Shown here piece by piece: positions 1 through 64,000 of a stretch of DNA of 64,000 nucleotides (positions are counted from its first letter, which is position 1; the number at the start of each line of letters is the position of its first letter). The notes beneath the pieces were generated by a model that was not told the origin of the DNA, ran no database searches, and saw nothing but the letters and a program-made list of their open reading frames with translations. The DNA lies in assembly GCF_001705035.1 (NCBI RefSeq), contig NZ_MCIG01000001.1, positions 138,616 to 202,615 of the forward strand, read 5' to 3'. The DNA comes from Curtobacterium sp. UCD-KPL2560 (lineage in GTDB: Bacteria > Actinomycetota > Actinomycetes > Actinomycetales > Microbacteriaceae). The position numbers and the translations under genes were made by a program.

Positions 1-368
1 GGCACGTCGATCCAGTCGGCCTCGGCGAGCACGCGCGGTGCGCCGGAGGCGTGGTGGCGCATCACGATCCCGTCGATGCCCATCGCGCCGAGGGTCTGCA
101 CGGTGTCCTTGAGGGACTCGCCCTTCGAGACGCTCGAGCCCTTGGCGGCGAAGTTGATGACGTCGGCCGAGAGGCGCTTGGCGGCGGCCTCGAACGAGAT
201 GCGGGTGCGGGTGGAGTCCTCGAAGAAGAGGTTCACGACCGTCTTGCCGCGGAGGGCCGGGAGCTTCCGGACCTCGCGGGTGTTCACCTCGGCCATCTCC
301 TCGGCGACGTCGAGGACGTGGACGGCCTCGGCGCGGGACAGGTCGGCGGTGGAGAGGAGGTGCTTCAC
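1..368 (-). CDS. pyrB: Aspartate carbamoyltransferase catalytic subunit, 5' part only
   Basis: Aspartate carbamoyltransferase condenses carbamoyl phosphate with aspartate, the committed step of pyrimidine synthesis. About 122 N-terminal residues are present; the rest lies beyond the left edge. The carbamoyl-phosphate-binding loop [13 protein letters not shown] and the following [11 protein letters not shown] segment are visible and typical of the family. The GTG start overlaps the pyrR stop codon by four bases (GTGA), so pyrB is translationally coupled to pyrR and presumably shares its regulation by the PyrR RNA element upstream of pyrR. Family assignment is firm; only the 5' end is seen. Confidence 0.96.
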
Positions 369-988
369 GCTGCGCCCCCCTGCTGCTCGGCGGTGCCGGG
401 CTGCACGGGCTGCTCGGTCGCGCTCGGCTGCCCGGGCGTGCCGGGCTGCACGATGACGACCTCGTCCGTGCCGTCGGTCTCGGTCAGCCGCAGCGTGACC
501 CGCTCGTCCGACGCGGTGGGCAGGTTCTTGCCCACGTGGTCGGCCCGGATCGGCAGCTCCCGGTGCCCGCGGTCGACGAGCACCGCGAGGCGGACCGCGC
601 GCGGGCGGCCGATGCCCTGCAGCGCGTCGAGCGCCGCCCGGACGGTCCGGCCGGAGTACAGCACGTCGTCGACGAGCACGACGACCTTGCCGTCGATGCC
701 GCTCGTCGGGATCGTCGTGCGGTGCGGGGCGCGACCGATGCCGTGCCCGAGGTCGTCACGGTGCATCGTGACGTCGAGGGTCCCGACCCGCTGGTCGCGG
801 TCGTGGGCCCACTCGGGCTCGATGTCGGCCAGGACGCGGTCGAGCCGCTCGGCCAGGACGGCACCCCGTGTCGGGATGCCGAGCAACACCAGGTCCGAGG
901 CACCGTGGTTGGCCTCGAGGATCTCGTGTGCGATGCGTGTCAGAGCACGCGTGATGTCGGACTGCTGCAGGACCGTTCTGGTTCCCAC
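365..988 (-). CDS. pyrR: Bifunctional pyr operon regulator / uracil phosphoribosyltransferase PyrR
   Basis: PyrR senses UMP/PRPP, binds pyr mRNA to repress pyrimidine genes, and has weak uracil phosphoribosyltransferase activity. The 207-residue product carries the PRPP-binding signature [14 protein letters not shown] (about residues 101-114) and the PyrR-specific block [19 protein letters not shown]. The last ~30 residues are a Pro/Gln/Gly-rich tail not needed for the fold. The GTG start sits behind a strong Shine-Dalgarno sequence, AAGGAGGT. It is first in the pyrR-pyrB operon and overlaps pyrB by four bases. A conserved-looking leader that includes the ribosome-binding site (positions 993-1027) suggests autogenous translational control. 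Confidence 0.97.
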
Positions 989-992
989 GCCG

Positions 993-1027
993 ACCTCCTT
1001 CCCCGCCTCACCGGACGGACTTAAAGG
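993..1027 (-). promoter_or_regulatory. Probable PyrR-binding RNA element overlapping the pyrR ribosome-binding site
   Basis: On the minus strand the pyrR leader reads CCTTTAAGTCCGTCC, then GGTGAGGCGGGGAAGGAGGT directly before the GTG start. The GTCCG..GTGAGGC core resembles the PyrR-binding consensus (Bacillus ARUCCAGAGAGGYU) and the leader elements of actinobacterial pyrR genes. Because the element runs into the Shine-Dalgarno sequence, PyrR bound to UMP would be expected to block translation initiation rather than cause attenuation. No terminator/antiterminator pair is visible. Recognition is by motif memory, not by a covariance search. Confidence 0.7.
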
Positions 1028-1042
1028 ACGCTGACGTGGACA

Positions 1043-1048
1043 ACCCTA
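1043..1048 (-). promoter_or_regulatory. -10 box TAGGGT for pyrR-pyrB, overlapping the nusB stop codon
   Basis: TAGGGT on the minus strand would place transcription start near 1036, giving pyrR a leader of about 48 nt that contains the complete PyrR element. The first three bases of the hexamer are the TAG stop codon of nusB. No convincing -35 box is seen, as for most promoters in this window. Confidence 0.45.
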
Positions 1049-1543
1049 CCGGGACTCCTGGTCCCCTGCGACCGTCCGATCGGACGGTTCCTCGTGCTGC
1101 GTGGTGCCGTGGTCGCCGTTCCGACCGGCTGCTCCCCGGCCGCCCGCGACGGCGCCGAGGACGCCGTTCACGAAGCTCGCCGAGTCGTCCGTCGACAGCG
1201 ACTGCGCGAGTTCGACCGCCTCGGCGATGGCCACCGCGTCGGGCACCTCCGGGTTGTACCGGATCTCCCACACGCCCATCCGGAGGATGCAGCGGTCGAG
1301 CACGGGCATCCGGGCGATCGACCAGCCCTGCGCGTGCTCGATGATCACCTTGTCGATCGCGGACCGGTCGTCGTCGACACCGGTCACGATCTGTCGTGCG
1401 TAGTCCCAGCTCGAGGCACGCTCGGGCTGGTCGAGGTGCCGCACGGTCTCCGTCGCCAGGACGTCGGTGATCGGGAGCTCACGCACCTCGGCCACGTACA
1501 GCATGTCGAGGGCGCGCTTGCGGGCCTTCGAACGAGCACTCAT
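1046..1543 (-). CDS. nusB: Transcription antitermination factor NusB
   Basis: NusB binds boxA RNA together with NusE (S10) and supports rRNA antitermination. The 165-residue product starts MSARSKARKRALDMLY, the usual NusB opening, and contains DRCILRMGVWEIRY and the C-terminal VNGVLGAVA helix typical of the family. The ~25 residues after that helix are a hydrophilic extension. It lies 10 bp downstream of efp, the common efp-nusB arrangement, so the two probably form one transcript. Its stop codon overlaps the likely pyrR promoter. Confidence 0.96.
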   Translation of the reverse strand: MSARSKARKRALDMLYVAEVRELPITDVLATETVRHLDQPERASSWDYARQIVTGVDDDRSAIDKVIIEHAQGWSIARMPVLDRCILRMGVWEIRYNPEVPDAVAIAEAVELAQSLSTDDSASFVNGVLGAVAGGRGAAGRNGDHGTTQHEEPSDRTVAGDQESR

Positions 1544-1553
1544 ACAGCGTCGC

Positions 1554-2117
1554 CTAGTTGTTGACGCGGCCGAGGAAGCTGCCGTCGCGCGTGTCGATCT
1601 TCACGGTGGTGCCGCTCTCGAGGTACAGCGGGACCTGGATGCGGTGGCCGGTCGCGATGATCGTCGCGTCCTTCGTGCCACCGGACGAGCGGTCGCCCTG
1701 CAGGCCGGGCTCGGTCTCGACCTCGGTGACGATGGAGGTCGGGAGCTCGATGTAGAGCGGGTTGCCCTCGTTCATCGCGATGGTGACCATGGCGGACTCG
1801 AGCAGGAAGTTCTTGGCGTCGCCGACGACGGTCTCCGAGACGTGGACCTGGTCGTAGGTGTCGGTGTCCATGAACACGTAGGACTCGCCGTCCTGGTACA
1901 GGTACTGGTAGTCGCGACGGTCGACGGTCGCGGTGTCGATCTTCGCGCCGGCGTTGAACGTGCGGTCGACGACCTTGCCCGAGACGACGTTCTTGAGCTT
2001 GGTGCGGACGAATGCGCCGCCCTTGCCCGGCTTGACGTGCTGGAACTCGACGACCGACCAGAGCTGCCCGTCGATGATGAGAACGGCGCCGTTCTTGATG
2101 TCAGTGGTACTCGCCAT
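1554..2117 (-). CDS. efp: Translation elongation factor P
   Basis: EF-P relieves ribosome stalling at consecutive prolines. The 187-residue length is normal. The N-terminal KOW-like domain shows the loop [15 protein letters not shown], with the tip lysine at residue 32, the position that is modified in several bacteria. The C-terminal signature [22 protein letters not shown] is typical of EF-P (quoted in part: [17 protein letters not shown]). A TAGACT -10 box lies about 90 bp upstream, so the mRNA should have a leader of ~85 nt. It is followed closely by nusB. Confidence 0.97.
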
Positions 2118-2207
2118 GGGTCTTCCGTTCGATGGTGTTGTGAAGGTCTCCCGGACGTGCGTCCGGTCCCGGTGTCGGCCGGGGTGACCCGAGCCGACGC
2201 CCGGACG

Positions 2208-2213
2208 AGTCTA
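2208..2213 (-). promoter_or_regulatory. -10 box TAGACT for efp-nusB
   Basis: The hexamer lies in the context CCGCTAGACTCGTC. The identical 14 bases recur at the promoter of the 60-aa gene near 12865, and related CCGCTAnnCT strings precede proS, the NCS1 permease and the cyclophilin gene. Predicted transcription start is near 2201. Confidence 0.5.
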
Positions 2214-2226
2214 GCGGACGGGGGCG

Positions 2227-2343
2227 GGACGCCCGCAGGGCAGGACGCCCGCGCCGCAGGACCGCCGACGCACGGCGTCAGCGTCGCCGCAGGCGTCAGC
2301 GTCCCTGCCGCCGCAGGACGCCCGCGGCACGGCACGGCGTCAC
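2227..2343. repeat. Interspersed short repeats between the UbiB-like gene and efp
   Basis: The decamer GGACGCCCGC occurs three times (near 2227, 2243 and 2316) and GGCGTCA three times (near 2274, 2292 and 2337), arranged as two imperfect blocks. The last copy supplies the stop codon of the UbiB-like gene. No function is evident. The blocks could fold into alternative hairpins and serve as a terminator, but there is no U-tract. Confidence 0.5.
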
Positions 2344-4028
2344 CGTCTCCGCCGTGCGATCCACGCGTCGACGGCCGCCCACACCAGCAGCACCACCGCC
2401 GTCCCGCCGAGCAGTCCCCCGGCGCTCGCGGTCGACAGCACGGCGTCCGACCGCACGGGCGTCGCCAGGTACACGATCGCGAGCACGCCGGCGCCTGCCC
2501 CGAGGAGCACGAGCAGCACCCGACGGACCAGGCCGGCGACGACCTCCCGGTCGCGCCGGTCCGAGAACAGCCGGATCCGGACCGCCAGGTCGCCCTTCTC
2601 GACGGCCTCGCCGATCCGGTCGATCCGGCGCGGGAGCTTCCGGAGCGTCGACGCCACGCCGACGAGTTCGCGCAGCGCCAGGTCCCGCACCGCCTTCGGC
2701 CGGAGCTGGTCGCGGATCTGGCGACGGGCCAGGTCCCGGGACTCCTCGAGCAGGTCGAACGACGGCGCCAGGGTCCGGAGCGTCCCCTCGAAGATGGCGA
2801 GTGCCCGGGCGGCGGCCACGAAGTCCGGCGGCGGCTTGAGCCGGTACCGCCCGAAGACGGCCACGGCGTCGTCCACCGTCTCCACGCCGATGCGGGCACC
2901 CGGCCCGAGCTCGTCGGCGACGAACGCGGCGATGTCCCGGCGGAAGTCGGCTTCGTCCTCGGGGTCCCGCACGGGCGCCATCCGGAGCACCCCGTCGGCG
3001 ATCCGTGCCGTGTCGTCCTGGATGTACCCGGCGAGGAGTTCCTGGACGGTCTCCCGCAGCCCCGGGTCGAGCCGCCCGACCGACCCGAAGTCGATGAGCG
3101 CCGGCCGACCGTCCGGCAGGAGCACGACGTTCCCGGGGTGCAGGTCGGCGTGGTAGATCCCGTCGAACACGACCTGTCGCAGGAACGCGTCGAGGACGGC
3201 GCGCATCGGCGCGTCCAGGTCGCGGTCGGACCGGACGGCGCGGAGCGCGCTGAGGGTCTCGCCCTCGAGGAACTCCATCACCATCACCCGTCGCGTGGAG
3301 AGCTCCCGGTACGGCTCGGGGAACGCCACCGCATCCGGCCGCGCGCTCCGGGCCTGCGCCGCACGCAGCGCCGCGAGGTTCCGCATCTCGGAGGCGAAGT
3401 CCACCTGGCGGACCAGGTCGTCGGCGTACTGCTGCGCGACGTCGACGATGCCGACCTGCCGCGCCTCGGCGCTGGTCCGGGCGAGGAACCGCACGACCCG
3501 CATCGCGATGTCGACGTCCCGCCGCACCGCCGCGTCGATGCCGGGGCGCTGCACCTTGACGGCCACGGTGGTCCCGTCGGCCAGCGTCGCGCGGTGGACC
3601 TGCGCGATCGAGGCCGCGGCGACCGGCTCCGGGTCGAACGTCGCGAACACCTCGTCGACCGGCGCGCCGAGCTCCTCCAGGAGCAGCGCGGCGACCTCGT
3701 CGGGGGCGGCGGGCGTCACGCTCCCCTGCAGGTGCACGAGCCCCTCGGTCCACTCCTCGGGGAGCAGGTCGTCCCGGGTCGACAGCAGCTGCCCCATCTT
3801 CACGAACCCGCCGCCGGCCTCCTCGAGCGCTCGGCGCAGGTGCTCGGCCTGGTCACGTCGCAGGTCCGCGGTCGCGGGGTCACGGGTGAAGTCGAGTCGA
3901 CGGAACGGCAGCAGCCGGTGACGGCGGGCGATCGCGAGCAGCTCGGCGAAGCGACGGCCGCGGGACCGCAGGCTCCCGACCTCGACGTCCTGCTGACCGA
4001 GGTCGCTCAGGCGGGGCGGAGTGGGCAC
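2340..4028 (-). CDS. ABC1/UbiB-family atypical kinase, membrane-anchored
   Basis: Member of the ABC1/ADCK/UbiB kinase-like family; family members support isoprenoid-quinone synthesis or lipid-related functions, often by ATPase rather than protein-kinase activity. The ~562-residue product shows the family motif GGGFVKMGQLLSTR, the ATP-site lysine in TVAVKVQRPG, catalytic DLHPGNVV and LIDFGSVGRL. Two C-terminal transmembrane helices (about residues 495-520 and 530-552) are followed by ARRRR. The GTG at 4028 was chosen because the protein then begins just before the conserved region. Upstream, CAGACT lies six bases from this GTG, so the mRNA may be leaderless. Substrate is unknown. Confidence 0.88.
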   Translation of the reverse strand: MPTPPRLSDLGQQDVEVGSLRSRGRRFAELLAIARRHRLLPFRRLDFTRDPATADLRRDQAEHLRRALEEAGGGFVKMGQLLSTRDDLLPEEWTEGLVHLQGSVTPAAPDEVAALLLEELGAPVDEVFATFDPEPVAAASIAQVHRATLADGTTVAVKVQRPGIDAAVRRDVDIAMRVVRFLARTSAEARQVGIVDVAQQYADDLVRQVDFASEMRNLAALRAAQARSARPDAVAFPEPYRELSTRRVMVMEFLEGETLSALRAVRSDRDLDAPMRAVLDAFLRQVVFDGIYHADLHPGNVVLLPDGRPALIDFGSVGRLDPGLRETVQELLAGYIQDDTARIADGVLRMAPVRDPEDEADFRRDIAAFVADELGPGARIGVETVDDAVAVFGRYRLKPPPDFVAAARALAIFEGTLRTLAPSFDLLEESRDLARRQIRDQLRPKAVRDLALRELVGVASTLRKLPRRIDRIGEAVEKGDLAVRIRLFSDRRDREVVAGLVRRVLLVLLGAGAGVLAIVYLATPVRSDAVLSTASAGGLLGGTAVVLLVWAAVDAWIARRRR

Positions 4029-4163
4029 CGGACCAGTCTGCTCCCCGGCCCTGCGCGACAGCCGCAGCGCCCGTGTTCCTCCACAGCCTGGAGGCGCGGC
4101 GCGGCATCCACAGGTCGGCGCACCGCCGTCCTCGCCTCGCCTTCCGGGCCGCAGGATCATCGC

Positions 4164-4514
4164 ATGGAGACAGCAGTCATCGCAGCCGCTCTCGCGGCGG
4201 TCGCATCGATCGTCGGTGCGGCGGTCAGCTGGTTCGGCGCCCACCAGGCGCGGCGAACGGCGGTCCGACACCATGCCTGGGACCGCTTCACCTGGGCGCT
4301 CGACCAGCGCCCGGGCAGCAGCGCGTACAACATTTCCACCGCTGTACTGCGGAACCTGGCGACGGTAACGTCCTGGCCGAAGGCCGACCGACGCCTCGCG
4401 CGTCGCGCCCTCGCCAGCGACCCCGCCGTCGCGTCGCAACCACCACGACCGCCACGACAACCGCCGTCATCGTCACCGTTGCAGACACCGTCACCCGATG
4501 AGGAGCCCTCCTGA
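4164..4514 (+). CDS. Small predicted membrane protein, function unknown
   Basis: A 116-residue protein opening with a strongly hydrophobic helix (METAVIAAALAAVASIVGAA) followed by a basic, amphipathic region and a Pro/Ser-rich tail ending in DEEPS. AGGA lies eight bases before the ATG. The gene is divergent from the UbiB-like gene across 135 bp and overlaps the next small ORF as TGATG, which argues that the two are translated together. I do not recognise the family. The single N-terminal helix plus short basic domain resembles many small orphan membrane proteins. Confidence 0.55.
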   Translation: METAVIAAALAAVASIVGAAVSWFGAHQARRTAVRHHAWDRFTWALDQRPGSSAYNISTAVLRNLATVTSWPKADRRLARRALASDPAVASQPPRPPRQPPSSSPLQTPSPDEEPS

Positions 4515-4693
4515 TGTCTCTCCTGAAGCCGCTGCCGGACGCCCTCGACCCCGACCGGGACGACGACGAGTACTGGGCGTGGGAGAACGGCGCCACGGTC
4601 GAGGAGTTCCGGGAGTGGCAACGCACCGGGGTGCTCACGGTGTCGATGCGCCTGAAGTGGTGGTGGCGGCGGACACGGCCGACGCTCCGCTGA
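4514..4693 (+). CDS. Small acidic/tryptophan-rich ORF, function unknown
   Basis: A 59-residue product whose ATG overlaps the stop of the preceding gene (TGATG). It has an acidic start (DPDRDDDEYWAWENG), a central EEFREWQRTGVL segment and a C-terminal basic Trp cluster (RLKWWWRRTRP). The overlap and plausible composition support it as real, but length and lack of a recognised family keep confidence moderate. It ends 20 bp before the convergent aroB stop codon. Confidence 0.5.
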   Translation: MSLLKPLPDALDPDRDDDEYWAWENGATVEEFREWQRTGVLTVSMRLKWWWRRTRPTLR

Positions 4694-4713
4694 ACCCCTT
4701 CGGCGGCGTCGGC

Positions 4714-5823
4714 CTAGACCCCGACCTCCTGGTAGGCCGTGAACAGCAGGTGGTCCTCGGGTCCCTCGAGCGTGACCGGCTTGCCGACCCCGTCGAGGAT
4801 GATGAACCGCAGCATCCCGGCCCGGGCCTTCTTGTCCCGACGCATCGTCGCGAGCAGTCCCTCCCACCGGCCGAGGCCGTACGTGGTCGGCAGCTCGAGC
4901 GACTCCAGGATCGAGCGGTGCCGATCGACCGTGGCGTCGTCGAGGTGCCCCGTGAGCCGAGCGAGCTCGGCCGCGAACACCATGCCGACGGCGACCGCCG
5001 CGCCGTGCCGCCACTGGTACCGCTCAGCGTGCTCGATGGCGTGCCCGAGCGTGTGCCCGTAGTTCAGGATCTCCCGGCGGCCCTGCTCGGTGAAGTCGTC
5101 GGACACCACCTGCGCCTTGAGCTCGATCGCCAGCTCGACCACGCGACGGAACTCCGGCGTGGTGGGGTCGGTGACCCGGGCGACGTCGGCCTCGACCAGG
5201 TCGAGGATCTCCGGCACCGCGATGAACCCGGCCTTCACGATCTCGGCGAACCCGGTCAGGATCTCGTTCCGCGGCAGGGTCTTCGCGAGGTCGAGGTCGA
5301 CGACCACCGCACGCGGCGCGGCGAACACCCCGACGAGGTTCTTGCCCTCGTTGGTGTTGATGCCCGTCTTCCCGCCGACGCTCGCGTCCACCATCGCGAG
5401 CACGCTCGTCGGGATCGCCAGGAACGCGACGCCGCGGAGCCACGTCGCGGCGACGAAGCCCGCGAGGTCGGTCACCGCGCCCCCGCCGAGCCCGATGACG
5501 GCGTCGGTCCGGGTGAAGTCGGCCTGCCCCATCACCTGCCAGCAGAATGCGGCGACCTCGACGCGCTTCGCGCCCTCGGCGTCGGGCACCTCGGCGATGA
5601 GCGCCTCGAGCCCGGCGTCCGCCAGCAGCGCGCGGAGTTCGTTCGCGCGGGCGCCGAGCGTCGGCGCGTGCACGATCAGCACCTTCGCGACCCGCGGCCC
5701 GAGCAGTGCCGGGACGGCGCCGAGCAGCCCGTTCCCGACCACGACGACGTAGCCGCCCTCGCCGCCGACACGGATCTCGGTGGTGCCCTCCGGCAGGTGG
5801 GTGCTCGGGGTCGACTGGTTCAC
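4714..5823 (-). CDS. aroB: 3-dehydroquinate synthase
   Basis: Second step of the shikimate pathway: NAD-dependent, metal-dependent cyclisation of DAHP to 3-dehydroquinate. The 369-residue product shows the nucleotide-binding GLGGGAVTDLAGFVAATW, the active-site DASVGGKTGIN, the metal-ligand region ILNYGHTLGHAIEH and HGAAVAVGM. The GTG at 5823 overlaps the aroK stop codon by four bases (GTGA); the frame remains open upstream, but that stretch is the aroK tail repeat read in another frame. Third gene of aroC-aroK-aroB. Confidence 0.97.
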   Translation of the reverse strand: MNQSTPSTHLPEGTTEIRVGGEGGYVVVVGNGLLGAVPALLGPRVAKVLIVHAPTLGARANELRALLADAGLEALIAEVPDAEGAKRVEVAAFCWQVMGQADFTRTDAVIGLGGGAVTDLAGFVAATWLRGVAFLAIPTSVLAMVDASVGGKTGINTNEGKNLVGVFAAPRAVVVDLDLAKTLPRNEILTGFAEIVKAGFIAVPEILDLVEADVARVTDPTTPEFRRVVELAIELKAQVVSDDFTEQGRREILNYGHTLGHAIEHAERYQWRHGAAVAVGMVFAAELARLTGHLDDATVDRHRSILESLELPTTYGLGRWEGLLATMRRDKKARAGMLRFIILDGVGKPVTLEGPEDHLLFTAYQEVGV

Positions 5824-6503
5824 GGGGTCCCTCCGGTGGTGGTGCGACGCCCCGCTCCGGGGCTCGTGTCGGTCGGCGTGCTCGTGCCGGTCGGCGTGCT
5901 CGCACTGGTCGGCGTGTTCGTGTCGGCCGGGGTGCTCGTACCGGCCGGCGTGCGGGGGTCGGGCGGTGTGCTTCCCCGCACCCACGCGACGACCTCGTCA
6001 ACGACGTGCGACATCGGCCGCCGCGAGGTGTCGAAGGTCGCGTGCGCGAGTTCGGCGTACGTCGCCGCGCGTGCGTCCAGGATGGTCTGCCACGCGTCGA
6101 TGCCGCCGTCCGCCAGCAGCGGCCGGTCGCTGCCGGCGATGCGGTCGGCGACGGCCTCGGGCGAGACGGTCAGCAGGACGATCCGCGCGCCGGCCATCGC
6201 CTCGCGGGTCGCCGCGTGCGTGACCGCTCCCCCGCCGACGGCGACGACGCCGCCGCGCGTGACCGCGGCGCGCACGGCCTCGGCCTCGAGCTCGCGGAAC
6301 GCCGCCTCACCGCGGTCGGCGAAGATGCCGGGGATCGGACCGTGCTCGCGGACGATCGCACGGTCGGTGTCGGTGAAGGACACCCCGAGCGCCTTCGCGA
6401 CGCGCTTGCCGACGCTGGACTTGCCGGCGCCCATCGGTCCGATGACCACGACCGGCGCGGTGCTGCCCGCGGTGGCCGCCTGCGCCGGTCCCGTCCCGGT
6501 CAC
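5820..6503 (-). CDS. aroK: Shikimate kinase with a repetitive C-terminal tail
   Basis: Phosphorylates shikimate at O-3 using ATP. The N-terminal ~175 residues are a complete shikimate kinase: Walker [10 protein letters not shown] (about residues 22-30), substrate-binding DTDRAI and AFRELE, GGGAVT and the lid RPLL. Shikimate kinases are usually about 165-185 residues, but this one runs to 227 because of a Thr/Pro-rich tail built from five hexapeptide copies (encoded at 5866-5955). The tail is absent from the usual family and is likely disordered. It overlaps aroC (start/stop ATGA) and aroB (GTGA), so the three genes are translationally coupled. Confidence 0.95.
5866..5955 (-). repeat. Five 18-bp tandem repeats inside the aroK 3' end
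   Basis: Units begin at 5866, 5884, 5902, 5920 and 5938; on the plus strand each resembles GTGTCGGTCGGCGTGCTC. In the aroK frame they encode hexapeptides of the type [24 protein letters not shown]. The period is a multiple of three, so copy-number change would keep the aroK frame and its coupling to aroB. Confidence 0.9.
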
Positions 6504-7720
6504 CGGGCGGCGGTCGGCTCGGTGGTCTCGGTGCGCCGGGAGCGCAGCGTCTCCGGGATCGCGGCCAGGTACCCCTCCAGGTTGCGCTTGGTCTCGGCCA
6601 GGCTGTCGCCGCCGAACTTCTCGAGCACGGCGTCGGCGAGCACGAGCGCGACCATCGCCTCGGCGACGACGCCGGAGGCCGGCACGGCGCAGACGTCGCT
6701 GCGCTGGTGGTGCGCTGCGGCGTCCTCACCCGTGGTGGTGTCGATGGTGTGCAGCGCGTGCGGGATGGTGGCGATCGGCTTCATCGCGGCACGGACCCGC
6801 AGCACGGTGCCCGTGGACATGCCGCCCTCGGTCCCGCCGGCGCGGTCGCTCGTCCGGATGATCTCGCCGTCCTCGCGGTACAGCTCGTCGTGCGCGGCCG
6901 AACCGCGACGACCGGCGGTCGCGAAGCCGTCGCCGACCTCGACGCCCTTGATGGCCTGGATGCCCATGATCGCCGCGGCGAGCCGAGCGTCGAGCCGACG
7001 GTCCCACTGCACGTGCGAGCCGAGGCCCGGCGGGACCCCGTAGAACAGCACCTCGACGACGCCGCCGAGCGTGTCGCCGTCCTTCTTCGCGGCCTCGACC
7101 TCGGTGACCATGCGTGCCGACGTCTCGGGGTCGGCGCAGCGCAGCTGGTCCTCGTCGAGGCGGTCGACGTCGTCGGGCATCGGCAGCGCGGTGCCGTCCG
7201 GCACGCGCACGGTACCGACCTGCAGGGTGTGCGCGACCGACCGGATGCCGAGCTCGGCCAGGAAGGACTTCGCGACGGCGCCGAGGGCGACACGAGCCGC
7301 GGTCTCGCGGGCCGAGGCGCGCTCGAGGATCGGGCGGGCCTCGTCGAAGCCGTACTTCTGCATGCCGACGAGGTCGGCGTGGCCGGGGCGGGGCCGGGTG
7401 AGGGGTGCGCCGCGACCACGGGACATCTCGGTCTGCTCGATCGGTTCCGGGCTCATCACCTCGACCCACTTCGGCCACTCGGTGTTGCCGATGCGGATCG
7501 CGATGGGGCTGCCCATGGAGTACCCGTGGCGGACGCCGCCCGAGACGTGCAGCTCGTCCTGCTCGAACTTCATGCGCGAGCCACGGCCGTAGCCGAGCTT
7601 GCGTCGCGCGAGGTCGGTGCGGATGGACTCGAACGACACCGGGACGCCAGCGGGCAGGCCCTCGAGCATCGCGATGAGTTCGGGTCCGTGGGACTCACCA
7701 GCGGTCAACCAACGAAGCAT
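6500..7720 (-). CDS. aroC: Chorismate synthase
   Basis: Converts EPSP to chorismate using reduced FMN. The ~406-residue product contains the signature regions [48 protein letters not shown] and [10 protein letters not shown]. Two ATG codons are possible (7729 and 7720). The GGGAGG ribosome-binding site abuts the first and lies nine bases before the second, so the second is chosen; it also matches the usual protein start. First gene of the aroC-aroK-aroB operon. Confidence 0.97.
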
Positions 7721-7775
7721 GCCGCCCATCCTCCCACAGCCCGTGCACGTGCGACGGCCTGCGACGCCCCCGCTG

Positions 7776-9350
7776 CTACTGGTACTCGGGGTGCGCCCGC
7801 AACCACGCTCGGAACTGGGCGACCGCCGCGTCGTGCTGCGCCAGCGTGTCCGAGAACACGGTCTCGCCGGTGTCCAGGTTCACGGTCACGAAGTACAGCC
7901 AGTTGCCCGTGGCCGGCTGGGTGACGGCCTTGATCGCGACGTCGCCCGGGTTCGAGATCGGTGCCGGGGGCAGCCCCTTGTGCACGTAGGTGTTGTACGG
8001 GTTGTCCGCGTCCGCGCGCTCGGCGTCGGTGGTCGTGACGGTGTGGGTGTTCCCCGTCCCGTAGGCCACCGTCGCGTCGGACTGCAGGAGCATCCCCTTG
8101 TCGAGGCGGTTCTGGAACACGCGCGCGACCTTCGGGAAGTCGTCGGCCTGGCCGGCCTCCTTCTGCACCAGCGAGGCGAAGACCACCACGCGCTCCTGGT
8201 CGGCCTCGGCGACGCCGGCGGCCTGCAGGTGCTGCTTCATGGTGTCGACCATCGACTGGAAGTACTGCTTCGCGCTCCACCCCGGGTTGATCGGGTAGGT
8301 CGCGGGGAACAGCCAGCCCTCGAGGGTCGTCACACCGGCCGGCAGACCGTACGCCTGCACGTCCTTCGCGGCCGAGGACACCTCGTCCTTGCTCAGTCCG
8401 GCCTTCGAGACCATGCCGGCCTCGATGTCCTGCAGCGCTGTGCCCTCGGGGATGACGATCGACGCCTGGACCCGGTTCTTCGTGTCCTGCAGGGCCGAGA
8501 GCGCCGACTTCGCGCTCATCTGCTTCTTCAGCTCGTACGAGCCGGGCTGGAACTGCACGTCGGGCGAGGTGAGCAGGAGCTTGTAGAACACCTTCGAGCT
8601 CTTCACGACACCGCTGCGCTGCAGGGTCTTCGCGACGTCCTCGCCGATGTCGCCCTGCTTGATCGTGATCGTCACCTTGCTCGTGCCCGAGCCGGAGTAG
8701 TCGTCGGACTCCTGCGACCCGCTGAATGCCTGCACGACCTGCTGGATCTTGGGCGCGGCGAAGGCGTACGCGCCACCACCGGCCGCCAGCACGACCGCGA
8801 CGATCACGATGCCCGCCACGAGCGGACCGCGGCGCCGCTTCGGGCGCGGTCCGCGCGGCTGACGGGAGGCTCGCCCACGCCCGCCACGACCGTCGCGTCC
8901 GTCGTCTCCCGCGCCGCCACCGCCGTGGCCGGCTCCGTCGCCGCCGTCACGTCCGGATCCTCCCGCGCCGCCGGCGCGAGCCGCACCGGCCGGGACCTCG
9001 CCGGTCAGGAGGGCCTGCACCTCGGGGTGCAGCTCGTCGTGGTCACGCGCGACGGGAGCGTCAGCGGGTGAGACGGGCCGGTCCTGCTGCTGCGCGCGGC
9101 GTCGCTGCGGCGCGGCCTCGTCCGGCGTGATCGCCTGGTGCGGCACCGGCTGCTCCTGCGGCTCCTGCTGCTGCGGAGCCCTGAGCGCCTGCTCCTGCTC
9201 CTGCTCCTGCTGGGCACGGGCCTCGGCTGCACGCGCCTCGCGGCGTGAGCGCGGTCGGACGGTGTCGGTCGGACGGTCGGAAGGCTGGTTCCGCCCCTCG
9301 GCGTCGTCGCCGGGCGCGATGATCGCGTTCCAGTCCAGGTCGTCTGCCAA
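7776..9350 (-). CDS. mltG: Endolytic murein transglycosylase MltG
   Basis: Membrane-bound lytic transglycosylase of the YceG/MltG family, which cleaves nascent peptidoglycan strands and sets glycan length. The 524-residue product has a long Gln/Ala/Gly-rich cytoplasmic region (about 1-175), one transmembrane helix ([20 protein letters not shown]), a LysM-like region and the MltG catalytic domain, with the glutamate in [12 protein letters not shown], then [23 protein letters not shown] and [16 protein letters not shown] at 9350 is chosen because GAGGA lies about six bases upstream. Downstream of ruvX, in the common alaS-ruvX-mltG order. Confidence 0.95.
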
Positions 9351-9437
9351 CAGATCCTCGGTCTCTCGGGTCGGGGTTCTCCGCCTGGGGTCGTCGGTCC
9401 GGGTACGACGGTCGGCGCGGCGTCCCGGGCCGGCCGG

Positions 9438-9881
9438 TCAGGGGAGCGTGGCGCCTGGGGCGGCGCTGGACGCGCGCTCGTGGTCGAGCGCGTGTTGCAG
9501 AATGATAACAGCGGCCGCTTGGTCGATCACGGCCCGCGACTTCTTCGTGTTCCGGCCCGCCTGGTGCAGGCCACGCTGCGCCGTGACGGTCGACAGTCGC
9601 TCGTCGACGAGCCGGACGGGTCGGTGCCGTGCCAGCCGGTCGGCGAACGCGCGGGCATCGGCCGTCGAGGCCGTGTCGTCGCCGGACATCGACAGCGGCA
9701 GCCCGACGACGATCTCGAGCACGTCGTACTCGTCGGCGATCGCGAGGATGCGACCGACGTCGGTCTTGTCGTCACGACGGACGGTCTCGACCGGGGTGGC
9801 GAGCAGCCCGTCCCGGTCGCAGACGGCGATGCCGATCCGGGCGCGCCCGACGTCGACGCCGAGTCGTCGCCCGGACCGCAT
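9438..9881 (-). CDS. ruvX: Holliday-junction resolvase-like protein RuvX/YqgF
   Basis: RNase H-fold protein of the YqgF/RuvX family, implicated in 16S rRNA 5' maturation and recombination. The 147-residue product shows the three acidic motifs: GVDVGRARIGIAVCD, EIVVGLPLSMSGD and VDERLSTVTAQ. ATG at 9881 is preceded by GAGGG at suitable spacing. The start lies 8 bp downstream of alaS, so it is co-transcribed with alaS and probably mltG. Confidence 0.95.
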   Translation of the reverse strand: MRSGRRLGVDVGRARIGIAVCDRDGLLATPVETVRRDDKTDVGRILAIADEYDVLEIVVGLPLSMSGDDTASTADARAFADRLARHRPVRLVDERLSTVTAQRGLHQAGRNTKKSRAVIDQAAAVIILQHALDHERASSAAPGATLP

Positions 9882-9889
9882 CGCCACCC

Positions 9890-12547
9890 TCAGCCCGCCA
9901 GACGCGCGGTGACGGCGCGGAGCGCGGCCGGGAGTGCCGCCGCGTCGGTCCCGCCGCCCTGGGCGAGGTCGGGCTTGCCGCCGCCACCACCGCCGAGGAC
10001 GCCGGCGGCCTCCTTGGCGAGCGGGCCCGCCTGGACACCGGCGGCGCGCGCGGCGTCGTTCGTCGCGACGATCACGACCGGCTTGCCGCTGACCACGGCG
10101 CCGAGCACGACCACGGCCGCGGCGTCGCCGAGCTGTGCACGCACGCCCGTGGCGAGGGACCGCAGCTCGTCGCCCGACTGCAGGCCGTCGACGGCCTCCG
10201 CCACGACGGTCGTCGAGCCGACGGTGGTCGCCTGCTTCGCGATGGTCGGGACGCGCTGCTGCAGGTTGGCCGACTCGAACTCCGCGATGCGCTTCTGGGC
10301 GTTCCGGAGGTCCTCCATCAGGCTCTGCACCCGCGCGGGCAGGTCGTTGCGCGGCGCCTTGAGCGCGCTGGACAGCTGCGACACGATCGTGCGCTCGGCG
10401 GCGAGGTCGCGGAAGCCCTCGAGCCCGACCAGGGCTTCGACACGACGGTTCGTCGAACCGACGCTCGACTCCCCCACGAGGTTGACGAGCCCGACCTGGG
10501 CGCTCGAGGCCACGTGCGTGCCACCGCACAGCTCGCGGGACCACGGGCCGCCGATGTCGACCATGCGGACCTCGGCGCCGTACTTCTCGCCGAACAGGGC
10601 CTGCGCACCGAGGGACTTCGCCTCGTCGAGCGGCAGCACACGCGTCGAGACCTCGAGGTCGGAGCGGATCGCGGCGTTCACGACCTCCTCGATCTCGGAG
10701 CGCGTCGCGGTGGACACCGGCTGCGACCACGAGAAGTCCAGGCGCATGTAGCCGGACTTGTTGTACGAGCCGGCCTGCAGCGCCTCGGGACCGAGGACGT
10801 CGCGGAGCGCGGCGTTGACGAGGTGCGTGGCCGAGTGCGCCTGGGTCGCACCGCGGCGGTACTCGGCATCGACGACCGTGGTCGCGGCGTCCCCGACCCC
10901 GACCTCGCCGGAGCGGACCTGCACGGTGTGGCTCCAGAGGCCGGCGACGGGGCGCTGCACGTCGAGCACCTCGAGGTCGAACCCGTTGCCGACGATCGAG
11001 CCCTGGTCGGCGTCCTGGCCACCGGACTCGGCGTACAGCGAGGTCTCGCCGAGGATCACCTCGGCGATGTCGCCGGCGACCGCACGGTCGACGCTGACCC
11101 CGCCGACGATGATGCCGAGGATCGCCGACTCGGCCTCGAGCGCGTCGTACCCGAGGAAGACCGTCTCGCCGGCAGCGCGGAAGGCGCTGTAGACGCTGAG
11201 GTCGGCGAGGGCGGTCTTCTTGCTCTTCGCGTCGGCCTTCGCGCGGGACCGCTGCTCCGACATGAGCGTCTCGAAGGCCGTGCGGTCGACGTGGACCCCG
11301 GCCTCCTCGGCCATCTCCATCGTCAGGTCGATCGGGAAGCCGAACGTGTCGTGCAGCAGGAAGGCGGTGTCCCCGCCGATCGCCGCCGCACCGTCCTGCT
11401 TCGCGCGCTCGACCGCGACGTCCAGGATCGTGGTGCCCTGCGCCAGGGTGCGGAGGAAGGTCTCCTCCTCGGCGTAGACGATCCGCGCGATGCGGTCGTA
11501 CTGCTCGGCGACCTCGGGGTAGGCGTCCTGCATGGCGTCGCGCGACGCCGGGAACAGCTCGGGGAAGGTCGCGCCCTCGACGCCGAGCAGGCGCATCGCC
11601 CGCACCGTGCGACGGAGCAGGCGGCGGAGGATGTAGCCGCGGCCCTCGTTGGACGGGGTGACGCCGTCGGCGACGAGCATGAGCGACGACCGGACGTGGT
11701 CGGCGATGACCCGCATGCGGACGTCGTCCTCGTGCACCGCACCGTACCGACGACCGGACACGGCCGCGGCACGGTCGAGCACCGGGCGGACCTGGTCGGT
11801 CTCGTACATGTTGTCGACACCCTGCTTGATGAACGCGACGCGCTCGAGGCCCATGCCGGTGTCGATGTTCTGGTTCGGCAGGTCGCCGGTGATGTCGAAG
11901 TCGATCTTCGACCGCACGTTCTGGATCTGGTACTGCATGAACACGAGGTTCCAGATCTCGACGTAGCGGTCGTCGTCGGTCGCCGGACCGCCGTCGACGC
12001 CGTACTCGGGTCCGCGGTCGAAGAAGATCTCCGAGCAGGGTCCGGCCGGGCCGGGCTGGCCGGTCGACCAGTAGTTCGTGTCCTTGCCCAGGCGCTGGAT
12101 GCGCTCGTCGGGCAGCGTGGAGTGCTGCTTCCAGAACGCGATCGCCTCGTCGTCCTCCTCGTACACCGTGACCCAGAGGTCCTCGGGGTCGAACCCGAGG
12201 CCGCCGTCCGACTCCGCCGACGTCAGGAACTCCCAGGCGTACTCGATCGCCTGCTCCTTGAAGTAGTCGCCGAACGAGAAGTTGCCGTTCATCTGGAAGA
12301 ACGTGCCGTGCCGCGGGGTCTTGCCGACCTCCTCGATGTCGTTCGTGCGGATGCACTTCTGCACGCTCGTCGCACGACGGTACGGCGCCGGCACGAGACC
12401 GGTGAGGTACGGGATGAACGGCACCATGCCCGCGACGGTGAACAGGAGCGACGGGTCGTCCGAGACGAGCGACGCGGACGGGACGACGGTGTGGCCGCGG
12501 TCACCGAAGAACTGGAGCCAACGGCGGCGGATCTCTGCGGTCTGCAT
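9890..12547 (-). CDS. alaS: Alanyl-tRNA synthetase
   Basis: Class II synthetase charging tRNA-Ala, with a separate editing domain. The 885-residue length is typical. The N-terminal catalytic core begins MQTAEIRRRWLQFFGDRGHT; the linker has GRGYILRRLLRR. The editing domain shows the zinc-site motifs HSATHLVNAALR and CGGTHV. The C-terminal C-Ala domain contains GGGGGGKPDLAQGGG. It heads the alaS-ruvX-mltG run. Confidence 0.98.
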   Translation of the reverse strand: MQTAEIRRRWLQFFGDRGHTVVPSASLVSDDPSLLFTVAGMVPFIPYLTGLVPAPYRRATSVQKCIRTNDIEEVGKTPRHGTFFQMNGNFSFGDYFKEQAIEYAWEFLTSAESDGGLGFDPEDLWVTVYEEDDEAIAFWKQHSTLPDERIQRLGKDTNYWSTGQPGPAGPCSEIFFDRGPEYGVDGGPATDDDRYVEIWNLVFMQYQIQNVRSKIDFDITGDLPNQNIDTGMGLERVAFIKQGVDNMYETDQVRPVLDRAAAVSGRRYGAVHEDDVRMRVIADHVRSSLMLVADGVTPSNEGRGYILRRLLRRTVRAMRLLGVEGATFPELFPASRDAMQDAYPEVAEQYDRIARIVYAEEETFLRTLAQGTTILDVAVERAKQDGAAAIGGDTAFLLHDTFGFPIDLTMEMAEEAGVHVDRTAFETLMSEQRSRAKADAKSKKTALADLSVYSAFRAAGETVFLGYDALEAESAILGIIVGGVSVDRAVAGDIAEVILGETSLYAESGGQDADQGSIVGNGFDLEVLDVQRPVAGLWSHTVQVRSGEVGVGDAATTVVDAEYRRGATQAHSATHLVNAALRDVLGPEALQAGSYNKSGYMRLDFSWSQPVSTATRSEIEEVVNAAIRSDLEVSTRVLPLDEAKSLGAQALFGEKYGAEVRMVDIGGPWSRELCGGTHVASSAQVGLVNLVGESSVGSTNRRVEALVGLEGFRDLAAERTIVSQLSSALKAPRNDLPARVQSLMEDLRNAQKRIAEFESANLQQRVPTIAKQATTVGSTTVVAEAVDGLQSGDELRSLATGVRAQLGDAAAVVVLGAVVSGKPVVIVATNDAARAAGVQAGPLAKEAAGVLGGGGGGKPDLAQGGGTDAAALPAALRAVTARLAG

Positions 12548-12634
12548 GGTGCTTCCTGATTCAGGTCGGCGGGAGGGTCGTGCGGTGCACGGGTCGTGCG
12601 GTGACGCGGTCGCTGGCGGGTCGCCCCGCGGGGG

Positions 12635-12817
12635 TCAGGCGTCGGTGCGGAGCTCGGCCTCGCGCGAGCGGTAGCCGTCGGCCACGGCGCCGGTGAAGGC
12701 CTTCGTGCGCGCGTCCACGTCGGCGAAGAAGCGGGCACCACCGGGCGTGTGGGCGATCCGGTGCGCAGCGGCGAAGCCGATGACGATGCCGACGGCGACG
12801 AAGACCAGCTGCTTCAC
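12635..12817 (-). CDS. Small membrane protein, function unknown, between alaS and rpsD
   Basis: A 60-residue protein starting with a single hydrophobic helix (VFVAVGIVIGFAAAHRIA) and continuing with a polar, amphipathic segment (FADVDARTKAFTGAVADGY). The GTG start follows a GGGAGAGG ribosome-binding site and a TAGACT -10 box. It sits between alaS and rpsD, an arrangement I associate with Microbacteriaceae, but I cannot assign a function. The helix plus short cytoplasmic tail would suit a membrane scaffold or regulatory micro-protein. Confidence 0.75.
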   Translation of the reverse strand: MKQLVFVAVGIVIGFAAAHRIAHTPGGARFFADVDARTKAFTGAVADGYRSREAELRTDA

Positions 12818-12862
12818 GGTGCCTCTCCCTCTCGCGCACGCGGGCGGTTGCGTGCGCCGACG

Positions 12863-12868
12863 AGTCTA
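12863..12868 (-). promoter_or_regulatory. -10 box TAGACT for the 60-aa membrane protein gene
   Basis: Found in the same 14-base context (CCGCTAGACTCGTC) as the efp promoter. Predicted transcription start is near 12856, about 40 bases before the GTG start and downstream of the rpsD terminator hairpin. Confidence 0.5.
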
Positions 12869-12893
12869 GCGGCGGGACGTCCCGGGAACGCAG

Positions 12894-12931
12894 AACGGCG
12901 GGCCGCCCTCCTGAGAGGACGACCCGCCGTT
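12894..12931 (-). terminator. Hairpin terminator downstream of rpsD
   Basis: AACGGCGGG (12894-12902) pairs with CCCGCCGTT (12923-12931), with further pairing of CCTC and GAGG inside. It lies 17 bp past the rpsD stop codon. There is no T-run, as is usual for high-GC actinobacterial terminators. Confidence 0.7.
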
Positions 12932-12947
12932 CGGGGTGATCAGGTGA

Positions 12948-13577
12948 TCAGCGAGCTGCGTAGTACTCGACGACGAGCTGCACTTCACAGGTCACGGGGA
13001 CCTCGGCGCGCTTCGGGCGACGGACCAGGCGGGCCTGGAGCTTCTCGATCTCGACCTCGAGGTAGCCCGGGACCTTCGGGAGGACCTCGAGGTGGCCACC
13101 GGCGGCGGCGACCTGGAGGGGCTCGAGGGACTCGGAGCGCTGCTTGACGTGGATCATCTGGCCCTCCTTCACGCGGAAGGAGGGGCGGTCGACGAGCTTG
13201 CCGTCGACCATGATGTGGCGGTGCACGATCAGCTGACGGGCCTGCGCGGTGGTGCGGGCGAAGCCGGCACGGAGCACGAGGGCGTCGAGGCGCTGCTCGA
13301 GGAGCTCGACCAGGTTCTCACCGGTCAGGCCCTTCGTCTTGCGGGCCTCTTCGAAGACGATGCGGAGCTGCTTCTCGCGGATGCCGTACTGGGCGCGCAG
13401 ACGCTGCTTCTCACGGAGGCGGACGGCGTAGTCGCTGTCCGCACGACGGCGGGTGCGGCCGTGCTCACCGGGGCCGTAGGGGCGCTTCTCGAGGTACCGG
13501 GCCGCCTTCGGCGTCAGCGGGATGCCGAGGGCGCGCGACAGGCGGGTCTTGCTACGGGTGCGTGACTTGGTAGACAC
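12948..13577 (-). CDS. rpsD: 30S ribosomal protein S4
   Basis: Primary 16S rRNA-binding protein of the 30S body. The 209-residue product contains the S4 RNA-binding domain with LEQRLDALVLRAGFARTT and QARQLIVHRHIMVDGK, plus the C-terminal VEYYAAR. It lacks the N-terminal zinc-binding cysteines, so it is the C- (zinc-independent) form. GTG at 13577 follows AAAAGGA. It stands alone rather than in an alpha operon, with a 260-bp upstream gap that may hold a long regulatory leader. Confidence 0.97.
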   Translation of the reverse strand: MSTKSRTRSKTRLSRALGIPLTPKAARYLEKRPYGPGEHGRTRRRADSDYAVRLREKQRLRAQYGIREKQLRIVFEEARKTKGLTGENLVELLEQRLDALVLRAGFARTTAQARQLIVHRHIMVDGKLVDRPSFRVKEGQMIHVKQRSESLEPLQVAAAGGHLEVLPKVPGYLEVEIEKLQARLVRRPKRAEVPVTCEVQLVVEYYAAR

Positions 13578-13789
13578 AGGGTCCTTTTCTCTGTCTGAAC
13601 TGAATACTCGAGGGGCACCGGACGCGCGCTCGACGAACGGACGCGGTCGGACCCGACGACGGGATCCAGAGGGATGAGCCTGTGGGATCGGACGGCTACA
13701 GTCCGAACCCTGTCCGCGTGGCACCGGAGACCGGTGGACACTCTGTCCTCGACGCAGCCGCACGCGAGGACCGGGACGTGGGCTCGTCA

Positions 13790-13795
13790 ACGATA
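13790..13795 (-). promoter_or_regulatory. Candidate -10 box TATCGT for rpsD
   Basis: TATCGT lies about 210 bases upstream of the rpsD start codon and 42 bases past the rarA stop codon. If used, rpsD would carry a leader of roughly 205 nt. The rest of 13578-13837 contains no ORF I can support. Confidence 0.35.
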
Positions 13796-13837
13796 GCAGC
13801 AACCGCGGCCCGGCGCAGGACGCCGGTGTCGGCGTGG

Positions 13838-15238
13838 CTACTCGCCGCGGGTGATCTTCCGGAGCCGCTCGAGCCGCGGGCCGAGCTCGCGCTCGAAGCC
13901 GTTGCCGGTGGGCGTGTAGTACTCGGTGCCGTCGAGCGCGTCGGGCAGGTACTGCTGACGCGCCACACCGTGCTCGGCGTCGTGCGAGTAGACGTAGCCC
14001 TTGCCGTGCCCGAGGCGCTTCGCCCCCGGGTAGTGCGCGTCGCGCAGGTGCGGCGGCACGACCCCCATGCGACCGGCCTTGACGTCGGCCACCGCGGCGT
14101 TCACCCCGTTGTACGCGGCGTTCGACTTCGGCGCGGTCGCCAGGTAGACGACCGCCTCGGCCAGGGGGATGCGCCCCTCGGGCATGCCGATGAGCTGCAC
14201 CGCCTGCGCGGCGGCGACCGCGATCGGCAGCGCCTGCGGGTCCGCCATGCCGATGTCCTCGGACGCCGAGATGATGATGCGACGAGCGATGAAGCGCGGG
14301 TCCTCCCCCGCCTCGATCATGCGGGCCAGGTAGTGCAGCGCGGCGTCGACGTCGCTCCCCCGCACCGACTTGATGAACGCGCTGATGACGTCGTAGTGCT
14401 CGTCGCCCTGTCGGTCGTAGCGCAGCAGGGCACGGTCGACCGCGGCGGCGACCGTGTCGGCGTCCACCAGCGGCACGGTGTCGACCCCGTCGAGCGCGGG
14501 GCCGTCCGCGTCGTCGTCCTCGTGCAGCGACGTGGCCGAGGCCGCCGCGGCCTCGAGCGCCGTGAGGGCGCGGCGGGCGTCGCCGGACGAGAGCCGCACG
14601 ATGGCCGCCCGGGCGTCGTCGCCGAGCACGACCGAACCGCCGAGGCCGCGCGGGTCCTCGACGGCACGGTCGACGAGCATGCCGAGGTCCTCGTCGGTGA
14701 GCGGCTTGAGCGTGAGCAGGAGCGACCGGGAGAGCAGCGGCGAGATCACCGAGAACGACGGGTTCTCGGTCGTCGCTGCGATGAGGATGACCCACCCGTT
14801 CTCGACCCCGGGGAGCAGCGCGTCCTGCTGGGCCTTGCTGAAGCGGTGGATCTCGTCGAGGAACAGGACCGTCGTCGATCCGTACAGGTCGCGGTGGGTC
14901 AGGGCCTTCTCCATGACCTCGCGCACGTCCTTGACGCCCGCGGTCACCGCCGAGAGCTCGACGAACTCGCGCCCGGACTGCCGGGCGATCGCCTGCGCCA
15001 GGGTCGTCTTGCCGGTGCCGGGAGGACCCCACAGGATCACCGAGACCCCACCGGGGTTCTCACGGGTGCCGGACGCGAGCTGCACGAGCGGGCTGCCGCG
15101 TCCGAGCAGGTGCTGTTGCCCGGCCACCTCGTCGAGGCTGGTCGGGCGCATCCGCACCGCGAGCGGGACGGACCCCTGTGCCAGGCCCGCGCGCCCACCC
15201 GTGGTGGGCGCACGCATCCCCGATCGATCCGCTGCCAT
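13838..15238 (-). CDS. rarA: Replication-associated recombination protein A (RarA/MgsA AAA ATPase)
   Basis: Clamp-loader-like AAA+ ATPase acting at stalled replication forks. The ~466-residue product has [20 protein letters not shown] at the start of the core, Walker [12 protein letters not shown], Walker [15 protein letters not shown] and [11 protein letters not shown]. The C-terminal MgsA region includes [18 protein letters not shown] and [20 protein letters not shown] at 15238 is preferred because TACGAT lies seven bases upstream, fitting a leaderless start; ATG at 15217 is an alternative. Divergent from the cyclophilin gene. Confidence 0.94.
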
Positions 15239-15245
15239 GCAGACG

Positions 15246-15251
15246 ATCGTA
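15246..15251 (-). promoter_or_regulatory. -10 box TACGAT, predicted leaderless start of rarA
   Basis: Seven bases separate the hexamer from the ATG at 15238, so transcription should start at the A of the start codon. No Shine-Dalgarno sequence is present. Confidence 0.5.
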
Positions 15252-15306
15252 GGCCGACCCACCGACGGGGGGCGCGCCTCCAGGCCGGGCGCACCGCGCC
15301 GTCCGC

Positions 15307-15312
15307 TACGCT
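15307..15312 (+). promoter_or_regulatory. -10 box TACGCT for the cyclophilin gene
   Basis: Context TCCGCTACGCTCGTCGG matches the CCGCTAnnCT pattern seen at other promoters in the window. Transcription would start near 15319, giving a short leader with GAGAGG at 15329-15334. Confidence 0.45.
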
Positions 15313-15347
15313 CGTCGGCACACTCGACGAGAGGTCCGACCAGCACC

Positions 15348-16157
15348 GTGGCACCGAAGAACCAGTCGCGCGACAACCGCGAGGCGCGCGAGCGGCTCCG
15401 TCTGTACCAGGCCCGTCAGGGCCTCCACGAGCGGCAGCGACGCCGGCGTGTCCGGGACGACACGGTCGGGATCGTGGTTCTGGTGCTCGTCGCCGCGCTC
15501 GCGACCGGGTCGCAGCTCGCCTTCGCCGGCACGCACCGATCGGCCGGAGCGGACGCGAGTGCGTCGGCCACCGCCACGCCGACACCGTCCGCGAGCGCGG
15601 CCGGCAACACCGGCGACGTCCCGAGCAAGCGCATCGCGAAGGGCGCCACCTGGACCGGCACGCTGACGCTGAACAAGACCGTCGACCTCGGCATCGAGCT
15701 CGACGGTGCGGCGGCCCCGCAGGCGGCGAGCGTCGAGATCGACCTCATCCGCAAGCAGTTCTACACGGGGACGACCTGCCACCGGTTGGCTGACGGCGCC
15801 GACCTCCGCTTCCTGCAGTGCGGGTCGGCGAACGGCGACGGCACCGGTGACGCCGGGTTCCAGTACGGCCCGCTCGAGAACGTCCCGGCCGACGGGAAGT
15901 ACGCGACCGGCGACATCGCGATCGCCCGCGGGGCCTCGCCGTACTCGCAGTCCACGCAGTTCTTCATCGTCTACGGCGACACCACGCTCGACGGCTCGAC
16001 CGGCGGCTACACGGTCGTCGGCAAGGTCACGAGCGGTCTCGACGCGCTCGAGTCGACGATCACGTCGAAGGGCGTCCAGGACCCCGGGGCGGACGGCACG
16101 GGGAAGCCGAAGGTCGCCACCACGATCACCGGTGCGACCATCCGCGAGGAGCAGTAG
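15348..16157 (+). CDS. Membrane-anchored cyclophilin-type peptidyl-prolyl cis-trans isomerase
   Basis: Catalyses proline isomerisation in extracytoplasmic proteins. The 269-residue product has a basic, charged N-terminus, one transmembrane helix (about residues 42-62, [20 protein letters not shown]), a Ser/Thr/Ala linker and a cyclophilin domain (about 95-269) with [27 protein letters not shown] and [16 protein letters not shown] at 15348 is the first start after the ribosome-binding site, whose spacing (13 bases) is somewhat long. Upstream of the DUF349 gene on the same strand. Confidence 0.92.
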
Positions 16158-16269
16158 TCCACAGGTCCCCGTCACGGCGGGCCGCTGGGGCCGTCCGTGC
16201 AATAGGCTGACGACCTGACCGTGCCGACGGTGACGTCGGCGATGCACTACCACGATCGAGGCGAGACCT

Positions 16270-17502
16270 GTGGGACCTGACGAAGCAACGACCTGGGGCC
16301 GGGTCGACGAGAACGGGACGGTGTACGTCCGGTACGAGGACACCGAGAAGGCGGTCGGTGAGTACCCGGACGCCACCCCGGACGAAGCGCTCGCGTACTT
16401 CGCGCGCAAGTACGCCGACCTCGAGGGCCAGGTGAAGATCGCCGAGCAGCGCGCCAAGGGCGGTGCCTCGGCGAACGACGTCTCGCGGAGCGTCGAGCAC
16501 CTGCGCGCCCAGGTGGCCGAGGCCCGGGTCGTCGGCGACCTGAAGTCGCTCGAGACCCGCGTCGCGGCGCTGTCCGAGCAGGTCGGCTCCCTGACCGCGG
16601 AGCAGGCTGCCCAGGCGCAGCAGGCCCTCACCGAAGCCCTCGCGCACCGCACCGCACTGGTCGAGGAGGCCGAGGCGCTGGCCGCGGTCGACCCCGCCCG
16701 TGCGCAGTGGAAGCAGATCACGGCGCAGCTCGACGACGTCTTCGCACGCTGGCAGCAGCACCAGCACGACGGCCCGCGTCTGCCCAAGAACGAGGCGAAC
16801 GAGCTGTGGAAGCGTTTCCGTGCCGCCCGCTCGACCGTCGACCAGCACCGCCGTGCGTTCTACTCGGAGCTCGACGCGCAGCACCGCGACGCCCGCACCC
16901 GCAAGCAGGAGCTCGTCCAGCAGGCCGAGGCCCTCGCGTCGCGCGGTGCCGACGGGATCCCCGCCTACCGCGAGCTGCTCGACGACTGGAAGCGCGCCGG
17001 ACGCGCCGGGAAGCGTCACGACGACGCGCTCTGGGCACGGTTCAAGGCCGCCGGCGACGTGCTGTTCGAGCAGCGCCACGCCGAGGTCGCGGTCGAGAAC
17101 GAGGAGTTCTCCGCGAACCTGGTCGCCAAGCAGGCCCTCCTCACCGAGGCCGAGCCGCTCCTGCAGCAGACCGACCGGGTCGCCGCACGCCGGACCCTGA
17201 CCGACATCCAGCGTCGCTGGGACGAGATCGGCAAGGTCCCCCGCGGTGACGTGCGCCGGATCGAGGACCGCCTCCGCGCCGTCGAGGACCACGTGCGGAG
17301 CCTCGAGGACCAGCACTGGAAGTCCTCCGACCCGGAGCGCAAGGCCCGACAGACCGGCCTCGCGAGCCAGCTCGAGGACGCCATCGGCAAGCTCGAGGCC
17401 GAGCTCGCCGACGCGCGTGCGACCGGTGACGCCCGCAAGATCAAGGACGCGCAGGAAGCCCTGGACGCCCGCCGGATCTGGCTCGACGCACTGGGCGGCT
17501 GA
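16270..17502 (+). CDS. DUF349 domain-containing protein
   Basis: A 410-residue, largely helical protein made of repeated DUF349 modules. Conserved-looking segments are WKQITAQLDDVFARWQQH, ANELWKRFRAARSTVDQHR, DDWKRAGRAGKRHDDALWAR and RRWDEIGKVPRGDVRRIEDR. The N-terminal ~60 residues form a small WGRVDENGTVYVR domain, which is common in actinobacterial members. The biochemical role is not established; long charged coiled-coil character suggests a scaffold or nucleic-acid-associated function. GTG at 16270 follows GAGGCGAG. It ends 14 bp before a very strong bidirectional terminator. Confidence 0.9.
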   Translation: MGPDEATTWGRVDENGTVYVRYEDTEKAVGEYPDATPDEALAYFARKYADLEGQVKIAEQRAKGGASANDVSRSVEHLRAQVAEARVVGDLKSLETRVAALSEQVGSLTAEQAAQAQQALTEALAHRTALVEEAEALAAVDPARAQWKQITAQLDDVFARWQQHQHDGPRLPKNEANELWKRFRAARSTVDQHRRAFYSELDAQHRDARTRKQELVQQAEALASRGADGIPAYRELLDDWKRAGRAGKRHDDALWARFKAAGDVLFEQRHAEVAVENEEFSANLVAKQALLTEAEPLLQQTDRVAARRTLTDIQRRWDEIGKVPRGDVRRIEDRLRAVEDHVRSLEDQHWKSSDPERKARQTGLASQLEDAIGKLEAELADARATGDARKIKDAQEALDARRIWLDALGG

Positions 17503-17516
17503 CACCACCCCGGACG

Positions 17517-17560
17517 ACGCAGGAGGCCCCGTGACCGATCGGTCACGGGGCCTCCTGCGT
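17517..17560. terminator. Perfect 44-bp palindrome, bidirectional terminator
   Basis: Two 22-base arms meet at a central GATC, with no mismatch. It lies between the convergent DUF349 and ribF genes, so it can terminate both. No T-tract follows in either direction. Confidence 0.85.
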
Positions 17561-17580
17561 TGCGGACCGCCTCCGGGAAG

Positions 17581-17686
17581 CTCAGACGGTCGGGAGCCTC
17601 AGTCCGTCGGGAGCCTCAGACCGTCGGGAGCCTCAGACCGTCGGGAGCCTCAGACCGTCGCGAGCCTCAGACCGTCGGGAGCCTCA
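17581..17686. repeat. 17-bp tandem repeat array running into the ribF stop codon
   Basis: Six units of CTCAGACCGTCGGGAGC begin at 17581, 17598, 17615, 17632, 17649 and 17666 with one- or two-base differences; a partial seventh starts at 17683 and contributes the ribF stop codon (TGA on the minus strand). The period is not a multiple of three. The array lies between ribF and the palindromic terminator, so it is transcribed as the ribF 3' untranslated region. Confidence 0.92.
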
Positions 17687-18646
17687 GGCCGACGACTGCA
17701 TCCCGAGCAGGAGCCGGATGTCGAGGTCGTCCTGCCGCATCTGCGTCGCGAGCTCGTCCATCGACGAGAACGCCACCATCCCGCGGACGTACGCGACGAA
17801 CAGGACCGAGATCGTCTCGTCGTACAGGTCGATGTCGACGTCGAGCAGGTGCGCCTCGATCTGCTTGGCCGGCACACCCTCGAACGTCGGGTTGTTGCCG
17901 ACGGAGACGGCGGCCGGGTAGATCGTCCCGTCGTGGAGCACCCGCGCCGCGTACACCCCGTCGGCCGGGACGAAGCCCTCGCATGCCGGGTCGAGGTTCG
18001 CGGTCGGGTAGCCCATGAGCCGGCCGCGCTGGTTGCCGCGGACCACGGTGCTGCGGACCGCGTGCTCGCGCCCGAGCAGCCGTGCGGCCTCGGCGACCCG
18101 GCCGTCGGTGAGCAGCTCGCGGATCCAGGTCGAGGACACGCGTCGTTCGTCGGCGGCGCGGACGTCGTCGCGGAGGTCGACGTCGTCGATCAGCTCGACC
18201 CGGAAGCCGTGCCGCTCGCCGAGCTGCCGGAGCAGCGCGACGTCACCGGCACCGCGGGCACCGAAGCGGAAGTCGCTGCCGACGAAGACGAGCCGGGCGT
18301 GCAGTGTGTCGACGAGGACGTCCGACACGAACGCCTCGGGCTCGCGGGACTGCAGTCGGTCGTCGAAGTGCAGGAGCAGCGTGGCGTCCACACCGATCGA
18401 CTCGAGCAGCTCGCGACGCTGCGCGGTGCTCGTGAGCGACGGCGGGACCCGCTGCGGGTCGATGACGCTCAGGGGGTGCCGGTCGAACGTCACGACGGTC
18501 GACACCAGGCCGTGCTCGCGGGCGGCGCGCTCGAGGTGTGCGATGACGGCACGGTGGCCGACGTGCACGCCGTCGAACTTGCCGATCGTGACGGCACTCG
18601 GGCCGAACCCCTGGGCGACGTCCGCGACGTCGTCGTAGAACTGCAC
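17684..18646 (-). CDS. ribF: Bifunctional riboflavin kinase / FAD synthetase
   Basis: Makes FMN from riboflavin and then FAD. The 320-residue product has the N-terminal nucleotidyltransferase domain with TIGKFDGVHVGHRAVI and VGSDFRFGARGAGD, and the C-terminal flavokinase domain with STVVRGNQRGRLMGYPTANL and VSVGNNPTFEG. The GTG at 18646 lies eight bases from the preceding gene's stop codon, implying co-transcription with the membrane protein gene upstream. The stop codon lies in the last copy of a 17-bp repeat. No FMN riboswitch is visible. Confidence 0.96.
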   Translation of the reverse strand: MQFYDDVADVAQGFGPSAVTIGKFDGVHVGHRAVIAHLERAAREHGLVSTVVTFDRHPLSVIDPQRVPPSLTSTAQRRELLESIGVDATLLLHFDDRLQSREPEAFVSDVLVDTLHARLVFVGSDFRFGARGAGDVALLRQLGERHGFRVELIDDVDLRDDVRAADERRVSSTWIRELLTDGRVAEAARLLGREHAVRSTVVRGNQRGRLMGYPTANLDPACEGFVPADGVYAARVLHDGTIYPAAVSVGNNPTFEGVPAKQIEAHLLDVDIDLYDETISVLFVAYVRGMVAFSSMDELATQMRQDDLDIRLLLGMQSSA

Positions 18647-18654
18647 GGCGCGCC

Positions 18655-19098
18655 CTACTCGCCGGCTGCCGGCACGGACGCCCGCGCGGGCTCGGCCACC
18701 GCGGCACGGTGGTGCTTGCGCAGCCACCACAGCCCGGCGATCGGCAGGACGAGCGGGGCGAAGACGTAACCGAGCCCGTAGTAGGACCAGACGGTGTCAT
18801 CGGGGAACAGCTGGCGGTCGACGAGCGAGAGCGTGCCGACGACGAGCACGCCGGCCATCTCGAAGCCGATCGTCACGCAGGCGACGCGGTACCAGGCCCG
18901 GCCGGGTGCGATCAGCGCGATCATCGCGACGATGTAGACGACCGCGGCGAGGGCGCTGAGCGTGTAGGCGACGGGAGCGTGGGAGAACTTCTCGATGATC
19001 TGCACCACGCTGCGACCGGTCGCGGCGAGGGCGAGGATGCCGTAGACGGCGATGAGGACGCGCCCGACACCGGTCGCGAGGGAGGATCTGGTCGCCAT
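18655..19098 (-). CDS. Four-helix integral membrane protein, function unknown
   Basis: A 147-residue protein with four predicted transmembrane helices (about residues 10-27, 43-66, 78-98 and 109-128) and a short hydrophilic C-terminus after WWLRKHHR. I do not recognise a characterised family; it resembles conserved hypothetical membrane proteins of Microbacteriaceae. TAGACT lies seven bases before the ATG, so the transcript is probably leaderless and continues into ribF eight bases downstream. Confidence 0.8.
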   Translation of the reverse strand: MATRSSLATGVGRVLIAVYGILALAATGRSVVQIIEKFSHAPVAYTLSALAAVVYIVAMIALIAPGRAWYRVACVTIGFEMAGVLVVGTLSLVDRQLFPDDTVWSYYGLGYVFAPLVLPIAGLWWLRKHHRAAVAEPARASVPAAGE

Positions 19099-19105
19099 TG
19101 CACCG

Positions 19106-19111
19106 AGTCTA
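19106..19111 (-). promoter_or_regulatory. -10 box TAGACT, predicted leaderless start of the membrane protein-ribF unit
   Basis: Seven bases separate TAGACT from the ATG at 19098. This promoter would serve both the membrane protein gene and ribF. Confidence 0.5.
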
Positions 19112-19193
19112 CCGACGCCCGGGGACAGCCGACGACGGACGCCCGCCGACGCCCCACAGCGGGCCCGACGGTGGGGCCGGTCCGCGGTCCGCT

Positions 19194-19559
19194 TCAGTTC
19201 AGGGCGAACCAGATCTGGTACATCCGGTAGACCATCACGGCGACCGTGAACGCCCCCGCGCCGAGGACGACCGTGCTCCACCGCGTCCGGTCGATCAGTG
19301 CCCACACGATCGCGGCCGGCGGGACGAGCAGCACCGACACCGCGTAGACCCCGAACTCGAGCGCGTTGCCCTGTGGCGGCGAACCGGTCGCGGGGAGGAC
19401 GAGCGAGACGACGCCCTGCGCGAGGAGCAGGAGCTCGACGAGCGCCAGCGCACCGACCGTGTAGTCGTCGGGCTTCCACCCCACGAACCCGACGACGACC
19501 GCGAACAGCCCCACGACGACGGCGAGGACGACCTGCACCCAGGTGAACCACTCGATCAC
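19194..19559 (-). CDS. Small four-helix membrane protein, function unknown
   Basis: A 121-residue protein with four hydrophobic helices (around residues 5-25, 37-56, 68-88 and 98-116) and short loops (WKPDDYT, DRTRWS). Its ATG overlaps the truB stop codon by four bases, so it is translated from the truB transcript. No family recognised; the size and topology resemble small actinobacterial integral membrane proteins of unknown role. Confidence 0.8.
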   Translation of the reverse strand: MIEWFTWVQVVLAVVVGLFAVVVGFVGWKPDDYTVGALALVELLLLAQGVVSLVLPATGSPPQGNALEFGVYAVSVLLVPPAAIVWALIDRTRWSTVVLGAGAFTVAVMVYRMYQIWFALN

Positions 19560-20521
19560 GGGCGTGCCTCCGTCCCGCGGGCGGCGGAGGCCGGGGTCGG
19601 TGCCGGGAAGTTCGTGATGACGCGCAGGCGCCCACGGTGGACGGACACCAGTCCGACGAGCCGGTCGTCCTCGCGTGCGACCGCCGCGACCGGGGCCTCC
19701 GAATCGGGGTGCTCTGCGGCGACCCGCTTGCCGTCGGTCAGGTCCTTCGCCTCGGCGGCGTCGAGCGTGACGACCGGGAAGAGCCGTCGTGCGACGTCCG
19801 CAGGACGGGCGAGGGCCGCGGTGACGTCGACGGACTCGTCCTCGATGTCGACCGCGTCGGTCACCGCGAAGGGACCGACCGCCGTGCGCCGGAGCGCCGT
19901 GAGGTGGGCGCCGGTGCCGAGCGCGGCCCCGACGTCGCGTGCGAGGGCCCGGACGTAGGTGCCCGACGAGCAGTCGACCACGACGTCGAGGTCGACGACC
20001 GTGACGTCGGTGCCGTCGACCGTGACGGTGTGCTCCTCGCGTCCGGTCACCTCGAACCGCGAGACCGTCACGGTCCGTGCACGGAGGACGACCTCCTCGC
20101 CCTTCCGCGCCAGGTCGTAGGCGCGACGACCGTCCACCTTGATCGCACTGACGGTCGACGGGACCTGGTCGATGGTGCCGCGCTGCGCGGCGACGGCCCG
20201 TTCGACGGCGTCCGCCGAGACGTCGGCGTCCCGGACGCCCACGGCGGCGGTCGGTGTGCCGTCGGCGTCGTCCGAGTCGGTCGAGACGCCGAGGCGGATG
20301 GTCGCGGTGTAGGTCTTGCCGAGCCCGACGAGGTGCGTGAGGAGCCGCGTGGACGGTCCGGCCCCGAGGATGAGCAGACCCGTCGCCATCGGGTCGAGGG
20401 TGCCCGCGTGCCCGATCTTCTTCAGACCCAGCCGCCGCCGTGCGATCGAGACGACGCGGTGGCTGGAGATGCCCTGCGGTTTGTCGACGAGGAGGATGCC
20501 GTCAGGCGCGGATGCGAGCAC
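19556..20521 (-). CDS. truB: tRNA pseudouridine-55 synthase
   Basis: Isomerises U55 in the T-loop of tRNAs. The 321-residue product has LVDKPQGISSHRVV and the catalytic-aspartate motif GHAGTLDPMATGLL, then KTYTATIRLG and the DVDCSSGTYVRALARD-type motif (here VVDCSSGTYVRALARD). A short PUA-like C-terminal domain follows. The GTG start has TAGCCT six bases upstream, consistent with a leaderless mRNA. The next gene overlaps it by four bases. Confidence 0.96.
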   Translation of the reverse strand: MLASAPDGILLVDKPQGISSHRVVSIARRRLGLKKIGHAGTLDPMATGLLILGAGPSTRLLTHLVGLGKTYTATIRLGVSTDSDDADGTPTAAVGVRDADVSADAVERAVAAQRGTIDQVPSTVSAIKVDGRRAYDLARKGEEVVLRARTVTVSRFEVTGREEHTVTVDGTDVTVVDLDVVVDCSSGTYVRALARDVGAALGTGAHLTALRRTAVGPFAVTDAVDIEDESVDVTAALARPADVARRLFPVVTLDAAEAKDLTDGKRVAAEHPDSEAPVAAVAREDDRLVGLVSVHRGRLRVITNFPAPTPASAARGTEARP

Positions 20522-20527
20522 CGGACG

Positions 20528-20533
20528 AGGCTA
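20528..20533 (-). promoter_or_regulatory. -10 box TAGCCT, predicted leaderless start of truB
   Basis: Exactly six bases (CGTCCG) separate the hexamer from the GTG. No ribosome-binding site is present. Confidence 0.5.
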
Positions 20534-20570
20534 CCAGCGGCCACGCCCGCCGCGACCCCGGTGCCGCCCG

Positions 20571-21017
20571 TCAGCAGGCGTCGTTCCACTCGCGGCGGGG
20601 GTGGTCCGGGTCGGTGACGTCGAGCACCGCCGAGGCCGCGATCTTGACGTCGGCCCGCCGCTCGAGCCGACCGGTCTCCTGCTCCGCCCACAGCGACCAG
20701 CGCCACAGCCCGCGCGCGCCCGGTGCCAGCAGGCCGTGCCCGTGCACGACGAGCACGCCGTCCCCGGCCCCGGTCGTGCGGAACGGGGTCACGACGTCGG
20801 AGCGCAGCACGTCGACGTCGCTCGAGGGCGCCGCCGCCGCCATCGCGGACACCCCGTGCCGGGCGAACCCGGCGACCAGCCCGGCGGCCACGCGCTCGAG
20901 GTCGACGCCGTCCTGCCCGTCGACACCGACGACGGCGCGGTTGGTCCCGACCTGTGCGATCACCTCGCCCGCGATCTCGGCGTACGTGTCGGTCTCCTGC
21001 GGTGCCCAGCGTGCCAT
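20571..21017 (-). CDS. Uridine-kinase-like protein with a degenerate P-loop
   Basis: A 148-residue protein whose layout resembles actinobacterial uridine kinase-like P-loop proteins: a beta strand and turn NRAVVGVDGQDG, a helix, DVLRSDVVTPFR, a second strand GVLVVHGHGLL, and a terminal segment with WRWSLWAE. At the Walker A position the expected GxxGxGK[TS] reads GVDGQDGVDLER, so the phosphate-binding lysine is missing. It is therefore probably not an active kinase. Family assignment is inference from strand order and flanking motifs. ATG at 21017 has TACGGT six bases upstream. Divergent from mutY with only 22 bp between starts. Confidence 0.6.
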   Translation of the reverse strand: MARWAPQETDTYAEIAGEVIAQVGTNRAVVGVDGQDGVDLERVAAGLVAGFARHGVSAMAAAAPSSDVDVLRSDVVTPFRTTGAGDGVLVVHGHGLLAPGARGLWRWSLWAEQETGRLERRADVKIAASAVLDVTDPDHPRREWNDAC

Positions 21018-21023
21018 GCACCC

Positions 21024-21029
21024 ACCGTA
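21024..21029 (-). promoter_or_regulatory. -10 box TACGGT, predicted leaderless start of the kinase-like gene
   Basis: Six bases precede the ATG at 21017. The hexamer overlaps, by two bases on the opposite strand, the mutY -10 box. Confidence 0.55.
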
Positions 21030-21033
21030 GGCT
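21028..21033 (+). promoter_or_regulatory. -10 box TAGGCT, predicted leaderless start of mutY
   Basis: Six bases precede the GTG at 21040. Positions 21028-21029 are shared with the opposing -10 box, so RNA polymerase cannot occupy both at once. Confidence 0.55.
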
Positions 21034-21039
21034 GTCGTG

Positions 21040-22002
21040 GTGAACGCGCGCGGAGCCTCCCGTCCCCCTGTGGACGGCCCACCGGACGTCACCCGCTCAC
21101 CCGTGGACGACCCGTCGGCCGCGATCCACCCCGACATCGCGACCCCGCTGGTCGCCTGGTTCCGCGCCGAGGCGCGGGACCTGCCCTGGCGCCACCCCGG
21201 CTTCCCCGCGTGGGGCACGCTGGTGAGCGAGGTCATGCTGCAGCAGACGCAGGTCGCGCGCGTGGTCCCCCGACTGGAGGCGTGGCTCACCCGGTGGCCG
21301 ACCCCTGCGGACCTCGCGGCGTCGCCTCCGGCGGAGGCGGTGCGTGCCTGGGACCGGCTCGGCTACCCGAGACGCGCGCTCGCGCTGCACGCGGCGGCGA
21401 CCGCGATCGCCGAGCAGCACGACAACGTCGTCCCGCGCGACGTCGACGCGCTGCTCGCGCTGCCGGGCATCGGCGACTACACGGCCCGGGCGGTCGCGGT
21501 GTTCGCGTACGGCGACCGGCACCCGGTGGTCGACGTCAACGTGCGACGCGTGCTCGCACGTGCCCTGCTCGGACAGGGCGAACCGGGGCCCGCGAAGGCG
21601 AAGCAGGACCTGCCGCTCATGGAGTCCGTGCTGCCCGCCGACCGGGACGCCGCCGCCGCGACCAACGCCGCCGTGATGGAGCTCGGCGCGCTCGTGTGCG
21701 TGGCCCGCTCCCCCGCGTGCGACGCCTGCCCGATCGCGGACCGCTGCGCGTGGCGTGCCGCCGGGTACCCGGAGCACGACGGCCCGCGGGCGCCGAAGCA
21801 GGCGAGGTTCGCCGGCAGCGACCGTCAGGTGCGCGGGCTGCTCATGGCCGAGCTGCGGTCGAGCGACGTCCCCGTGACCCGGTCGGAGATCGACCTGGTG
21901 TGGCCCGACGACGCACAACGGGAGCGTGCCCTCGCCTCGCTCGTCCGCGACGGTCTGGCCGTCGGTGACGATGCACGCGGGTACACGCTCCCGTCTGCGT
22001 GA
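21040..22002 (+). CDS. mutY: A/G-specific adenine DNA glycosylase
   Basis: Removes adenine mispaired with 8-oxoguanine. The 320-residue product has LPWRHPGFPAWGTLVSEVML with the catalytic Glu, QQTQVARV, the helix-hairpin-helix PGIGDYTARAVAVFAYG, catalytic VDVNVRRVLAR, and a 4Fe-4S motif C-X6-C-X2-C-X5-C (CVARSPACDACPIADRC). There is no full C-terminal NUDIX-like domain, as in several short actinobacterial MutY proteins. GTG at 21040 rather than 21037 is chosen from the spacing to the -10 box. It converges on rbfA with only three bases between stop codons. Confidence 0.94.
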   Translation: MNARGASRPPVDGPPDVTRSPVDDPSAAIHPDIATPLVAWFRAEARDLPWRHPGFPAWGTLVSEVMLQQTQVARVVPRLEAWLTRWPTPADLAASPPAEAVRAWDRLGYPRRALALHAAATAIAEQHDNVVPRDVDALLALPGIGDYTARAVAVFAYGDRHPVVDVNVRRVLARALLGQGEPGPAKAKQDLPLMESVLPADRDAAAATNAAVMELGALVCVARSPACDACPIADRCAWRAAGYPEHDGPRAPKQARFAGSDRQVRGLLMAELRSSDVPVTRSEIDLVWPDDAQRERALASLVRDGLAVGDDARGYTLPSA

Positions 22003-22005
22003 GGA

Positions 22006-22455
22006 CTACGCCCGGTCGGTCTCGTCCTCGTCGTCGTCCTCGTCGTGCTTGTACGGGTCGGCGTCGCCGGCGTACTGCGCGCCGGCGGCCGCAGCCTTGA
22101 CCTGCGCATCGCGGACCTGCGCCTGCACGAGCAGGTCCTCCATGTGCGCGGAGGTCTCCGGCAGGGCGTCGGCGATGAACTCGAGCGACGGGGTCAGCCG
22201 CGCGGTGATGTTCTTGCCGACCTCCGAGCGGAGCATGCCGGTCGCCGCCTTGAGCGCCGCGGCCGAGTCGGCGCGCTCCTCGTCGGAGCCGTACACGGTG
22301 TAGAAGATCGAGGCGTGCTGCAGGTCGCCCGTCACCCGGACGTCCGTGATCGTCACGAATCCGAGGCGCGGGTCGCGCAGCCCCTTGTCGAGTCGTCGGG
22401 CGACGACTTCCTTGATGCGGTCCGCCATCTTGCGTGCGCGCTGCGGATCGGCCAT
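22006..22455 (-). CDS. rbfA: 30S ribosome-binding factor A
   Basis: Assembly factor for the 30S subunit, needed for 16S rRNA 5' processing and cold adaptation. The 149-residue product begins with the usual basic KH-domain start (ADPQRARKMADRIKEVVARR) and contains LGFVTITDVRVTGDLQHA and the ELRFIADALPE-type strand (here LEFIADALPETSAHMEDLL). The C-terminus is an acidic tail rich in Asp and Glu. GGAGG lies before the ATG. Downstream of infB, after a strong hairpin. Confidence 0.96.
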   Translation of the reverse strand: MADPQRARKMADRIKEVVARRLDKGLRDPRLGFVTITDVRVTGDLQHASIFYTVYGSDEERADSAAALKAATGMLRSEVGKNITARLTPSLEFIADALPETSAHMEDLLVQAQVRDAQVKAAAAGAQYAGDADPYKHDEDDDEDETDRA

Positions 22456-22540
22456 GGGTGCCTCCTGGGGCAGTGGCGGGACGCGTCCCGCACGGTGTTC
22501 CTGGTTCGTGTCCCGGGGCGGATGGCCCCGGAACGGGGTC

Positions 22541-22574
22541 GGGCCCCGGCCTCCCGTGAAGGAGGCCGGGGCCC
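22541..22574 (-). terminator. Hairpin between infB and rbfA
   Basis: A 14-base arm (22541-22554) pairs perfectly with 22561-22574 around the six-base loop CGTGAA. It follows the infB stop codon by 15 bp, so it terminates or attenuates transcription before rbfA. Confidence 0.8.
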
Positions 22575-22589
22575 AGAGTAGTCACACGA

Positions 22590-25442
22590 TCAGTCGCGCG
22601 GCTTCTCGACGAGCTCGGTGGTCTCGATCTCGTCACCGATCTGGATGTCGTTGTACTTGCCCAGACCGATACCGGCCTCGAAGTCCGTGCGGACCTCGGT
22701 GACGTCGTCCTTGAAGCGACGCAGCGACTCGATCGCGAGGCCGTCGGCGAGCACCACACCGTCACGGATGACGCGCGCCTTGGCGTTGCGCGTGATCGTG
22801 CCGGAGCGGACGATGACACCGGCGATGTTGCCGAACTTCGAGGAGCGGAACACCTCGCGGATCTCGGCGACACCCGACTGGACCTCTTCGTACTCGGGCT
22901 TGAGCATGCCCTTGAGGGACTGCTCGATGTCCTCGAGTGCGTTGTAGATGACCGAGTAGAAGCGCACGTCGATGCCCTCGCGGGCTGCACGCTCGCGGGC
23001 CTTGACGTCCGGACGGACGTTGAAGCCGACGACGATCGCGTTGTCGATCGTGGCCAGGTCGATGTCCGACTCCGTGATCGCACCGACGCCGCGGTGCAGG
23101 ATCCGGAGCTGGACGCTGTCGTCGACCTCGATGTCCAGGAGCGACTGCTCGAGTGCCTCGACGGCACCGGAGACGTCACCCTTGATGATGAGGTTGAGCG
23201 AGTCGACCTTGCCCTCTTCGAGCGCACGGGTGAAGTCCTCGAGCGAGATGCGCTTGCGGGCCTTGGCCAGCTGGGCGTTGCGCTCGGCGGCTTCACGCTT
23301 CTCGGCGATCTGACGGGCCGTACGGTCCTCCTCGGTGACGAGGAACGTGTCACCGGCGCGGGGCACCGACGACAGACCCTGCACCTGGACCGGGCGGCTC
23401 GGCGTCGCGGCCTTGACCGGGTCGCCGTTCTCGTCCGTCATCGCACGGACGCGGCCGTAGGCCGTACCCGCGACGATCGCGTCGCCGACGTGCAGCGTTC
23501 CGGACTGGATGAGCACGGTCGCAACCGAACCACGACCCTTGTCGAGTCGCGCCTCGATCGCCACACCGCGGGCGTCCTTGTCGGGGTTCGCACGCAGGTC
23601 GAGCCCGGCGTCGGCGGTGAGCAGCACGGCGTCCAGGAGGTCCTGGATGCCGACGTTGTTGCGCGCCGACACGTCGACGAACATGACGTCGCCGCCGTAC
23701 TCCTCGGCCACCAGGTTGTACTCGGTGAGCTGCTGACGCACCTTGGCGGGGTTCGCACCCTCCTTGTCGATCTTGTTCACCGCGACCACGATCGGCACAC
23801 CGGCCGACTGCGCGTGGTTCAGTGCCTCGATCGTCTGGGGCATGATGCCGTCGTCCGCCGCGACCACGAGGATCGCGATGTCCGTCACCTGCGCACCACG
23901 GGCACGCATGGCGGTGAACGCCTCGTGACCCGGGGTGTCGATGAAGGTGATCGGGCGCTCGATGCCCTCGTGCTCGGTCGTGATCTGGTACGCACCGATG
24001 TGCTGGGTGATGCCACCGGCCTCGCCCTCGACGACCTTCGAGTTGCGGATCGCGTCGAGGAGGCGGGTCTTGCCGTGGTCGACGTGACCCATGACGGTGA
24101 CGACCGGCGGGCGCTGCTGCAGCACGTCGTCGTCCTCGTCCTCGAGCTCGGCATCGAGGTCGATGTCGAAGCCCTCGAGGAGCTCGCGGTCCTCGTCCTC
24201 GGGCGAGACGATCTGGATCTTGTAGCCCAGCTCCTCGCCGAGGACCTCGAACGTCGCCTCGTCGAGCGACTCCGTGGCGGTCGCCATCTCACCGAGGTGG
24301 AACAGCACCGTCACGAGGTTGCCGGGCATGGCGTCGATCTTGTCCGCGAAGTCCGAGATGCTCGCACCGCGACGCAGACGGACGACCGTGTTGCCGTCGC
24401 CACGAGGGACCTGCACACCGCCGAGCGACGGCGCCTGCCGCATCTCGTACTCGGCGCGCTTCGTCCGCTTCGACTTGCGGGCACGGCTCTTGCCGCCACC
24501 GCGACCGAACGCACCTGCGGTACCACCGCCGGGGCCACGACCACGGCCACCGCCACCGGCGGGACGCGGGCCGCTGAAGGCCGGACGCGGGAAGCCGCCA
24601 CCGGCACCCGGTGCACCCGGACGACCGCCGGGGCCACCACGGCCGCCACCCTGGCCCGGGCGCTGCCCGAAGCCGTTGGGACGGTTCGCCTGACCGGGGC
24701 CACCCGGACGCGGAGCACCCGGACGGGGCACGCCCGGACGCGGCGGGGCCGGACGCGGGATGCCGTTCCCACCACCGGCACCGGCAGCGGGACGCTGCCC
24801 CATGCCCTGGTTGGACGAGTACGGGTTGTTGCCCGGACGCGGCGGGCGCGAGCCCATGCCCTGGCTCGACGCGTACGGGTTGTTGCCGGGACGTGCGCCC
24901 GGCTTCGGGCCACCCGGCTTCGGGCCGGCGGCCGACCCGGGCTTCGGGGCGCCACCGGGCTTGACGGCGTCGCTCTTCGGCTCGCCGGAGTCGGCGGAGC
25001 CCTGCTCGGTCGACTGCTCGGCTGCTGCGGCCTTCTCGGCGGCAGCGGCCTTGCGGGCAGCCTCGGCCTCGGCCTGTCGCTGGGCGACGGACTTCGGCGC
25101 AGCGGGCACCGGAGCGTCCGAGGCGGGAGCCGGCGTCTGGGCCTCGGGCTCGGGCTCGGCGGCGGCCGGACGTGCCGGACCCGGGCGGGGACCGCCGGGC
25201 TTCGGCGCGCTCGACTTCGGCGCGGCGCTCTTGGCGGGCGCGCTCGTCGATGCGGACGCTGCCGGGGCGGACGCCGAGGCGCCAGCAGCCTGCAGCGCAG
25301 CACGGAGCTTGCGCGCGACGGGGGGTTCAACGCTGGAGCTCGGGCCCTTGACGAACTCGCCGAGTTCCTTGAGCTTCTCCATTGCGGTCTTGCTGTCGAC
25401 ACCGAGTTCGGATGCGATCTCGTGTACGCGTGGTTTCGCCAC
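22590..25442 (-). CDS. infB: Translation initiation factor IF-2
   Basis: GTPase that delivers initiator tRNA to the 30S subunit and drives 50S joining. The 950-residue product has an IF2_N helix at the start ([19 protein letters not shown]), a long low-complexity Ala/Pro/Gly/Arg region (about 50-330) with a duplicated 18-residue unit, a basic linker ([15 protein letters not shown]), then the G domain with [16 protein letters not shown] and NKIDKEGA, and domains II to IV ending at the fMet-tRNA-binding part. The GTG start follows AAGGAGA. It belongs to the nusA-ylxR-infB-rbfA group. Confidence 0.98.
24787..24894 (-). repeat. Two 54-bp repeats in the infB linker
   Basis: Adjacent near-identical units encode [18 protein letters not shown] and [18 protein letters not shown] (about residues 184-219). 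They lie in the disordered region of IF-2. Confidence 0.8.
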
Positions 25443-25517
25443 TGTTCTCCTTCACGGGTCCCACCCCGCGAAGGGGGCAGGACTCACTGGATGACGGGTC
25501 TCATTTCGAGCCGCTCA

Positions 25518-25832
25518 TCAGTTGTCCATAAGCCGTTCAGCCTGTTCTGTCGTGTCCTCGTGTCCGTCCGACCGCGCAGCTGTGAGGCTGAGCAGATGGT
25601 CGAGCACTGCGGACGTGTCGGGTTCGCGATCCAGCCGGAGCGCCCGGCGGAAGGCCCGGCGCTTGACGGCCAGCTCGTAGGCATCGACGGTCGGGGTGAG
25701 CCACGCTCCCCTGCCCGGCATGACTGCCTTCGGATCCGCCACGACGCGACCGTCACGCAGGGCGACGACACGGAGGAGGGAGGATCGGGGAGCACGGCGA
25801 CGACTGCCGATGCACGTTCTGACGGGTACCAC
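25518..25832 (-). CDS. ylxR: YlxR-family (DUF448) RNA-binding protein
   Basis: Small protein of the YlxR family, found between nusA and infB in many bacteria and implicated in RNA binding, including RNase P in Bacillus. The ~104-residue product has the hallmark [20 protein letters not shown], then the GRGAWLTPT strand (family GRGAYVC). GTG at 25832 is chosen because AAGGAG lies just upstream and the protein then starts at VVPVRTC. Gene order nusA-ylxR-infB supports the call. Confidence 0.92.
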   Translation of the reverse strand: MVPVRTCIGSRRRAPRSSLLRVVALRDGRVVADPKAVMPGRGAWLTPTVDAYELAVKRRAFRRALRLDREPDTSAVLDHLLSLTAARSDGHEDTTEQAERLMDN

Positions 25833-25942
25833 CTTACTCCTTGCCTCGGACGACCGCGATCCGGCGCGCCCGATCCGGTCACGCCACGAGCGAAGACCGG
25901 CCGCCGACCGGGGGTCGGGCAGCCGGTCCACCGTGCTGGTCC

Positions 25943-26938
25943 CTAGTCCTCGCCGTCCAGGATGCTGTCCGGCTGGATGTCGATGCGGGCACCCGTGAGC
26001 TTCGCGGCGAGACGGGCGTTCTGCCCCTCCTTGCCGATCGCGAGCGACAGCTGGTAGTCCGGGACGAGCGCACGGACGGCCTTCGTCGAGGCGTCGAGCA
26101 CGAAGGCACTGGTCACCTTGGCCGGCGACAGTGCGCTCGCGACGAACGACGACAGGTCGGACGACCAGTCGACGATGTCGATCTTCTCGGCGCCGAGCTC
26201 CGTCGTGACGGCCCGCACGCGGGCACCGAGCTCACCGATGCAGGCACCCTTGGCGTTGACGCCCTGCTCGTTCGCCTTCACCGCGAGCTTGGTGCGGTGG
26301 CCGGCCTCGCGGGCGATCGAGGTGATCTCGACGACGCCGGACGCGATCTCCGGGACCTCGAGGGCGAACAGCTTGCGGACGAGACCGGGGTGGGTGCGCG
26401 ACACGATGATCTGCGGACCCTTGGGGCCGCGACCGACGCTCGTCACGTACACGCGGATGCGCTGCCCGTGCTTGTACTCCTCGCCCGGGACCTGCTCTTC
26501 GGGCGGCAGGATCGCCTCGACCGTGCCGAGGTCGACGTGCACCATCTTCGGGTTCGGTCCCTGCTGGATGATGCCGGCGACGATGTCGCCCTCCTTGCCG
26601 CGGAACTGGCCGAGGATCTTGTCGTCACCGATGTCGCGGAGCCGCTGGTTGATGACCTGCTTCGCGGCGAAGGCGGCGATGCGCCCGAAGTCGCTGGGCT
26701 GGTCGACGGCCTCGCCGACGACGGTGCCCTCCTCGTCGCGCTCCGGCACGTAGACCGAGACCTCGCCGCTCTTGCGGTCGAGCTCGACGCGCGACTGCGC
26801 ATCCGCGGGCTCGCCGTTCTCGGCGGAGTGCTTCTGGTACGCCGTCAGGATGGCGGATTCGATGATCTGGACGAGTTCGTCGAACGGGATCTCCCGCTCG
26901 CGTTCCATGAGTCGCAGGACTGCGAGGTCGATCTTCAC
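25943..26938 (-). CDS. nusA: Transcription termination/antitermination factor NusA
   Basis: RNA polymerase-associated factor for pausing, termination and antitermination. The 331-residue product has the N-terminal polymerase-binding domain ([20 protein letters not shown]), an S1 domain, and two KH domains with [34 protein letters not shown] and [17 protein letters not shown]. It stops after KH2, lacking the acidic repeats of enterobacterial NusA, as is normal for actinobacteria. GTG at 26938 follows GGAGG by seven bases. The usual upstream partner rimP is not present. Confidence 0.97.
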
Positions 26939-27018
26939 CGAGGTGCCTCCGTGTTCAGCTGAGTCGCCTCCGCGGGGTGGATCTGCGCGGAAGTCGGCGA
27001 TCAGCGTACCCCAGTTCC

Positions 27019-27060
27019 GGACGGGAGGCCCGTGGCGGGCCCGCCACGGGCCTCCCGTCC
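27019..27060 (-). terminator. Perfect 42-bp palindrome upstream of nusA
   Basis: Two 21-base arms meet at position 27039/27040 without mismatch. Together with the hairpin at 27096-27140 it separates proS from nusA, so readthrough should be very low. Confidence 0.75.
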
Positions 27061-27095
27061 GCCCCGCGGTCCGCGCCCACCCACGCAACGTGACG

Positions 27096-27140
27096 AGGGC
27101 GGCTGCCCGGCAGCGGGATCCCGCTGCGGGCAGCCGCCCT
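27096..27140 (-). terminator. proS terminator hairpin
   Basis: A 22-23 base arm pairs with its complement, leaving one unpaired base, around a central GATC. It lies 30 bp past the proS stop codon. Confidence 0.8.
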
Positions 27141-27170
27141 GGTCGCGTCGTCCGTGACCGGCGACGGGTG

Positions 27171-28928
27171 CTACTGGATCGCGCGGACCGCCTCGAGGAG
27201 GTCCGCGACCGGGACGTCGCGACGCTCGCCGGACCGGCGGTCCCAGAGCTCGACGACGCCGTCGGCGGCGTTCCGACCGGCGACGACCACGACGGGGACG
27301 CCGAGCAGCTCGGCGTCGCGGAGCTTCACGCCGGGCGACACCTTCGGACGGTCGTCGTACACGACGTCGTAACGCTCGGCCTCGAGCGACGTGATGAGCG
27401 ACGTCGCCAGGTCGTACGCCGTCTGGTCCTTGCCCGTGGCGACGACGTGGACGTCGAACGGGGCGACCTCCTTGGGCCAGGCCAGCCCCTTCTCGTCGTT
27501 GTGCGCCTCGGCCAGGATCGCCATGATGCGGGTCACGCCGATGCCGTACGAGCCCATCGTGACCGTCGCGAGCTTGCCGTTCTCGTCCTGGACCTTGAGG
27601 TCGAGCGCCTCGGCGTACTTGCGACCGAGCTGGAACACGTGGCCGATCTCCATGCCGCGCGCGGTCTCGAGCGGTCCGGAGCCGTCCGGGGCCGGGTCGC
27701 CGGCCCGGACGTCGGACACCTCGGCGACGCCGTCCGCGGTGAAGTCGCGGCCCATCACGAGGCCCGAGACGTGCACGCCGCGCTCGTTCGCACCCGTGAT
27801 CCACGCGGTGCCGTCGACGACACGGGGGTCGACGAAGTACCGGATGCCGGAGGGGCTGTCCGCGCCGAGGACCTGCGGTCCGATGTAGCCCTTCACGAAG
27901 ACGCCCGGGTGCTTCCGGAAGTCGTCGTCGCCGGCCGGCTCGACGTCCGCGGGCGCGAAGGCGACCTCGGCGCGCTTGAGGTCGACGTCGCGGTCACCGG
28001 GCAGGCCGACGACCACGACCTCGCGGGCGCCGTCGAGGTGCGTGAGGGCGAGCACGACGTTCTTGAGGGTGTCGGCCGCGGTCCACGGTGCCCCCTCGCG
28101 CGGCGCGACGGCGTTCGCGTGGGCGACGAGCGTGTCGATCGTCGGGGTGTCCGCGGACGGCAGCGTCACGGGCTCCGGCTGGCCCTCGATCGGCAGGGCG
28201 TCGGGCACCGGGGTGACGTACGCCTCGACGTTCGCCGCGTAGCCGCCGGCACTGCGGACGAAGGTGTCCTCGCCGACGCCGATGGGGTGCAGGAACTCCT
28301 CCGACTTCGAGCCGCCCATCGCACCGGCGTCCGCCTTGACGACGACGTACTCGAGGCCGAGACGGGTGAAGATGCGCTCGTACGCGTCGCGCATCACCTG
28401 GTAGCTGCGCTCGAGCCCCTCGTCGGTGAGGTCGAACGAGTAGGCGTCCTTCATCGTGAACTCGCGGCCACGGAGCAGACCGGCACGGGGGCGGGCCTCG
28501 TCGCGGTACTTGTCCTGGATCTGGAACAGCGTCACCGGGAGGTCCTTGTACGAGCCGTACAGGTCCTTGACGAGGAGCGCGAACATCTCCTCGTGGGTCG
28601 GCGCGAGCAGGTGGTCCGCGCCCTTGCGGTCCTGCAGGCGGAACATGCCGTCGCCGTACTCGGTCCAGCGACCCGTGGCCTCGTACGGCTCGCGCGGCAG
28701 GAGCGCGGGGAGCAGGACCTCCTGCGCACCGGCGGCGATCATCTCGGCGCGGACGATCTCCTCGATGCGCCGCCGGACACGCAGTCCGAGCGGCAGCCAG
28801 GCGAAGACACCGGGCGACTGGCGACGGACGTACCCGGCGCGGACGAGCAGCTTGTGGCTCGTCACCTCGGCGTCGGAGGGGTCGTCGCGGAGCGTACGGA
28901 GGAACAGATGCGAGAGCCGTGTGACCAC
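27171..28928 (-). CDS. proS: Prolyl-tRNA synthetase (bacterial type, with editing domain)
   Basis: Class IIa synthetase for tRNA-Pro. The 585-residue product begins with the usual start ([20 protein letters not shown]) and contains [15 protein letters not shown], the motif-2 segment [20 protein letters not shown], an INS editing domain in the centre and the motif-3 region ESYGIGVTR-type (here [17 protein letters not shown]). GTG at 28928 has TAGGCT seven bases upstream, consistent with a leaderless transcript. Downstream lie two strong hairpins. Confidence 0.97.
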
Positions 28929-28935
28929 GGACGCA

Positions 28936-28941
28936 AGCCTA
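28936..28941 (-). promoter_or_regulatory. -10 box TAGGCT, predicted leaderless start of proS
   Basis: Context CCGCTAGGCTTGCG. Seven bases separate it from the GTG at 28928. It lies in the 21-bp gap after the ispG stop codon. Confidence 0.5.
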
Positions 28942-28949
28942 GCGGCGTG

Positions 28950-30104
28950 CTACGGCGCGGTGACGACCTGCACGGTGCCGGGAGCCGCGTCCGGCCCCAT
29001 CTCGTCGGCGATGCGGTTCGCCTCGGCGATGAGCGTCTGCACGATCTCGCGCTCCGGCACGGTCTTGACGACCTCGCCCTTGACGAAGATCTGGCCCTTG
29101 CCGTTGCCCGACGCGACACCGAGGTCGGCCTCACGGGCCTCGCCCGGACCGTTCACGACGCAGCCCATGACGGCGACGCGCAGGGGCACGGTCATGCCCT
29201 CGAGCCCCTTGGTGACGTCGTTCGCGAGCTGGTAGACGTCGACCTGCGCACGGCCGCAGCTCGGGCAGGAGACGATCTCGATCTTGCGCTCCCGCAGGTT
29301 CAGCGACTGCAGGATCTGCAGACCGACCTTGACCTCCTGCGCGGGCGGTGCCGACAGCGAGACGCGGATGGTGTCGCCGATGCCCTCGGCGAGCAGGATG
29401 CCGAACGCGGTCGCGCTCTTGATCGTGCCCTGGAACTCCGGGCCGGCCTCGGTCACGCCGAGGTGCAGCGGCCAGTCCCCCGCCGCGGCGAGCTGCCGGT
29501 AGGCCTTGACCATGACGATCGGGTCGTTGTGCTTGACCGAGATCTTGAAGTCGTGGAAGTCGTGCTCCTCGAACAGGCTCGCCTCCCACACCGCCGACTC
29601 GACGAGCGCCTCGGGCGTCGCCTTGCCGTACTTCTGCAGCAGACTCGGCTCGAGCGACCCCGCGTTCACGCCGATGCGGAGCGACACGCCGGCGTCCTTG
29701 GCGGCACGGGCGATGGCGCCGACCTGGTCGTCGAACTTGCGGATGTTGCCGGGGTTCACGCGGACCGCTGCACAGCCGGCGTCGATCGCCTGGAAGACGT
29801 ACTTCGGCTGGAAGTGGATGTCGGCGATGACCGGGATCTGCGACTTCTTCGCGATGATCGGCAGTGCGTCGGCGTCGTCCTGGCTCGGGACCGCCACCCG
29901 GACGATGTCGCAGCCCGAGGCGGTGAGCTCGGCGATCTGCTGCAGCGTCGCGTTGATGTTCGTCGTCGGGGTGGTCGTCATCGACTGCACCGACACCGGG
30001 GCGTCACCGCCCACGAGCACCTTGCCGACCCGGATCTGCCGGGACTTCCGGCGCGGGGCGAGGGTTTCGGGGACTTTCGGCAGACCGAGGTTCACTGCTG
30101 GCAC
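28950..30104 (-). CDS. ispG: 4-hydroxy-3-methylbut-2-en-1-yl diphosphate synthase (flavodoxin)
   Basis: 4Fe-4S enzyme of the MEP isoprenoid pathway converting MEcPP to HMBPP. The 384-residue product has [17 protein letters not shown] near the start, [16 protein letters not shown] and [12 protein letters not shown] in the barrel. The cluster-binding cysteines are C280 and C283 (CPSC) and C315 ([10 protein letters not shown]). GTG at 30104 is chosen because the protein then reads [12 protein letters not shown], as in relatives, and TAGAGT lies seven bases upstream. dxr, another MEP-pathway gene, lies 4 kb away. Confidence 0.97.
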
Positions 30105-30111
30105 GCGCGTC

Positions 30112-30117
30112 ACTCTA
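30112..30117 (-). promoter_or_regulatory. -10 box TAGAGT, predicted leaderless start of ispG
   Basis: Seven bases separate TAGAGT from the GTG at 30104; no ribosome-binding site is visible. Confidence 0.5.
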
Positions 30118-30133
30118 CGCGGTCCGGGTGACG

Positions 30134-30754
30134 TCACTCGCTGCCCGTCACCAGGTCCGTCCCGCGCTCGACGACGGTGATGAGCGGGGCGTAGAGCCGC
30201 ATCGCGTCGAGGGCTCGTTCGTGGTCGGCGTCGGTCGCGCCGGCGCAGGCGTCGGCCACGACCGTCACCGTCGCGCCCGCGTCCGCGGCGGCCAGGGCGG
30301 TGCTGAGCACGCAGCAGTCGGTCGAGACGCCGGTGAGCACGAGGTGCGGGTGCTCGCCGACGACCGCGCGGAGGGTGCTCCCCCACTTGCCGAAGGTGGG
30401 TTCGGTGACGACGGGGAGCCGTCCGGCCGACGACCCCGGTGACGAGGCCGCTGCCGATGCCGCCGCTGCCACTGCCGCTGCCGCTGCGAACGGCTCGGTC
30501 AGCGCGTACAGCGGGTCGGTGTCCGGGACGAGCGCGAAGGACCAGTCGCGGTAGTACGGCACCCAGGCACCGGCGGGCCGGGACGGGGCGACGAACCTGG
30601 TGACGACCGTGCGGCCGGCGAAGCGCGGCAGCAGCCGTTCCGTGCCGGCGGCCGCGTCGTCGTAGCGCGGCGCCGCCCACGGGCTGTCCCCGGTGAAGAT
30701 CCGCTGCAGGTCGATCGCGACGAGCCAGGCGTCGTCCGACACGGCGACGCTCAC
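30134..30754 (-). CDS. Cysteine hydrolase (isochorismatase-like family)
   Basis: A 206-residue member of the isochorismatase-like hydrolases, which includes nicotinamidases and ureidoacrylate or carbamoyl-amidohydrolases. Expected catalytic residues are present: Asp in [11 protein letters not shown], Lys in [11 protein letters not shown] and the nucleophile in [12 protein letters not shown] low-complexity Ala/Ser insertion ([19 protein letters not shown]) lies before the lysine motif. The GTG overlaps the upstream permease stop codon (GTGA), so the two are coupled. That pairing suggests the substrate is a nucleobase-derived amide or ureide imported by the permease, but this is inference. Confidence 0.9.
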
Positions 30755-32196
30755 GCCCGCTCCTGCCGCCGGACCGTGCCGCGCGCGGTGAGCAGCGTGC
30801 CGACGAAGCCGACGACCAGGGCCACGAGGACGCCGAGGTTCGCGGACGCCCAGGCACCGTCGCGGCCGCCGAGGCCGAACGGGCCGAGCAGGTAGCCCTG
30901 CCAGTTGAGCCAGGCGGGCACACCGTACGTGTTCGTCACGAGCCCCCAACCGAGGACGGTGCCGAGCACCACGAGGCCGATCGCCGCCCACCGGACGTCG
31001 CCGTAGCGACCACGGCGGTCGTCGAGCTCGGTGTCGGCGTAGGCCCGACGGCGGAGCAGGACGTCGGCGACGAACACGCCCGCCCACGCGGCGACCGGGA
31101 CACCGAGCGTGACGAGGAAGGCCTGGAACGGCGAGATGAAGTCGCGGGCGAAGAACACCACGTACACCGCGCCGGCGACCATGACGACGCCGTCGACCCC
31201 GGCCGCCACCGGCCGCGGGATGCGCACCCCGGCGCTGAGGAGCGCCAGACCCGACGAGTAGATGTCGAGCACGGCACCACCGACCAGCCCGAGGATCGCG
31301 ACGAGGGCGAACGGGATGAGGAACCACACCGGCAGGATCGTCGTGAGCGCACCGATCGGGTCGGCGCCGATCGCGTCGTTCAGCCCCTTCGACGAGCCGG
31401 CGAGCAGGACCCCGACCACGACCAGCACCGCGGGGGCGAGGGCACCGCCGAACGTCGTCCACCAGACCACTCCGCCGGTCGACGCCGTGCGCGGCAGGTA
31501 CCGCGAGTAGTCGGCCGCCGCGTTGACCCAGCCGAGGCCGAAGCCGGTCATCACGAGCACGAGCGCACCGAGGACGTTCTGCGCGCTGCCCGCAGGCAGG
31601 GCCCCGAGGGTGCCGAGGTCGATCGAGGGCACCGCGAGCACGACGTAGACCACGGTCAGCACCGCGGTCACGACGGTGATCACGGTCTGCAGCCGCATGA
31701 TGACGTCGAAGCCCGCGATGCCGGCCCCGACGACGAGCGCCGCCACCACCACCAGGGCGACGAGCTTCGTCAGGACGCCGTCGTCCCAGCCGAGCTCGCG
31801 GAACACCGTCGACGTGGCGAGCACGGCGAGCGAGGCCAGCGCGGTCTCCCACCCGACCGTCAACACCCAGCTGAGGAACGACGGCAGCCGGTTCCCGCGC
31901 ACCCCGAAGGCCGCCCGGCTGAGCACCATGGTCGGTGCCGAACCGCGCTTGCCGGCGATCGCCACGATGCCGCACAGCAGGAACGAGAACGCCACGCCCA
32001 CGACGGACACGACCGTCGCCTGCACGAGGGAGATCCCGAAGCCGAGGACGAACGAACCGTAGCTCAGGCCGAGGACCGAGACGTTCGCGGCGAACCACGG
32101 CCAGAACAGCCCCCGCGGTCGGCCCTTGCGGTCGGACTCGGCGATGACGTCGATGCCCTGGCGCTCGACGGCGCGGACCTCGGGGACTGTGCTCAT
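30751..32196 (-). CDS. NCS1-family permease (purine/cytosine type)
   Basis: Twelve-helix cation symporter of the nucleobase:cation-symport-1 family. The 481-residue product shows the family's early [19 protein letters not shown], helix 3 region [32 protein letters not shown], and a late GYLLGPFG segment. NCS1 substrates include cytosine, allantoin, hydantoins and uracil; the exact one cannot be read here. It is translationally coupled to the downstream cysteine hydrolase. TACGCT lies six bases before the ATG. Confidence 0.93.
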
Positions 32197-32202
32197 GGGG
32201 CG

Positions 32203-32208
32203 AGCGTA
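32203..32208 (-). promoter_or_regulatory. -10 box TACGCT, predicted leaderless start of the NCS1 permease operon
   Basis: Context CCGCTACGCTCGCCCC directly before ATG; six bases between hexamer and start codon. Confidence 0.55.
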
Positions 32209-32290
32209 GCGGCGGACGCGACGGGCAGCCGGCCGTCAGGCGCGTCCTGTGGACGCACCCCGACTGCCGGGGCCGTGTGGAGGAACCGGG

Positions 32291-33625
32291 TCAGCCGAAC
32301 AGGTCGACCGGGCGGACGAGGTCGGCGTAGATGAGCAGCGCGCTCATCCCGGCGAGGAGCACGACGACGACCATCGTCAGCGGCATCGTCTTCGCGAGGT
32401 CGATCGCACCCGGGTCCGGCCTGCCGGCGAGCACGTAGGCCCGACGCTTCACCGCCTCCCACAGCGCCCCGGCGATGTGCCCGCCGTCGAGCGGCAGCAG
32501 CGGGACCATGTTGAGGACGAACAGACCGATGTTGAGCGACGCGAGCAGCCCGAGGATCGTGTACGCCTTGTCGACGACCGGCACCCCGCTCATCGAGGAC
32601 ACCTCGCCGATCGCGCGGCCGACGCCGACGACCGACACCGGGCTGTCCTGCGACCGCGCCTGCGAGCCGAACGCCGCGTTCCACACCGCGACGAGCCGCT
32701 GCGGCAGGTCGATGATGAGGTGCGCCGACGCCGCGATCTGCGCACCGGTCGCCGGGAGCACCGCCGCCGGGGACTGGCGGACGAGCGACTGCCCGATGCT
32801 GACGCCGACGACGCCGACCTCCTGCGTCCTCGTCGACCCGTCGGCCTGCTTCGCGACCGTGCCGTCCGCCTTCACCACGTCACGCGTGGCGAGCTGCGGC
32901 GTGACCTCGAGGGTCTTCCGCTCGCCGTGGCGTTCGACCACGACCGTGACACGCTCGCCCGCGGACCGCTGGAAGACCTTCGAGACCTCGGCGATCGTCG
33001 GGTCCTGCCGCCCGTCCACCGCGAGCACGACGTCGCCGTCCCGGATGCCGGCCTGCTTCGCGGGCGACTCGGCGTCTCCGGGCGCACACGCCGTTGCATT
33101 GCTCGACGGGAGGACGCAGTCGACGCTCGACGTGAAGGTCGTCGTCGGGGCGCCGAACCCGCAGAGCAGCACGCCGAACAGCACGACACCGATGACGAGG
33201 TTCATCGCGGGACCGGCGACCATGACGATGATGCGCTTCCACGGCGTCAGGCGGTAGAAGGCACGGGAGTCGTCGCCGCCGGAGTCGGCGATCTGGGCCG
33301 CACTCGCCTCGCGGGCGTCCTGCACGAACGCGCCGTACATGCCGGTGTTCGTGATCGCGCTCGGCTTGCCGGAGGCACGCGGCTTGAGCATGCCCACCAT
33401 CGAGATGTACCCGCCGAGCAGGATCGGTCGGATCCCGTACTCGGTCTCACCGCGGCGGAAGGACCAGAGGGGCTTCCCGAAGCCGAGCGAGTACTGCGTG
33501 ACCTTCACCCCGAAGAGCTTCGCGAAGGACAGGTGTCCGAGCTCGTGGAGTCCGATCGAGACCAGCAGGCCGACGATGAAGACGACCACGCCGAGGACGA
33601 AGAGGAGCACGGTTTCGACGGTCAC
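32291..33625 (-). CDS. rseP: Site-2 intramembrane metalloprotease RseP/Rip1-like
   Basis: M50 family zinc protease of regulated intramembrane proteolysis, cutting anti-sigma factors or similar substrates in the membrane. With GTG at 33625 the product is 444 residues: first helix with the zinc motif HELGH (residues 27-31), FGVKVTQYSLGFGKPLW, a second helix TPWKRIIVMVAGPAMNLVIG, one PDZ domain (about 185-300), then LLPLDGGHIAG and C-terminal helices. TACCCT six bases before this GTG supports a leaderless start; ATG at 33652 is an alternative. Downstream of dxr, as in many actinobacteria. Confidence 0.93.
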   Translation of the reverse strand: MTVETVLLFVLGVVVFIVGLLVSIGLHELGHLSFAKLFGVKVTQYSLGFGKPLWSFRRGETEYGIRPILLGGYISMVGMLKPRASGKPSAITNTGMYGAFVQDAREASAAQIADSGGDDSRAFYRLTPWKRIIVMVAGPAMNLVIGVVLFGVLLCGFGAPTTTFTSSVDCVLPSSNATACAPGDAESPAKQAGIRDGDVVLAVDGRQDPTIAEVSKVFQRSAGERVTVVVERHGERKTLEVTPQLATRDVVKADGTVAKQADGSTRTQEVGVVGVSIGQSLVRQSPAAVLPATGAQIAASAHLIIDLPQRLVAVWNAAFGSQARSQDSPVSVVGVGRAIGEVSSMSGVPVVDKAYTILGLLASLNIGLFVLNMVPLLPLDGGHIAGALWEAVKRRAYVLAGRPDPGAIDLAKTMPLTMVVVVLLAGMSALLIYADLVRPVDLFG

Positions 33626-33631
33626 CAGGAG

Positions 33632-33637
33632 AGGGTA
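33632..33637 (-). promoter_or_regulatory. -10 box TACCCT, predicted leaderless start of rseP
   Basis: Six bases (CTCCTG) lie between the hexamer and the GTG at 33625. Confidence 0.45.
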
Positions 33638-33820
33638 CGGGACCCTGGCCATGACGGAGCCGAGCGCACCCTGAGAGGTCTGCCGCGCCTCCCGTCCGGT
33701 CTGGAGGCGCGGTGCACGTGACGCGCACCCGTCGCGTCGCCACGCGGCCGGGTCGCGTGCCCCGCGCACGTCGACGGGTCGTCGAGGAGGCGGTCGCGTG
33801 GCGCCGACCGCGTCGGCGCG

Positions 33821-34909
33821 TCAGCGCGACAGGACGCGGTCGGCCGTGTCGCGGGCCCACCGCTCGGCGGCGAGCACCCCGTCGAGCGACGGCTCCCCCG
33901 CCGTGTGCGCGTCGACGACCCGGCGCACCGTGTCGACGATGTCGAGGAACCCGATGGCCCCCGCGTGGAAGGCGGCGACGGCCTGCTCGTTGGCCGCGTT
34001 GAACACCGCGGGGAACGTGCCGCCGAGGACCCCGACGTGCTTCGCGAGGTCGACGGCCCCGAACGCCTGCGTGTCCAGCGGCTCGAACGTCCAGGTGCTC
34101 GCGGTCGTCCAGTCGAGCGGGACGCCGACGCCCCGGACGCGGTCCGGCCACGCCAGGCCGAGGGCGATCGGGAGGCGCATGTCCGGCGGCGACGCCTGCG
34201 CGATCGTCGAGCCGTCGACGAACTCGACCATGGAGTGCACGATCGACTGCGCGTGCACCGTGACGTCGATGCGGTCGTAGGGCACCCCGAAGAGCAGGTG
34301 CGCCTCGATGACCTCGAGGCCCTTGTTCACGAGCGTCGCCGAGTTCGTCGTGACGACGAGCCCCATGTCCCAGGTGGGGTGCGCGAGCGCCTGCGCCGGG
34401 GTGACGTCCACGAGCTCGGCGCGGGAACGGCCGCGGAAGGGGCCGCCGCTCGCGGTGAGGACGAGCCGGCGGACCTCCGCGTCCGACCCCGACCGCAGCG
34501 CCTGGGCGATCGCGGAGTGCTCGCTGTCGACCGGCACGATCTGCCCGGGTGCCGCCGCTGCCTGCACGAGCGGGCCGCCCACGATGAGGCTCTCCTTGTT
34601 CGCGAGGGCGAGCGTCGCGCCCGTGCCGAGCGCCGCGAGCGTCGGACCGAGACCGACCGAGCCGGTGATGCCGTTCAGGACGACGTCGGCCTCGACGCTG
34701 CGGACCAGGCGCTCGGCGTCGGCGGCGCCGAACGCGGTGTCCGTGACCCCGAAGCGCGCGGCCTGCTCGGCGACGAGGTCACGGTTGCTGCCGGCGGTGA
34801 GACCGACGACCTCGAAGCGGTCGGGGTTGCGGGCGACGACGTCCAGGGCCTGCGTGCCGATCGAGCCGGTGCTGCCGAGGACGACGATGCGGCGCTTCGG
34901 GAGGTCCAT
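33821..34909 (-). CDS. dxr: 1-deoxy-D-xylulose-5-phosphate reductoisomerase
   Basis: NADPH-dependent enzyme forming MEP, the second step of the MEP pathway. The 362-residue product shows the N-terminal nucleotide-binding [29 protein letters not shown], the metal-binding [25 protein letters not shown] and MDLPIQ-like MRLPIALG with [17 protein letters not shown] lies six bases before the ATG. ispG lies in the same window but not in the same operon. The ~195 bp between dxr and rseP holds no supported gene. Confidence 0.97.
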
Positions 34910-34915
34910 GACGTC

Positions 34916-34921
34916 ACCCTA
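34916..34921 (-). promoter_or_regulatory. -10 box TAGGGT, predicted leaderless start of dxr
   Basis: Six bases (GACGTC) lie between the hexamer and the ATG at 34909. The divergent secreted-protein gene begins about 50 bp away. Confidence 0.5.
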
Positions 34922-34969
34922 TCCAGGCACCCCTTGTCGGCGGGGCGTGATGTTTGGAATGTTGGCATA

Positions 34970-35470
34970 ATGAAAGCGACCAAGCGATTCCTCCCCGCGC
35001 TCATCACGACCACGCTCACGGCGCTCGCGCTGGTCGGAGCCGTCCCCGCCGCCGCTCACGCGGCTGGCCCGGCATCGGAGACCGACGAGCTGACCCGACT
35101 CCGCGCGCTGAGCAACGCGCAGTCTCGTGAAGCGATCGACGCGCTCCTCGACGGTGACGACCCGGTCTCCCTCTACGTCGACGCACGTACTGGGGAGGTC
35201 CTCGCCGCCGAGGCCGTCGCCGACCGAGCGCTCAACCCGATCGGACCGGGATGCACGTCCACGAGCGTCTGCATGCGGAGCATCACCGGCACCCCGTACG
35301 GCCTGGCCGGGAGTGGTACGCGCACCGGCTCGTGGAAGAAGATCATCAGCTACTCGACCGGTGACCGTCGGACCAGTTTCTGGGCTTCGAACGGTATGGC
35401 GTACACCTACCGAGCGAACGCGACCGTCACCTTGAACGTCACGGTCACCATGACCAAGGTCCAGCGCTGA
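34970..35470 (+). CDS. Secreted protein of unknown function
   Basis: A 166-residue protein with a clear Sec signal peptide (MKATKRFLPALITTTLTALA, probable cleavage after AAAHA near residue 30). The mature part is polar: a predicted helical region (ETDELTRLRALSNAQSREAI), a VSLYVDARTGEVLA segment, two cysteines in CTSTSVCMRSITG that may form a disulfide, and a beta-rich C-terminus with repeated Thr/Val. It is less G+C-biased in places than its neighbours. I do not recognise a family; the Cys-containing C-terminal domain resembles small secreted actinobacterial domains only in general style. It is divergent from dxr and ends at a strong terminator. Confidence 0.75.
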   Translation: MKATKRFLPALITTTLTALALVGAVPAAAHAAGPASETDELTRLRALSNAQSREAIDALLDGDDPVSLYVDARTGEVLAAEAVADRALNPIGPGCTSTSVCMRSITGTPYGLAGSGTRTGSWKKIISYSTGDRRTSFWASNGMAYTYRANATVTLNVTVTMTKVQR

Positions 35471-35481
35471 CGCCTTCCCGA

Positions 35482-35525
35482 CACGGCAGAGGGCGGCGAG
35501 CAGTTGCTCGCCGCCCTCTGCCGTG
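35482..35525. terminator. Bidirectional terminator with a perfect 21-bp stem
   Basis: Arms at 35482-35502 and 35505-35525 pair without mismatch around a two-base centre. It lies between the convergent secreted-protein and FKBP genes. Confidence 0.85.
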
Positions 35526-35551
35526 CGGGTGGGCAACCCGCCGGGACGGCC

Positions 35552-36520
35552 TCAGCCGAGCGCGAGGATGTCCACGACGAAGACGAGCGGAGCGTTCGCC
35601 GGGATCCCCGAGCCCTCGCGCGGGTTCGCGCCGTACGCGTCCTCGGCCGTGGCGACGATGAGGACCTGCGAACCGACCTTCTGCCCGACGAGGCCGGTGA
35701 CGAAGCCCTTGATCAGGCCCTGCTCGGAGACGGTGAACGTCGTCGGGGCGCCCTTCGACCACGACGAGTCGAACTCCTTGCCGCCGTCGAGCAGAACGCC
35801 CTTGTACTGCACGAGGGCGCTGTCCCCGTTCTGCACCTCTGGTCCGTCGCCCTGCTTCAGGACCTCGACCTGGGTCGTAGCGGGCGCCCTGTACCCGGAC
35901 GGGATCGTGATCTCCGGCTCGCCGTCGGCCTTGTCCTTCACCGTCGGGAGCGCCGGGTCCTGCTGCTGCGGCGTACCGGTCGCCTTGGTCGGGGTCTTCG
36001 CGATCACGTCCGCCACGACGACGATGTCGCCGCTGGTGGTGAAGCCGAGCGCCGACGACGCGCCGATCGCCGCGACGCGGTCGCCGACCTTCGTGCACGC
36101 GAGGAGGGCCCCGAAGCCGGTCCCGCCGACCGAGAGCACCTGGGGGTTGCCCTGGTCGAAGCCGACCGCGCCGAGCTTCGAGGCGTCCTTCGCCTGGTAG
36201 ACGGCGTAGGAGACCTGGGCGAACTCGCCCTTCTGCAGCTTCGCGCCGTCGCCCTGGGCCACCGTGGAGGCCTGGGGCGTCTTCGCGCTGAGTCCCTTGT
36301 CGAACGTGACGGTCGGCGCTTCCTTGCCGCCGACGGCCCCGGTCACCTTGATGCTCTTCGACGCCGACCCGGGCTTCGGGCACGTGGAGATCGGGGCGGC
36401 GGACGCGCTCGAGGACGCGCTCGGCGAGGCGGATGCGTCACCCGACCCCGAACCGGAGCAGGCGGCGAGTCCGAGCACGACGGCGGGGACGAGGGCGATC
36501 GGGAGCAGACGGAGACGCAT
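35552..36520 (-). CDS. FKBP-type peptidyl-prolyl isomerase lipoprotein
   Basis: Extracytoplasmic prolyl isomerase. The ~322-residue product has a lipoprotein signal with lipobox LGLAAC (Cys at about residue 21), a Ser/Ala linker, then two FKBP-like regions. The first (about 50-180) is divergent, with GEFAQVSYAVYQ and LLACTKVGDRV. The second (about 205-322) is canonical, with NGDSALVQYKGVLLDGGKEF, GLIKGFVTGLVGQKVGS and PANAPLVFVVDIL. The start ATG at 36520 is preferred over the adjacent GTG. It lies 9 bp downstream of the OsmC-like gene. Confidence 0.93.
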   Translation of the reverse strand: MRLRLLPIALVPAVVLGLAACSGSGSGDASASPSASSSASAAPISTCPKPGSASKSIKVTGAVGGKEAPTVTFDKGLSAKTPQASTVAQGDGAKLQKGEFAQVSYAVYQAKDASKLGAVGFDQGNPQVLSVGGTGFGALLACTKVGDRVAAIGASSALGFTTSGDIVVVADVIAKTPTKATGTPQQQDPALPTVKDKADGEPEITIPSGYRAPATTQVEVLKQGDGPEVQNGDSALVQYKGVLLDGGKEFDSSWSKGAPTTFTVSEQGLIKGFVTGLVGQKVGSQVLIVATAEDAYGANPREGSGIPANAPLVFVVDILALG

Positions 36521-36529
36521 CACGGGGAC

Positions 36530-37006
36530 CTAGTCTGCCGCACGGACCTTGGTGACCGACGCGTGGTGGACGGGGAACGCCACGGAGCGGGCGATGAAGC
36601 ACAGTTCGTTCGCCCGGACGTGGGCTGCCTCGGCGTCGGCGACGCGGTCCGCCTCGAGGATCGTCACGACGGGGTGCAGCTCCGCGGCGGTCAGCTCGCC
36701 GGTGCCGTCGCGGTGGACGTCGAGCGCGGCGGTCGCGGTGTCGGTGTACTCGACGACCGTGAAGCCCTGCTGGACCGCGACGTACAGGTAGCTCATCATG
36801 TGGCACTGCGCGAGGGCCCCGAGGAGCATCTCCTCGGGGTTCCACCGGTCGGCGTCGCCGCGGAACGTGGGGTCGGCGGAGCCGGGGACGTCGGGCTTGC
36901 CCGGCGCGGAGACGAGGTGCTCACGGCCGTAGTCGCGGTAGCCGCTCGTCCCGGTGCCGCGGTCGCCGGTCCAGCGGACGGAGACCTCGTAGGAGTGGTC
37001 GCTCAC
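36530..37006 (-). CDS. OsmC family protein
   Basis: OsmC/Ohr superfamily protein; members reduce organic hydroperoxides through a cysteine pair. The 158-residue product has NPEEMLLGALAQCHMMSYLY with the first cysteine, and HVRANELCFIARSV with the second, at the expected places for an active OsmC. The GTG start at 37006 follows GAAGGG. FKBP lies immediately downstream. Relatives of this divergent kind are usually labelled only as OsmC family, so the substrate is uncertain. Confidence 0.9.
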   Translation of the reverse strand: MSDHSYEVSVRWTGDRGTGTSGYRDYGREHLVSAPGKPDVPGSADPTFRGDADRWNPEEMLLGALAQCHMMSYLYVAVQQGFTVVEYTDTATAALDVHRDGTGELTAAELHPVVTILEADRVADAEAAHVRANELCFIARSVAFPVHHASVTKVRAAD

Positions 37007-37020
37007 GGTGGCCCTTCGTC

Positions 37021-37110
37021 GGTGGTGCGGTGCTGTCGGTGCCGGTGCCGGTGGCGGCGGTGGCGGTGGCGGTGCGGTGGTGGCGGTGCGGTGGTGGCGG
37101 TGCTGGCGGC
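37021..37110. repeat. Low-complexity GGT/GGC repeat between the OsmC-like gene and the asparaginase gene
   Basis: Ninety bases of almost only G, T and C on the plus strand. They include GGTGGCGGC-type runs and a 14-base unit GGTGCGGTGGTGGC at 37071 and 37085. Strand bias is extreme (G-rich on plus). It sits in the divergent promoter region. Confidence 0.75.
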
Positions 37111-37121
37111 GCGGTCGTCGG

Positions 37122-37127
37122 TACGCT
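37122..37127 (+). promoter_or_regulatory. -10 box TACGCT, predicted leaderless start of the asparaginase gene
   Basis: Six bases (TGCGCC) precede the ATG at 37134, immediately after the G-rich repeat. Confidence 0.5.
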
Positions 37128-37133
37128 TGCGCC

Positions 37134-38126
37134 ATGCCGGTGAGCCACGACGTCCGCACTGATCGCCATCCTCTCACCGCGGAGGGCTCGGTCGAGCTCG
37201 CGGTGCTCGATCGAAACGGCTTCGACGAGAGCCGACACCTCGGTGCCGGCGTCGTCGTGGCCGCCGACGGCACGGTGCTCGACCGCGTCGGGGACCCGTC
37301 GGCGAGCATCTGGCCGCGGTCCACGATGAAGCCCTTCCAGGCGCTCGCGATCCGGGCGGCCGGCGCGGACTTCAGTGACGAGGAACTCGTGCTGACCACG
37401 GCGAGCCACGCCGGCACCGCGGCGCACCAGGCACTCGCCCTCCACATGCTCGAGTCGTTCGACCACGTCGAGGCCGACCTCGGCTGCCCGCCGGACATGC
37501 CCTTCGACCGCGCGACCGGGCGGACCATGACCGAACCGCGTCGTCTCGCGATGAACTGCTCGGGGAAGCACGCGGGCATGCTCGCCGCGTGCCGGGTCAA
37601 CGGCTGGGACGAGGCGTCGTACCTGGACCCGTCGCACTCCCTGCAGCAACGGGTCCGTGACATCGTCGAGGCGTACACCGGCGAGGTCGTCGACGTGGTC
37701 GGGACAGACGGCTGCGGTGCACCGGTCTTCCCGTTGACGCTGACCGGCCTGGCGCGCGGCATCGCGGGCGTGACGGCCCGGAGCGACTCGGACAGCGCCG
37801 CCCTCGTGGACGCAGTGCTCGACCACCCGTGGGCGATCGACGGCGTGGGCCGGGCGAACACGGTCGCCATCGAGCGGCTCGGTGTGCTCGCGAAGTTCGG
37901 GGCCGAGGGCGTCATGGTGATGGGTCTGCCCGGTGGTCCGGCCGTCGCGGTGAAGACACTCGACGGCTCGCACCGGGCGGGGACCCTCGCAGCGTTGACC
38001 CTGCTCCAGCGCAACGGTCTGGTGGACGAGGCAGGGGTCGCCGACGTCATGGCTGCGACCGGCGAGCAGGTGCTCGGCGGCGGCGTCCCCGTCGGTGCCC
38101 TGCGCGCGGGGTCCGGGCTGCGCTGA
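37134..38126 (+). CDS. Asparaginase (thermolabile/Rhizobium-type family)
   Basis: Member of the asparaginase II family represented by the Rhizobium etli enzyme, unrelated to E. coli AnsA/AnsB. The 330-residue product shows SIWPRSTMKPFQALA with the Ser-x-x-Lys motif, TTASHAGTAAHQ, MNCSGKHAGMLAAC and GTDGCGAPVFPL, all typical of the family. It hydrolyses asparagine to aspartate and ammonia. The ATG has a TACGCT box six bases upstream. It converges on the unknown 333-aa gene. Confidence 0.93.
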   Translation: MPVSHDVRTDRHPLTAEGSVELAVLDRNGFDESRHLGAGVVVAADGTVLDRVGDPSASIWPRSTMKPFQALAIRAAGADFSDEELVLTTASHAGTAAHQALALHMLESFDHVEADLGCPPDMPFDRATGRTMTEPRRLAMNCSGKHAGMLAACRVNGWDEASYLDPSHSLQQRVRDIVEAYTGEVVDVVGTDGCGAPVFPLTLTGLARGIAGVTARSDSDSAALVDAVLDHPWAIDGVGRANTVAIERLGVLAKFGAEGVMVMGLPGGPAVAVKTLDGSHRAGTLAALTLLQRNGLVDEAGVADVMAATGEQVLGGGVPVGALRAGSGLR

Positions 38127-38211
38127 GCGCGCCAGAGCACCGATCGAGCCGGGCGACCCCCGCACTGCACCTGCGGTGCTGCGGGACGGCTCCGCAGACC
38201 TGTGCGGTGTC

Positions 38212-39213
38212 TCACGGCGCTCCCCCGCTCCGGGCGGGCACACGGGGAACGTGGTCCGGCTCGAGGAGCGGCAGCACCGGCTCGACGGCCCGCGCGACGG
38301 TGCCGTCACGGGTCCGCAGGGTGCACCCGTAGCGGCTGACCTCGACGAGGGCGTCCCACGCCCGCGGCAGCTGCTGGAGTCCGGGGACCAGGACGACGGT
38401 CGCCACGATCGCCGGCCCCTCGTCGACGAAGCCCACGGCGACGCTGTTGCCCGCGGGCAGCGGGGTCCCGGTGGACGACAGGGACGGCGTGCACGATCCG
38501 TCCGTCGGATCGACCGCGATCGGCGGCGGGACAGCGACCACCGAAGTGCTCACGTCGCGGTGCACGTCGTCGGACGAGCACCACCGGACACGCTCGTCGC
38601 CGCCCGGTCCCGTGGCCTGGTCCTCCCCGGGCAGGACGGGCGCGGGCGACCCGCCGTCACGGGCGCTCAGGAGCTCGTCGGGGTCGGCCGATCCGGCGGC
38701 TCGGTCGCTGGCGAGCTGGTCGGCACCGGGCGGACCTCCCGCGCAGACACGCGCGAGCTGACCGGCGAGCCCGCGATGGACCGCCTCGGCCAGTGCGCCC
38801 CGTCCGAGGACGACCACGTGCGTGCTCCGCCCGGGAGGCCCGACCGGCAGCGTCACTCCGGTGCCGTCGGGCAGGGTGCCCAGCACGAGCCCACCCGACG
38901 CGGACGCGGACGACGACCACCCCGCTCCGGACCCGGACGGCTCCGGTGCGACGTCGGACCGAGCGGCGCCACCGAACGGATCCGGACCGGCGGGGGCGGT
39001 GATCCGGCGCGCACGGCGGGAGGGCGGCTCTGCAGGAGCACGGGGTGGCCCGCTCTCCGGGGATCGACGCACCGCTGCGTCCAGCAACGCACAGCACGCG
39101 GCCGTCGCGAGCAGGACGGCGCGCTGCGGACCCCCCAGCGACGCCGCGAACCCCGCCACCACGAGGAGCACGGCAGCGGGGACGAGGAGCCAACGGGCGA
39201 GGGACGGGGACAC
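38212..39213 (-). CDS. Membrane-anchored protein of unknown function at the end of the kinase/FN3 cluster
   Basis: A 333-residue protein with two N-terminal transmembrane helices (about residues 8-27 and 31-47), a Ser/Pro/Gly-rich linker, then LGTLPDGTGVTLPVG and a short hydrophobic strand STHVVVLGRGALAEA. The latter resembles, without the key residues, the strand and P-loop of FtsK/EssC-type ATPases. The C-terminal part has AIVATVVLVPGLQQLPRAWD. No functional site is evident. It may be a decayed FtsK-like protein or an unrelated scaffold. It is the last gene of the cluster, behind a hairpin. GTG start has no obvious ribosome-binding site. Confidence 0.6.
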   Translation of the reverse strand: MSPSLARWLLVPAAVLLVVAGFAASLGGPQRAVLLATAACCALLDAAVRRSPESGPPRAPAEPPSRRARRITAPAGPDPFGGAARSDVAPEPSGSGAGWSSSASASGGLVLGTLPDGTGVTLPVGPPGRSTHVVVLGRGALAEAVHRGLAGQLARVCAGGPPGADQLASDRAAGSADPDELLSARDGGSPAPVLPGEDQATGPGGDERVRWCSSDDVHRDVSTSVVAVPPPIAVDPTDGSCTPSLSSTGTPLPAGNSVAVGFVDEGPAIVATVVLVPGLQQLPRAWDALVEVSRYGCTLRTRDGTVARAVEPVLPLLEPDHVPRVPARSGGAP

Positions 39214-39272
39214 CGCACCAGGGCATCACAGCCCCCACCGTCGCGCGGTCGTCACGCCAGAACTGTGGAGAC

Positions 39273-39303
39273 GGTTCCCCCACCACGAACGTGTGGAGGA
39301 ACC
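39273..39303 (-). terminator. Hairpin after the zinc-ribbon/FHA gene
   Basis: GGTTCCTCCAC and GTGGGGGAACC (minus strand) form an 11-bp stem with one G-U pair. It lies just past the stop codon of the zinc-ribbon/FHA gene and could separate it from the last gene of the cluster. Confidence 0.6.
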
Positions 39304-39309
39304 GCCCGG

Positions 39310-41256
39310 TCACTGCACCAGGAAGAACTGCTCCCCGATGTCGACCCGGGCACCGCGCTCGACGCGGTAGCGACGTCCCGGCTCACAACGGCGGATCGAC
39401 CCGTCGATGTGCCGGATGACGGTGCCGTTGCCCGACGCCCGGTCCGAGACCCACAGGTCGTCGCCGTCTCGCCCGAACTCGAGGTGCGTCTTCGACACGG
39501 ACTTGCCCGGGTCGTGGATCGTCAGCAGCTCGTCGAACCGCTCCGCCGGCTGCGGACGTGGGAGCCGTCCGAGCAGGCCGGAGCCGTGCACGTCGATCCG
39601 CTCACCGGTGCTGAAGTGCAGGACGAACGGCGCGGTCGAGGTGTGCTTCGCGACGATGCGCGTCTCCTCGACGTCCTCGTCGTCGTCGACCTCGTCGTCG
39701 TCCACCTCGTCGGCGTCGCCGCTCGTCGGAGCGGTGACGGAGCCGATCGGCGGGAGGACCGGACCGGTCGAACCGGGCAGGGGCGGCAGCGGTGCAGCGG
39801 TGGGCGGACGGGACGACCAGGTGGCCGACGCCTGCGGAGCCGAGGGCGGCGCGGCCGGGGCACCCGGGACCGGCGGCAGCGGCGGCAGGACCACCCGCGG
39901 GGTCTCGTCGACGTCCGCGCCGATGTCGTCCGTCCCGTCGAGGTCAGCCGAGGTGTCGAGGTCGCCTGACGCATCGAGGTCATCGGACGCGTCGAGGGCA
40001 CCCGACGCGTCGAGGTCACGACCGTCGTCCCGTCCGGACGGACGTGCAGCCACCTCGTGCTCGCGGGCGGCACCTGGAACGTCGAGGTCGACCCGGTCGT
40101 CGCCGACGAGGTGGTGATCGGTGTCCCCCGCGACACCGGGCGCGACGGCGGCGTCACCGGCCGCACCGGCGTCCGCCGCGTCGTCGGTGTCACCCGCTGC
40201 GCCGGCGTGCGTGTCGGTGTCCAGCTCGTCGCGGTCGGTGGCGGCCCAGTCCGGCCGTGCGATCGGCAGCGGGACGACCGGCCCGGTGAACGCAGCGGTC
40301 ACCGCGGGGCGGACCGCACCGCACTCCGCGCAGAAGATGTCGTCCGGCTCCAGGGTGTGTCCGCAGACGTGACACGTCGTCGGACCACTGCCCGGGGTCA
40401 CGAGCGGCGTGGGGCGCGGTGGTCGACGGTCGACGAGGGGCTCCACGACCGCGGTGTCCCCCGGCTGGGCTCCATGGTCGGTCCCCGCGCTCGTCGAGGA
40501 CGTGGTGGCCACGTCCTCGTCGACCGCGGCAGGGGTCACGGGTTCGCGACCGATCCACCACGACGGCCGGGACGGCGCCACCGGTGCGGCTGGTGCCGGT
40601 GCGCTCCACGCCGGTGCGGCGGCCGGCGACCGCAGGTCGTCCCCGCCCGCTCCGGACGCGTCGGTGGAGGACCGCTCGTGGCGCTGCTGGCCTGCTGTCG
40701 GGTCGGTGGAAGCGCCGGAGGACGTGGCCCGGTCGAGGTCCGGTCGGGCGGCGGCCGGTCGGTCGACGTCCGGACGGGCGGTCAGCTCGTCGACGTCGGT
40801 CGCCGCGGCGGGTCCGGCAGGGTAGGCGTCCGGGTCGAGGGCCGGCTCGTCCGGTTCGGCCGACGGCTCGTCTCGGAAGCCGTCGCCGCCTGCAACGGCG
40901 TCGTGCCGCTGCCCGCTCGTCGGCACCACGGCAGGGGGTGCGGGACGGGCCGCGCGCGGGGCCTCGTCCGCGTACCCGCGGTCCGTCGGTCGGGGCCGGT
41001 CCGCCGCGCGGTCTGCACCGGTGAGCCACGCGCGCGTGGCCGGGTCGAGGGTGGCCTCGGGCAGCCAGGCGTCGGACGCGGGGTCGGTCCGGGTACCGTC
41101 GCGGCCGGGTTGCTGCAGGGGCGGCGGGGTGGCGTGGTCGTCGAGGGTCACGGGTGCCGGTCGGCGGTTCGCCGAGACGGTGACCGATCGGCCGCACTCA
41201 CCACAGAAGATCGCCCCGTCGGGGAGCATCGATCCGCAGTGTTCGCATCTGATCAC
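39310..41256 (-). CDS. Twin zinc-ribbon, C-terminal FHA domain protein
   Basis: Probable phosphothreonine-reading adaptor. The 648-residue product has an N-terminal zinc ribbon (CEHCGSMLPDGAIFCGEC, residues 4-21), a long disordered Asp/Ala/Pro/Thr-rich segment, a second zinc ribbon (CHVCGHTLEPDDIFCAEC, about residue 300), another acidic low-complexity stretch with DASDDLDAS-type repeats, and a C-terminal FHA domain (about 560-648) with LLGRLPRPQ, KSVSKTHLEF and SGNGTVIR. GTG overlaps the TgpA-like gene's stop codon by four bases. In this cluster it probably binds a phosphorylated partner such as the kinase or the other FHA protein. Confidence 0.88.
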   Translation of the reverse strand: MIRCEHCGSMLPDGAIFCGECGRSVTVSANRRPAPVTLDDHATPPPLQQPGRDGTRTDPASDAWLPEATLDPATRAWLTGADRAADRPRPTDRGYADEAPRAARPAPPAVVPTSGQRHDAVAGGDGFRDEPSAEPDEPALDPDAYPAGPAAATDVDELTARPDVDRPAAARPDLDRATSSGASTDPTAGQQRHERSSTDASGAGGDDLRSPAAAPAWSAPAPAAPVAPSRPSWWIGREPVTPAAVDEDVATTSSTSAGTDHGAQPGDTAVVEPLVDRRPPRPTPLVTPGSGPTTCHVCGHTLEPDDIFCAECGAVRPAVTAAFTGPVVPLPIARPDWAATDRDELDTDTHAGAAGDTDDAADAGAAGDAAVAPGVAGDTDHHLVGDDRVDLDVPGAAREHEVAARPSGRDDGRDLDASGALDASDDLDASGDLDTSADLDGTDDIGADVDETPRVVLPPLPPVPGAPAAPPSAPQASATWSSRPPTAAPLPPLPGSTGPVLPPIGSVTAPTSGDADEVDDDEVDDDEDVEETRIVAKHTSTAPFVLHFSTGERIDVHGSGLLGRLPRPQPAERFDELLTIHDPGKSVSKTHLEFGRDGDDLWVSDRASGNGTVIRHIDGSIRRCEPGRRYRVERGARVDIGEQFFLVQ

Positions 41257-43715
41257 GGTGTGTCGTCCTCACTCGGCCGTCCACGACGCTCGCCGGCCTC
41301 CGGACCATGGTAGTCGCGCCGCCCCGGACGCCCCCGGTGGCCCAGGAGTCCCCGTCCGAGCCAGCCCGACTCTCCCGTCAGCGAGCGCAGTGAGACCGCT
41401 GCCCGCCACCGCTGGCGTCGCGTCCGTCCGTCGCGGAGGGACCGCACTGCCTCGGTCGCAGCACTCCACATCCGGTCGGCGGTGCCGTCGTCCGTGTCGT
41501 CCGGTCCGAACACCGAGCGGTCCGCCAACGCCGCGAGTCCGCTGCCACCCTCGCCCGGAGCTCCGACGACGGCCTCCCGGCGCGTGGCCGCACGCGAGAC
41601 GTCGTGACCACGGTCGAGCAACGCGTCGCGGTACTCGTCCCACGCACCGACGATTCGTGCGCGGGCACTCGGTGCGCGGCGACGGCGACGACGACGGAGC
41701 CGCTTGATCGACACGACCACCGCCGACGGGAGCAACACGAGGGCCGCGAGGCCGAGCACCGCGAGGACCCACGGCAGCGCGGCGAGGAGGATCTGCAGCC
41801 AGAGCGGTTGCACGGGTGGCGTGGTCCGGTCGCTCTGCGGCGGTGCCTGCTGGTCCTGGTCCTGCTGCTCGACGGGCGGCGGCGGCACGACCGTCTCGGG
41901 CCGGGTGACGGGCTCCGGCGTCTGGTCCTGTTCGTCGGGGATCTCGCGCACGACGGGGTTCGGGTTGAGCATCACCCAGCCCCACTGTGCGGTGTCGACC
42001 TCGAGGCGTGCGGTGACGTCGGACCCGCGGAACGTCGTCGTCGTGTCCGTCCCTCCGCTCGTCGCGGCGCCGGGGCCGGCGCCGCCACCGGAGTCGCCGC
42101 CGGAGTCGCCGCCGGCGGTGAAGCCCATCACGACCCGCGCAGGGAACCCGAGCTGCCGCGCGAGCAGGGCCGCCGCGACCGCGTACTGCTCCTGGTCGCC
42201 GATCATCACGGGCGCCGTGAGGAGCTCCTGGATCCGGTCGGCGCCGTGTCCGGACCGGCTCGTGCGGTCGTCGCCGACACCGTGGCTGACGTAGCCGGTC
42301 CGCTGCAGCTCGCGGATCGCGTCGAGGAGCGCCGAACCGGGCGCCCCGGAGCCGGGCGCACCGGCCCGCTCCCGGACGGCGTCGGGGACACCGGTGGGGG
42401 TGGGGACGGAGGCCGTGCCCGGTCGCGCGGACGCGAGCTCGTCCTCCGACGGCTGGTCGGGCAGGACGGCGCGCAGTTCGTAGGTCGTCCCGTCGTCGAC
42501 CCCGCCGACGACCGCGCCCGTGCTCGTCGTCCGGTCGTAGAAGAAGGCCCCGCGGTCCGCCTCGGCCTCGCGGCCGGTGAAGGTGACGGACGACAGGTCG
42601 CCGACGGTCGGGAGCCAGACACCGCGGTAGCCCTCGACGCGCACACCGACCCGGACGTCCGTCCCGGTGGTGCCGCTCGTGTCCACCGACGTGGGGACGC
42701 GCTCGAACGTGCCCGACGGCGAGGCGTCGTCGCTGCCGCCCACGCGGTAGACGACGCCGTCGTAGGTGTCGAGGGTCGCGATCCGGACGAACCCGCCGCG
42801 GGGCAGACCGGTGACGCGCAGCTGCGGCGCGTCGGACGTGCCGCGCTCCTCGTACGCCCGGAACCCGCTCAGCGGACTGACCTCGTCCCGGGGGTCGAAG
42901 GGCTTCACGACGTCGGTGCGGGCGACGGTGCGGGGCGCCGCGGGCGGTGCGACGAGCCCGAGGCCCGTCGCGACGACGGCCGCGGCGACGATGGTCCCCG
43001 TCCCGACGAGTGCGGGCCGCAACACCGATCGCCACACGGGCACCCGAGCGCCGACCGTCGCCGCGACGGCCGCGGCGCGTCGGACGTGCCGCACCGTCAG
43101 CGCCCAGACGAGCGCGATCCCGGCCAGGGCGACGGCGGTCGCGATCGACACGTCGAGGCGGGCGGGGCCGACGACGACACCGGCCCCGAACACGACGAAC
43201 GCCGGGATGCTCGCCAGTTCCGGACGGGAGGCGCGGGTCGCCACGCTCACGGACGTCACCGTCGCGACGAGGAGCGTCACGAAGAACGGCACGAGCAGCG
43301 ACTCGTAGGACCCCACCGGCAGCGAGATGGTCACCAGCCGCTTCCAGTCGAGGGCGACCCCGGCGAACAGGTGCAGCAGTCCGGCGCCGCTCGGCAGGAT
43401 CCCCACGGCTTCGCCGGGCACCGCTGCCGGCACACCCGTGAGGGCGAAGGCCGCGACCGTGGCTGCGCCGACGACGACGGCGGGGAGCCTGGCGAGCGCA
43501 CCGCCGAGCGCGACCACGGAACCGGCGACGACCGCGGTCACGGCCGCGGTGGTCATCGCACCGTCCTGGTACACGGGCCACCAGGACGTGCTCGCGAGGG
43601 CGAGGAGGAGCCAGACGACCGCGGTGCTGATGACGACCCGCAGCGGCTCCCAGCGGGCCGCGGTCCGTCGGGCCGACCGGCGCGCACCGGCTCGTGTCTG
43701 CGTCGCGACGCTCAT
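41253..43715 (-). CDS. TgpA-like membrane protein with a substituted transglutaminase-like domain
   Basis: Polytopic membrane protein with an extracellular transglutaminase-like fold (TgpA/DUF3488-type). The 820-residue product has about six N-terminal helices (residues 25-260), an extracellular domain, a TGc-like core and a late transmembrane helix (near 635-660) before a cytoplasmic tail. The catalytic triad is missing: the Cys position reads IGDQEQYA (Gln508), the His position DVTARLEV (Thr568) and the Asp position MLNPNP (Asn584). It should therefore bind rather than cross-link. It overlaps the DUF58 gene and the FHA gene by four bases each, in the conserved MoxR-DUF58-TgpA order. Confidence 0.88.
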   Translation of the reverse strand: MSVATQTRAGARRSARRTAARWEPLRVVISTAVVWLLLALASTSWWPVYQDGAMTTAAVTAVVAGSVVALGGALARLPAVVVGAATVAAFALTGVPAAVPGEAVGILPSGAGLLHLFAGVALDWKRLVTISLPVGSYESLLVPFFVTLLVATVTSVSVATRASRPELASIPAFVVFGAGVVVGPARLDVSIATAVALAGIALVWALTVRHVRRAAAVAATVGARVPVWRSVLRPALVGTGTIVAAAVVATGLGLVAPPAAPRTVARTDVVKPFDPRDEVSPLSGFRAYEERGTSDAPQLRVTGLPRGGFVRIATLDTYDGVVYRVGGSDDASPSGTFERVPTSVDTSGTTGTDVRVGVRVEGYRGVWLPTVGDLSSVTFTGREAEADRGAFFYDRTTSTGAVVGGVDDGTTYELRAVLPDQPSEDELASARPGTASVPTPTGVPDAVRERAGAPGSGAPGSALLDAIRELQRTGYVSHGVGDDRTSRSGHGADRIQELLTAPVMIGDQEQYAVAAALLARQLGFPARVVMGFTAGGDSGGDSGGGAGPGAATSGGTDTTTTFRGSDVTARLEVDTAQWGWVMLNPNPVVREIPDEQDQTPEPVTRPETVVPPPPVEQQDQDQQAPPQSDRTTPPVQPLWLQILLAALPWVLAVLGLAALVLLPSAVVVSIKRLRRRRRRRAPSARARIVGAWDEYRDALLDRGHDVSRAATRREAVVGAPGEGGSGLAALADRSVFGPDDTDDGTADRMWSAATEAVRSLRDGRTRRQRWRAAVSLRSLTGESGWLGRGLLGHRGRPGRRDYHGPEAGERRGRPSEDDTP

Positions 43716-45100
43716 GCCGCGCCCTGCCGGTGCAGTGCGTGCCGGAGGTCGTCGAGGTACCCGACGGTGACGACCGTCAGGCCCGCGATGCGGAGGAGAC
43801 CGGGTCGCGCCTCGGGTTCGCAGACGACCGCGACGACCTCGACGCCGACGGGGAAGCGCGTGGCCGCGAGGCGGAGCGCGGCGAGTCCGACGGTCGACCC
43901 CACCACGAGGAACGCGACCGAGATCCCGGCCGTGTCCGCGCCGACGATCCGGGCGACCTCGGCGACGGGCAGGCAGGAGTCGGAGAGCCCGACGGTGGCG
44001 AACGCGTCGAGGAGCCGGGTCGGCGTGACCGTCGGCAGCTGCTGCACCGCGTAGACCGCGCGCTTGGCGTACGCGGGTGTCGGTGCCGAGACGACGACCG
44101 ACACGTCGCGGCCGTCACGCACCGCGCGCGCGCCGAGCGAGGCCGCCGCACTGACCGCGAGCTCGAACTCGTCGTCGTCCGCGTACTCGCTCCGCGAGAC
44201 GCCGAGTGCGACCACGAGGTGCGATCGCCGGGTGTCCTCGAACTGCCGCACCATGAGGGCACCCGACTTCGCGGTCGACCGCCAGTGGATCGTCCGGGGG
44301 TCGTCACCGGGGACGTACTCGCGGACGGCGTGGAACGCGATGTCCGACGGCGAGAGGTCGCTCGTCGCCTGCCCCTCGAGGTCACGCACGAGACCGGTGC
44401 TCGTCGACGGGACGGCGATCGTCCGCGGGTGCACGATCACCTGTTCGCGGCGCGTCCAGACGACCTCGCGGCGGACCAGCCCGACCGGGTCGGCGCGGAC
44501 CCCGGTGACCGGCCCGACGTCGAGGACGCCTCGGCGCACCGTCGACACGGGGACGTGCTGTTCGGACGTGCCGCGCGGTGCGATCGCCGGGAGGGCGACG
44601 TCGATGAGCCCGGTGCCGACCGGGACCTCGACGGTCGTCGGCACCGACGGCAGGCGCGCAGGGTTCTCGGCCGTCACCACCACGGTGGCCTGGTCGTCGA
44701 CCGCGACGCGGTGCTGTGGCAGGTCCATCCGCACGACGAGGCGCGAACGCCCGACGAGCGCGACGGCCGCGACGACCGCGAGCACGGCACCCGCGAAGCC
44801 GACCACGACGACCTCGCGCAGCCCGAACCGGTACCCCGCGACGAACGCGACGAACGTGACCAGGGCGACCGCCCAACCCAACCCGGTGACCACGGATGTG
44901 ACCGCCGTCCACCCACGTCCGACGAGCCTCCAGACCGTCGACCAGGCCTTGGCGAGGCCGACGACCGCGTCGGCCACGACGCCGTCCCGCTCACCGACGA
45001 GCCGGGTCCGCACGTTGGTGAGGCCCGCGACGGTCCCGGTGCGGTCCGCCGCGTCGCCGGCACGGCGCGACCTGGTGGCGGTGGGGCGGTGGTCCGTCAC
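43712..45100 (-). CDS. DUF58 domain-containing membrane protein
   Basis: A 462-residue protein with a cytoplasmic N-terminus, two transmembrane helices (about residues 70-90 and 94-115), a beta-sandwich part and the DUF58 core with YVPGDDPRTIHWRSTAKSG and LMVRQFEDTRRSHLVVALG. The C-terminal part is VWA-like. DUF58 proteins are partners of MoxR AAA ATPases and may be remodelled by them. The start overlaps the moxR stop (ATGA) and the stop overlaps the TgpA-like gene, so the three are tightly coupled. Confidence 0.92.
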   Translation of the reverse strand: MTDHRPTATRSRRAGDAADRTGTVAGLTNVRTRLVGERDGVVADAVVGLAKAWSTVWRLVGRGWTAVTSVVTGLGWAVALVTFVAFVAGYRFGLREVVVVGFAGAVLAVVAAVALVGRSRLVVRMDLPQHRVAVDDQATVVVTAENPARLPSVPTTVEVPVGTGLIDVALPAIAPRGTSEQHVPVSTVRRGVLDVGPVTGVRADPVGLVRREVVWTRREQVIVHPRTIAVPSTSTGLVRDLEGQATSDLSPSDIAFHAVREYVPGDDPRTIHWRSTAKSGALMVRQFEDTRRSHLVVALGVSRSEYADDDEFELAVSAAASLGARAVRDGRDVSVVVSAPTPAYAKRAVYAVQQLPTVTPTRLLDAFATVGLSDSCLPVAEVARIVGADTAGISVAFLVVGSTVGLAALRLAATRFPVGVEVVAVVCEPEARPGLLRIAGLTVVTVGYLDDLRHALHRQGAA

Positions 45101-46068
45101 GACGCCGCGCGGTCGGCGGGCGGCGGCGTCTCGACGAGCAGCTGCCCGACCACGCTCGTGGTGCTGACGCCGTCGAACTCGGCCTCCGCGTCGAGCACCA
45201 GACGGTGGGCGAGCACCGGGACCGCGAGGGCCTTGACGTCGTCGGGCGTCACGTAGTGGCGACCGTTCACCGCGGCGAGCACGCGTGCGGACCGCACGAG
45301 TCCCATGGCGCCGCGGACGCTCACGCCGAGCCGGACCTCGCTCGCCGAACGGGTGCCCTCGACGAGCCGTGCGACGTAGTCCGCGATGCTCGGGTCGACG
45401 TGCACGGTGCGCGCGAGCGCCGCCATCTCGGTGATGGTCGCGGCGGGCACGACGGCGGCGAGCGGGATCGACACCGACGGCGACGAGGCCGTCTCGAGGA
45501 TGCGCACCGTCGCCGCGTGGTCGGGGTAGCCGATCGAGGTCTTCATGAGGAACCGGTCGAGCTGCGCCTCGGGCAGACGGTAGGTGCCGGCCTGCTCGAC
45601 GGGGTTCTGCGTCGCGATCACCATGAACGGGGCGCCGAGGCGGTGCGTCACCCCGTCGACCGTGACCGCAGACTCCTCCATCGCCTCGAGCAGGGCCGAC
45701 TGCGTCTTCGGGCTCGCGCGGTTGATCTCGTCGGCGAGGACGATGTTCGAGAAGACGGGGCCGCGGTGGAAGTCGAACTCCTGCGTGCGCTGGTCGTAGA
45801 CGCTGATGCCGGTGATGTCCCCGGGCAGCAGGTCGGGCGTGAACTGGATCCGGTTCGTGGAGCCCTGCACGCTCTGGGCGAGCGCGCGCGCGAGGCTCGT
45901 CTTGCCGGTGCCCGGGACGTCCTCGAGCAGGAGGTGCCCCTCGCTGAGCATCGCGGTCACGGCGAGTCGGATCACGAACGTCTTGCCGAGGAGCACCTGC
46001 TCGACGTTCGTGACGATGCGGCCGGCGACGTCGGCGAACCAGGCGGCCTGCTCGGGGGTCATGCTCAT
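45097..46068 (-). CDS. MoxR-family AAA+ ATPase
   Basis: MoxR ATPases act as chaperones for partner complexes, often with VWA/DUF58 proteins. The 323-residue product has EGHLLLEDVPGTGKTSLARA (Walker A GTGKT), FSNIVLADEINRASPKTQ (Walker B and sensor region), ATQNPVEQAGTYRLPEAQLD and the arginine finger region near LDRFLMK. ATG at 46068 is preferred (GAGGACC seven bases upstream); ATG at 46062 is the alternative. It is followed directly by the DUF58 gene and preceded by the giant FN3 gene. Confidence 0.94.
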   Translation of the reverse strand: MSMTPEQAAWFADVAGRIVTNVEQVLLGKTFVIRLAVTAMLSEGHLLLEDVPGTGKTSLARALAQSVQGSTNRIQFTPDLLPGDITGISVYDQRTQEFDFHRGPVFSNIVLADEINRASPKTQSALLEAMEESAVTVDGVTHRLGAPFMVIATQNPVEQAGTYRLPEAQLDRFLMKTSIGYPDHAATVRILETASSPSVSIPLAAVVPAATITEMAALARTVHVDPSIADYVARLVEGTRSASEVRLGVSVRGAMGLVRSARVLAAVNGRHYVTPDDVKALAVPVLAHRLVLDAEAEFDGVSTTSVVGQLLVETPPPADRAAS

Positions 46069-46135
46069 GCGGTGGGTCCTCGTGGTGCTCGTGGTGCGGT
46101 AGGGGCAGCGTACGGGGCGGCGGTGCCGCCGTGGG

Positions 46136-49100
46136 TCACCCGCCGGTGCCTGTGGACGGCGGTGTCCCGGCGGGGGCGGCTTGGATCGCGCGCGTCGCAG
46201 CGTCGGGGTCCTGCTGACCGGACACCGTCGCCTGCACCCGGATGGTGTCGAAGCCGGCGGGGACGGCGTCCGTGGTGGCCCAGGGTCTCCCGGTCGCCGG
46301 GTTCGTCGTCGAGCACGACCCGAACAGTCCGTTCGTGCAGTAGCTGATCCGGTACCCGCTCGGCGTGAGCTTGCCGTTGTTGTCCGGGGCGTTGATGACC
46401 GGAGACTGGCCGACCGTTGCCCCGGCGATGGTCGCACGCGTCGTGAAGGCCGTCCCCGTGACCGGTCCGCTCGCGGCGCAGTAGTCGCCGTCCGTCGCAC
46501 ACGACGTGAACACGATGCTGCTCTCCAGGCCGAAGCCCGCACCGGCTCCCGCCGACGCCGTCCCGTCGAAGCGCACGAGCGGGCCGCCACCGACCGAGTA
46601 GTACAGGAACGGGGACGTGGACGTCGCGCGCACGGTGAGGGTCCACGTCGACCGGTCCCCCGCGTCCTGGACGACCGAGACGGTGCCGGAAGGAGCCGAC
46701 GGCGTCTCGAAGCCCTCGACGTCCGCGGGTGCCGATGCCGTGCAGAAGAGCCCGTTGTCGGCCAGCGCGACGTACCGGTAGCCGCTCGAGATCTGGTCGG
46801 TCGCGCTGGCAGCGTTCCAGACGCGCTCCGCACCCGCCGTCGAGCAGCCGCCCGGGATCGATGCTCCCGCCGGGTACTTCGCGATGCGCCAGCCCTGGCC
46901 GCCACCGCCCCAGTCCGACTCGGTCGCTTGCAGGTCGACCGCCGTGGTCGACCCGCTGCGCTGACCGGTCGCGCGCAACAGCGGCGTGGCCGGGCTGCCG
47001 ACCGCCGTGCCCGAGGCCGACGCCTCGTTCCACTGCACGACCGAACCGTCACGGTCGGCCGCGTTCCGCGCCGACACCCGTACCTGGTAGGACTGTCCGC
47101 CCTGCACGCCGGTGAACGAGGTGCTCGTGGCGGTGCCGACGCTCCGGGTCGTGGAGAGCCCAGGACCGGTGACGGTGACGACGTGGTCCGTCACCGGCGT
47201 GCCGCCGTTCGGTGCGCCCACCGCGTCCCAGCGCACGTCGAGCTGGTTCGGCGTGCTCGTGTCCGGCGTCACGGTCAGGCCCTTCGGTGCGGCCGGCACG
47301 AAGTCGGCGCTGATCGGGACCGAGGTGGCCGAGGGCTCGGAGTCGCCGACGGCGTTCCTCGCGACGACCGAGAACCGGTACGACGCCGAGGGGTCGAGGC
47401 CCGTGACCGTGCACACGGTCGACGTGCCGCAGTCCTTCGACAGCCCGCCCGTGCCCAGCAGCCGGTACCCGGTGATCGGCGAGTTGTTGGCCTGCGGCGC
47501 CGACCACGACACCGTCGCCTGCCCGCCCTGGTACGACCCCGTGCGGGTGGGGGCACCCGGTGCGTCCGGGACGTCCTGCACCGAGACGGTCACGTCGCCC
47601 CACACGAAGCGGTCCGGGTCGTCCGTCGCGTCGGCGACCTGGTACTGCAGGTGCGCGTCGACCGGCTGTGCGCCCGCGGCGACCGCGACCTGGAGCCGGG
47701 ACCGGTCCGCGCTCGGGGTCACCGACACCCCTGCGGGCAGCCCACCGTCCAGGCCGCGGATGGCGACCACGCGGAGCCGCTGCGCCGGGAACGGGTTGGT
47801 CGGCTGGTCGTTGTCGAGCACGTCGACGGTGGTCGACGTGCCGCGCTTCGTGACCGCCCGGTCCGCGCCGGGCTGCACGAGCGGCCGGGTGGACCCGACG
47901 ACGTCGACCGTGACGACGCCCGACCGTCCGGCCGCAGCGGCGTCGGCCACGCCGATCCCGATCGATGCCGACGTGCCCTTCTGCGCCGAGTCGGCGACGT
48001 CGATGCGCAGCTGGCGGCCGTCGACGGTCGCGGTGGTGCCGGACCCGGGCCGGCTGACCACGGACCAGCGGAGCTCGTCGAGGTCGTCCGGGTACGGGTA
48101 GTCGGTGAGCTTGGTCAGGTCGATCGTGCGCGTGTCACCGGGCTGCAGGTCGAGCGTCGAGCCGGTGAACGCCGGCGGCTGGTTCGACCGGGGCGTCACC
48201 TTGATCGGCAGGACGAGGGTCGCCACACGCCCCTTGCCGCCGTTCGCACTCGAACCGTCGGTCACCTCGAACGAGATCGAGGCGCTGCCGTAGTAGAGCT
48301 TCGCCGAGGTGAACTGCAGGGTGGAGCGGTCGACGACGAGGTCGCCGCCGTCGGCGTGGGTCGCCTTGACCGTGCCCCGGTCGGTGATCTGCGCGGTCCG
48401 GCCGTTCGCGGTGACGACGTACCGGTCGAGCGGGATGCGCACCGTCGACTCGCTCGTCACCGTGATCGCGCCCGCGCTCCGGTCGACCTGGGGCAGGGCG
48501 TCGTCGAAGCCGGGGACGTGGATGAACCCGTACGAGGTGACGTCGGGATGGTCCTCGCGGGTCACCGAGAACGGGATCACCTGCGACGCGTCGGTCAGAC
48601 GCACCGCGATGCGACGGTCCGGCGTGACCTGGGCGGTGTCGCCGTACCCGTCGACGACGCCGACCCGGAGGCGGGACGTCGACCCCTCGGCGAAGAAGAC
48701 GTTGCGGAGGACGTCGACCGTGACGCTCTGCCGTCGCAGGATGTCCTGCAGGTCGAGCACGGTGTCGTCGACCTCGGGGCGGAGGGGCCGGGCGTCGGGG
48801 TCGACGGTCACGGTCAGGAACGCCGTGCTCGACCCACCGGTCGGGTTCTCCACCGTGTACAGCACGGCGAAGTCCCCGCTCGTCGCGGTCCGTGGCGGGG
48901 TCACGCGGACCTGGCTCCCGCGCACGACCTTCGCCACCACGCCGTCAGCAGTCGGGGTCGCCGCCGTGACGCGCAGCTGGCCGCCCTCGGGGTCCGAGTC
49001 GTTCTGCAACACCCGGACGGCGACGCTGCCGCCCGGTCGGATCGTGACGCGGTCGGGCTGCGCGACCGGGTCGGAGGCCTGCTCGGCGCGCGGCGCGATG

Positions 49101-51952
49101 CCGACGCGGACGGTCCCGGTCGCACGCGCACCGAGGGCGTCGACGACGGTGTAGGTGAACTCGTCGGTCCCGGCGGAGTAGTCGCCCGCCTCGTAGGTGA
49201 AGGCGTCCGTCGTGACGTCGCTGACCGACCCCTTCTCGGGGTTGTCCGCCACGCCGACGAGCTGGACGGAGTCGCCGTCCGGGTCGATGCCGTTCAGCGG
49301 GACGGTGACCCGCACCGACTGGCCGGCGACCGCCCGGGCGGTGACCGTCTTCGGGACCGGTGGGTTGTTCGTCGCCGCCTCGCGTTCCCGGACGGAGATC
49401 GTCACGGTGGCGTCGGCGTACTGCCCGTCGGGCCCGGCCACGCGGTACACCGCCGTGTGGCTTCCGGGCGTCTTCGGCGCGAGGTAGCGGAGCCGGTCGC
49501 CCGAGACGAACAGCAGCCCGCCGTCGCCCGGCACGTTCTGGACGAGCTCGGGCACGAGGGTGAGCGGCTCGCCCTCGGGCTGGGTGTCGTTCGCGAGGAC
49601 GTCGATCTCGGCCACGTCCCCGACGCGCACCGTGGCGGTGTCGGCCTGGGCGACGGGCGGCTGGATCCGCTCGGGCCGTGGGATCTCGACGACCGTCACG
49701 GTGCCGGTCGCCGTCGCGAGCCCGTTCGACTCCGTGTAGCGGAAGGTCACCGGGCCGTCGAGCGGGGCCGTCAGGGTGACGCGGACCGTGTGCTGGTCGA
49801 GCACGGTGGCCTGCACGCCGGAGCCGCGGTCGGGCCCGTCGAGCGCGGTGACCATGAGCACGCCGCCGGCGGGGTCGGTGTCGGTGGCGGTGACGTCGGT
49901 GTCCTTCGTCGACAACGTCGGGACGAACACGGTCTTCGGTGTGGTGACCGGCGGCGTCGAGGCGTCGGGCGGCGCGAGCACGCCGACGCGCACGACGCCG
50001 CTCGTCGTCTTCGTGCCGTCGGTGACGGTGTACTCGAGCTGGTGGTCGCCGGCCGCCGTGCCCTCGACGCGGAAGGTCCCCGCGTCGTAGGCCGGCGTGA
50101 CGGTGAGGCCGGAGGACGAGGACACGCTCGTCAGGGTCACCGTGCCGTTGCCGCCGCGCACGTGGTCGAGCGGACGGACCTCGAAGGGCTTCCCTGCGTA
50201 GCCCTGGACCGCGAAGGCGTCGGCGCGCAGTGGCACCTGTCCGGGGTCGGCGACCCGCACGGTCATGGTGCCGCGGCCGTCGTCGCGGCCGTCGCTCACG
50301 ACGAGCTGCACCGGTCGGTCCCCCGTGCGTCCGCTCTGGTTGCGGAAGTCGACGAGTCCGTCCGGCGTGGTCGACACGGTGTCGCCGTCCGCGGTCGCCG
50401 ACCGCAGGTACACCGGGTCCCCGTCGGGGTCGACCCAGTCGGACAGCACGTTCGTGACGACGTGGCCGTTGCGCACGACGTCCGCCGACGTCGAGCGGAC
50501 CTGCTGCGGGGGCTCGTTCTCGGACTCGGGCCGGACGGAGACCCGGACGGTGGCCGAGGCCGAGCCGCCGTTGCCGTCGGTGATCGTGTACGGGAACGAG
50601 ATCGTCCCCGTGGCGTCCGCGGGCAGCGTGATCTGGAGACGCTGCCCGTCGCCGACGACGGCCACGGTGCCGGTGCGCGCGTCGACCGCGCCGACGTCGG
50701 CGATCACCAGCGGGTCGCCGTTCGGGTCGTGGTCGTTCAGCAGCACCGGCAGGCTGGTGGTGCGCCCAGGGCGGGCTCCGAGGTCGTCGTCGACGGCGAC
50801 GGGCGGTTTCTGGTCCTTGTCGACCTGGGGGTCGTCCGCGGAGACCTGCTCGCGCTGCTGCTCGTCGTCGCGTCGCACCAGGTCGGCCCAGTTGTCGATC
50901 AGCTGGCCGCTGCGGTCGATGGCCCAGGACCGGCCGCTCCGCGGGTCGTTCGCGACGACGGTGTCGCCGTTCCGCAGGATCTGCAGGTCGGCGACTCCGT
51001 CGGTGCTCGCGAGCCGCTGCACCGCTCGACCACGGCAGGAGTCGACGGCCTGTCCGCCAGCCCACGCCGCGTAGGTGCAGGACCCGACGACGACGGGCCG
51101 GGCCGGGCGGCCGGCGACACCGAGGGCGGTCGCCTCGACCTGCCCCGACGGGCTGACACGGACCAGCCCGGCGGTGCCCGCCACGACGAACGCAGCGGTA
51201 CGGTCCGACGACCGTTGCAGTGCCGGGGCGCTCCCGATGCGGTCACCGAGGTCGACGGGGGTGCCGTCGACCGACAGGGTGCCCGCGGTGCGGTCGAGCA
51301 CCGCGACGTGCTCGCCGGAGGATGCCACCTGGAAGTCGTGGTCGCGGTCGGCGCGCACCTGCCAGCTGCGGTCGACCCGGAGCTGTGTCCCCACGTCGAC
51401 GAGCGACGCGCGGCCGGTCCGCGGCGAGTAGACCGCGACGTGGTCGTCGGAGGCGTCGAAGACCGCGTCGGCGCCGAGCGTCAGGTCGGCCTTGGTGGCG
51501 GCGTCGAACCGCGCGAGCTCCGCGGCCGGGGTCGACCAGAGCTCGCCGGTGTACGTGTTGCCGACGACCGCGGTGTCGCCGGCGAAGAAGACCTGCGGCG
51601 TCCCCGCCGGCAGCGTGACCGGGTCGCCCAGGGTGGCGTCCGCGACGTCCACCTTCGCCACGGTGCCCTTCGTGCGGTCGACGCTGTAGACCTCGCTGCC
51701 GCGCTGCAGGACGCCGAGGTCGTCGCTCGGGCTCTCGACGGCCGTGTTGAGCTCGAGCACCCCGGTGTTCGCCCGGCCGACCGCGCCGTACTCGGCCGAG
51801 GGCACCCACACGGTGCCGTCCCCGAGGTCGATGCGCTGCGTGTGGTACCCCGTGGAGACCACGGCGGCGGTCGCCACGACCGCGCCGACCACCACGGAGG
51901 CGCCGAGCGTCACGACCGCGGACCGCCGCTTCGCGAGGAAGGCCCGGATCAC
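46136..51952 (-). CDS. Giant membrane-anchored Ig-like/fibronectin type III protein
   Basis: About 1,938 residues. A short basic cytoplasmic N-terminus (AFLAKRRSAV) and one helix (VVTLGASVVVGAVVATAAVV) anchor it as a type II protein. The exterior begins with a ~300-residue repeated-strand region that may be a beta-propeller, followed by about ten Ig/cadherin-like repeats with DP[ND]GDP-type loops (LLNDHDPNGDPL, WVDPDGDPVYL, LQNDSDPEGGQL). Two or three FN3 domains (about residues 1490-1690; QDVPDAPGAPTRTGSYQGGQ, ANNSPITGYRLLGTGG) and a Cys-containing C-terminus follow. There is no sortase motif. The start GTG overlaps the kinase stop (GTGA); a GTG 24 bases upstream is possible. Likely an envelope scaffold or adhesin regulated by the kinase. 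Confidence 0.9.
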   Translation of the reverse strand: MIRAFLAKRRSAVVTLGASVVVGAVVATAAVVSTGYHTQRIDLGDGTVWVPSAEYGAVGRANTGVLELNTAVESPSDDLGVLQRGSEVYSVDRTKGTVAKVDVADATLGDPVTLPAGTPQVFFAGDTAVVGNTYTGELWSTPAAELARFDAATKADLTLGADAVFDASDDHVAVYSPRTGRASLVDVGTQLRVDRSWQVRADRDHDFQVASSGEHVAVLDRTAGTLSVDGTPVDLGDRIGSAPALQRSSDRTAAFVVAGTAGLVRVSPSGQVEATALGVAGRPARPVVVGSCTYAAWAGGQAVDSCRGRAVQRLASTDGVADLQILRNGDTVVANDPRSGRSWAIDRSGQLIDNWADLVRRDDEQQREQVSADDPQVDKDQKPPVAVDDDLGARPGRTTSLPVLLNDHDPNGDPLVIADVGAVDARTGTVAVVGDGQRLQITLPADATGTISFPYTITDGNGGSASATVRVSVRPESENEPPQQVRSTSADVVRNGHVVTNVLSDWVDPDGDPVYLRSATADGDTVSTTPDGLVDFRNQSGRTGDRPVQLVVSDGRDDGRGTMTVRVADPGQVPLRADAFAVQGYAGKPFEVRPLDHVRGGNGTVTLTSVSSSSGLTVTPAYDAGTFRVEGTAAGDHQLEYTVTDGTKTTSGVVRVGVLAPPDASTPPVTTPKTVFVPTLSTKDTDVTATDTDPAGGVLMVTALDGPDRGSGVQATVLDQHTVRVTLTAPLDGPVTFRYTESNGLATATGTVTVVEIPRPERIQPPVAQADTATVRVGDVAEIDVLANDTQPEGEPLTLVPELVQNVPGDGGLLFVSGDRLRYLAPKTPGSHTAVYRVAGPDGQYADATVTISVREREAATNNPPVPKTVTARAVAGQSVRVTVPLNGIDPDGDSVQLVGVADNPEKGSVSDVTTDAFTYEAGDYSAGTDEFTYTVVDALGARATGTVRVGIAPRAEQASDPVAQPDRVTIRPGGSVAVRVLQNDSDPEGGQLRVTAATPTADGVVAKVVRGSQVRVTPPRTATSGDFAVLYTVENPTGGSSTAFLTVTVDPDARPLRPEVDDTVLDLQDILRRQSVTVDVLRNVFFAEGSTSRLRVGVVDGYGDTAQVTPDRRIAVRLTDASQVIPFSVTREDHPDVTSYGFIHVPGFDDALPQVDRSAGAITVTSESTVRIPLDRYVVTANGRTAQITDRGTVKATHADGGDLVVDRSTLQFTSAKLYYGSASISFEVTDGSSANGGKGRVATLVLPIKVTPRSNQPPAFTGSTLDLQPGDTRTIDLTKLTDYPYPDDLDELRWSVVSRPGSGTTATVDGRQLRIDVADSAQKGTSASIGIGVADAAAAGRSGVVTVDVVGSTRPLVQPGADRAVTKRGTSTTVDVLDNDQPTNPFPAQRLRVVAIRGLDGGLPAGVSVTPSADRSRLQVAVAAGAQPVDAHLQYQVADATDDPDRFVWGDVTVSVQDVPDAPGAPTRTGSYQGGQATVSWSAPQANNSPITGYRLLGTGGLSKDCGTSTVCTVTGLDPSASYRFSVVARNAVGDSEPSATSVPISADFVPAAPKGLTVTPDTSTPNQLDVRWDAVGAPNGGTPVTDHVVTVTGPGLSTTRSVGTATSTSFTGVQGGQSYQVRVSARNAADRDGSVVQWNEASASGTAVGSPATPLLRATGQRSGSTTAVDLQATESDWGGGGQGWRIAKYPAGASIPGGCSTAGAERVWNAASATDQISSGYRYVALADNGLFCTASAPADVEGFETPSAPSGTVSVVQDAGDRSTWTLTVRATSTSPFLYYSVGGGPLVRFDGTASAGAGAGFGLESSIVFTSCATDGDYCAASGPVTGTAFTTRATIAGATVGQSPVINAPDNNGKLTPSGYRISYCTNGLFGSCSTTNPATGRPWATTDAVPAGFDTIRVQATVSGQQDPDAATRAIQAAPAGTPPSTGTGG

Positions 51953-53346
51953 CGTGCGCCACCGCTCGTCCCGCACCGCTCCGGGCTCGCGGTCCCGGTC
52001 TTGCCGTCACGGTTCACGGCGACGGTGATGCACTCCTCGTCACCCGGGGTCCCCGAGACGACGAAGGTCGTCCCCGTCTGCTGGCTCGTCGCGCCGTCCG
52101 AGGTGATGACGTAGGTGTCGCCGGGGCGCACACCGGGGTCGTCCCACGAGAACGACACCGCTCCCTGGGCGGACTCCGCACGGACGTCCGCCACGACCGG
52201 GATCGACGCCGTCCCGAGCCGCGTCACGACGAGGACGGTCGCGACGGCGAGGGCGACGACCACGAGCGCCGCGGCCGACGCGACCCAGACGACGGTCGAG
52301 CGCGTCCGGGTCGCGGAGCCGGTCCGGTGGACGGTGCCGACGCTCTGGGCACCGACGGACGCACCGCCCTGCAGCGGGCGTCGCGTGCGCCGGCGTCGGC
52401 CGGCCCGGGCCTGCGGCAGGAGTTCGCGCACGACGGTGCGGTCCCGGTCGGCGCCGGGCATCGACGTGGCCCAGGCCTCGACCGCGACCTCGGCGGCGGT
52501 CTGTGGCAGCCCGAGCTCGGCCTCGACCTGCTGGAGGCCGCGGACGAGCTCGAGCACGGTCGACGGCCGCGCGGCGACCCGGCGGGACATCGCGGTCGCG
52601 AGCAGACGGTCGAGGGACGGCGGCACGTCCGGTCGGCCGATCGGCGGGACCCCGCCCTTGTCGATGCGCGCCATGAGGTCGGCAGCGCCGTTCTTCCCGC
52701 CCCGGACCTCGAACGGACTCCGCCCGGCGAGCAGGGAGTAGACCGTCGCGGCGAGGGAGTAGACCTCGGACTGCACGCTGCCGGTGGACTCGTCGGCCAG
52801 CACCTCGGGAGCGGACCACGGGATCGACATCCCGACGGGCTCGTTCGGGTCTGCCCCGCCGATCGTCGCCGCGATGCCGAAGTCGGACAGCACGGGGTTG
52901 CCGTACGCGGTCCGCAGGATGTTCGAGGGCTTCACGTCGCGGTGGAGCACGCCCTCGCGGTGCGCGGTCTCGAGCGCCGAGCCGATCCGCACGCCGATGG
53001 ACAGGACCTCGGACACCGGCAGGGGTTCCCGGCGGTACCGCTCGCTGAGCGACGACGAGCACAGCTCCATCACGAGGTAGGGCCGTCCGTCGGCCGCCAC
53101 GCTCGCCTGGAACACCGTGAGGATCGACGGGTGCGTGCTCAGGCGCGCCATCAGGTTCGCCTCGGCCTGGAACATCTGGCGCACGCGGTCGTCGACGACC
53201 TCGTCGAGCAACACCTTGACCGCGACCTGGCGTCGCGGCATGTCCTGCTCGTAGAGGAAGACGTCGGCGAACCCGCCGGAGCCGAGGACGTGCACCGGAC
53301 TGGAGCCCGGGATGACGGGTGGGTCGGACGGCAGGCGTCGCGCCAT
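51949..53346 (-). CDS. Membrane Ser/Thr protein kinase with FN3-like external domain
   Basis: Hanks-type kinase. The 465-residue product has GSGGFADVF (22-30), the catalytic lysine K44, HRDVKPSN (D137), SDFGIA (155-159) and the APE motif (SAPE). A basic juxtamembrane segment leads to one transmembrane helix (352-375). The ~90-residue outside part is not PASTA; it looks like one fibronectin-type domain (SAQGAVSFSWDDPGV, TYVITSDGATS) with two cysteines. The partner phosphatase and FHA genes are upstream. A TAGAAT box at 53413-53418 suggests its own promoter. It overlaps the giant gene by four bases. Confidence 0.95.
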   Translation of the reverse strand: MARRLPSDPPVIPGSSPVHVLGSGGFADVFLYEQDMPRRQVAVKVLLDEVVDDRVRQMFQAEANLMARLSTHPSILTVFQASVAADGRPYLVMELCSSSLSERYRREPLPVSEVLSIGVRIGSALETAHREGVLHRDVKPSNILRTAYGNPVLSDFGIAATIGGADPNEPVGMSIPWSAPEVLADESTGSVQSEVYSLAATVYSLLAGRSPFEVRGGKNGAADLMARIDKGGVPPIGRPDVPPSLDRLLATAMSRRVAARPSTVLELVRGLQQVEAELGLPQTAAEVAVEAWATSMPGADRDRTVVRELLPQARAGRRRRTRRPLQGGASVGAQSVGTVHRTGSATRTRSTVVWVASAAALVVVALAVATVLVVTRLGTASIPVVADVRAESAQGAVSFSWDDPGVRPGDTYVITSDGATSQQTGTTFVVSGTPGDEECITVAVNRDGKTGTASPERCGTSGGAR

Positions 53347-53412
53347 CGTCGTCGTCCCCTCTCGTGGCGACCGGTCCCGGCGGACGGTCGGTGGTGTCGT
53401 CGCGGTGGTGCC

Positions 53413-53418
53413 ATTCTA
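53413..53418 (-). promoter_or_regulatory. -10 box TAGAAT for the kinase-giant-moxR operon
   Basis: TAGAAT is the closest match to the TATAAT consensus that I saw in the window. Transcription would start near 53405 and give a ~60-nt leader ending in GAGAGGGG before the kinase ATG. No clear -35 element. Confidence 0.5.
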
Positions 53419-53465
53419 CGAAGGGCCCACCGACGGCCCGGTGCCGCGGACTCCCCCGGCATCGC

Positions 53466-53480
53466 CCCCTCTTCGAGGGG
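53466..53480 (-). terminator. Small hairpin downstream of the PP2C gene
   Basis: A six-base stem (CCCCTC/GAGGGG) with a TTC loop ten bases past the PP2C stop codon, just ahead of the kinase promoter. Weak, so partial readthrough into the kinase gene is likely. Confidence 0.4.
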
Positions 53481-53489
53481 CACCGGTGC

Positions 53490-54311
53490 TCAGTGGCGCG
53501 GGAGGGTGTCCTCGAGGTCGCTCTCCGCCGGGGCGCCGTCGACCTGGAGCACGACGACCGTGACGTTGTCGCGGCCACCGGCCACGACGGCGTCACCGAC
53601 GAGGCGCTCGGCCAGCTCCTGGGCGCCGGGGACGCGTGCGGCGATGCGGCTGATGCCGACGTCGCCGAGCTCCTTGGTCAGGCCGTCGGAGCAGATGAGG
53701 TAGCGGTCGCCGGCCCGGAGCGGCAGCGTCCACCAGTCCGGGACCGGCGGTTCGCCGAACCCGACCGCCCGCGTGATCACGTTGCTGTCGGGGTGTTGCT
53801 CGGCGTCCTCGGCACGGAGCAGACCGGCGTCCACCATCTCCTGCACGACCGAGTGGTCGACCGTGACGCGGCGGAGCGTGCCGTCCTCGATGCGGTAGGT
53901 GCGGGAGTCCCCGACGTTGAACACGAGCGCCGCGGGCTGACCGTCGGAGGACACGAGCGCGAGCCCGGTCACCGTCGTCCCGGCGCCGAGCGCGTTGCCG
54001 CCCGCAGCACGTTCGATGTCGGCGGTCGCCAGGAGGAGTGCCTGCTGGATCTGCTTCCGCGACGAGAACGCACCGTCGACCGACTGCTCGAGCCGGCGGA
54101 CCACCGCGTCGCTCGCACGGTCGCCGGCGAGGTGCCCACCCATGCCGTCGGCGACGACGAAGAACGGCGCCCCGACGAGGTAGCTGTCCTCGTTGTGGTC
54201 CCGTCGGCGTCCGACGTCCGTCGCGGCTCCCCAGGAGAGCGTGAGGACGGAGCCGTCGGCCCCGGGGACGTCGATGGCGTGCTCGGTGGCTGCTCGGCCG
54301 AGTTCGGTCAC
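53490..54311 (-). CDS. PP2C-family Ser/Thr phosphatase
   Basis: Metal-dependent phosphatase that reverses Hanks-kinase phosphorylation. The 273-residue product has RRRDHNEDSYLVG, FVVADGMGGHLAGDRAS (metal-binding Asp and Gly), VFNVGDSRTYRI, VTVDHSVVQEMV, CSDGLTKEL and the closing GGRDNVTVVVLQV. It is cytosolic (no membrane helix). Upstream is the FHA protein and downstream the kinase, the classic kinase/phosphatase/FHA neighbourhood. Confidence 0.95.
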   Translation of the reverse strand: MTELGRAATEHAIDVPGADGSVLTLSWGAATDVGRRRDHNEDSYLVGAPFFVVADGMGGHLAGDRASDAVVRRLEQSVDGAFSSRKQIQQALLLATADIERAAGGNALGAGTTVTGLALVSSDGQPAALVFNVGDSRTYRIEDGTLRRVTVDHSVVQEMVDAGLLRAEDAEQHPDSNVITRAVGFGEPPVPDWWTLPLRAGDRYLICSDGLTKELGDVGISRIAARVPGAQELAERLVGDAVVAGGRDNVTVVVLQVDGAPAESDLEDTLPRH

Positions 54312-54354
54312 GGTTTCAGGGTCGCTCTCTGGGGGTTCGGGGCGTGCCGGCCGG

Positions 54355-55176
54355 TCAGCCGGTCACCGGTGCCGAGGGGACGGGCGGGAGACGGTCGGAG
54401 GAACCGACACGCAGGTGCGGCGACAGGACCTCGATGACGTTGCCGTCACCGATCTCGACGAGCGTACCGGTCAGGACGACGATCGAGGCACCCGCGGGCA
54501 TGCGCGACGCGGCCGCCCCGGCGGGTCGGATCACGGTGCCGTTCGTCGAGCGCAGGTCCTCGACGACGACGGCCTCGCCCTCGGCGTGCAGGGCGACGTG
54601 CGACGACGAGACCTGACCGCTCGGCGAGGGCACGGTCACCAGCTCGGGTCCGGGTCCGGTCAGGACGCGGGGCGGCGACGGCCTGCGGCCGACGACGACG
54701 GGACGGTCGAGCCGGACCGTCCGACCGCCGACGCGGACGGACGGGACGCGCGTCCGGGTCGCCGTCGGTCCCGTCCCGGGCACGCCGGTCTGGAGGCCCG
54801 ACACACGGTGGTCAGGACGTCCCCCCGTGGTCGTCTGGTCGGTTCCGAGCGGGTGCGGCGGTCGGCTCACGAGGACGGTGTCGTCGTGTCGGCTCCGCAC
54901 GATCGTGTCGTCCGGCGAGCCCCCGGCGCCGGGCGAGCCCGCTGCGCCGAACGACCGCGCGACGATGACCGTGTCCCCGAGGTCGTCGCGGTCCGGCCCC
55001 GTGACGACCGACGGGCGGGCCGCCCGCAGCACCGTGTCGTCCGCCGCACCGCCGCTGCAACGCCGATCAGCGTCCGCCGCTTCGACGAGCGCCCGCTGGG
55101 GCCGCGCCTGCTCGACGCCCGCCCGTGCTCCGACGTCGCTGACGGGCACCTCGCCGTCGTTGGTGTCTCGCTGCAT
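54355..55176 (-). CDS. FHA domain protein with repeated DT[VI] motifs
   Basis: A 273-residue cytosolic protein. The N-terminal half is disordered and carries four similar threonine motifs: DDTVLRAAR (Thr48), GDTVIVAR (Thr69), DDTIVRSR (Thr91) and DDTVLVSR (Thr100), likely phospho-acceptor or FHA-binding sites. The FHA domain (about 155-255) has VVVGRRPSPPRVL, SGQVSSSHVALHAEG and DLRSTNGTVI. ATG at 55176 is preceded by GGAG; GTG at 55182 overlaps the upstream stop and is an alternative start. It precedes the PP2C and kinase genes. Confidence 0.9.
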   Translation of the reverse strand: MQRDTNDGEVPVSDVGARAGVEQARPQRALVEAADADRRCSGGAADDTVLRAARPSVVTGPDRDDLGDTVIVARSFGAAGSPGAGGSPDDTIVRSRHDDTVLVSRPPHPLGTDQTTTGGRPDHRVSGLQTGVPGTGPTATRTRVPSVRVGGRTVRLDRPVVVGRRPSPPRVLTGPGPELVTVPSPSGQVSSSHVALHAEGEAVVVEDLRSTNGTVIRPAGAAASRMPAGASIVVLTGTLVEIGDGNVIEVLSPHLRVGSSDRLPPVPSAPVTG

Positions 55177-55178
55177 GG

Positions 55179-55793
55179 TCACTCCACCGTAGACGATCCT
55201 GTCCGCCCCGTCGCGCCCCTGCTCGGTGTGCGGTCCCAGGACGGCCCGACGCCCAGGCGCACCGACCGCAGCACGAGCGCCGCGAGCGGGTCGTCCGACC
55301 ACGTGTCGAGCGCGTGGCGGGCCCGGACCTCGGCCCGCGCGGACGAACCGAGTGCCCACGCACACCACGCACCGACGGCCAGCGCTCCGGCGGCGGCGAT
55401 CGCGTCGTCGACCGACGAGGGGCCGTCACGCCGCCACGCCTGCCATGCTGCCGTCAGCCGGTCCCCCGCGCTCCGCACGACGGCACCGTCGGGTGCCGGT
55501 CCTTCGCCCCGCAGGGCCGGTGGCGTCGGCTCGCGGAACGGGTCGAACGGCACGACCGTGCGCGGATCGGGTCGGTCGACCGCGGTCAGGAAGCGCAGGA
55601 TGGCGAAGCGGGTCGCGAGGGCCCCGCACGCCGTCCGCACGGTCGCGGACCGCAACCGGTCCGTGTGGGGCACGTCGGCCGGCGAGGTCGGCGCGACCAG
55701 CGCCGCGCACGCGGCGCGGAGGGTCACCGCCGCCGCGATCTCGCGGGGGTAGCGGGTCTGGGCAGCCGGGGTTCGTCCTGGAGTCGAGGTCAT
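55179..55793 (-). CDS. DUF4192-like protein, function unknown
   Basis: A 204-residue, alanine-rich helical protein. The C-terminal part, with LTAAWQAWRRDG, AAAGALAVGAWCAWALGS and RHALDTWSDDPLAALVL, resembles the C-terminal portion of actinobacterial DUF4192 proteins, but the N-terminal half is shorter than usual. That assignment is by resemblance only. It overlaps the FHA gene's upstream GTG by four bases, so it is probably the first gene of the FHA-PP2C transcript. The ATG at 55793 has a palindrome GCACGAGATCGTGC just before it. Confidence 0.6.
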   Translation of the reverse strand: MTSTPGRTPAAQTRYPREIAAAVTLRAACAALVAPTSPADVPHTDRLRSATVRTACGALATRFAILRFLTAVDRPDPRTVVPFDPFREPTPPALRGEGPAPDGAVVRSAGDRLTAAWQAWRRDGPSSVDDAIAAAGALAVGAWCAWALGSSARAEVRARHALDTWSDDPLAALVLRSVRLGVGPSWDRTPSRGATGRTGSSTVE

Positions 55794-55882
55794 GCACGAG
55801 ATCGTGACGTGCGCCGCGCCTCCAGACCGGTCGGAGCCGACCACCTGTGGAGGGAGGGCCGCGCCACCCGACCTGTGGAGGA

Positions 55883-56653
55883 TCAGCCTGCGCGCGGTTC
55901 CAGGCTCTCCGCGACCAGGTCCCACCCGTCGGACGTGCGCTCGATCGCGACCCCGTTCGCGGCGGCCCACGCGAGCAGGTCCTCCATCGACCTCACATCC
56001 GCACCCGTGCGACCCAGCAGGCCGACCATGCGGCCCTTCGCCGTCTTGTTCCAGTGGTTGAGCGCCTTCCGACGACCTCCGCCGTCGACGCTCACCACCC
56101 GCAGCGTCACCGCGTCGTCGACCGGGCCGAGGGCACGGTAGCCCTCCGACCGCAGGTCCAGGACCAACCCAGCACGCCGCTGCGCGATCGCCGCGCTCGA
56201 GGGCCCGGGCCAGTGCCGCGCGAGCTTGAGCGCACCGAGCCGCGCGTCGTGCGAGAGCCGGTACGCCGGGATCGGGTCGCCCGCGCCCACGGGCCCGAAC
56301 ATCGCCGACTGCACGACGACGTGCTCCGCCCACCACCGCCGCGTCGCGTCGTCGGCGGACGCCACGTCGAGGGGGTCGTAGAGGACGCCGGTGTAGCGCT
56401 CGATCGCCGACATGGTCGGCGACGTGTCGAGCGTCAGGTTCCGGAACCGTTCGGCGATCGACCGCGGTCCCAGCTTGAGGGCCGTCCGCGCGGTGGACTC
56501 CTCGGAACTGACGGAACGGGCCGCGGTGATCACCGCGGCCCGTTCGTCGGACAGTTCCGGGAAGGAGAGTGCACCCAGGTCGAGGGTGCGCTCCGGGTCC
56601 CCGCCCTCCCGCTTCGTCTCGGACGGCGGGAGGAGGACGGTCAGTCCGGTCAG
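55883..56653 (-). CDS. yaaA: Peroxide stress protein YaaA, probable CTG start
   Basis: YaaA (DUF328/UPF0246) lowers free iron and protects DNA during peroxide stress. The conserved N-terminus LLPPSETKREGGD is encoded only upstream of the first ordinary start (GTG at 56533), and no ATG, GTG or TTG lies in frame before it. The frame is open to CTG at 56653, which overlaps the atpC stop codon (CTGA) and yields 256 residues, about the family length of 258. Other hallmarks: MSAIERYTGVLYDPLD and FNHWNK-like ALNHWNKTAKGRM. CTG at 56644 is a second option. Co-transcribed with the atp operon. Confidence 0.85.
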   Translation of the reverse strand: MTGLTVLLPPSETKREGGDPERTLDLGALSFPELSDERAAVITAARSVSSEESTARTALKLGPRSIAERFRNLTLDTSPTMSAIERYTGVLYDPLDVASADDATRRWWAEHVVVQSAMFGPVGAGDPIPAYRLSHDARLGALKLARHWPGPSSAAIAQRRAGLVLDLRSEGYRALGPVDDAVTLRVVSVDGGGRRKALNHWNKTAKGRMVGLLGRTGADVRSMEDLLAWAAANGVAIERTSDGWDLVAESLEPRAG

Positions 56654-56913
56654 GACGCCAGCGCGGCCTGCCGCGCCACGATCGTGACCGTGTCGTGCTC
56701 GACCGACAGGAAGCCGTCCTCGGCGTCCGCAGCCACCGTCGAACCGTCGGCCCGGGTGATGCGGACCTGGCCCTGCGCGAGGGTCGCGAGCAGCGGCTCG
56801 TGTCCCGCGAGGATGCCGATCTGGCCCTCCGTCGTGCGTGCCACGACCATGGTGGCCTCGCCCGTCCAGACCTCACGGTCCGCCGAGACGACGCTCACGG
56901 TGAGTGCCGCCAT
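56650..56913 (-). CDS. atpC: ATP synthase epsilon subunit
   Basis: Central-stalk subunit linking gamma to the c-ring and inhibiting hydrolysis. At 87 residues it contains only the N-terminal beta-sandwich domain (VSADREVWTGEATMVVART, GQIGILAGHEPLLATL) and lacks most of the C-terminal helical hairpin, which is typical for shortened actinobacterial epsilon subunits. Last of the canonical atp genes; its stop codon overlaps the probable CTG start of yaaA. Confidence 0.95.
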   Translation of the reverse strand: MAALTVSVVSADREVWTGEATMVVARTTEGQIGILAGHEPLLATLAQGQVRITRADGSTVAADAEDGFLSVEHDTVTIVARQAALAS

Positions 56914-56914
56914 G

Positions 56915-59318
<2,404 letters not shown>

Positions 59319-60947
59319 CTAGCGACGACCCTTGACGATCTGCTCCTGGTCGACATCCTCGGCCTGGGCCGCGTCGAACTGCTCCGAGCCGAGCGTCTTG
59401 CCGTCGCTCGTCTGGAAGCCCTTCGTGAAGGCGTCGATCTCGCGCTCCATCGCAGCAACGGTGTCGTCGCTGAGCTGGTTGGTCTCGCGCAGGGTGGTCA
59501 GGACGTCGGAGTTGCGACGCAGGTGCTCGAGCAGCTCGGACTCGAAGCGGAGCACGTCGGAGACGGGCACCTCGTCGAGCTTGCCGTTCGTGCCGGCCCA
59601 GATCGAGACGACCTGCTCCTCGACCGGGTACGGCGAGTACTGCGGCTGCTTGAGGAGCTCGGTCAGACGCGCACCACGGTCGAGCTGACGACGCGACGCC
59701 TGGTCGAGGTCGGATGCGAACATCGCGAACGCCTCAAGCGAGCGGTACTGCGCGAGCTCGAGCTTGAGCGTGCCGGAGACCTTCTTGATCGACTTGACCT
59801 GTGCGTCACCACCGACGCGGGACACCGAGATGCCCACGTCGACGGCCGGACGCTGGTTCGCGTTGAACAGGTCCGACTGCAGGAAGATCTGGCCGTCGGT
59901 GATCGAGATCACGTTGGTCGGGATGTACGCCGAGACGTCGTTCGCCTTGGTCTCGATGATGGGCAGACCCGTCATCGACCCGGCGCCGAGCTCGTCGGAC
60001 AGCTTCGCGCAACGCTCCAGCAGACGGGAGTGCAGGTAGAAGACGTCACCCGGGTAGGCCTCACGCCCCGGCGGACGACGCAGGAGGAGCGACACCGCAC
60101 GGTAGGCCTCGGCCTGCTTCGACAGGTCGTCGAAGATGATGAGGACGTGCTTGCCCTGGTACATCCAGTGCTGGCCGATGGCCGAACCGGTGTACGGGGC
60201 GAGGTACTTGAAGCCGGCCGGGTCGGAGGCGGGGGCCGCGACGATGGTCGTGTACTCCATCGCACCGGCGTCCTCGAGCGCGCCCTTGACGGAGGCGATC
60301 GTGGAGCCCTTCTGGCCGATGGCGACGTAGATGCAGCGGACCTGCTTGTTCTCGTCGCCCGACTCCCAGTTGGCCTTCTGGTTGATGATCGTGTCGATCG
60401 CGATGGCCGTCTTGCCGGTCTGGCGGTCGCCGATGATCAGCTGACGCTGGCCACGGCCGACGGGGATCATCGCGTCGATCGCCTTGATGCCGGTCTGGAG
60501 CGGCTCGTGCACCGACTTGCGGGACATGACGCCGGGCGCCTGCAGCTCGAGGGCACGACGGCCCTCGGCCTGGATCTCGCCGAGGCCGTCGATCGGGGCG
60601 CCGAGCGGGTCGACGACGCGACCGAGGAAGCCGTCGCCGACGGGAGCCGAGAGGACCTCACCCGTGCGGGTGACCTCCTGGCCTTCCTCGATGCCGGCGA
60701 ACTCGCCGAGCACGATGGCGCCGATCTCGTCCTCGTCGAGGTTCTGCGCGAGACCGAGGGTCCCGTCCTCGAAGCGGATGAGCTCGTTCGCCATGACGCC
60801 GGGGAGGCCCTCGACGTGCGCGATGCCGTCGCCCGCGTCGGTGACGTGCCCGACCTCGGCCGTGGAGGCCTTCGTCGGCTCGTAGTTCGAGACGAAGTCC
60901 TTCAGGGCATCACGGATCTCATCGGGGCTGATGGTGATGTCTGCCAT
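59319..60947 (-). CDS. atpA: ATP synthase alpha subunit
   Basis: Non-catalytic F1 subunit. The 542-residue product has Walker [46 protein letters not shown] and [21 protein letters not shown]-type sequence (in part [19 protein letters not shown]). The C-terminus is extended by an acidic tail ([17 protein letters not shown]), common in Microbacteriaceae. ATG at 60947 begins [15 protein letters not shown]. Confidence 0.98.
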
Positions 60948-61053
60948 GGGATTTTCCTTGTTGGTTTCCGGGGCCCTGCGGCTCCGAGAGGGTGATGCTG
61001 CCTGACCGGCAGTTCCCGTTGTGGACTTGGGTGGGGCGGCTTCGACCGTACGC

Positions 61054-61848
61054 TCAGCCGGCGAGCTGGAGCCGGAGCTCCGACAGGCGCGTGGACACCG
61101 TGCCGTCGATGACGTCGCCACCGACCTGCACGCGCACCCCGCCGACGACCGCGGGGTCGACGACGCGGTTCACGCTGATGTCCTTGCCGTACCGCTCGGC
61201 GAGACCCCGGGCGACGCGAGCCGCCTGGCCGTCCGAGAGCGGGGACGCGGTGACGACCGTCGCGACGAGCTTGCCCGCCTGGTCGGCCACGATGCGCGAG
61301 GCGTCGCGGACCAGTTCACCGATGCGGCGGCCACGGGGCTGCTGCACGAGGTGCGACAGGATCGCGGTCGTCTGCGCCGACGTCTTGTCCGCGAGGAGCC
61401 GCTCGACGAGCGACGCCTTCTCGGACGCACTGCCGAGCTTCGTGCCGAGCGCGAGTTCGAGCTTCGCGTCGGACCGCACCGCGGTCTCGAACGCGAACAG
61501 CTCGGCCTCGATCGAGGTGTCCGACGACGCGGTGGCGGCGACGGCGCGGATGCCCGCGTCCTCGATGCCGGCGAGCAGGTCCTCCTGCGAGGACCAGCGC
61601 GACCCGGCCACGGCGGTCAGGACCGCGCGCGTCTCGGTCGACTGCCCGGCGAAGACGCGGTCGATCAGCACCTTCTTGCCGACGGCGTCGGCGGTCGGGT
61701 CGGACAGCAGGCCCAGGAGCTGCGGCGCACCGGCGATCGCCCGCCCTGCGGCGAGGATCTGGACACCCGTGTCGAGCGTGACGGCACCGCCGAGGTCGGC
61801 GAGCACCGCCCTCGTCGACCCGAGTGCTTCCCTGGTGGCGCTGCGCAT
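61054..61848 (-). CDS. atpH: ATP synthase delta subunit, long actinobacterial form
   Basis: Peripheral-stalk subunit joining the b-dimer to F1. At 264 residues it is longer than the ~177 of E. coli, as in other actinobacteria where delta carries an N-terminal helical addition. The C-terminal half has [20 protein letters not shown] and [20 protein letters not shown], matching the OSCP family signature. The stop of atpF lies two bases upstream. Here delta is separate from subunit b, unlike the mycobacterial fusion. Confidence 0.95.
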
Positions 61849-61850
61849 GC

Positions 61851-62405
61851 TCAGCGCTCCCCGGCCGTCTGGCCCTGGGACGCCTCGAGGTCGGCGAGGA
61901 AGCGGTCCACGACCGCTGCCGACTTCGCGTCGTCCTTGAGCGACTCCCCGATCACGCCGGAGGCGAGGTCGAGGGCGAGGGTGCCCACCTCGCTCCGCAG
62001 CGACTGCAGAGCGGACTGGCGCTCGGCCTCGATCTGGGCCTGGGCGTTGGCGGTGATGCGCGCGGCGTCGGCCGAGGCCTGCTCGCGCACCTCGTTGCCG
62101 ATCGCGGTCGCGTCGGCACGGGCCTGCTCACGGATCCGCGAGGCCTCGGCACGGGCGTCGGCGAGCTGCTTGTTGTACTCGTCGAGCGCGGCCGCGGCCT
62201 GCTCCTGGGCAGCTTCGGCCTTCTTGATGCCACCCTCGATGGCCTCGGTGCGCTCATCGAGCATCTTCGTGATGCGCGGCGTGACGACACGCCAGAACAC
62301 CAGGAAGATGATGACGAAGGCCACCGCGGACCACACGATGTCGTACACCGGGGGGATCAGCGGATTGATGTTCTCCTCCGCCGCGATGATGAGTGCGTGC
62401 TGCAT
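61851..62405 (-). CDS. atpF: ATP synthase subunit b
   Basis: Peripheral stalk subunit. The 184-residue product has one N-terminal helix (YDIVWSAVAFVIIFLVFW), then a long charged coiled coil (KKAEAAQEQAAAALDEYNKQ) to the end. Located between the c and delta genes. Confidence 0.96.
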   Translation of the reverse strand: MQHALIIAAEENINPLIPPVYDIVWSAVAFVIIFLVFWRVVTPRITKMLDERTEAIEGGIKKAEAAQEQAAAALDEYNKQLADARAEASRIREQARADATAIGNEVREQASADAARITANAQAQIEAERQSALQSLRSEVGTLALDLASGVIGESLKDDAKSAAVVDRFLADLEASQGQTAGER

Positions 62406-62414
62406 CGAGGAACC

Positions 62415-63573
<1,159 letters not shown>

Positions 63574-63677
63574 GTCATGGCACGCGATGGTGGACTGTGT
63601 GGAGGCTGTCCGCTCCGAGCATTGCTCCGGACGCGGACGCAACAAACCCTATCAGGTGAGAGAGCCTGCTCGGGCTC

Positions 63678-64000
63678 TCAGACGCGCGGGTCGGGCTTCC
63701 CAGGCTCTGCCGGTCGGTCCGCGCCGTCACCGGGCAGGGCAACGCCGATCGGGATGCGGGCCTTCGCGACGACGACCACGTCGATCACCAGGGAGCCCAC
63801 GACGCCGGCGATGATGACGACGGCCAGGACCGGGAAGTCGACCCAGCTCCGGTCGCGCAGGGCGATGAGCACGACGAGGAAGAGCACGAACTTCAGGAAC
63901 CAGGTCCCCATCACGATGCCGAAGAAGGCGCCGGAGATCATCTGCCCCTTGGAGACGCGCAGCGCCACGAGCACCGAGACCGCCGTCAGGCCGAGGAACA
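63678..64000 (-). CDS. AtpI-like small membrane protein, 5' end beyond the window
   Basis: Incomplete at the right edge. At least 107 residues with three transmembrane segments, MISGAFFGIVMGTWFLKFVL, LAVVIIAGVVGSLVIDVVVV and another at the edge, and a short polar C-terminus (GDGADRPAEPGKPDPRV). Its position directly before atpB matches the uncharacterised AtpI-like gene that precedes atpB in many actinobacterial atp operons. It probably assists c-ring or Fo assembly. The 104-bp gap to atpB has no other ORF. Confidence 0.75.
   Translation of the reverse strand, partial: FLGLTAVSVLVALRVSKGQMISGAFFGIVMGTWFLKFVLFLVVLIALRDRSWVDFPVLAVVIIAGVVGSLVIDVVVVAKARIPIGVALPGDGADRPAEPGKPDPRV

Follow-up and report, generated by a model that had tools for sequence, protein, structure and literature searches.

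The stretch of DNA analysed here, referred to below as the window, comprises 64,000 nucleotides of Curtobacterium sp. UCD-KPL2560 and carries on its minus strand a gene cluster that opens with the gene for an FHA-domain protein (FHA1), followed by those for a PP2C-type phosphatase (PP2C), a Ser/Thr kinase, an Ig/fn3 protein, a MoxR ATPase, a DUF58 protein, a transglutaminase-type protein and a second FHA protein, FHA2 (Table 1). The kinase, fn3, MoxR, DUF58, transglutaminase and PP2C genes recur together with both FHA genes in 20/20 Curtobacterium loci, each of ~19 kb. Parts of this gene set (window 39310-55176) are also found in other families of the order. In the translation of 54355-55176 (minus strand), FHA1 starts at an ATG with GGAG upstream.

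Table 1. Genes, domains and candidate phosphorylation sites of the cluster, with positions in the window unless residues are given
Feature	Position	Strand	Remarks
FHA1, FHA-domain protein, 273 aa	54355..55176	minus	PF00498 match, E 5.8e-05
FHA1 low-complexity N-terminal segment	residues 1 to about 145		
FHA1 tag copy 1, DDTVLR, Thr48	55024..55041	minus	+3 Arg
FHA1 tag copy 2, GDTVIV, Thr69	54961..54978	minus	+3 Val, degenerate; relatives have GDTVIR
FHA1 tag copy 3, DDTIVR, Thr91	54895..54912	minus	+3 Arg
FHA1 tag copy 4, DDTVLV, Thr100	54868..54885	minus	+3 Val, degenerate
FHA1 FHA domain, about residues 146-252	54421..54741	minus	
FHA1 Gln188	54613..54615	minus	Rad53 Arg83 position
PP2C-type Ser/Thr phosphatase, 273 aa	53490..54311	minus	
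PP2C C-terminal tag, EDTLPRH-stop, Thr269	53493..53513	minus	
Transmembrane Ser/Thr protein kinase, 465 aa	51949..53346	minus	
Kinase juxtamembrane linker tag, DRTVVR, Thr304	52426..52443	minus	
Large Ig/cadherin-like protein, 1946 aa	46136..51976	minus	two fn3 domains
MoxR-type AAA ATPase	45097..46080	minus	start approximate
DUF58 protein	43712..45100	minus	
TgpA_N/transglutaminase-core membrane protein	41253..43715	minus	
FHA2, zinc-ribbon and C-terminal FHA protein, 648 aa	39310..41256	minus	
FHA2 conserved site, VEETRIV, Thr532	39652..39672	minus	+3 Val; directly before FHA2 domain

By every test run FHA1 is an FHA protein, with a canonical domain that is predicted to bind pThr. The PF00498 profile matches residues 161-216 at 23.9 bits (cut-off 20.7), and a model of the domain built on a 97-row alignment of FHA1 relatives shows the beta-sandwich fold in 11 strands at a mean pLDDT of 92.3. 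A structure search with this model found 64 PDB chains with E values of at most 0.001, mostly FHA domains by name among the top 50 listed (VIA, best 50 entries: Z 10.3-12.6 over about 87-108 residues, rmsd 1.7-3.8); FhaA/Rv0020c, OdhI, GarA, EmbR and Rad53 are among the structural matches, and FhaA is also the best PDB match by sequence. The pThr-contact residues of FHA1 are R164, S190, H193, T211 and N212, and across the alignment the corresponding site (Rad53 R70, S85, T106 and N107 plus the conserved H88) retains R, S, H and N in 97/97 rows and T in 89/97. Composition, length variation and poor alignment suggest that the part of the protein N-terminal to this domain is disordered; a full-length AF2 model (14 rows) was poor, at pLDDT 43 and pTM 0.21, and uninformative on either disorder or cis binding.

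It is in this N-terminal part that an earlier note on the sequence had placed four short repeated motifs, at T48, T69, T91 and T100, ahead of an FHA domain. Translation and the PF00498 match bear out both the residues and the arrangement, and the quoted span of 54875-55040 was right to within a few bases (cores 54868-55041). DT[VI][VIL] occurs four times in residues 1-145 against 0.035 expected, and four copies were reached in 0/200,000 shuffles. Each Thr is, as described in the note, preceded by acidic residues and followed by an arginine, with Asp at -1 in 4/4 copies and Arg at +3 (T48, T91) or +5 (T69, T91, T100). Copy 1 aligns with a motif in which D47, T48 and V49 are invariant across 14 genes. 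A search of the DNA of the same genome for codons of DDT[VI][VIL/M], a pattern that misses GDT and is therefore blind to T69 and to similar sites elsewhere in the genome, gave 26 matches, and when the reading frames in the 3 kb around each were inspected more than one match was found only in the FHA1 gene.

From 36 genomes of the genus we recovered 30 Curtobacterium FHA1 loci, our own included, and left out L018 and L012, the latter because its reading frame is broken across the N-terminal part of FHA1. The motifs are present in all 28 remaining, readable genes, with 108 copies of DT[VIL][VIL] at 3-6 per gene, an outcome opposite to the lack of motifs in orthologues by which the earlier note would have been refuted. 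The note had also expected a hydrophobic residue at +3, and here the orthologues contradict it: the +3 residue is Arg in 101 of the 108 copies, Gly in 4, Val in 2 and Ala in 1. The two Val+3 copies are T69 and T100 of the window protein itself, which, with Arg+3 in two of its four copies, is a degenerate example of its own family. The extended form [DE]T[VIL][VIL]R numbers 101 copies in the 28 genes against 0.14 expected from shuffles. These are encoded by 44 distinct DNA 15-mers (Thr codons ACC 57, ACG 43, ACA 1), which indicates that the peptide, rather than the DNA, is conserved; Asp at -1 and Arg at +3 are kept while the linkers between copies diverge. In the frame [DE]x[VIL][VIL]R, x is Thr in 101/101 cases and never Ser. 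Bacterial Ser/Thr kinases may favour Thr in any case, so this strictness is weak evidence for an FHA ligand. In L012 / the L239 assembly (completeness 65%) the N-terminal part and the FHA domain of FHA1 lie in different reading frames, probably through assembly errors.

In other members of the family, for which 67 loci, 16 of them without FHA1 beside PP2C, yielded 51 FHA1 genes, the core [DE]T[VIL][VIL] occurs in 30 (62 copies against 1.96 expected) and was not found in 21. Arg at +3 is weaker outside Curtobacterium, at 25/62 copies. Among named loci, whose records overlap the other genomes counted and are not independent of them, at least one copy is present in 34/35 from Curtobacterium, 5/5 from Frigoribacterium (2-3 copies), 7/7 from Leifsonia (one copy) and 9/11 from Agromyces (1-2 copies). 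Beyond this family, the FHA1 proteins of the order frequently have a single site in place of these copies, for example DHDGxT[IV]x.

FHA domains require pThr, and the two classes of FHA motif named in a review, pTxx[ILV] and pTxx[DE], do not include pTxxR (PMC8786283). Literature searches for FHA with pTXXR and for the tag motif, both over open-licence papers, found no paper. In the FHA1 domain of Rad53 the choice of +3 residue is reported to be set by the residue two before the pThr-contact Ser (PMC4037201, PMC5041073), Arg83, which holds the ligand Asp+3 by a salt bridge (PMC5041073). We placed the equivalent of this residue in our FHA1 alignment by its distance from the contact Ser and from the conserved His, and it is Asp or Glu in 71/97 rows, Gln in 15 and Arg in 1. 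An acidic side chain here would be a charge reversal relative to Rad53 and would suit Arg at +3, a fit that has its counter-point in Curtobacterium: the genus with the strongest Arg+3 in FHA1 has Gln here rather than Asp or Glu (12/13 Curtobacterium relatives in the alignment, plus the window). By clade (window 54598-54615), the residue is Gln in Curtobacterium, Glu in the majority of other family members and Asp in the majority of the order's other families. Ser or Thr takes this position in 19/20 of the second FHA hits, mostly FHA2, from the order-level loci.

With the conservation and layout of its motifs upheld and its hydrophobic +3 set aside, the earlier note's interpretation was partly right; what it missed are related tags in two further proteins of the cluster, at the tail of PP2C and in the linker of the kinase. 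PP2C ends in EDTLPR[HR]-stop in 20/20 Curtobacterium loci. In a set of 41 order-level, FHA1-linked loci, 4 of which have no PP2C on the strand, acidic-x(0-2)-T-x-P-[RST] occurs in 28/37 PP2C tails against 0.47 expected. This pattern, like that for the kinase, was defined after sequences had been seen, and the 27 loci fetched once it was in mind contain it in 19. Tails of PstP-type paralogues, drawn from 30 genomes of which nearly all were also sources of the order-level loci, show the pattern in 1/30 (expected 1.06), giving Fisher p values of 5e-10 for 28/37 and 8e-08 for 19/27. Within the family the PP2C tag is patchy, at 14/51 loci with FHA1 and 1/16 without; among the named loci it was seen in 0/10 from Agromyces and 1/7 from Leifsonia. 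The order-level tails of L177, L158, L159 and L154 contain T-x-P-R twice or three times, which suggests that this tag, too, may be able to multiply.

In the kinase, the linker between the catalytic domain and the membrane helix has Thr at one alignment position in 96/101 sequences, a column that was chosen as a conserved Thr in the alignment, and the residue at +3 from it is Arg or Lys in 20/20 Curtobacterium, 39/49 other family and 29/32 order-level kinases. The +2 residue is mostly Val, Ile or Leu; Arg predominates at -1, and outside Curtobacterium also at +1. A pattern test on the family linkers was weak (5/49 against 2.04 expected) because most of them have Arg at +1, so that the site is visible only in the alignment; a stricter pattern was found in 17/33 order-level loci against 0.67 expected. 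We then scored the 20 Curtobacterium clusters by column, under a rule set after FHA1, PP2C and the kinase had been seen (Thr in >=80%, acidic at -1 or -2, hydrophobic at +1, Arg at +3). In these three proteins 5/42 conserved Thr columns fit the rule (FHA1 3, PP2C 1, kinase 1), against 0/236 in the other cluster proteins; MoxR, DUF58, the transglutaminase, the Ig protein and FHA2 have no such column, and the hypothetical gene at 38212-39213 aligned too poorly to judge. Activation segments of kinases usually have a Thr before the APE region. That of the window kinase, VGMSIPWSAPE (52804-52836), is without it, and GxSIPWSAPE-like segments occur also in the 12 family kinases inspected.

The zinc-ribbon protein FHA2, which the earlier note had put forward as a partner, has a different site in Curtobacterium. 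A TRIV sequence precedes its FHA domain in 20/20 loci and is a second candidate phosphosite, with Val and not Arg at +3; two relatives from other families have DRTQVR and ERTQVR. Given the Ser at its Arg83 position, FHA2 appears less likely to read the FHA1-type tag. Further candidate readers may exist among the genome's other FHA proteins (7 domains).

The tags are thus present, clustered and conserved in a cluster shared with a canonical FHA domain, and we lean, by a modest degree, towards FHA1 being the pThr reader of this kinase/phosphatase cluster, its acidic-T-x-x-R tags being phosphorylated by the kinase and bound by FHA1. The acidic-D-T-[VI]-[VIL]-R of FHA1, the E-D-T-L-P-R of PP2C and the D-R-T-x-[VIL]-R of the kinase would be versions of one acidic-T-x-x-R tag, and their resemblance suggests one phosphorylation code that ties the three proteins together. 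From this we infer phosphorylation of the tags, their binding by an FHA domain and a direction of regulation, as follows. The kinase would autophosphorylate its own linker and phosphorylate the tags of FHA1 and PP2C; the FHA1 domain would bind pT-x-x-R tags, Arg+3 being favoured by the acidic or amide side chain at the position of Rad53 Arg83. Binding of the kinase linker would dock FHA1 for multisite phosphorylation, binding of FHA1 to its own phosphorylated tags would close or cross-link the protein, and binding of the PP2C tail would recruit the eraser that resets the system. Precedents are reported for several of these steps: a juxtamembrane pThr of PknB binds FhaA (cited in PMC12077195), the N-terminal pThr of PknG docks GarA/OdhI (PMC8546545), closure has been proposed for GarA and cross-linking has been described for TIFA (PMC8786283). 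As for the writer, M. tuberculosis peptides that lose phosphorylation when PknA is depleted reportedly show an excess of acidic residues at -1 and from -3 to -6, of Pro at +2 and of basic residues at +4 (PMC7164672). With Arg at -1 and often at +1 in the kinase tag, and Pro at +2 in the PP2C tag, what these tags share may be a single consensus of the kinase instead of a single FHA ligand.

The alternative closest to the earlier note is that FHA1 works by GarA/OdhI-like self-inhibition in cis alone, the Thr sites of kinase and phosphatase merely reflecting the substrate consensus of the kinase. GarA and OdhI are reported to use a phosphorylated N-terminal ETTS motif together with an FHA domain that docks on kinases (PMC8546545), the close structural neighbours of our domain model include, by entry titles, two in which an FHA protein is paired with a phosphorylated N-terminal segment of its own, DgcB (6hc1) and MDC1, and in many Curtobacterium genes the first tag lies at most about 12 residues from the likely start. 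One tag would nevertheless be enough for such a switch, and Curtobacterium keeps 3-6; the PP2C tag, moreover, sits at the extreme C-terminus and is found in 1/30 PstP-type paralogues, as would be expected of a docking tag. We regard cis closure alone as unlikely; with the related tags of PP2C and the kinase taken into account, docking of these two enzymes is no less likely than self-inhibition of FHA1. A kinase consensus could also operate with no FHA partner at all, each phosphosite acting locally on phosphatase activity, the kinase linker or FHA1 solubility. The tags do resemble the PknA-dependent sites of M. tuberculosis (PMC7164672), and in streptococci, where FHA domains are lacking, juxtamembrane kinase sites are reported to be phosphorylated as well (PMC12077195). 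That the copies cluster beside a canonical FHA domain, with strict Thr, and that the three tags co-occur in one cluster that includes FHA1 argue against it, and we hold local action to be improbable, slightly more so than cis closure.

A role independent of phosphorylation, for instance as a beta-strand peptide imitating the FHA strand NGTV[IV]RP and serving FHA1 self-assembly or binding to a membrane partner, draws on the likeness of GDTVIRP to the NGTVIRP or NGTVVRP of the FHA1 domain. We consider it very unlikely, as NGT is a general FHA signature and the acidic residues, as well as the PP2C and kinase versions, would go unexplained. Finally, DT[VI] might arise by chance or duplication where a disordered segment is prone to repeats and the genome is rich in GC, and the DTVIRPVPP repeats of L002 and L007 do look like recently duplicated copies; the shuffles and the orthologues refute such an origin, however, with both observed counts (101 and 62) far above those expected, 44 distinct 15-mers and flanking Asp and Arg residues that persist between diverging linkers, and we reject it as having next to no probability.

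We retain FHA1 as the putative reader, and the tags allow a bolder form of this reading to be sketched. In such a self-wired phospho-code, the kinase, phosphatase and reader of one operon would share the acidic-T-x-x-R tag, the +3 pocket of the FHA domain would be charge-reversed relative to Rad53 FHA1 to make a pTxxR reader, and in Curtobacterium the number of tags on the reader itself would have grown to 3-6. Once phosphorylated, such a reader could pass from the monomeric state into a cross-linked network, by which kinase and phosphatase would be brought together at the membrane. We offer this full scheme tentatively and would sooner doubt than expect it. FHA ligands in bacteria have usually been found singly, by experiment; here a comparison of genomes suggests that reader, writer and eraser share a tag, and it yields a prediction at the level of residues, namely that an acidic residue would lie opposite Arg+3.

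Among known FHA systems, GarA and OdhI resemble FHA1 in being small FHA proteins with a Thr site N-terminal to the FHA domain, which is reported to dock phosphorylated kinase segments (PMC8546545). FHA1 differs in lacking ETTS, in carrying several D-T-V-[IV]-R tags (3-6 in Curtobacterium) in place of one ETTS, and in being encoded in a kinase/PP2C/MoxR/DUF58/transglutaminase cluster. Identity with GarA/OdhI by motif was rejected, ETTS being absent and the sites reading DDTVLR, GDTVIV, DDTIVR and DDTVLV, as was identity with FhaB/FipA, for which NF049868 scored 24 bits against an equivalog cut-off of 125. FhaA (Rv0020c) shares with the proposed reader an FHA domain that binds a phosphorylated juxtamembrane linker, that of PknB (cited in PMC12077195), and is reported to be phosphorylated on 23 residues (PMC7164672); it is, in contrast, encoded elsewhere. 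The pTxxD reader Rad53 FHA1 differs in having Arg at the position that sets +3, where FHA1 relatives mostly have Asp or Glu and those of Curtobacterium have Gln.

In its gene content the cluster matches the PFNA operon of Bifidobacterium, which is reported to consist of pkb2, fn3, aaa-atp, duf58, tgm, prpC, a hypothetical gene and fha (PMC8430577). Both have genes for a kinase, a large fn3 protein (1946 aa here, a reported 1994 aa in B. longum), MoxR, DUF58, a transglutaminase, PP2C and FHA, the first five of which are adjacent in the window; they differ in that FHA1 and PP2C here precede the kinase and that two FHA proteins are present. PFNA has been described as restricted to bifidobacteria (PMC10688814), and the cluster reported here indicates that the gene set is not so confined. 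The available portions of these two papers (PMC8430577, PMC10688814) mention no Thr tag in the FHA, PP2C or kinase proteins, and the published PFNA models put their emphasis on the kinase and on the fn3 protein. The tag scheme proposed here would assign a molecular role to FHA and phosphatase as well in operons of the PFNA type.
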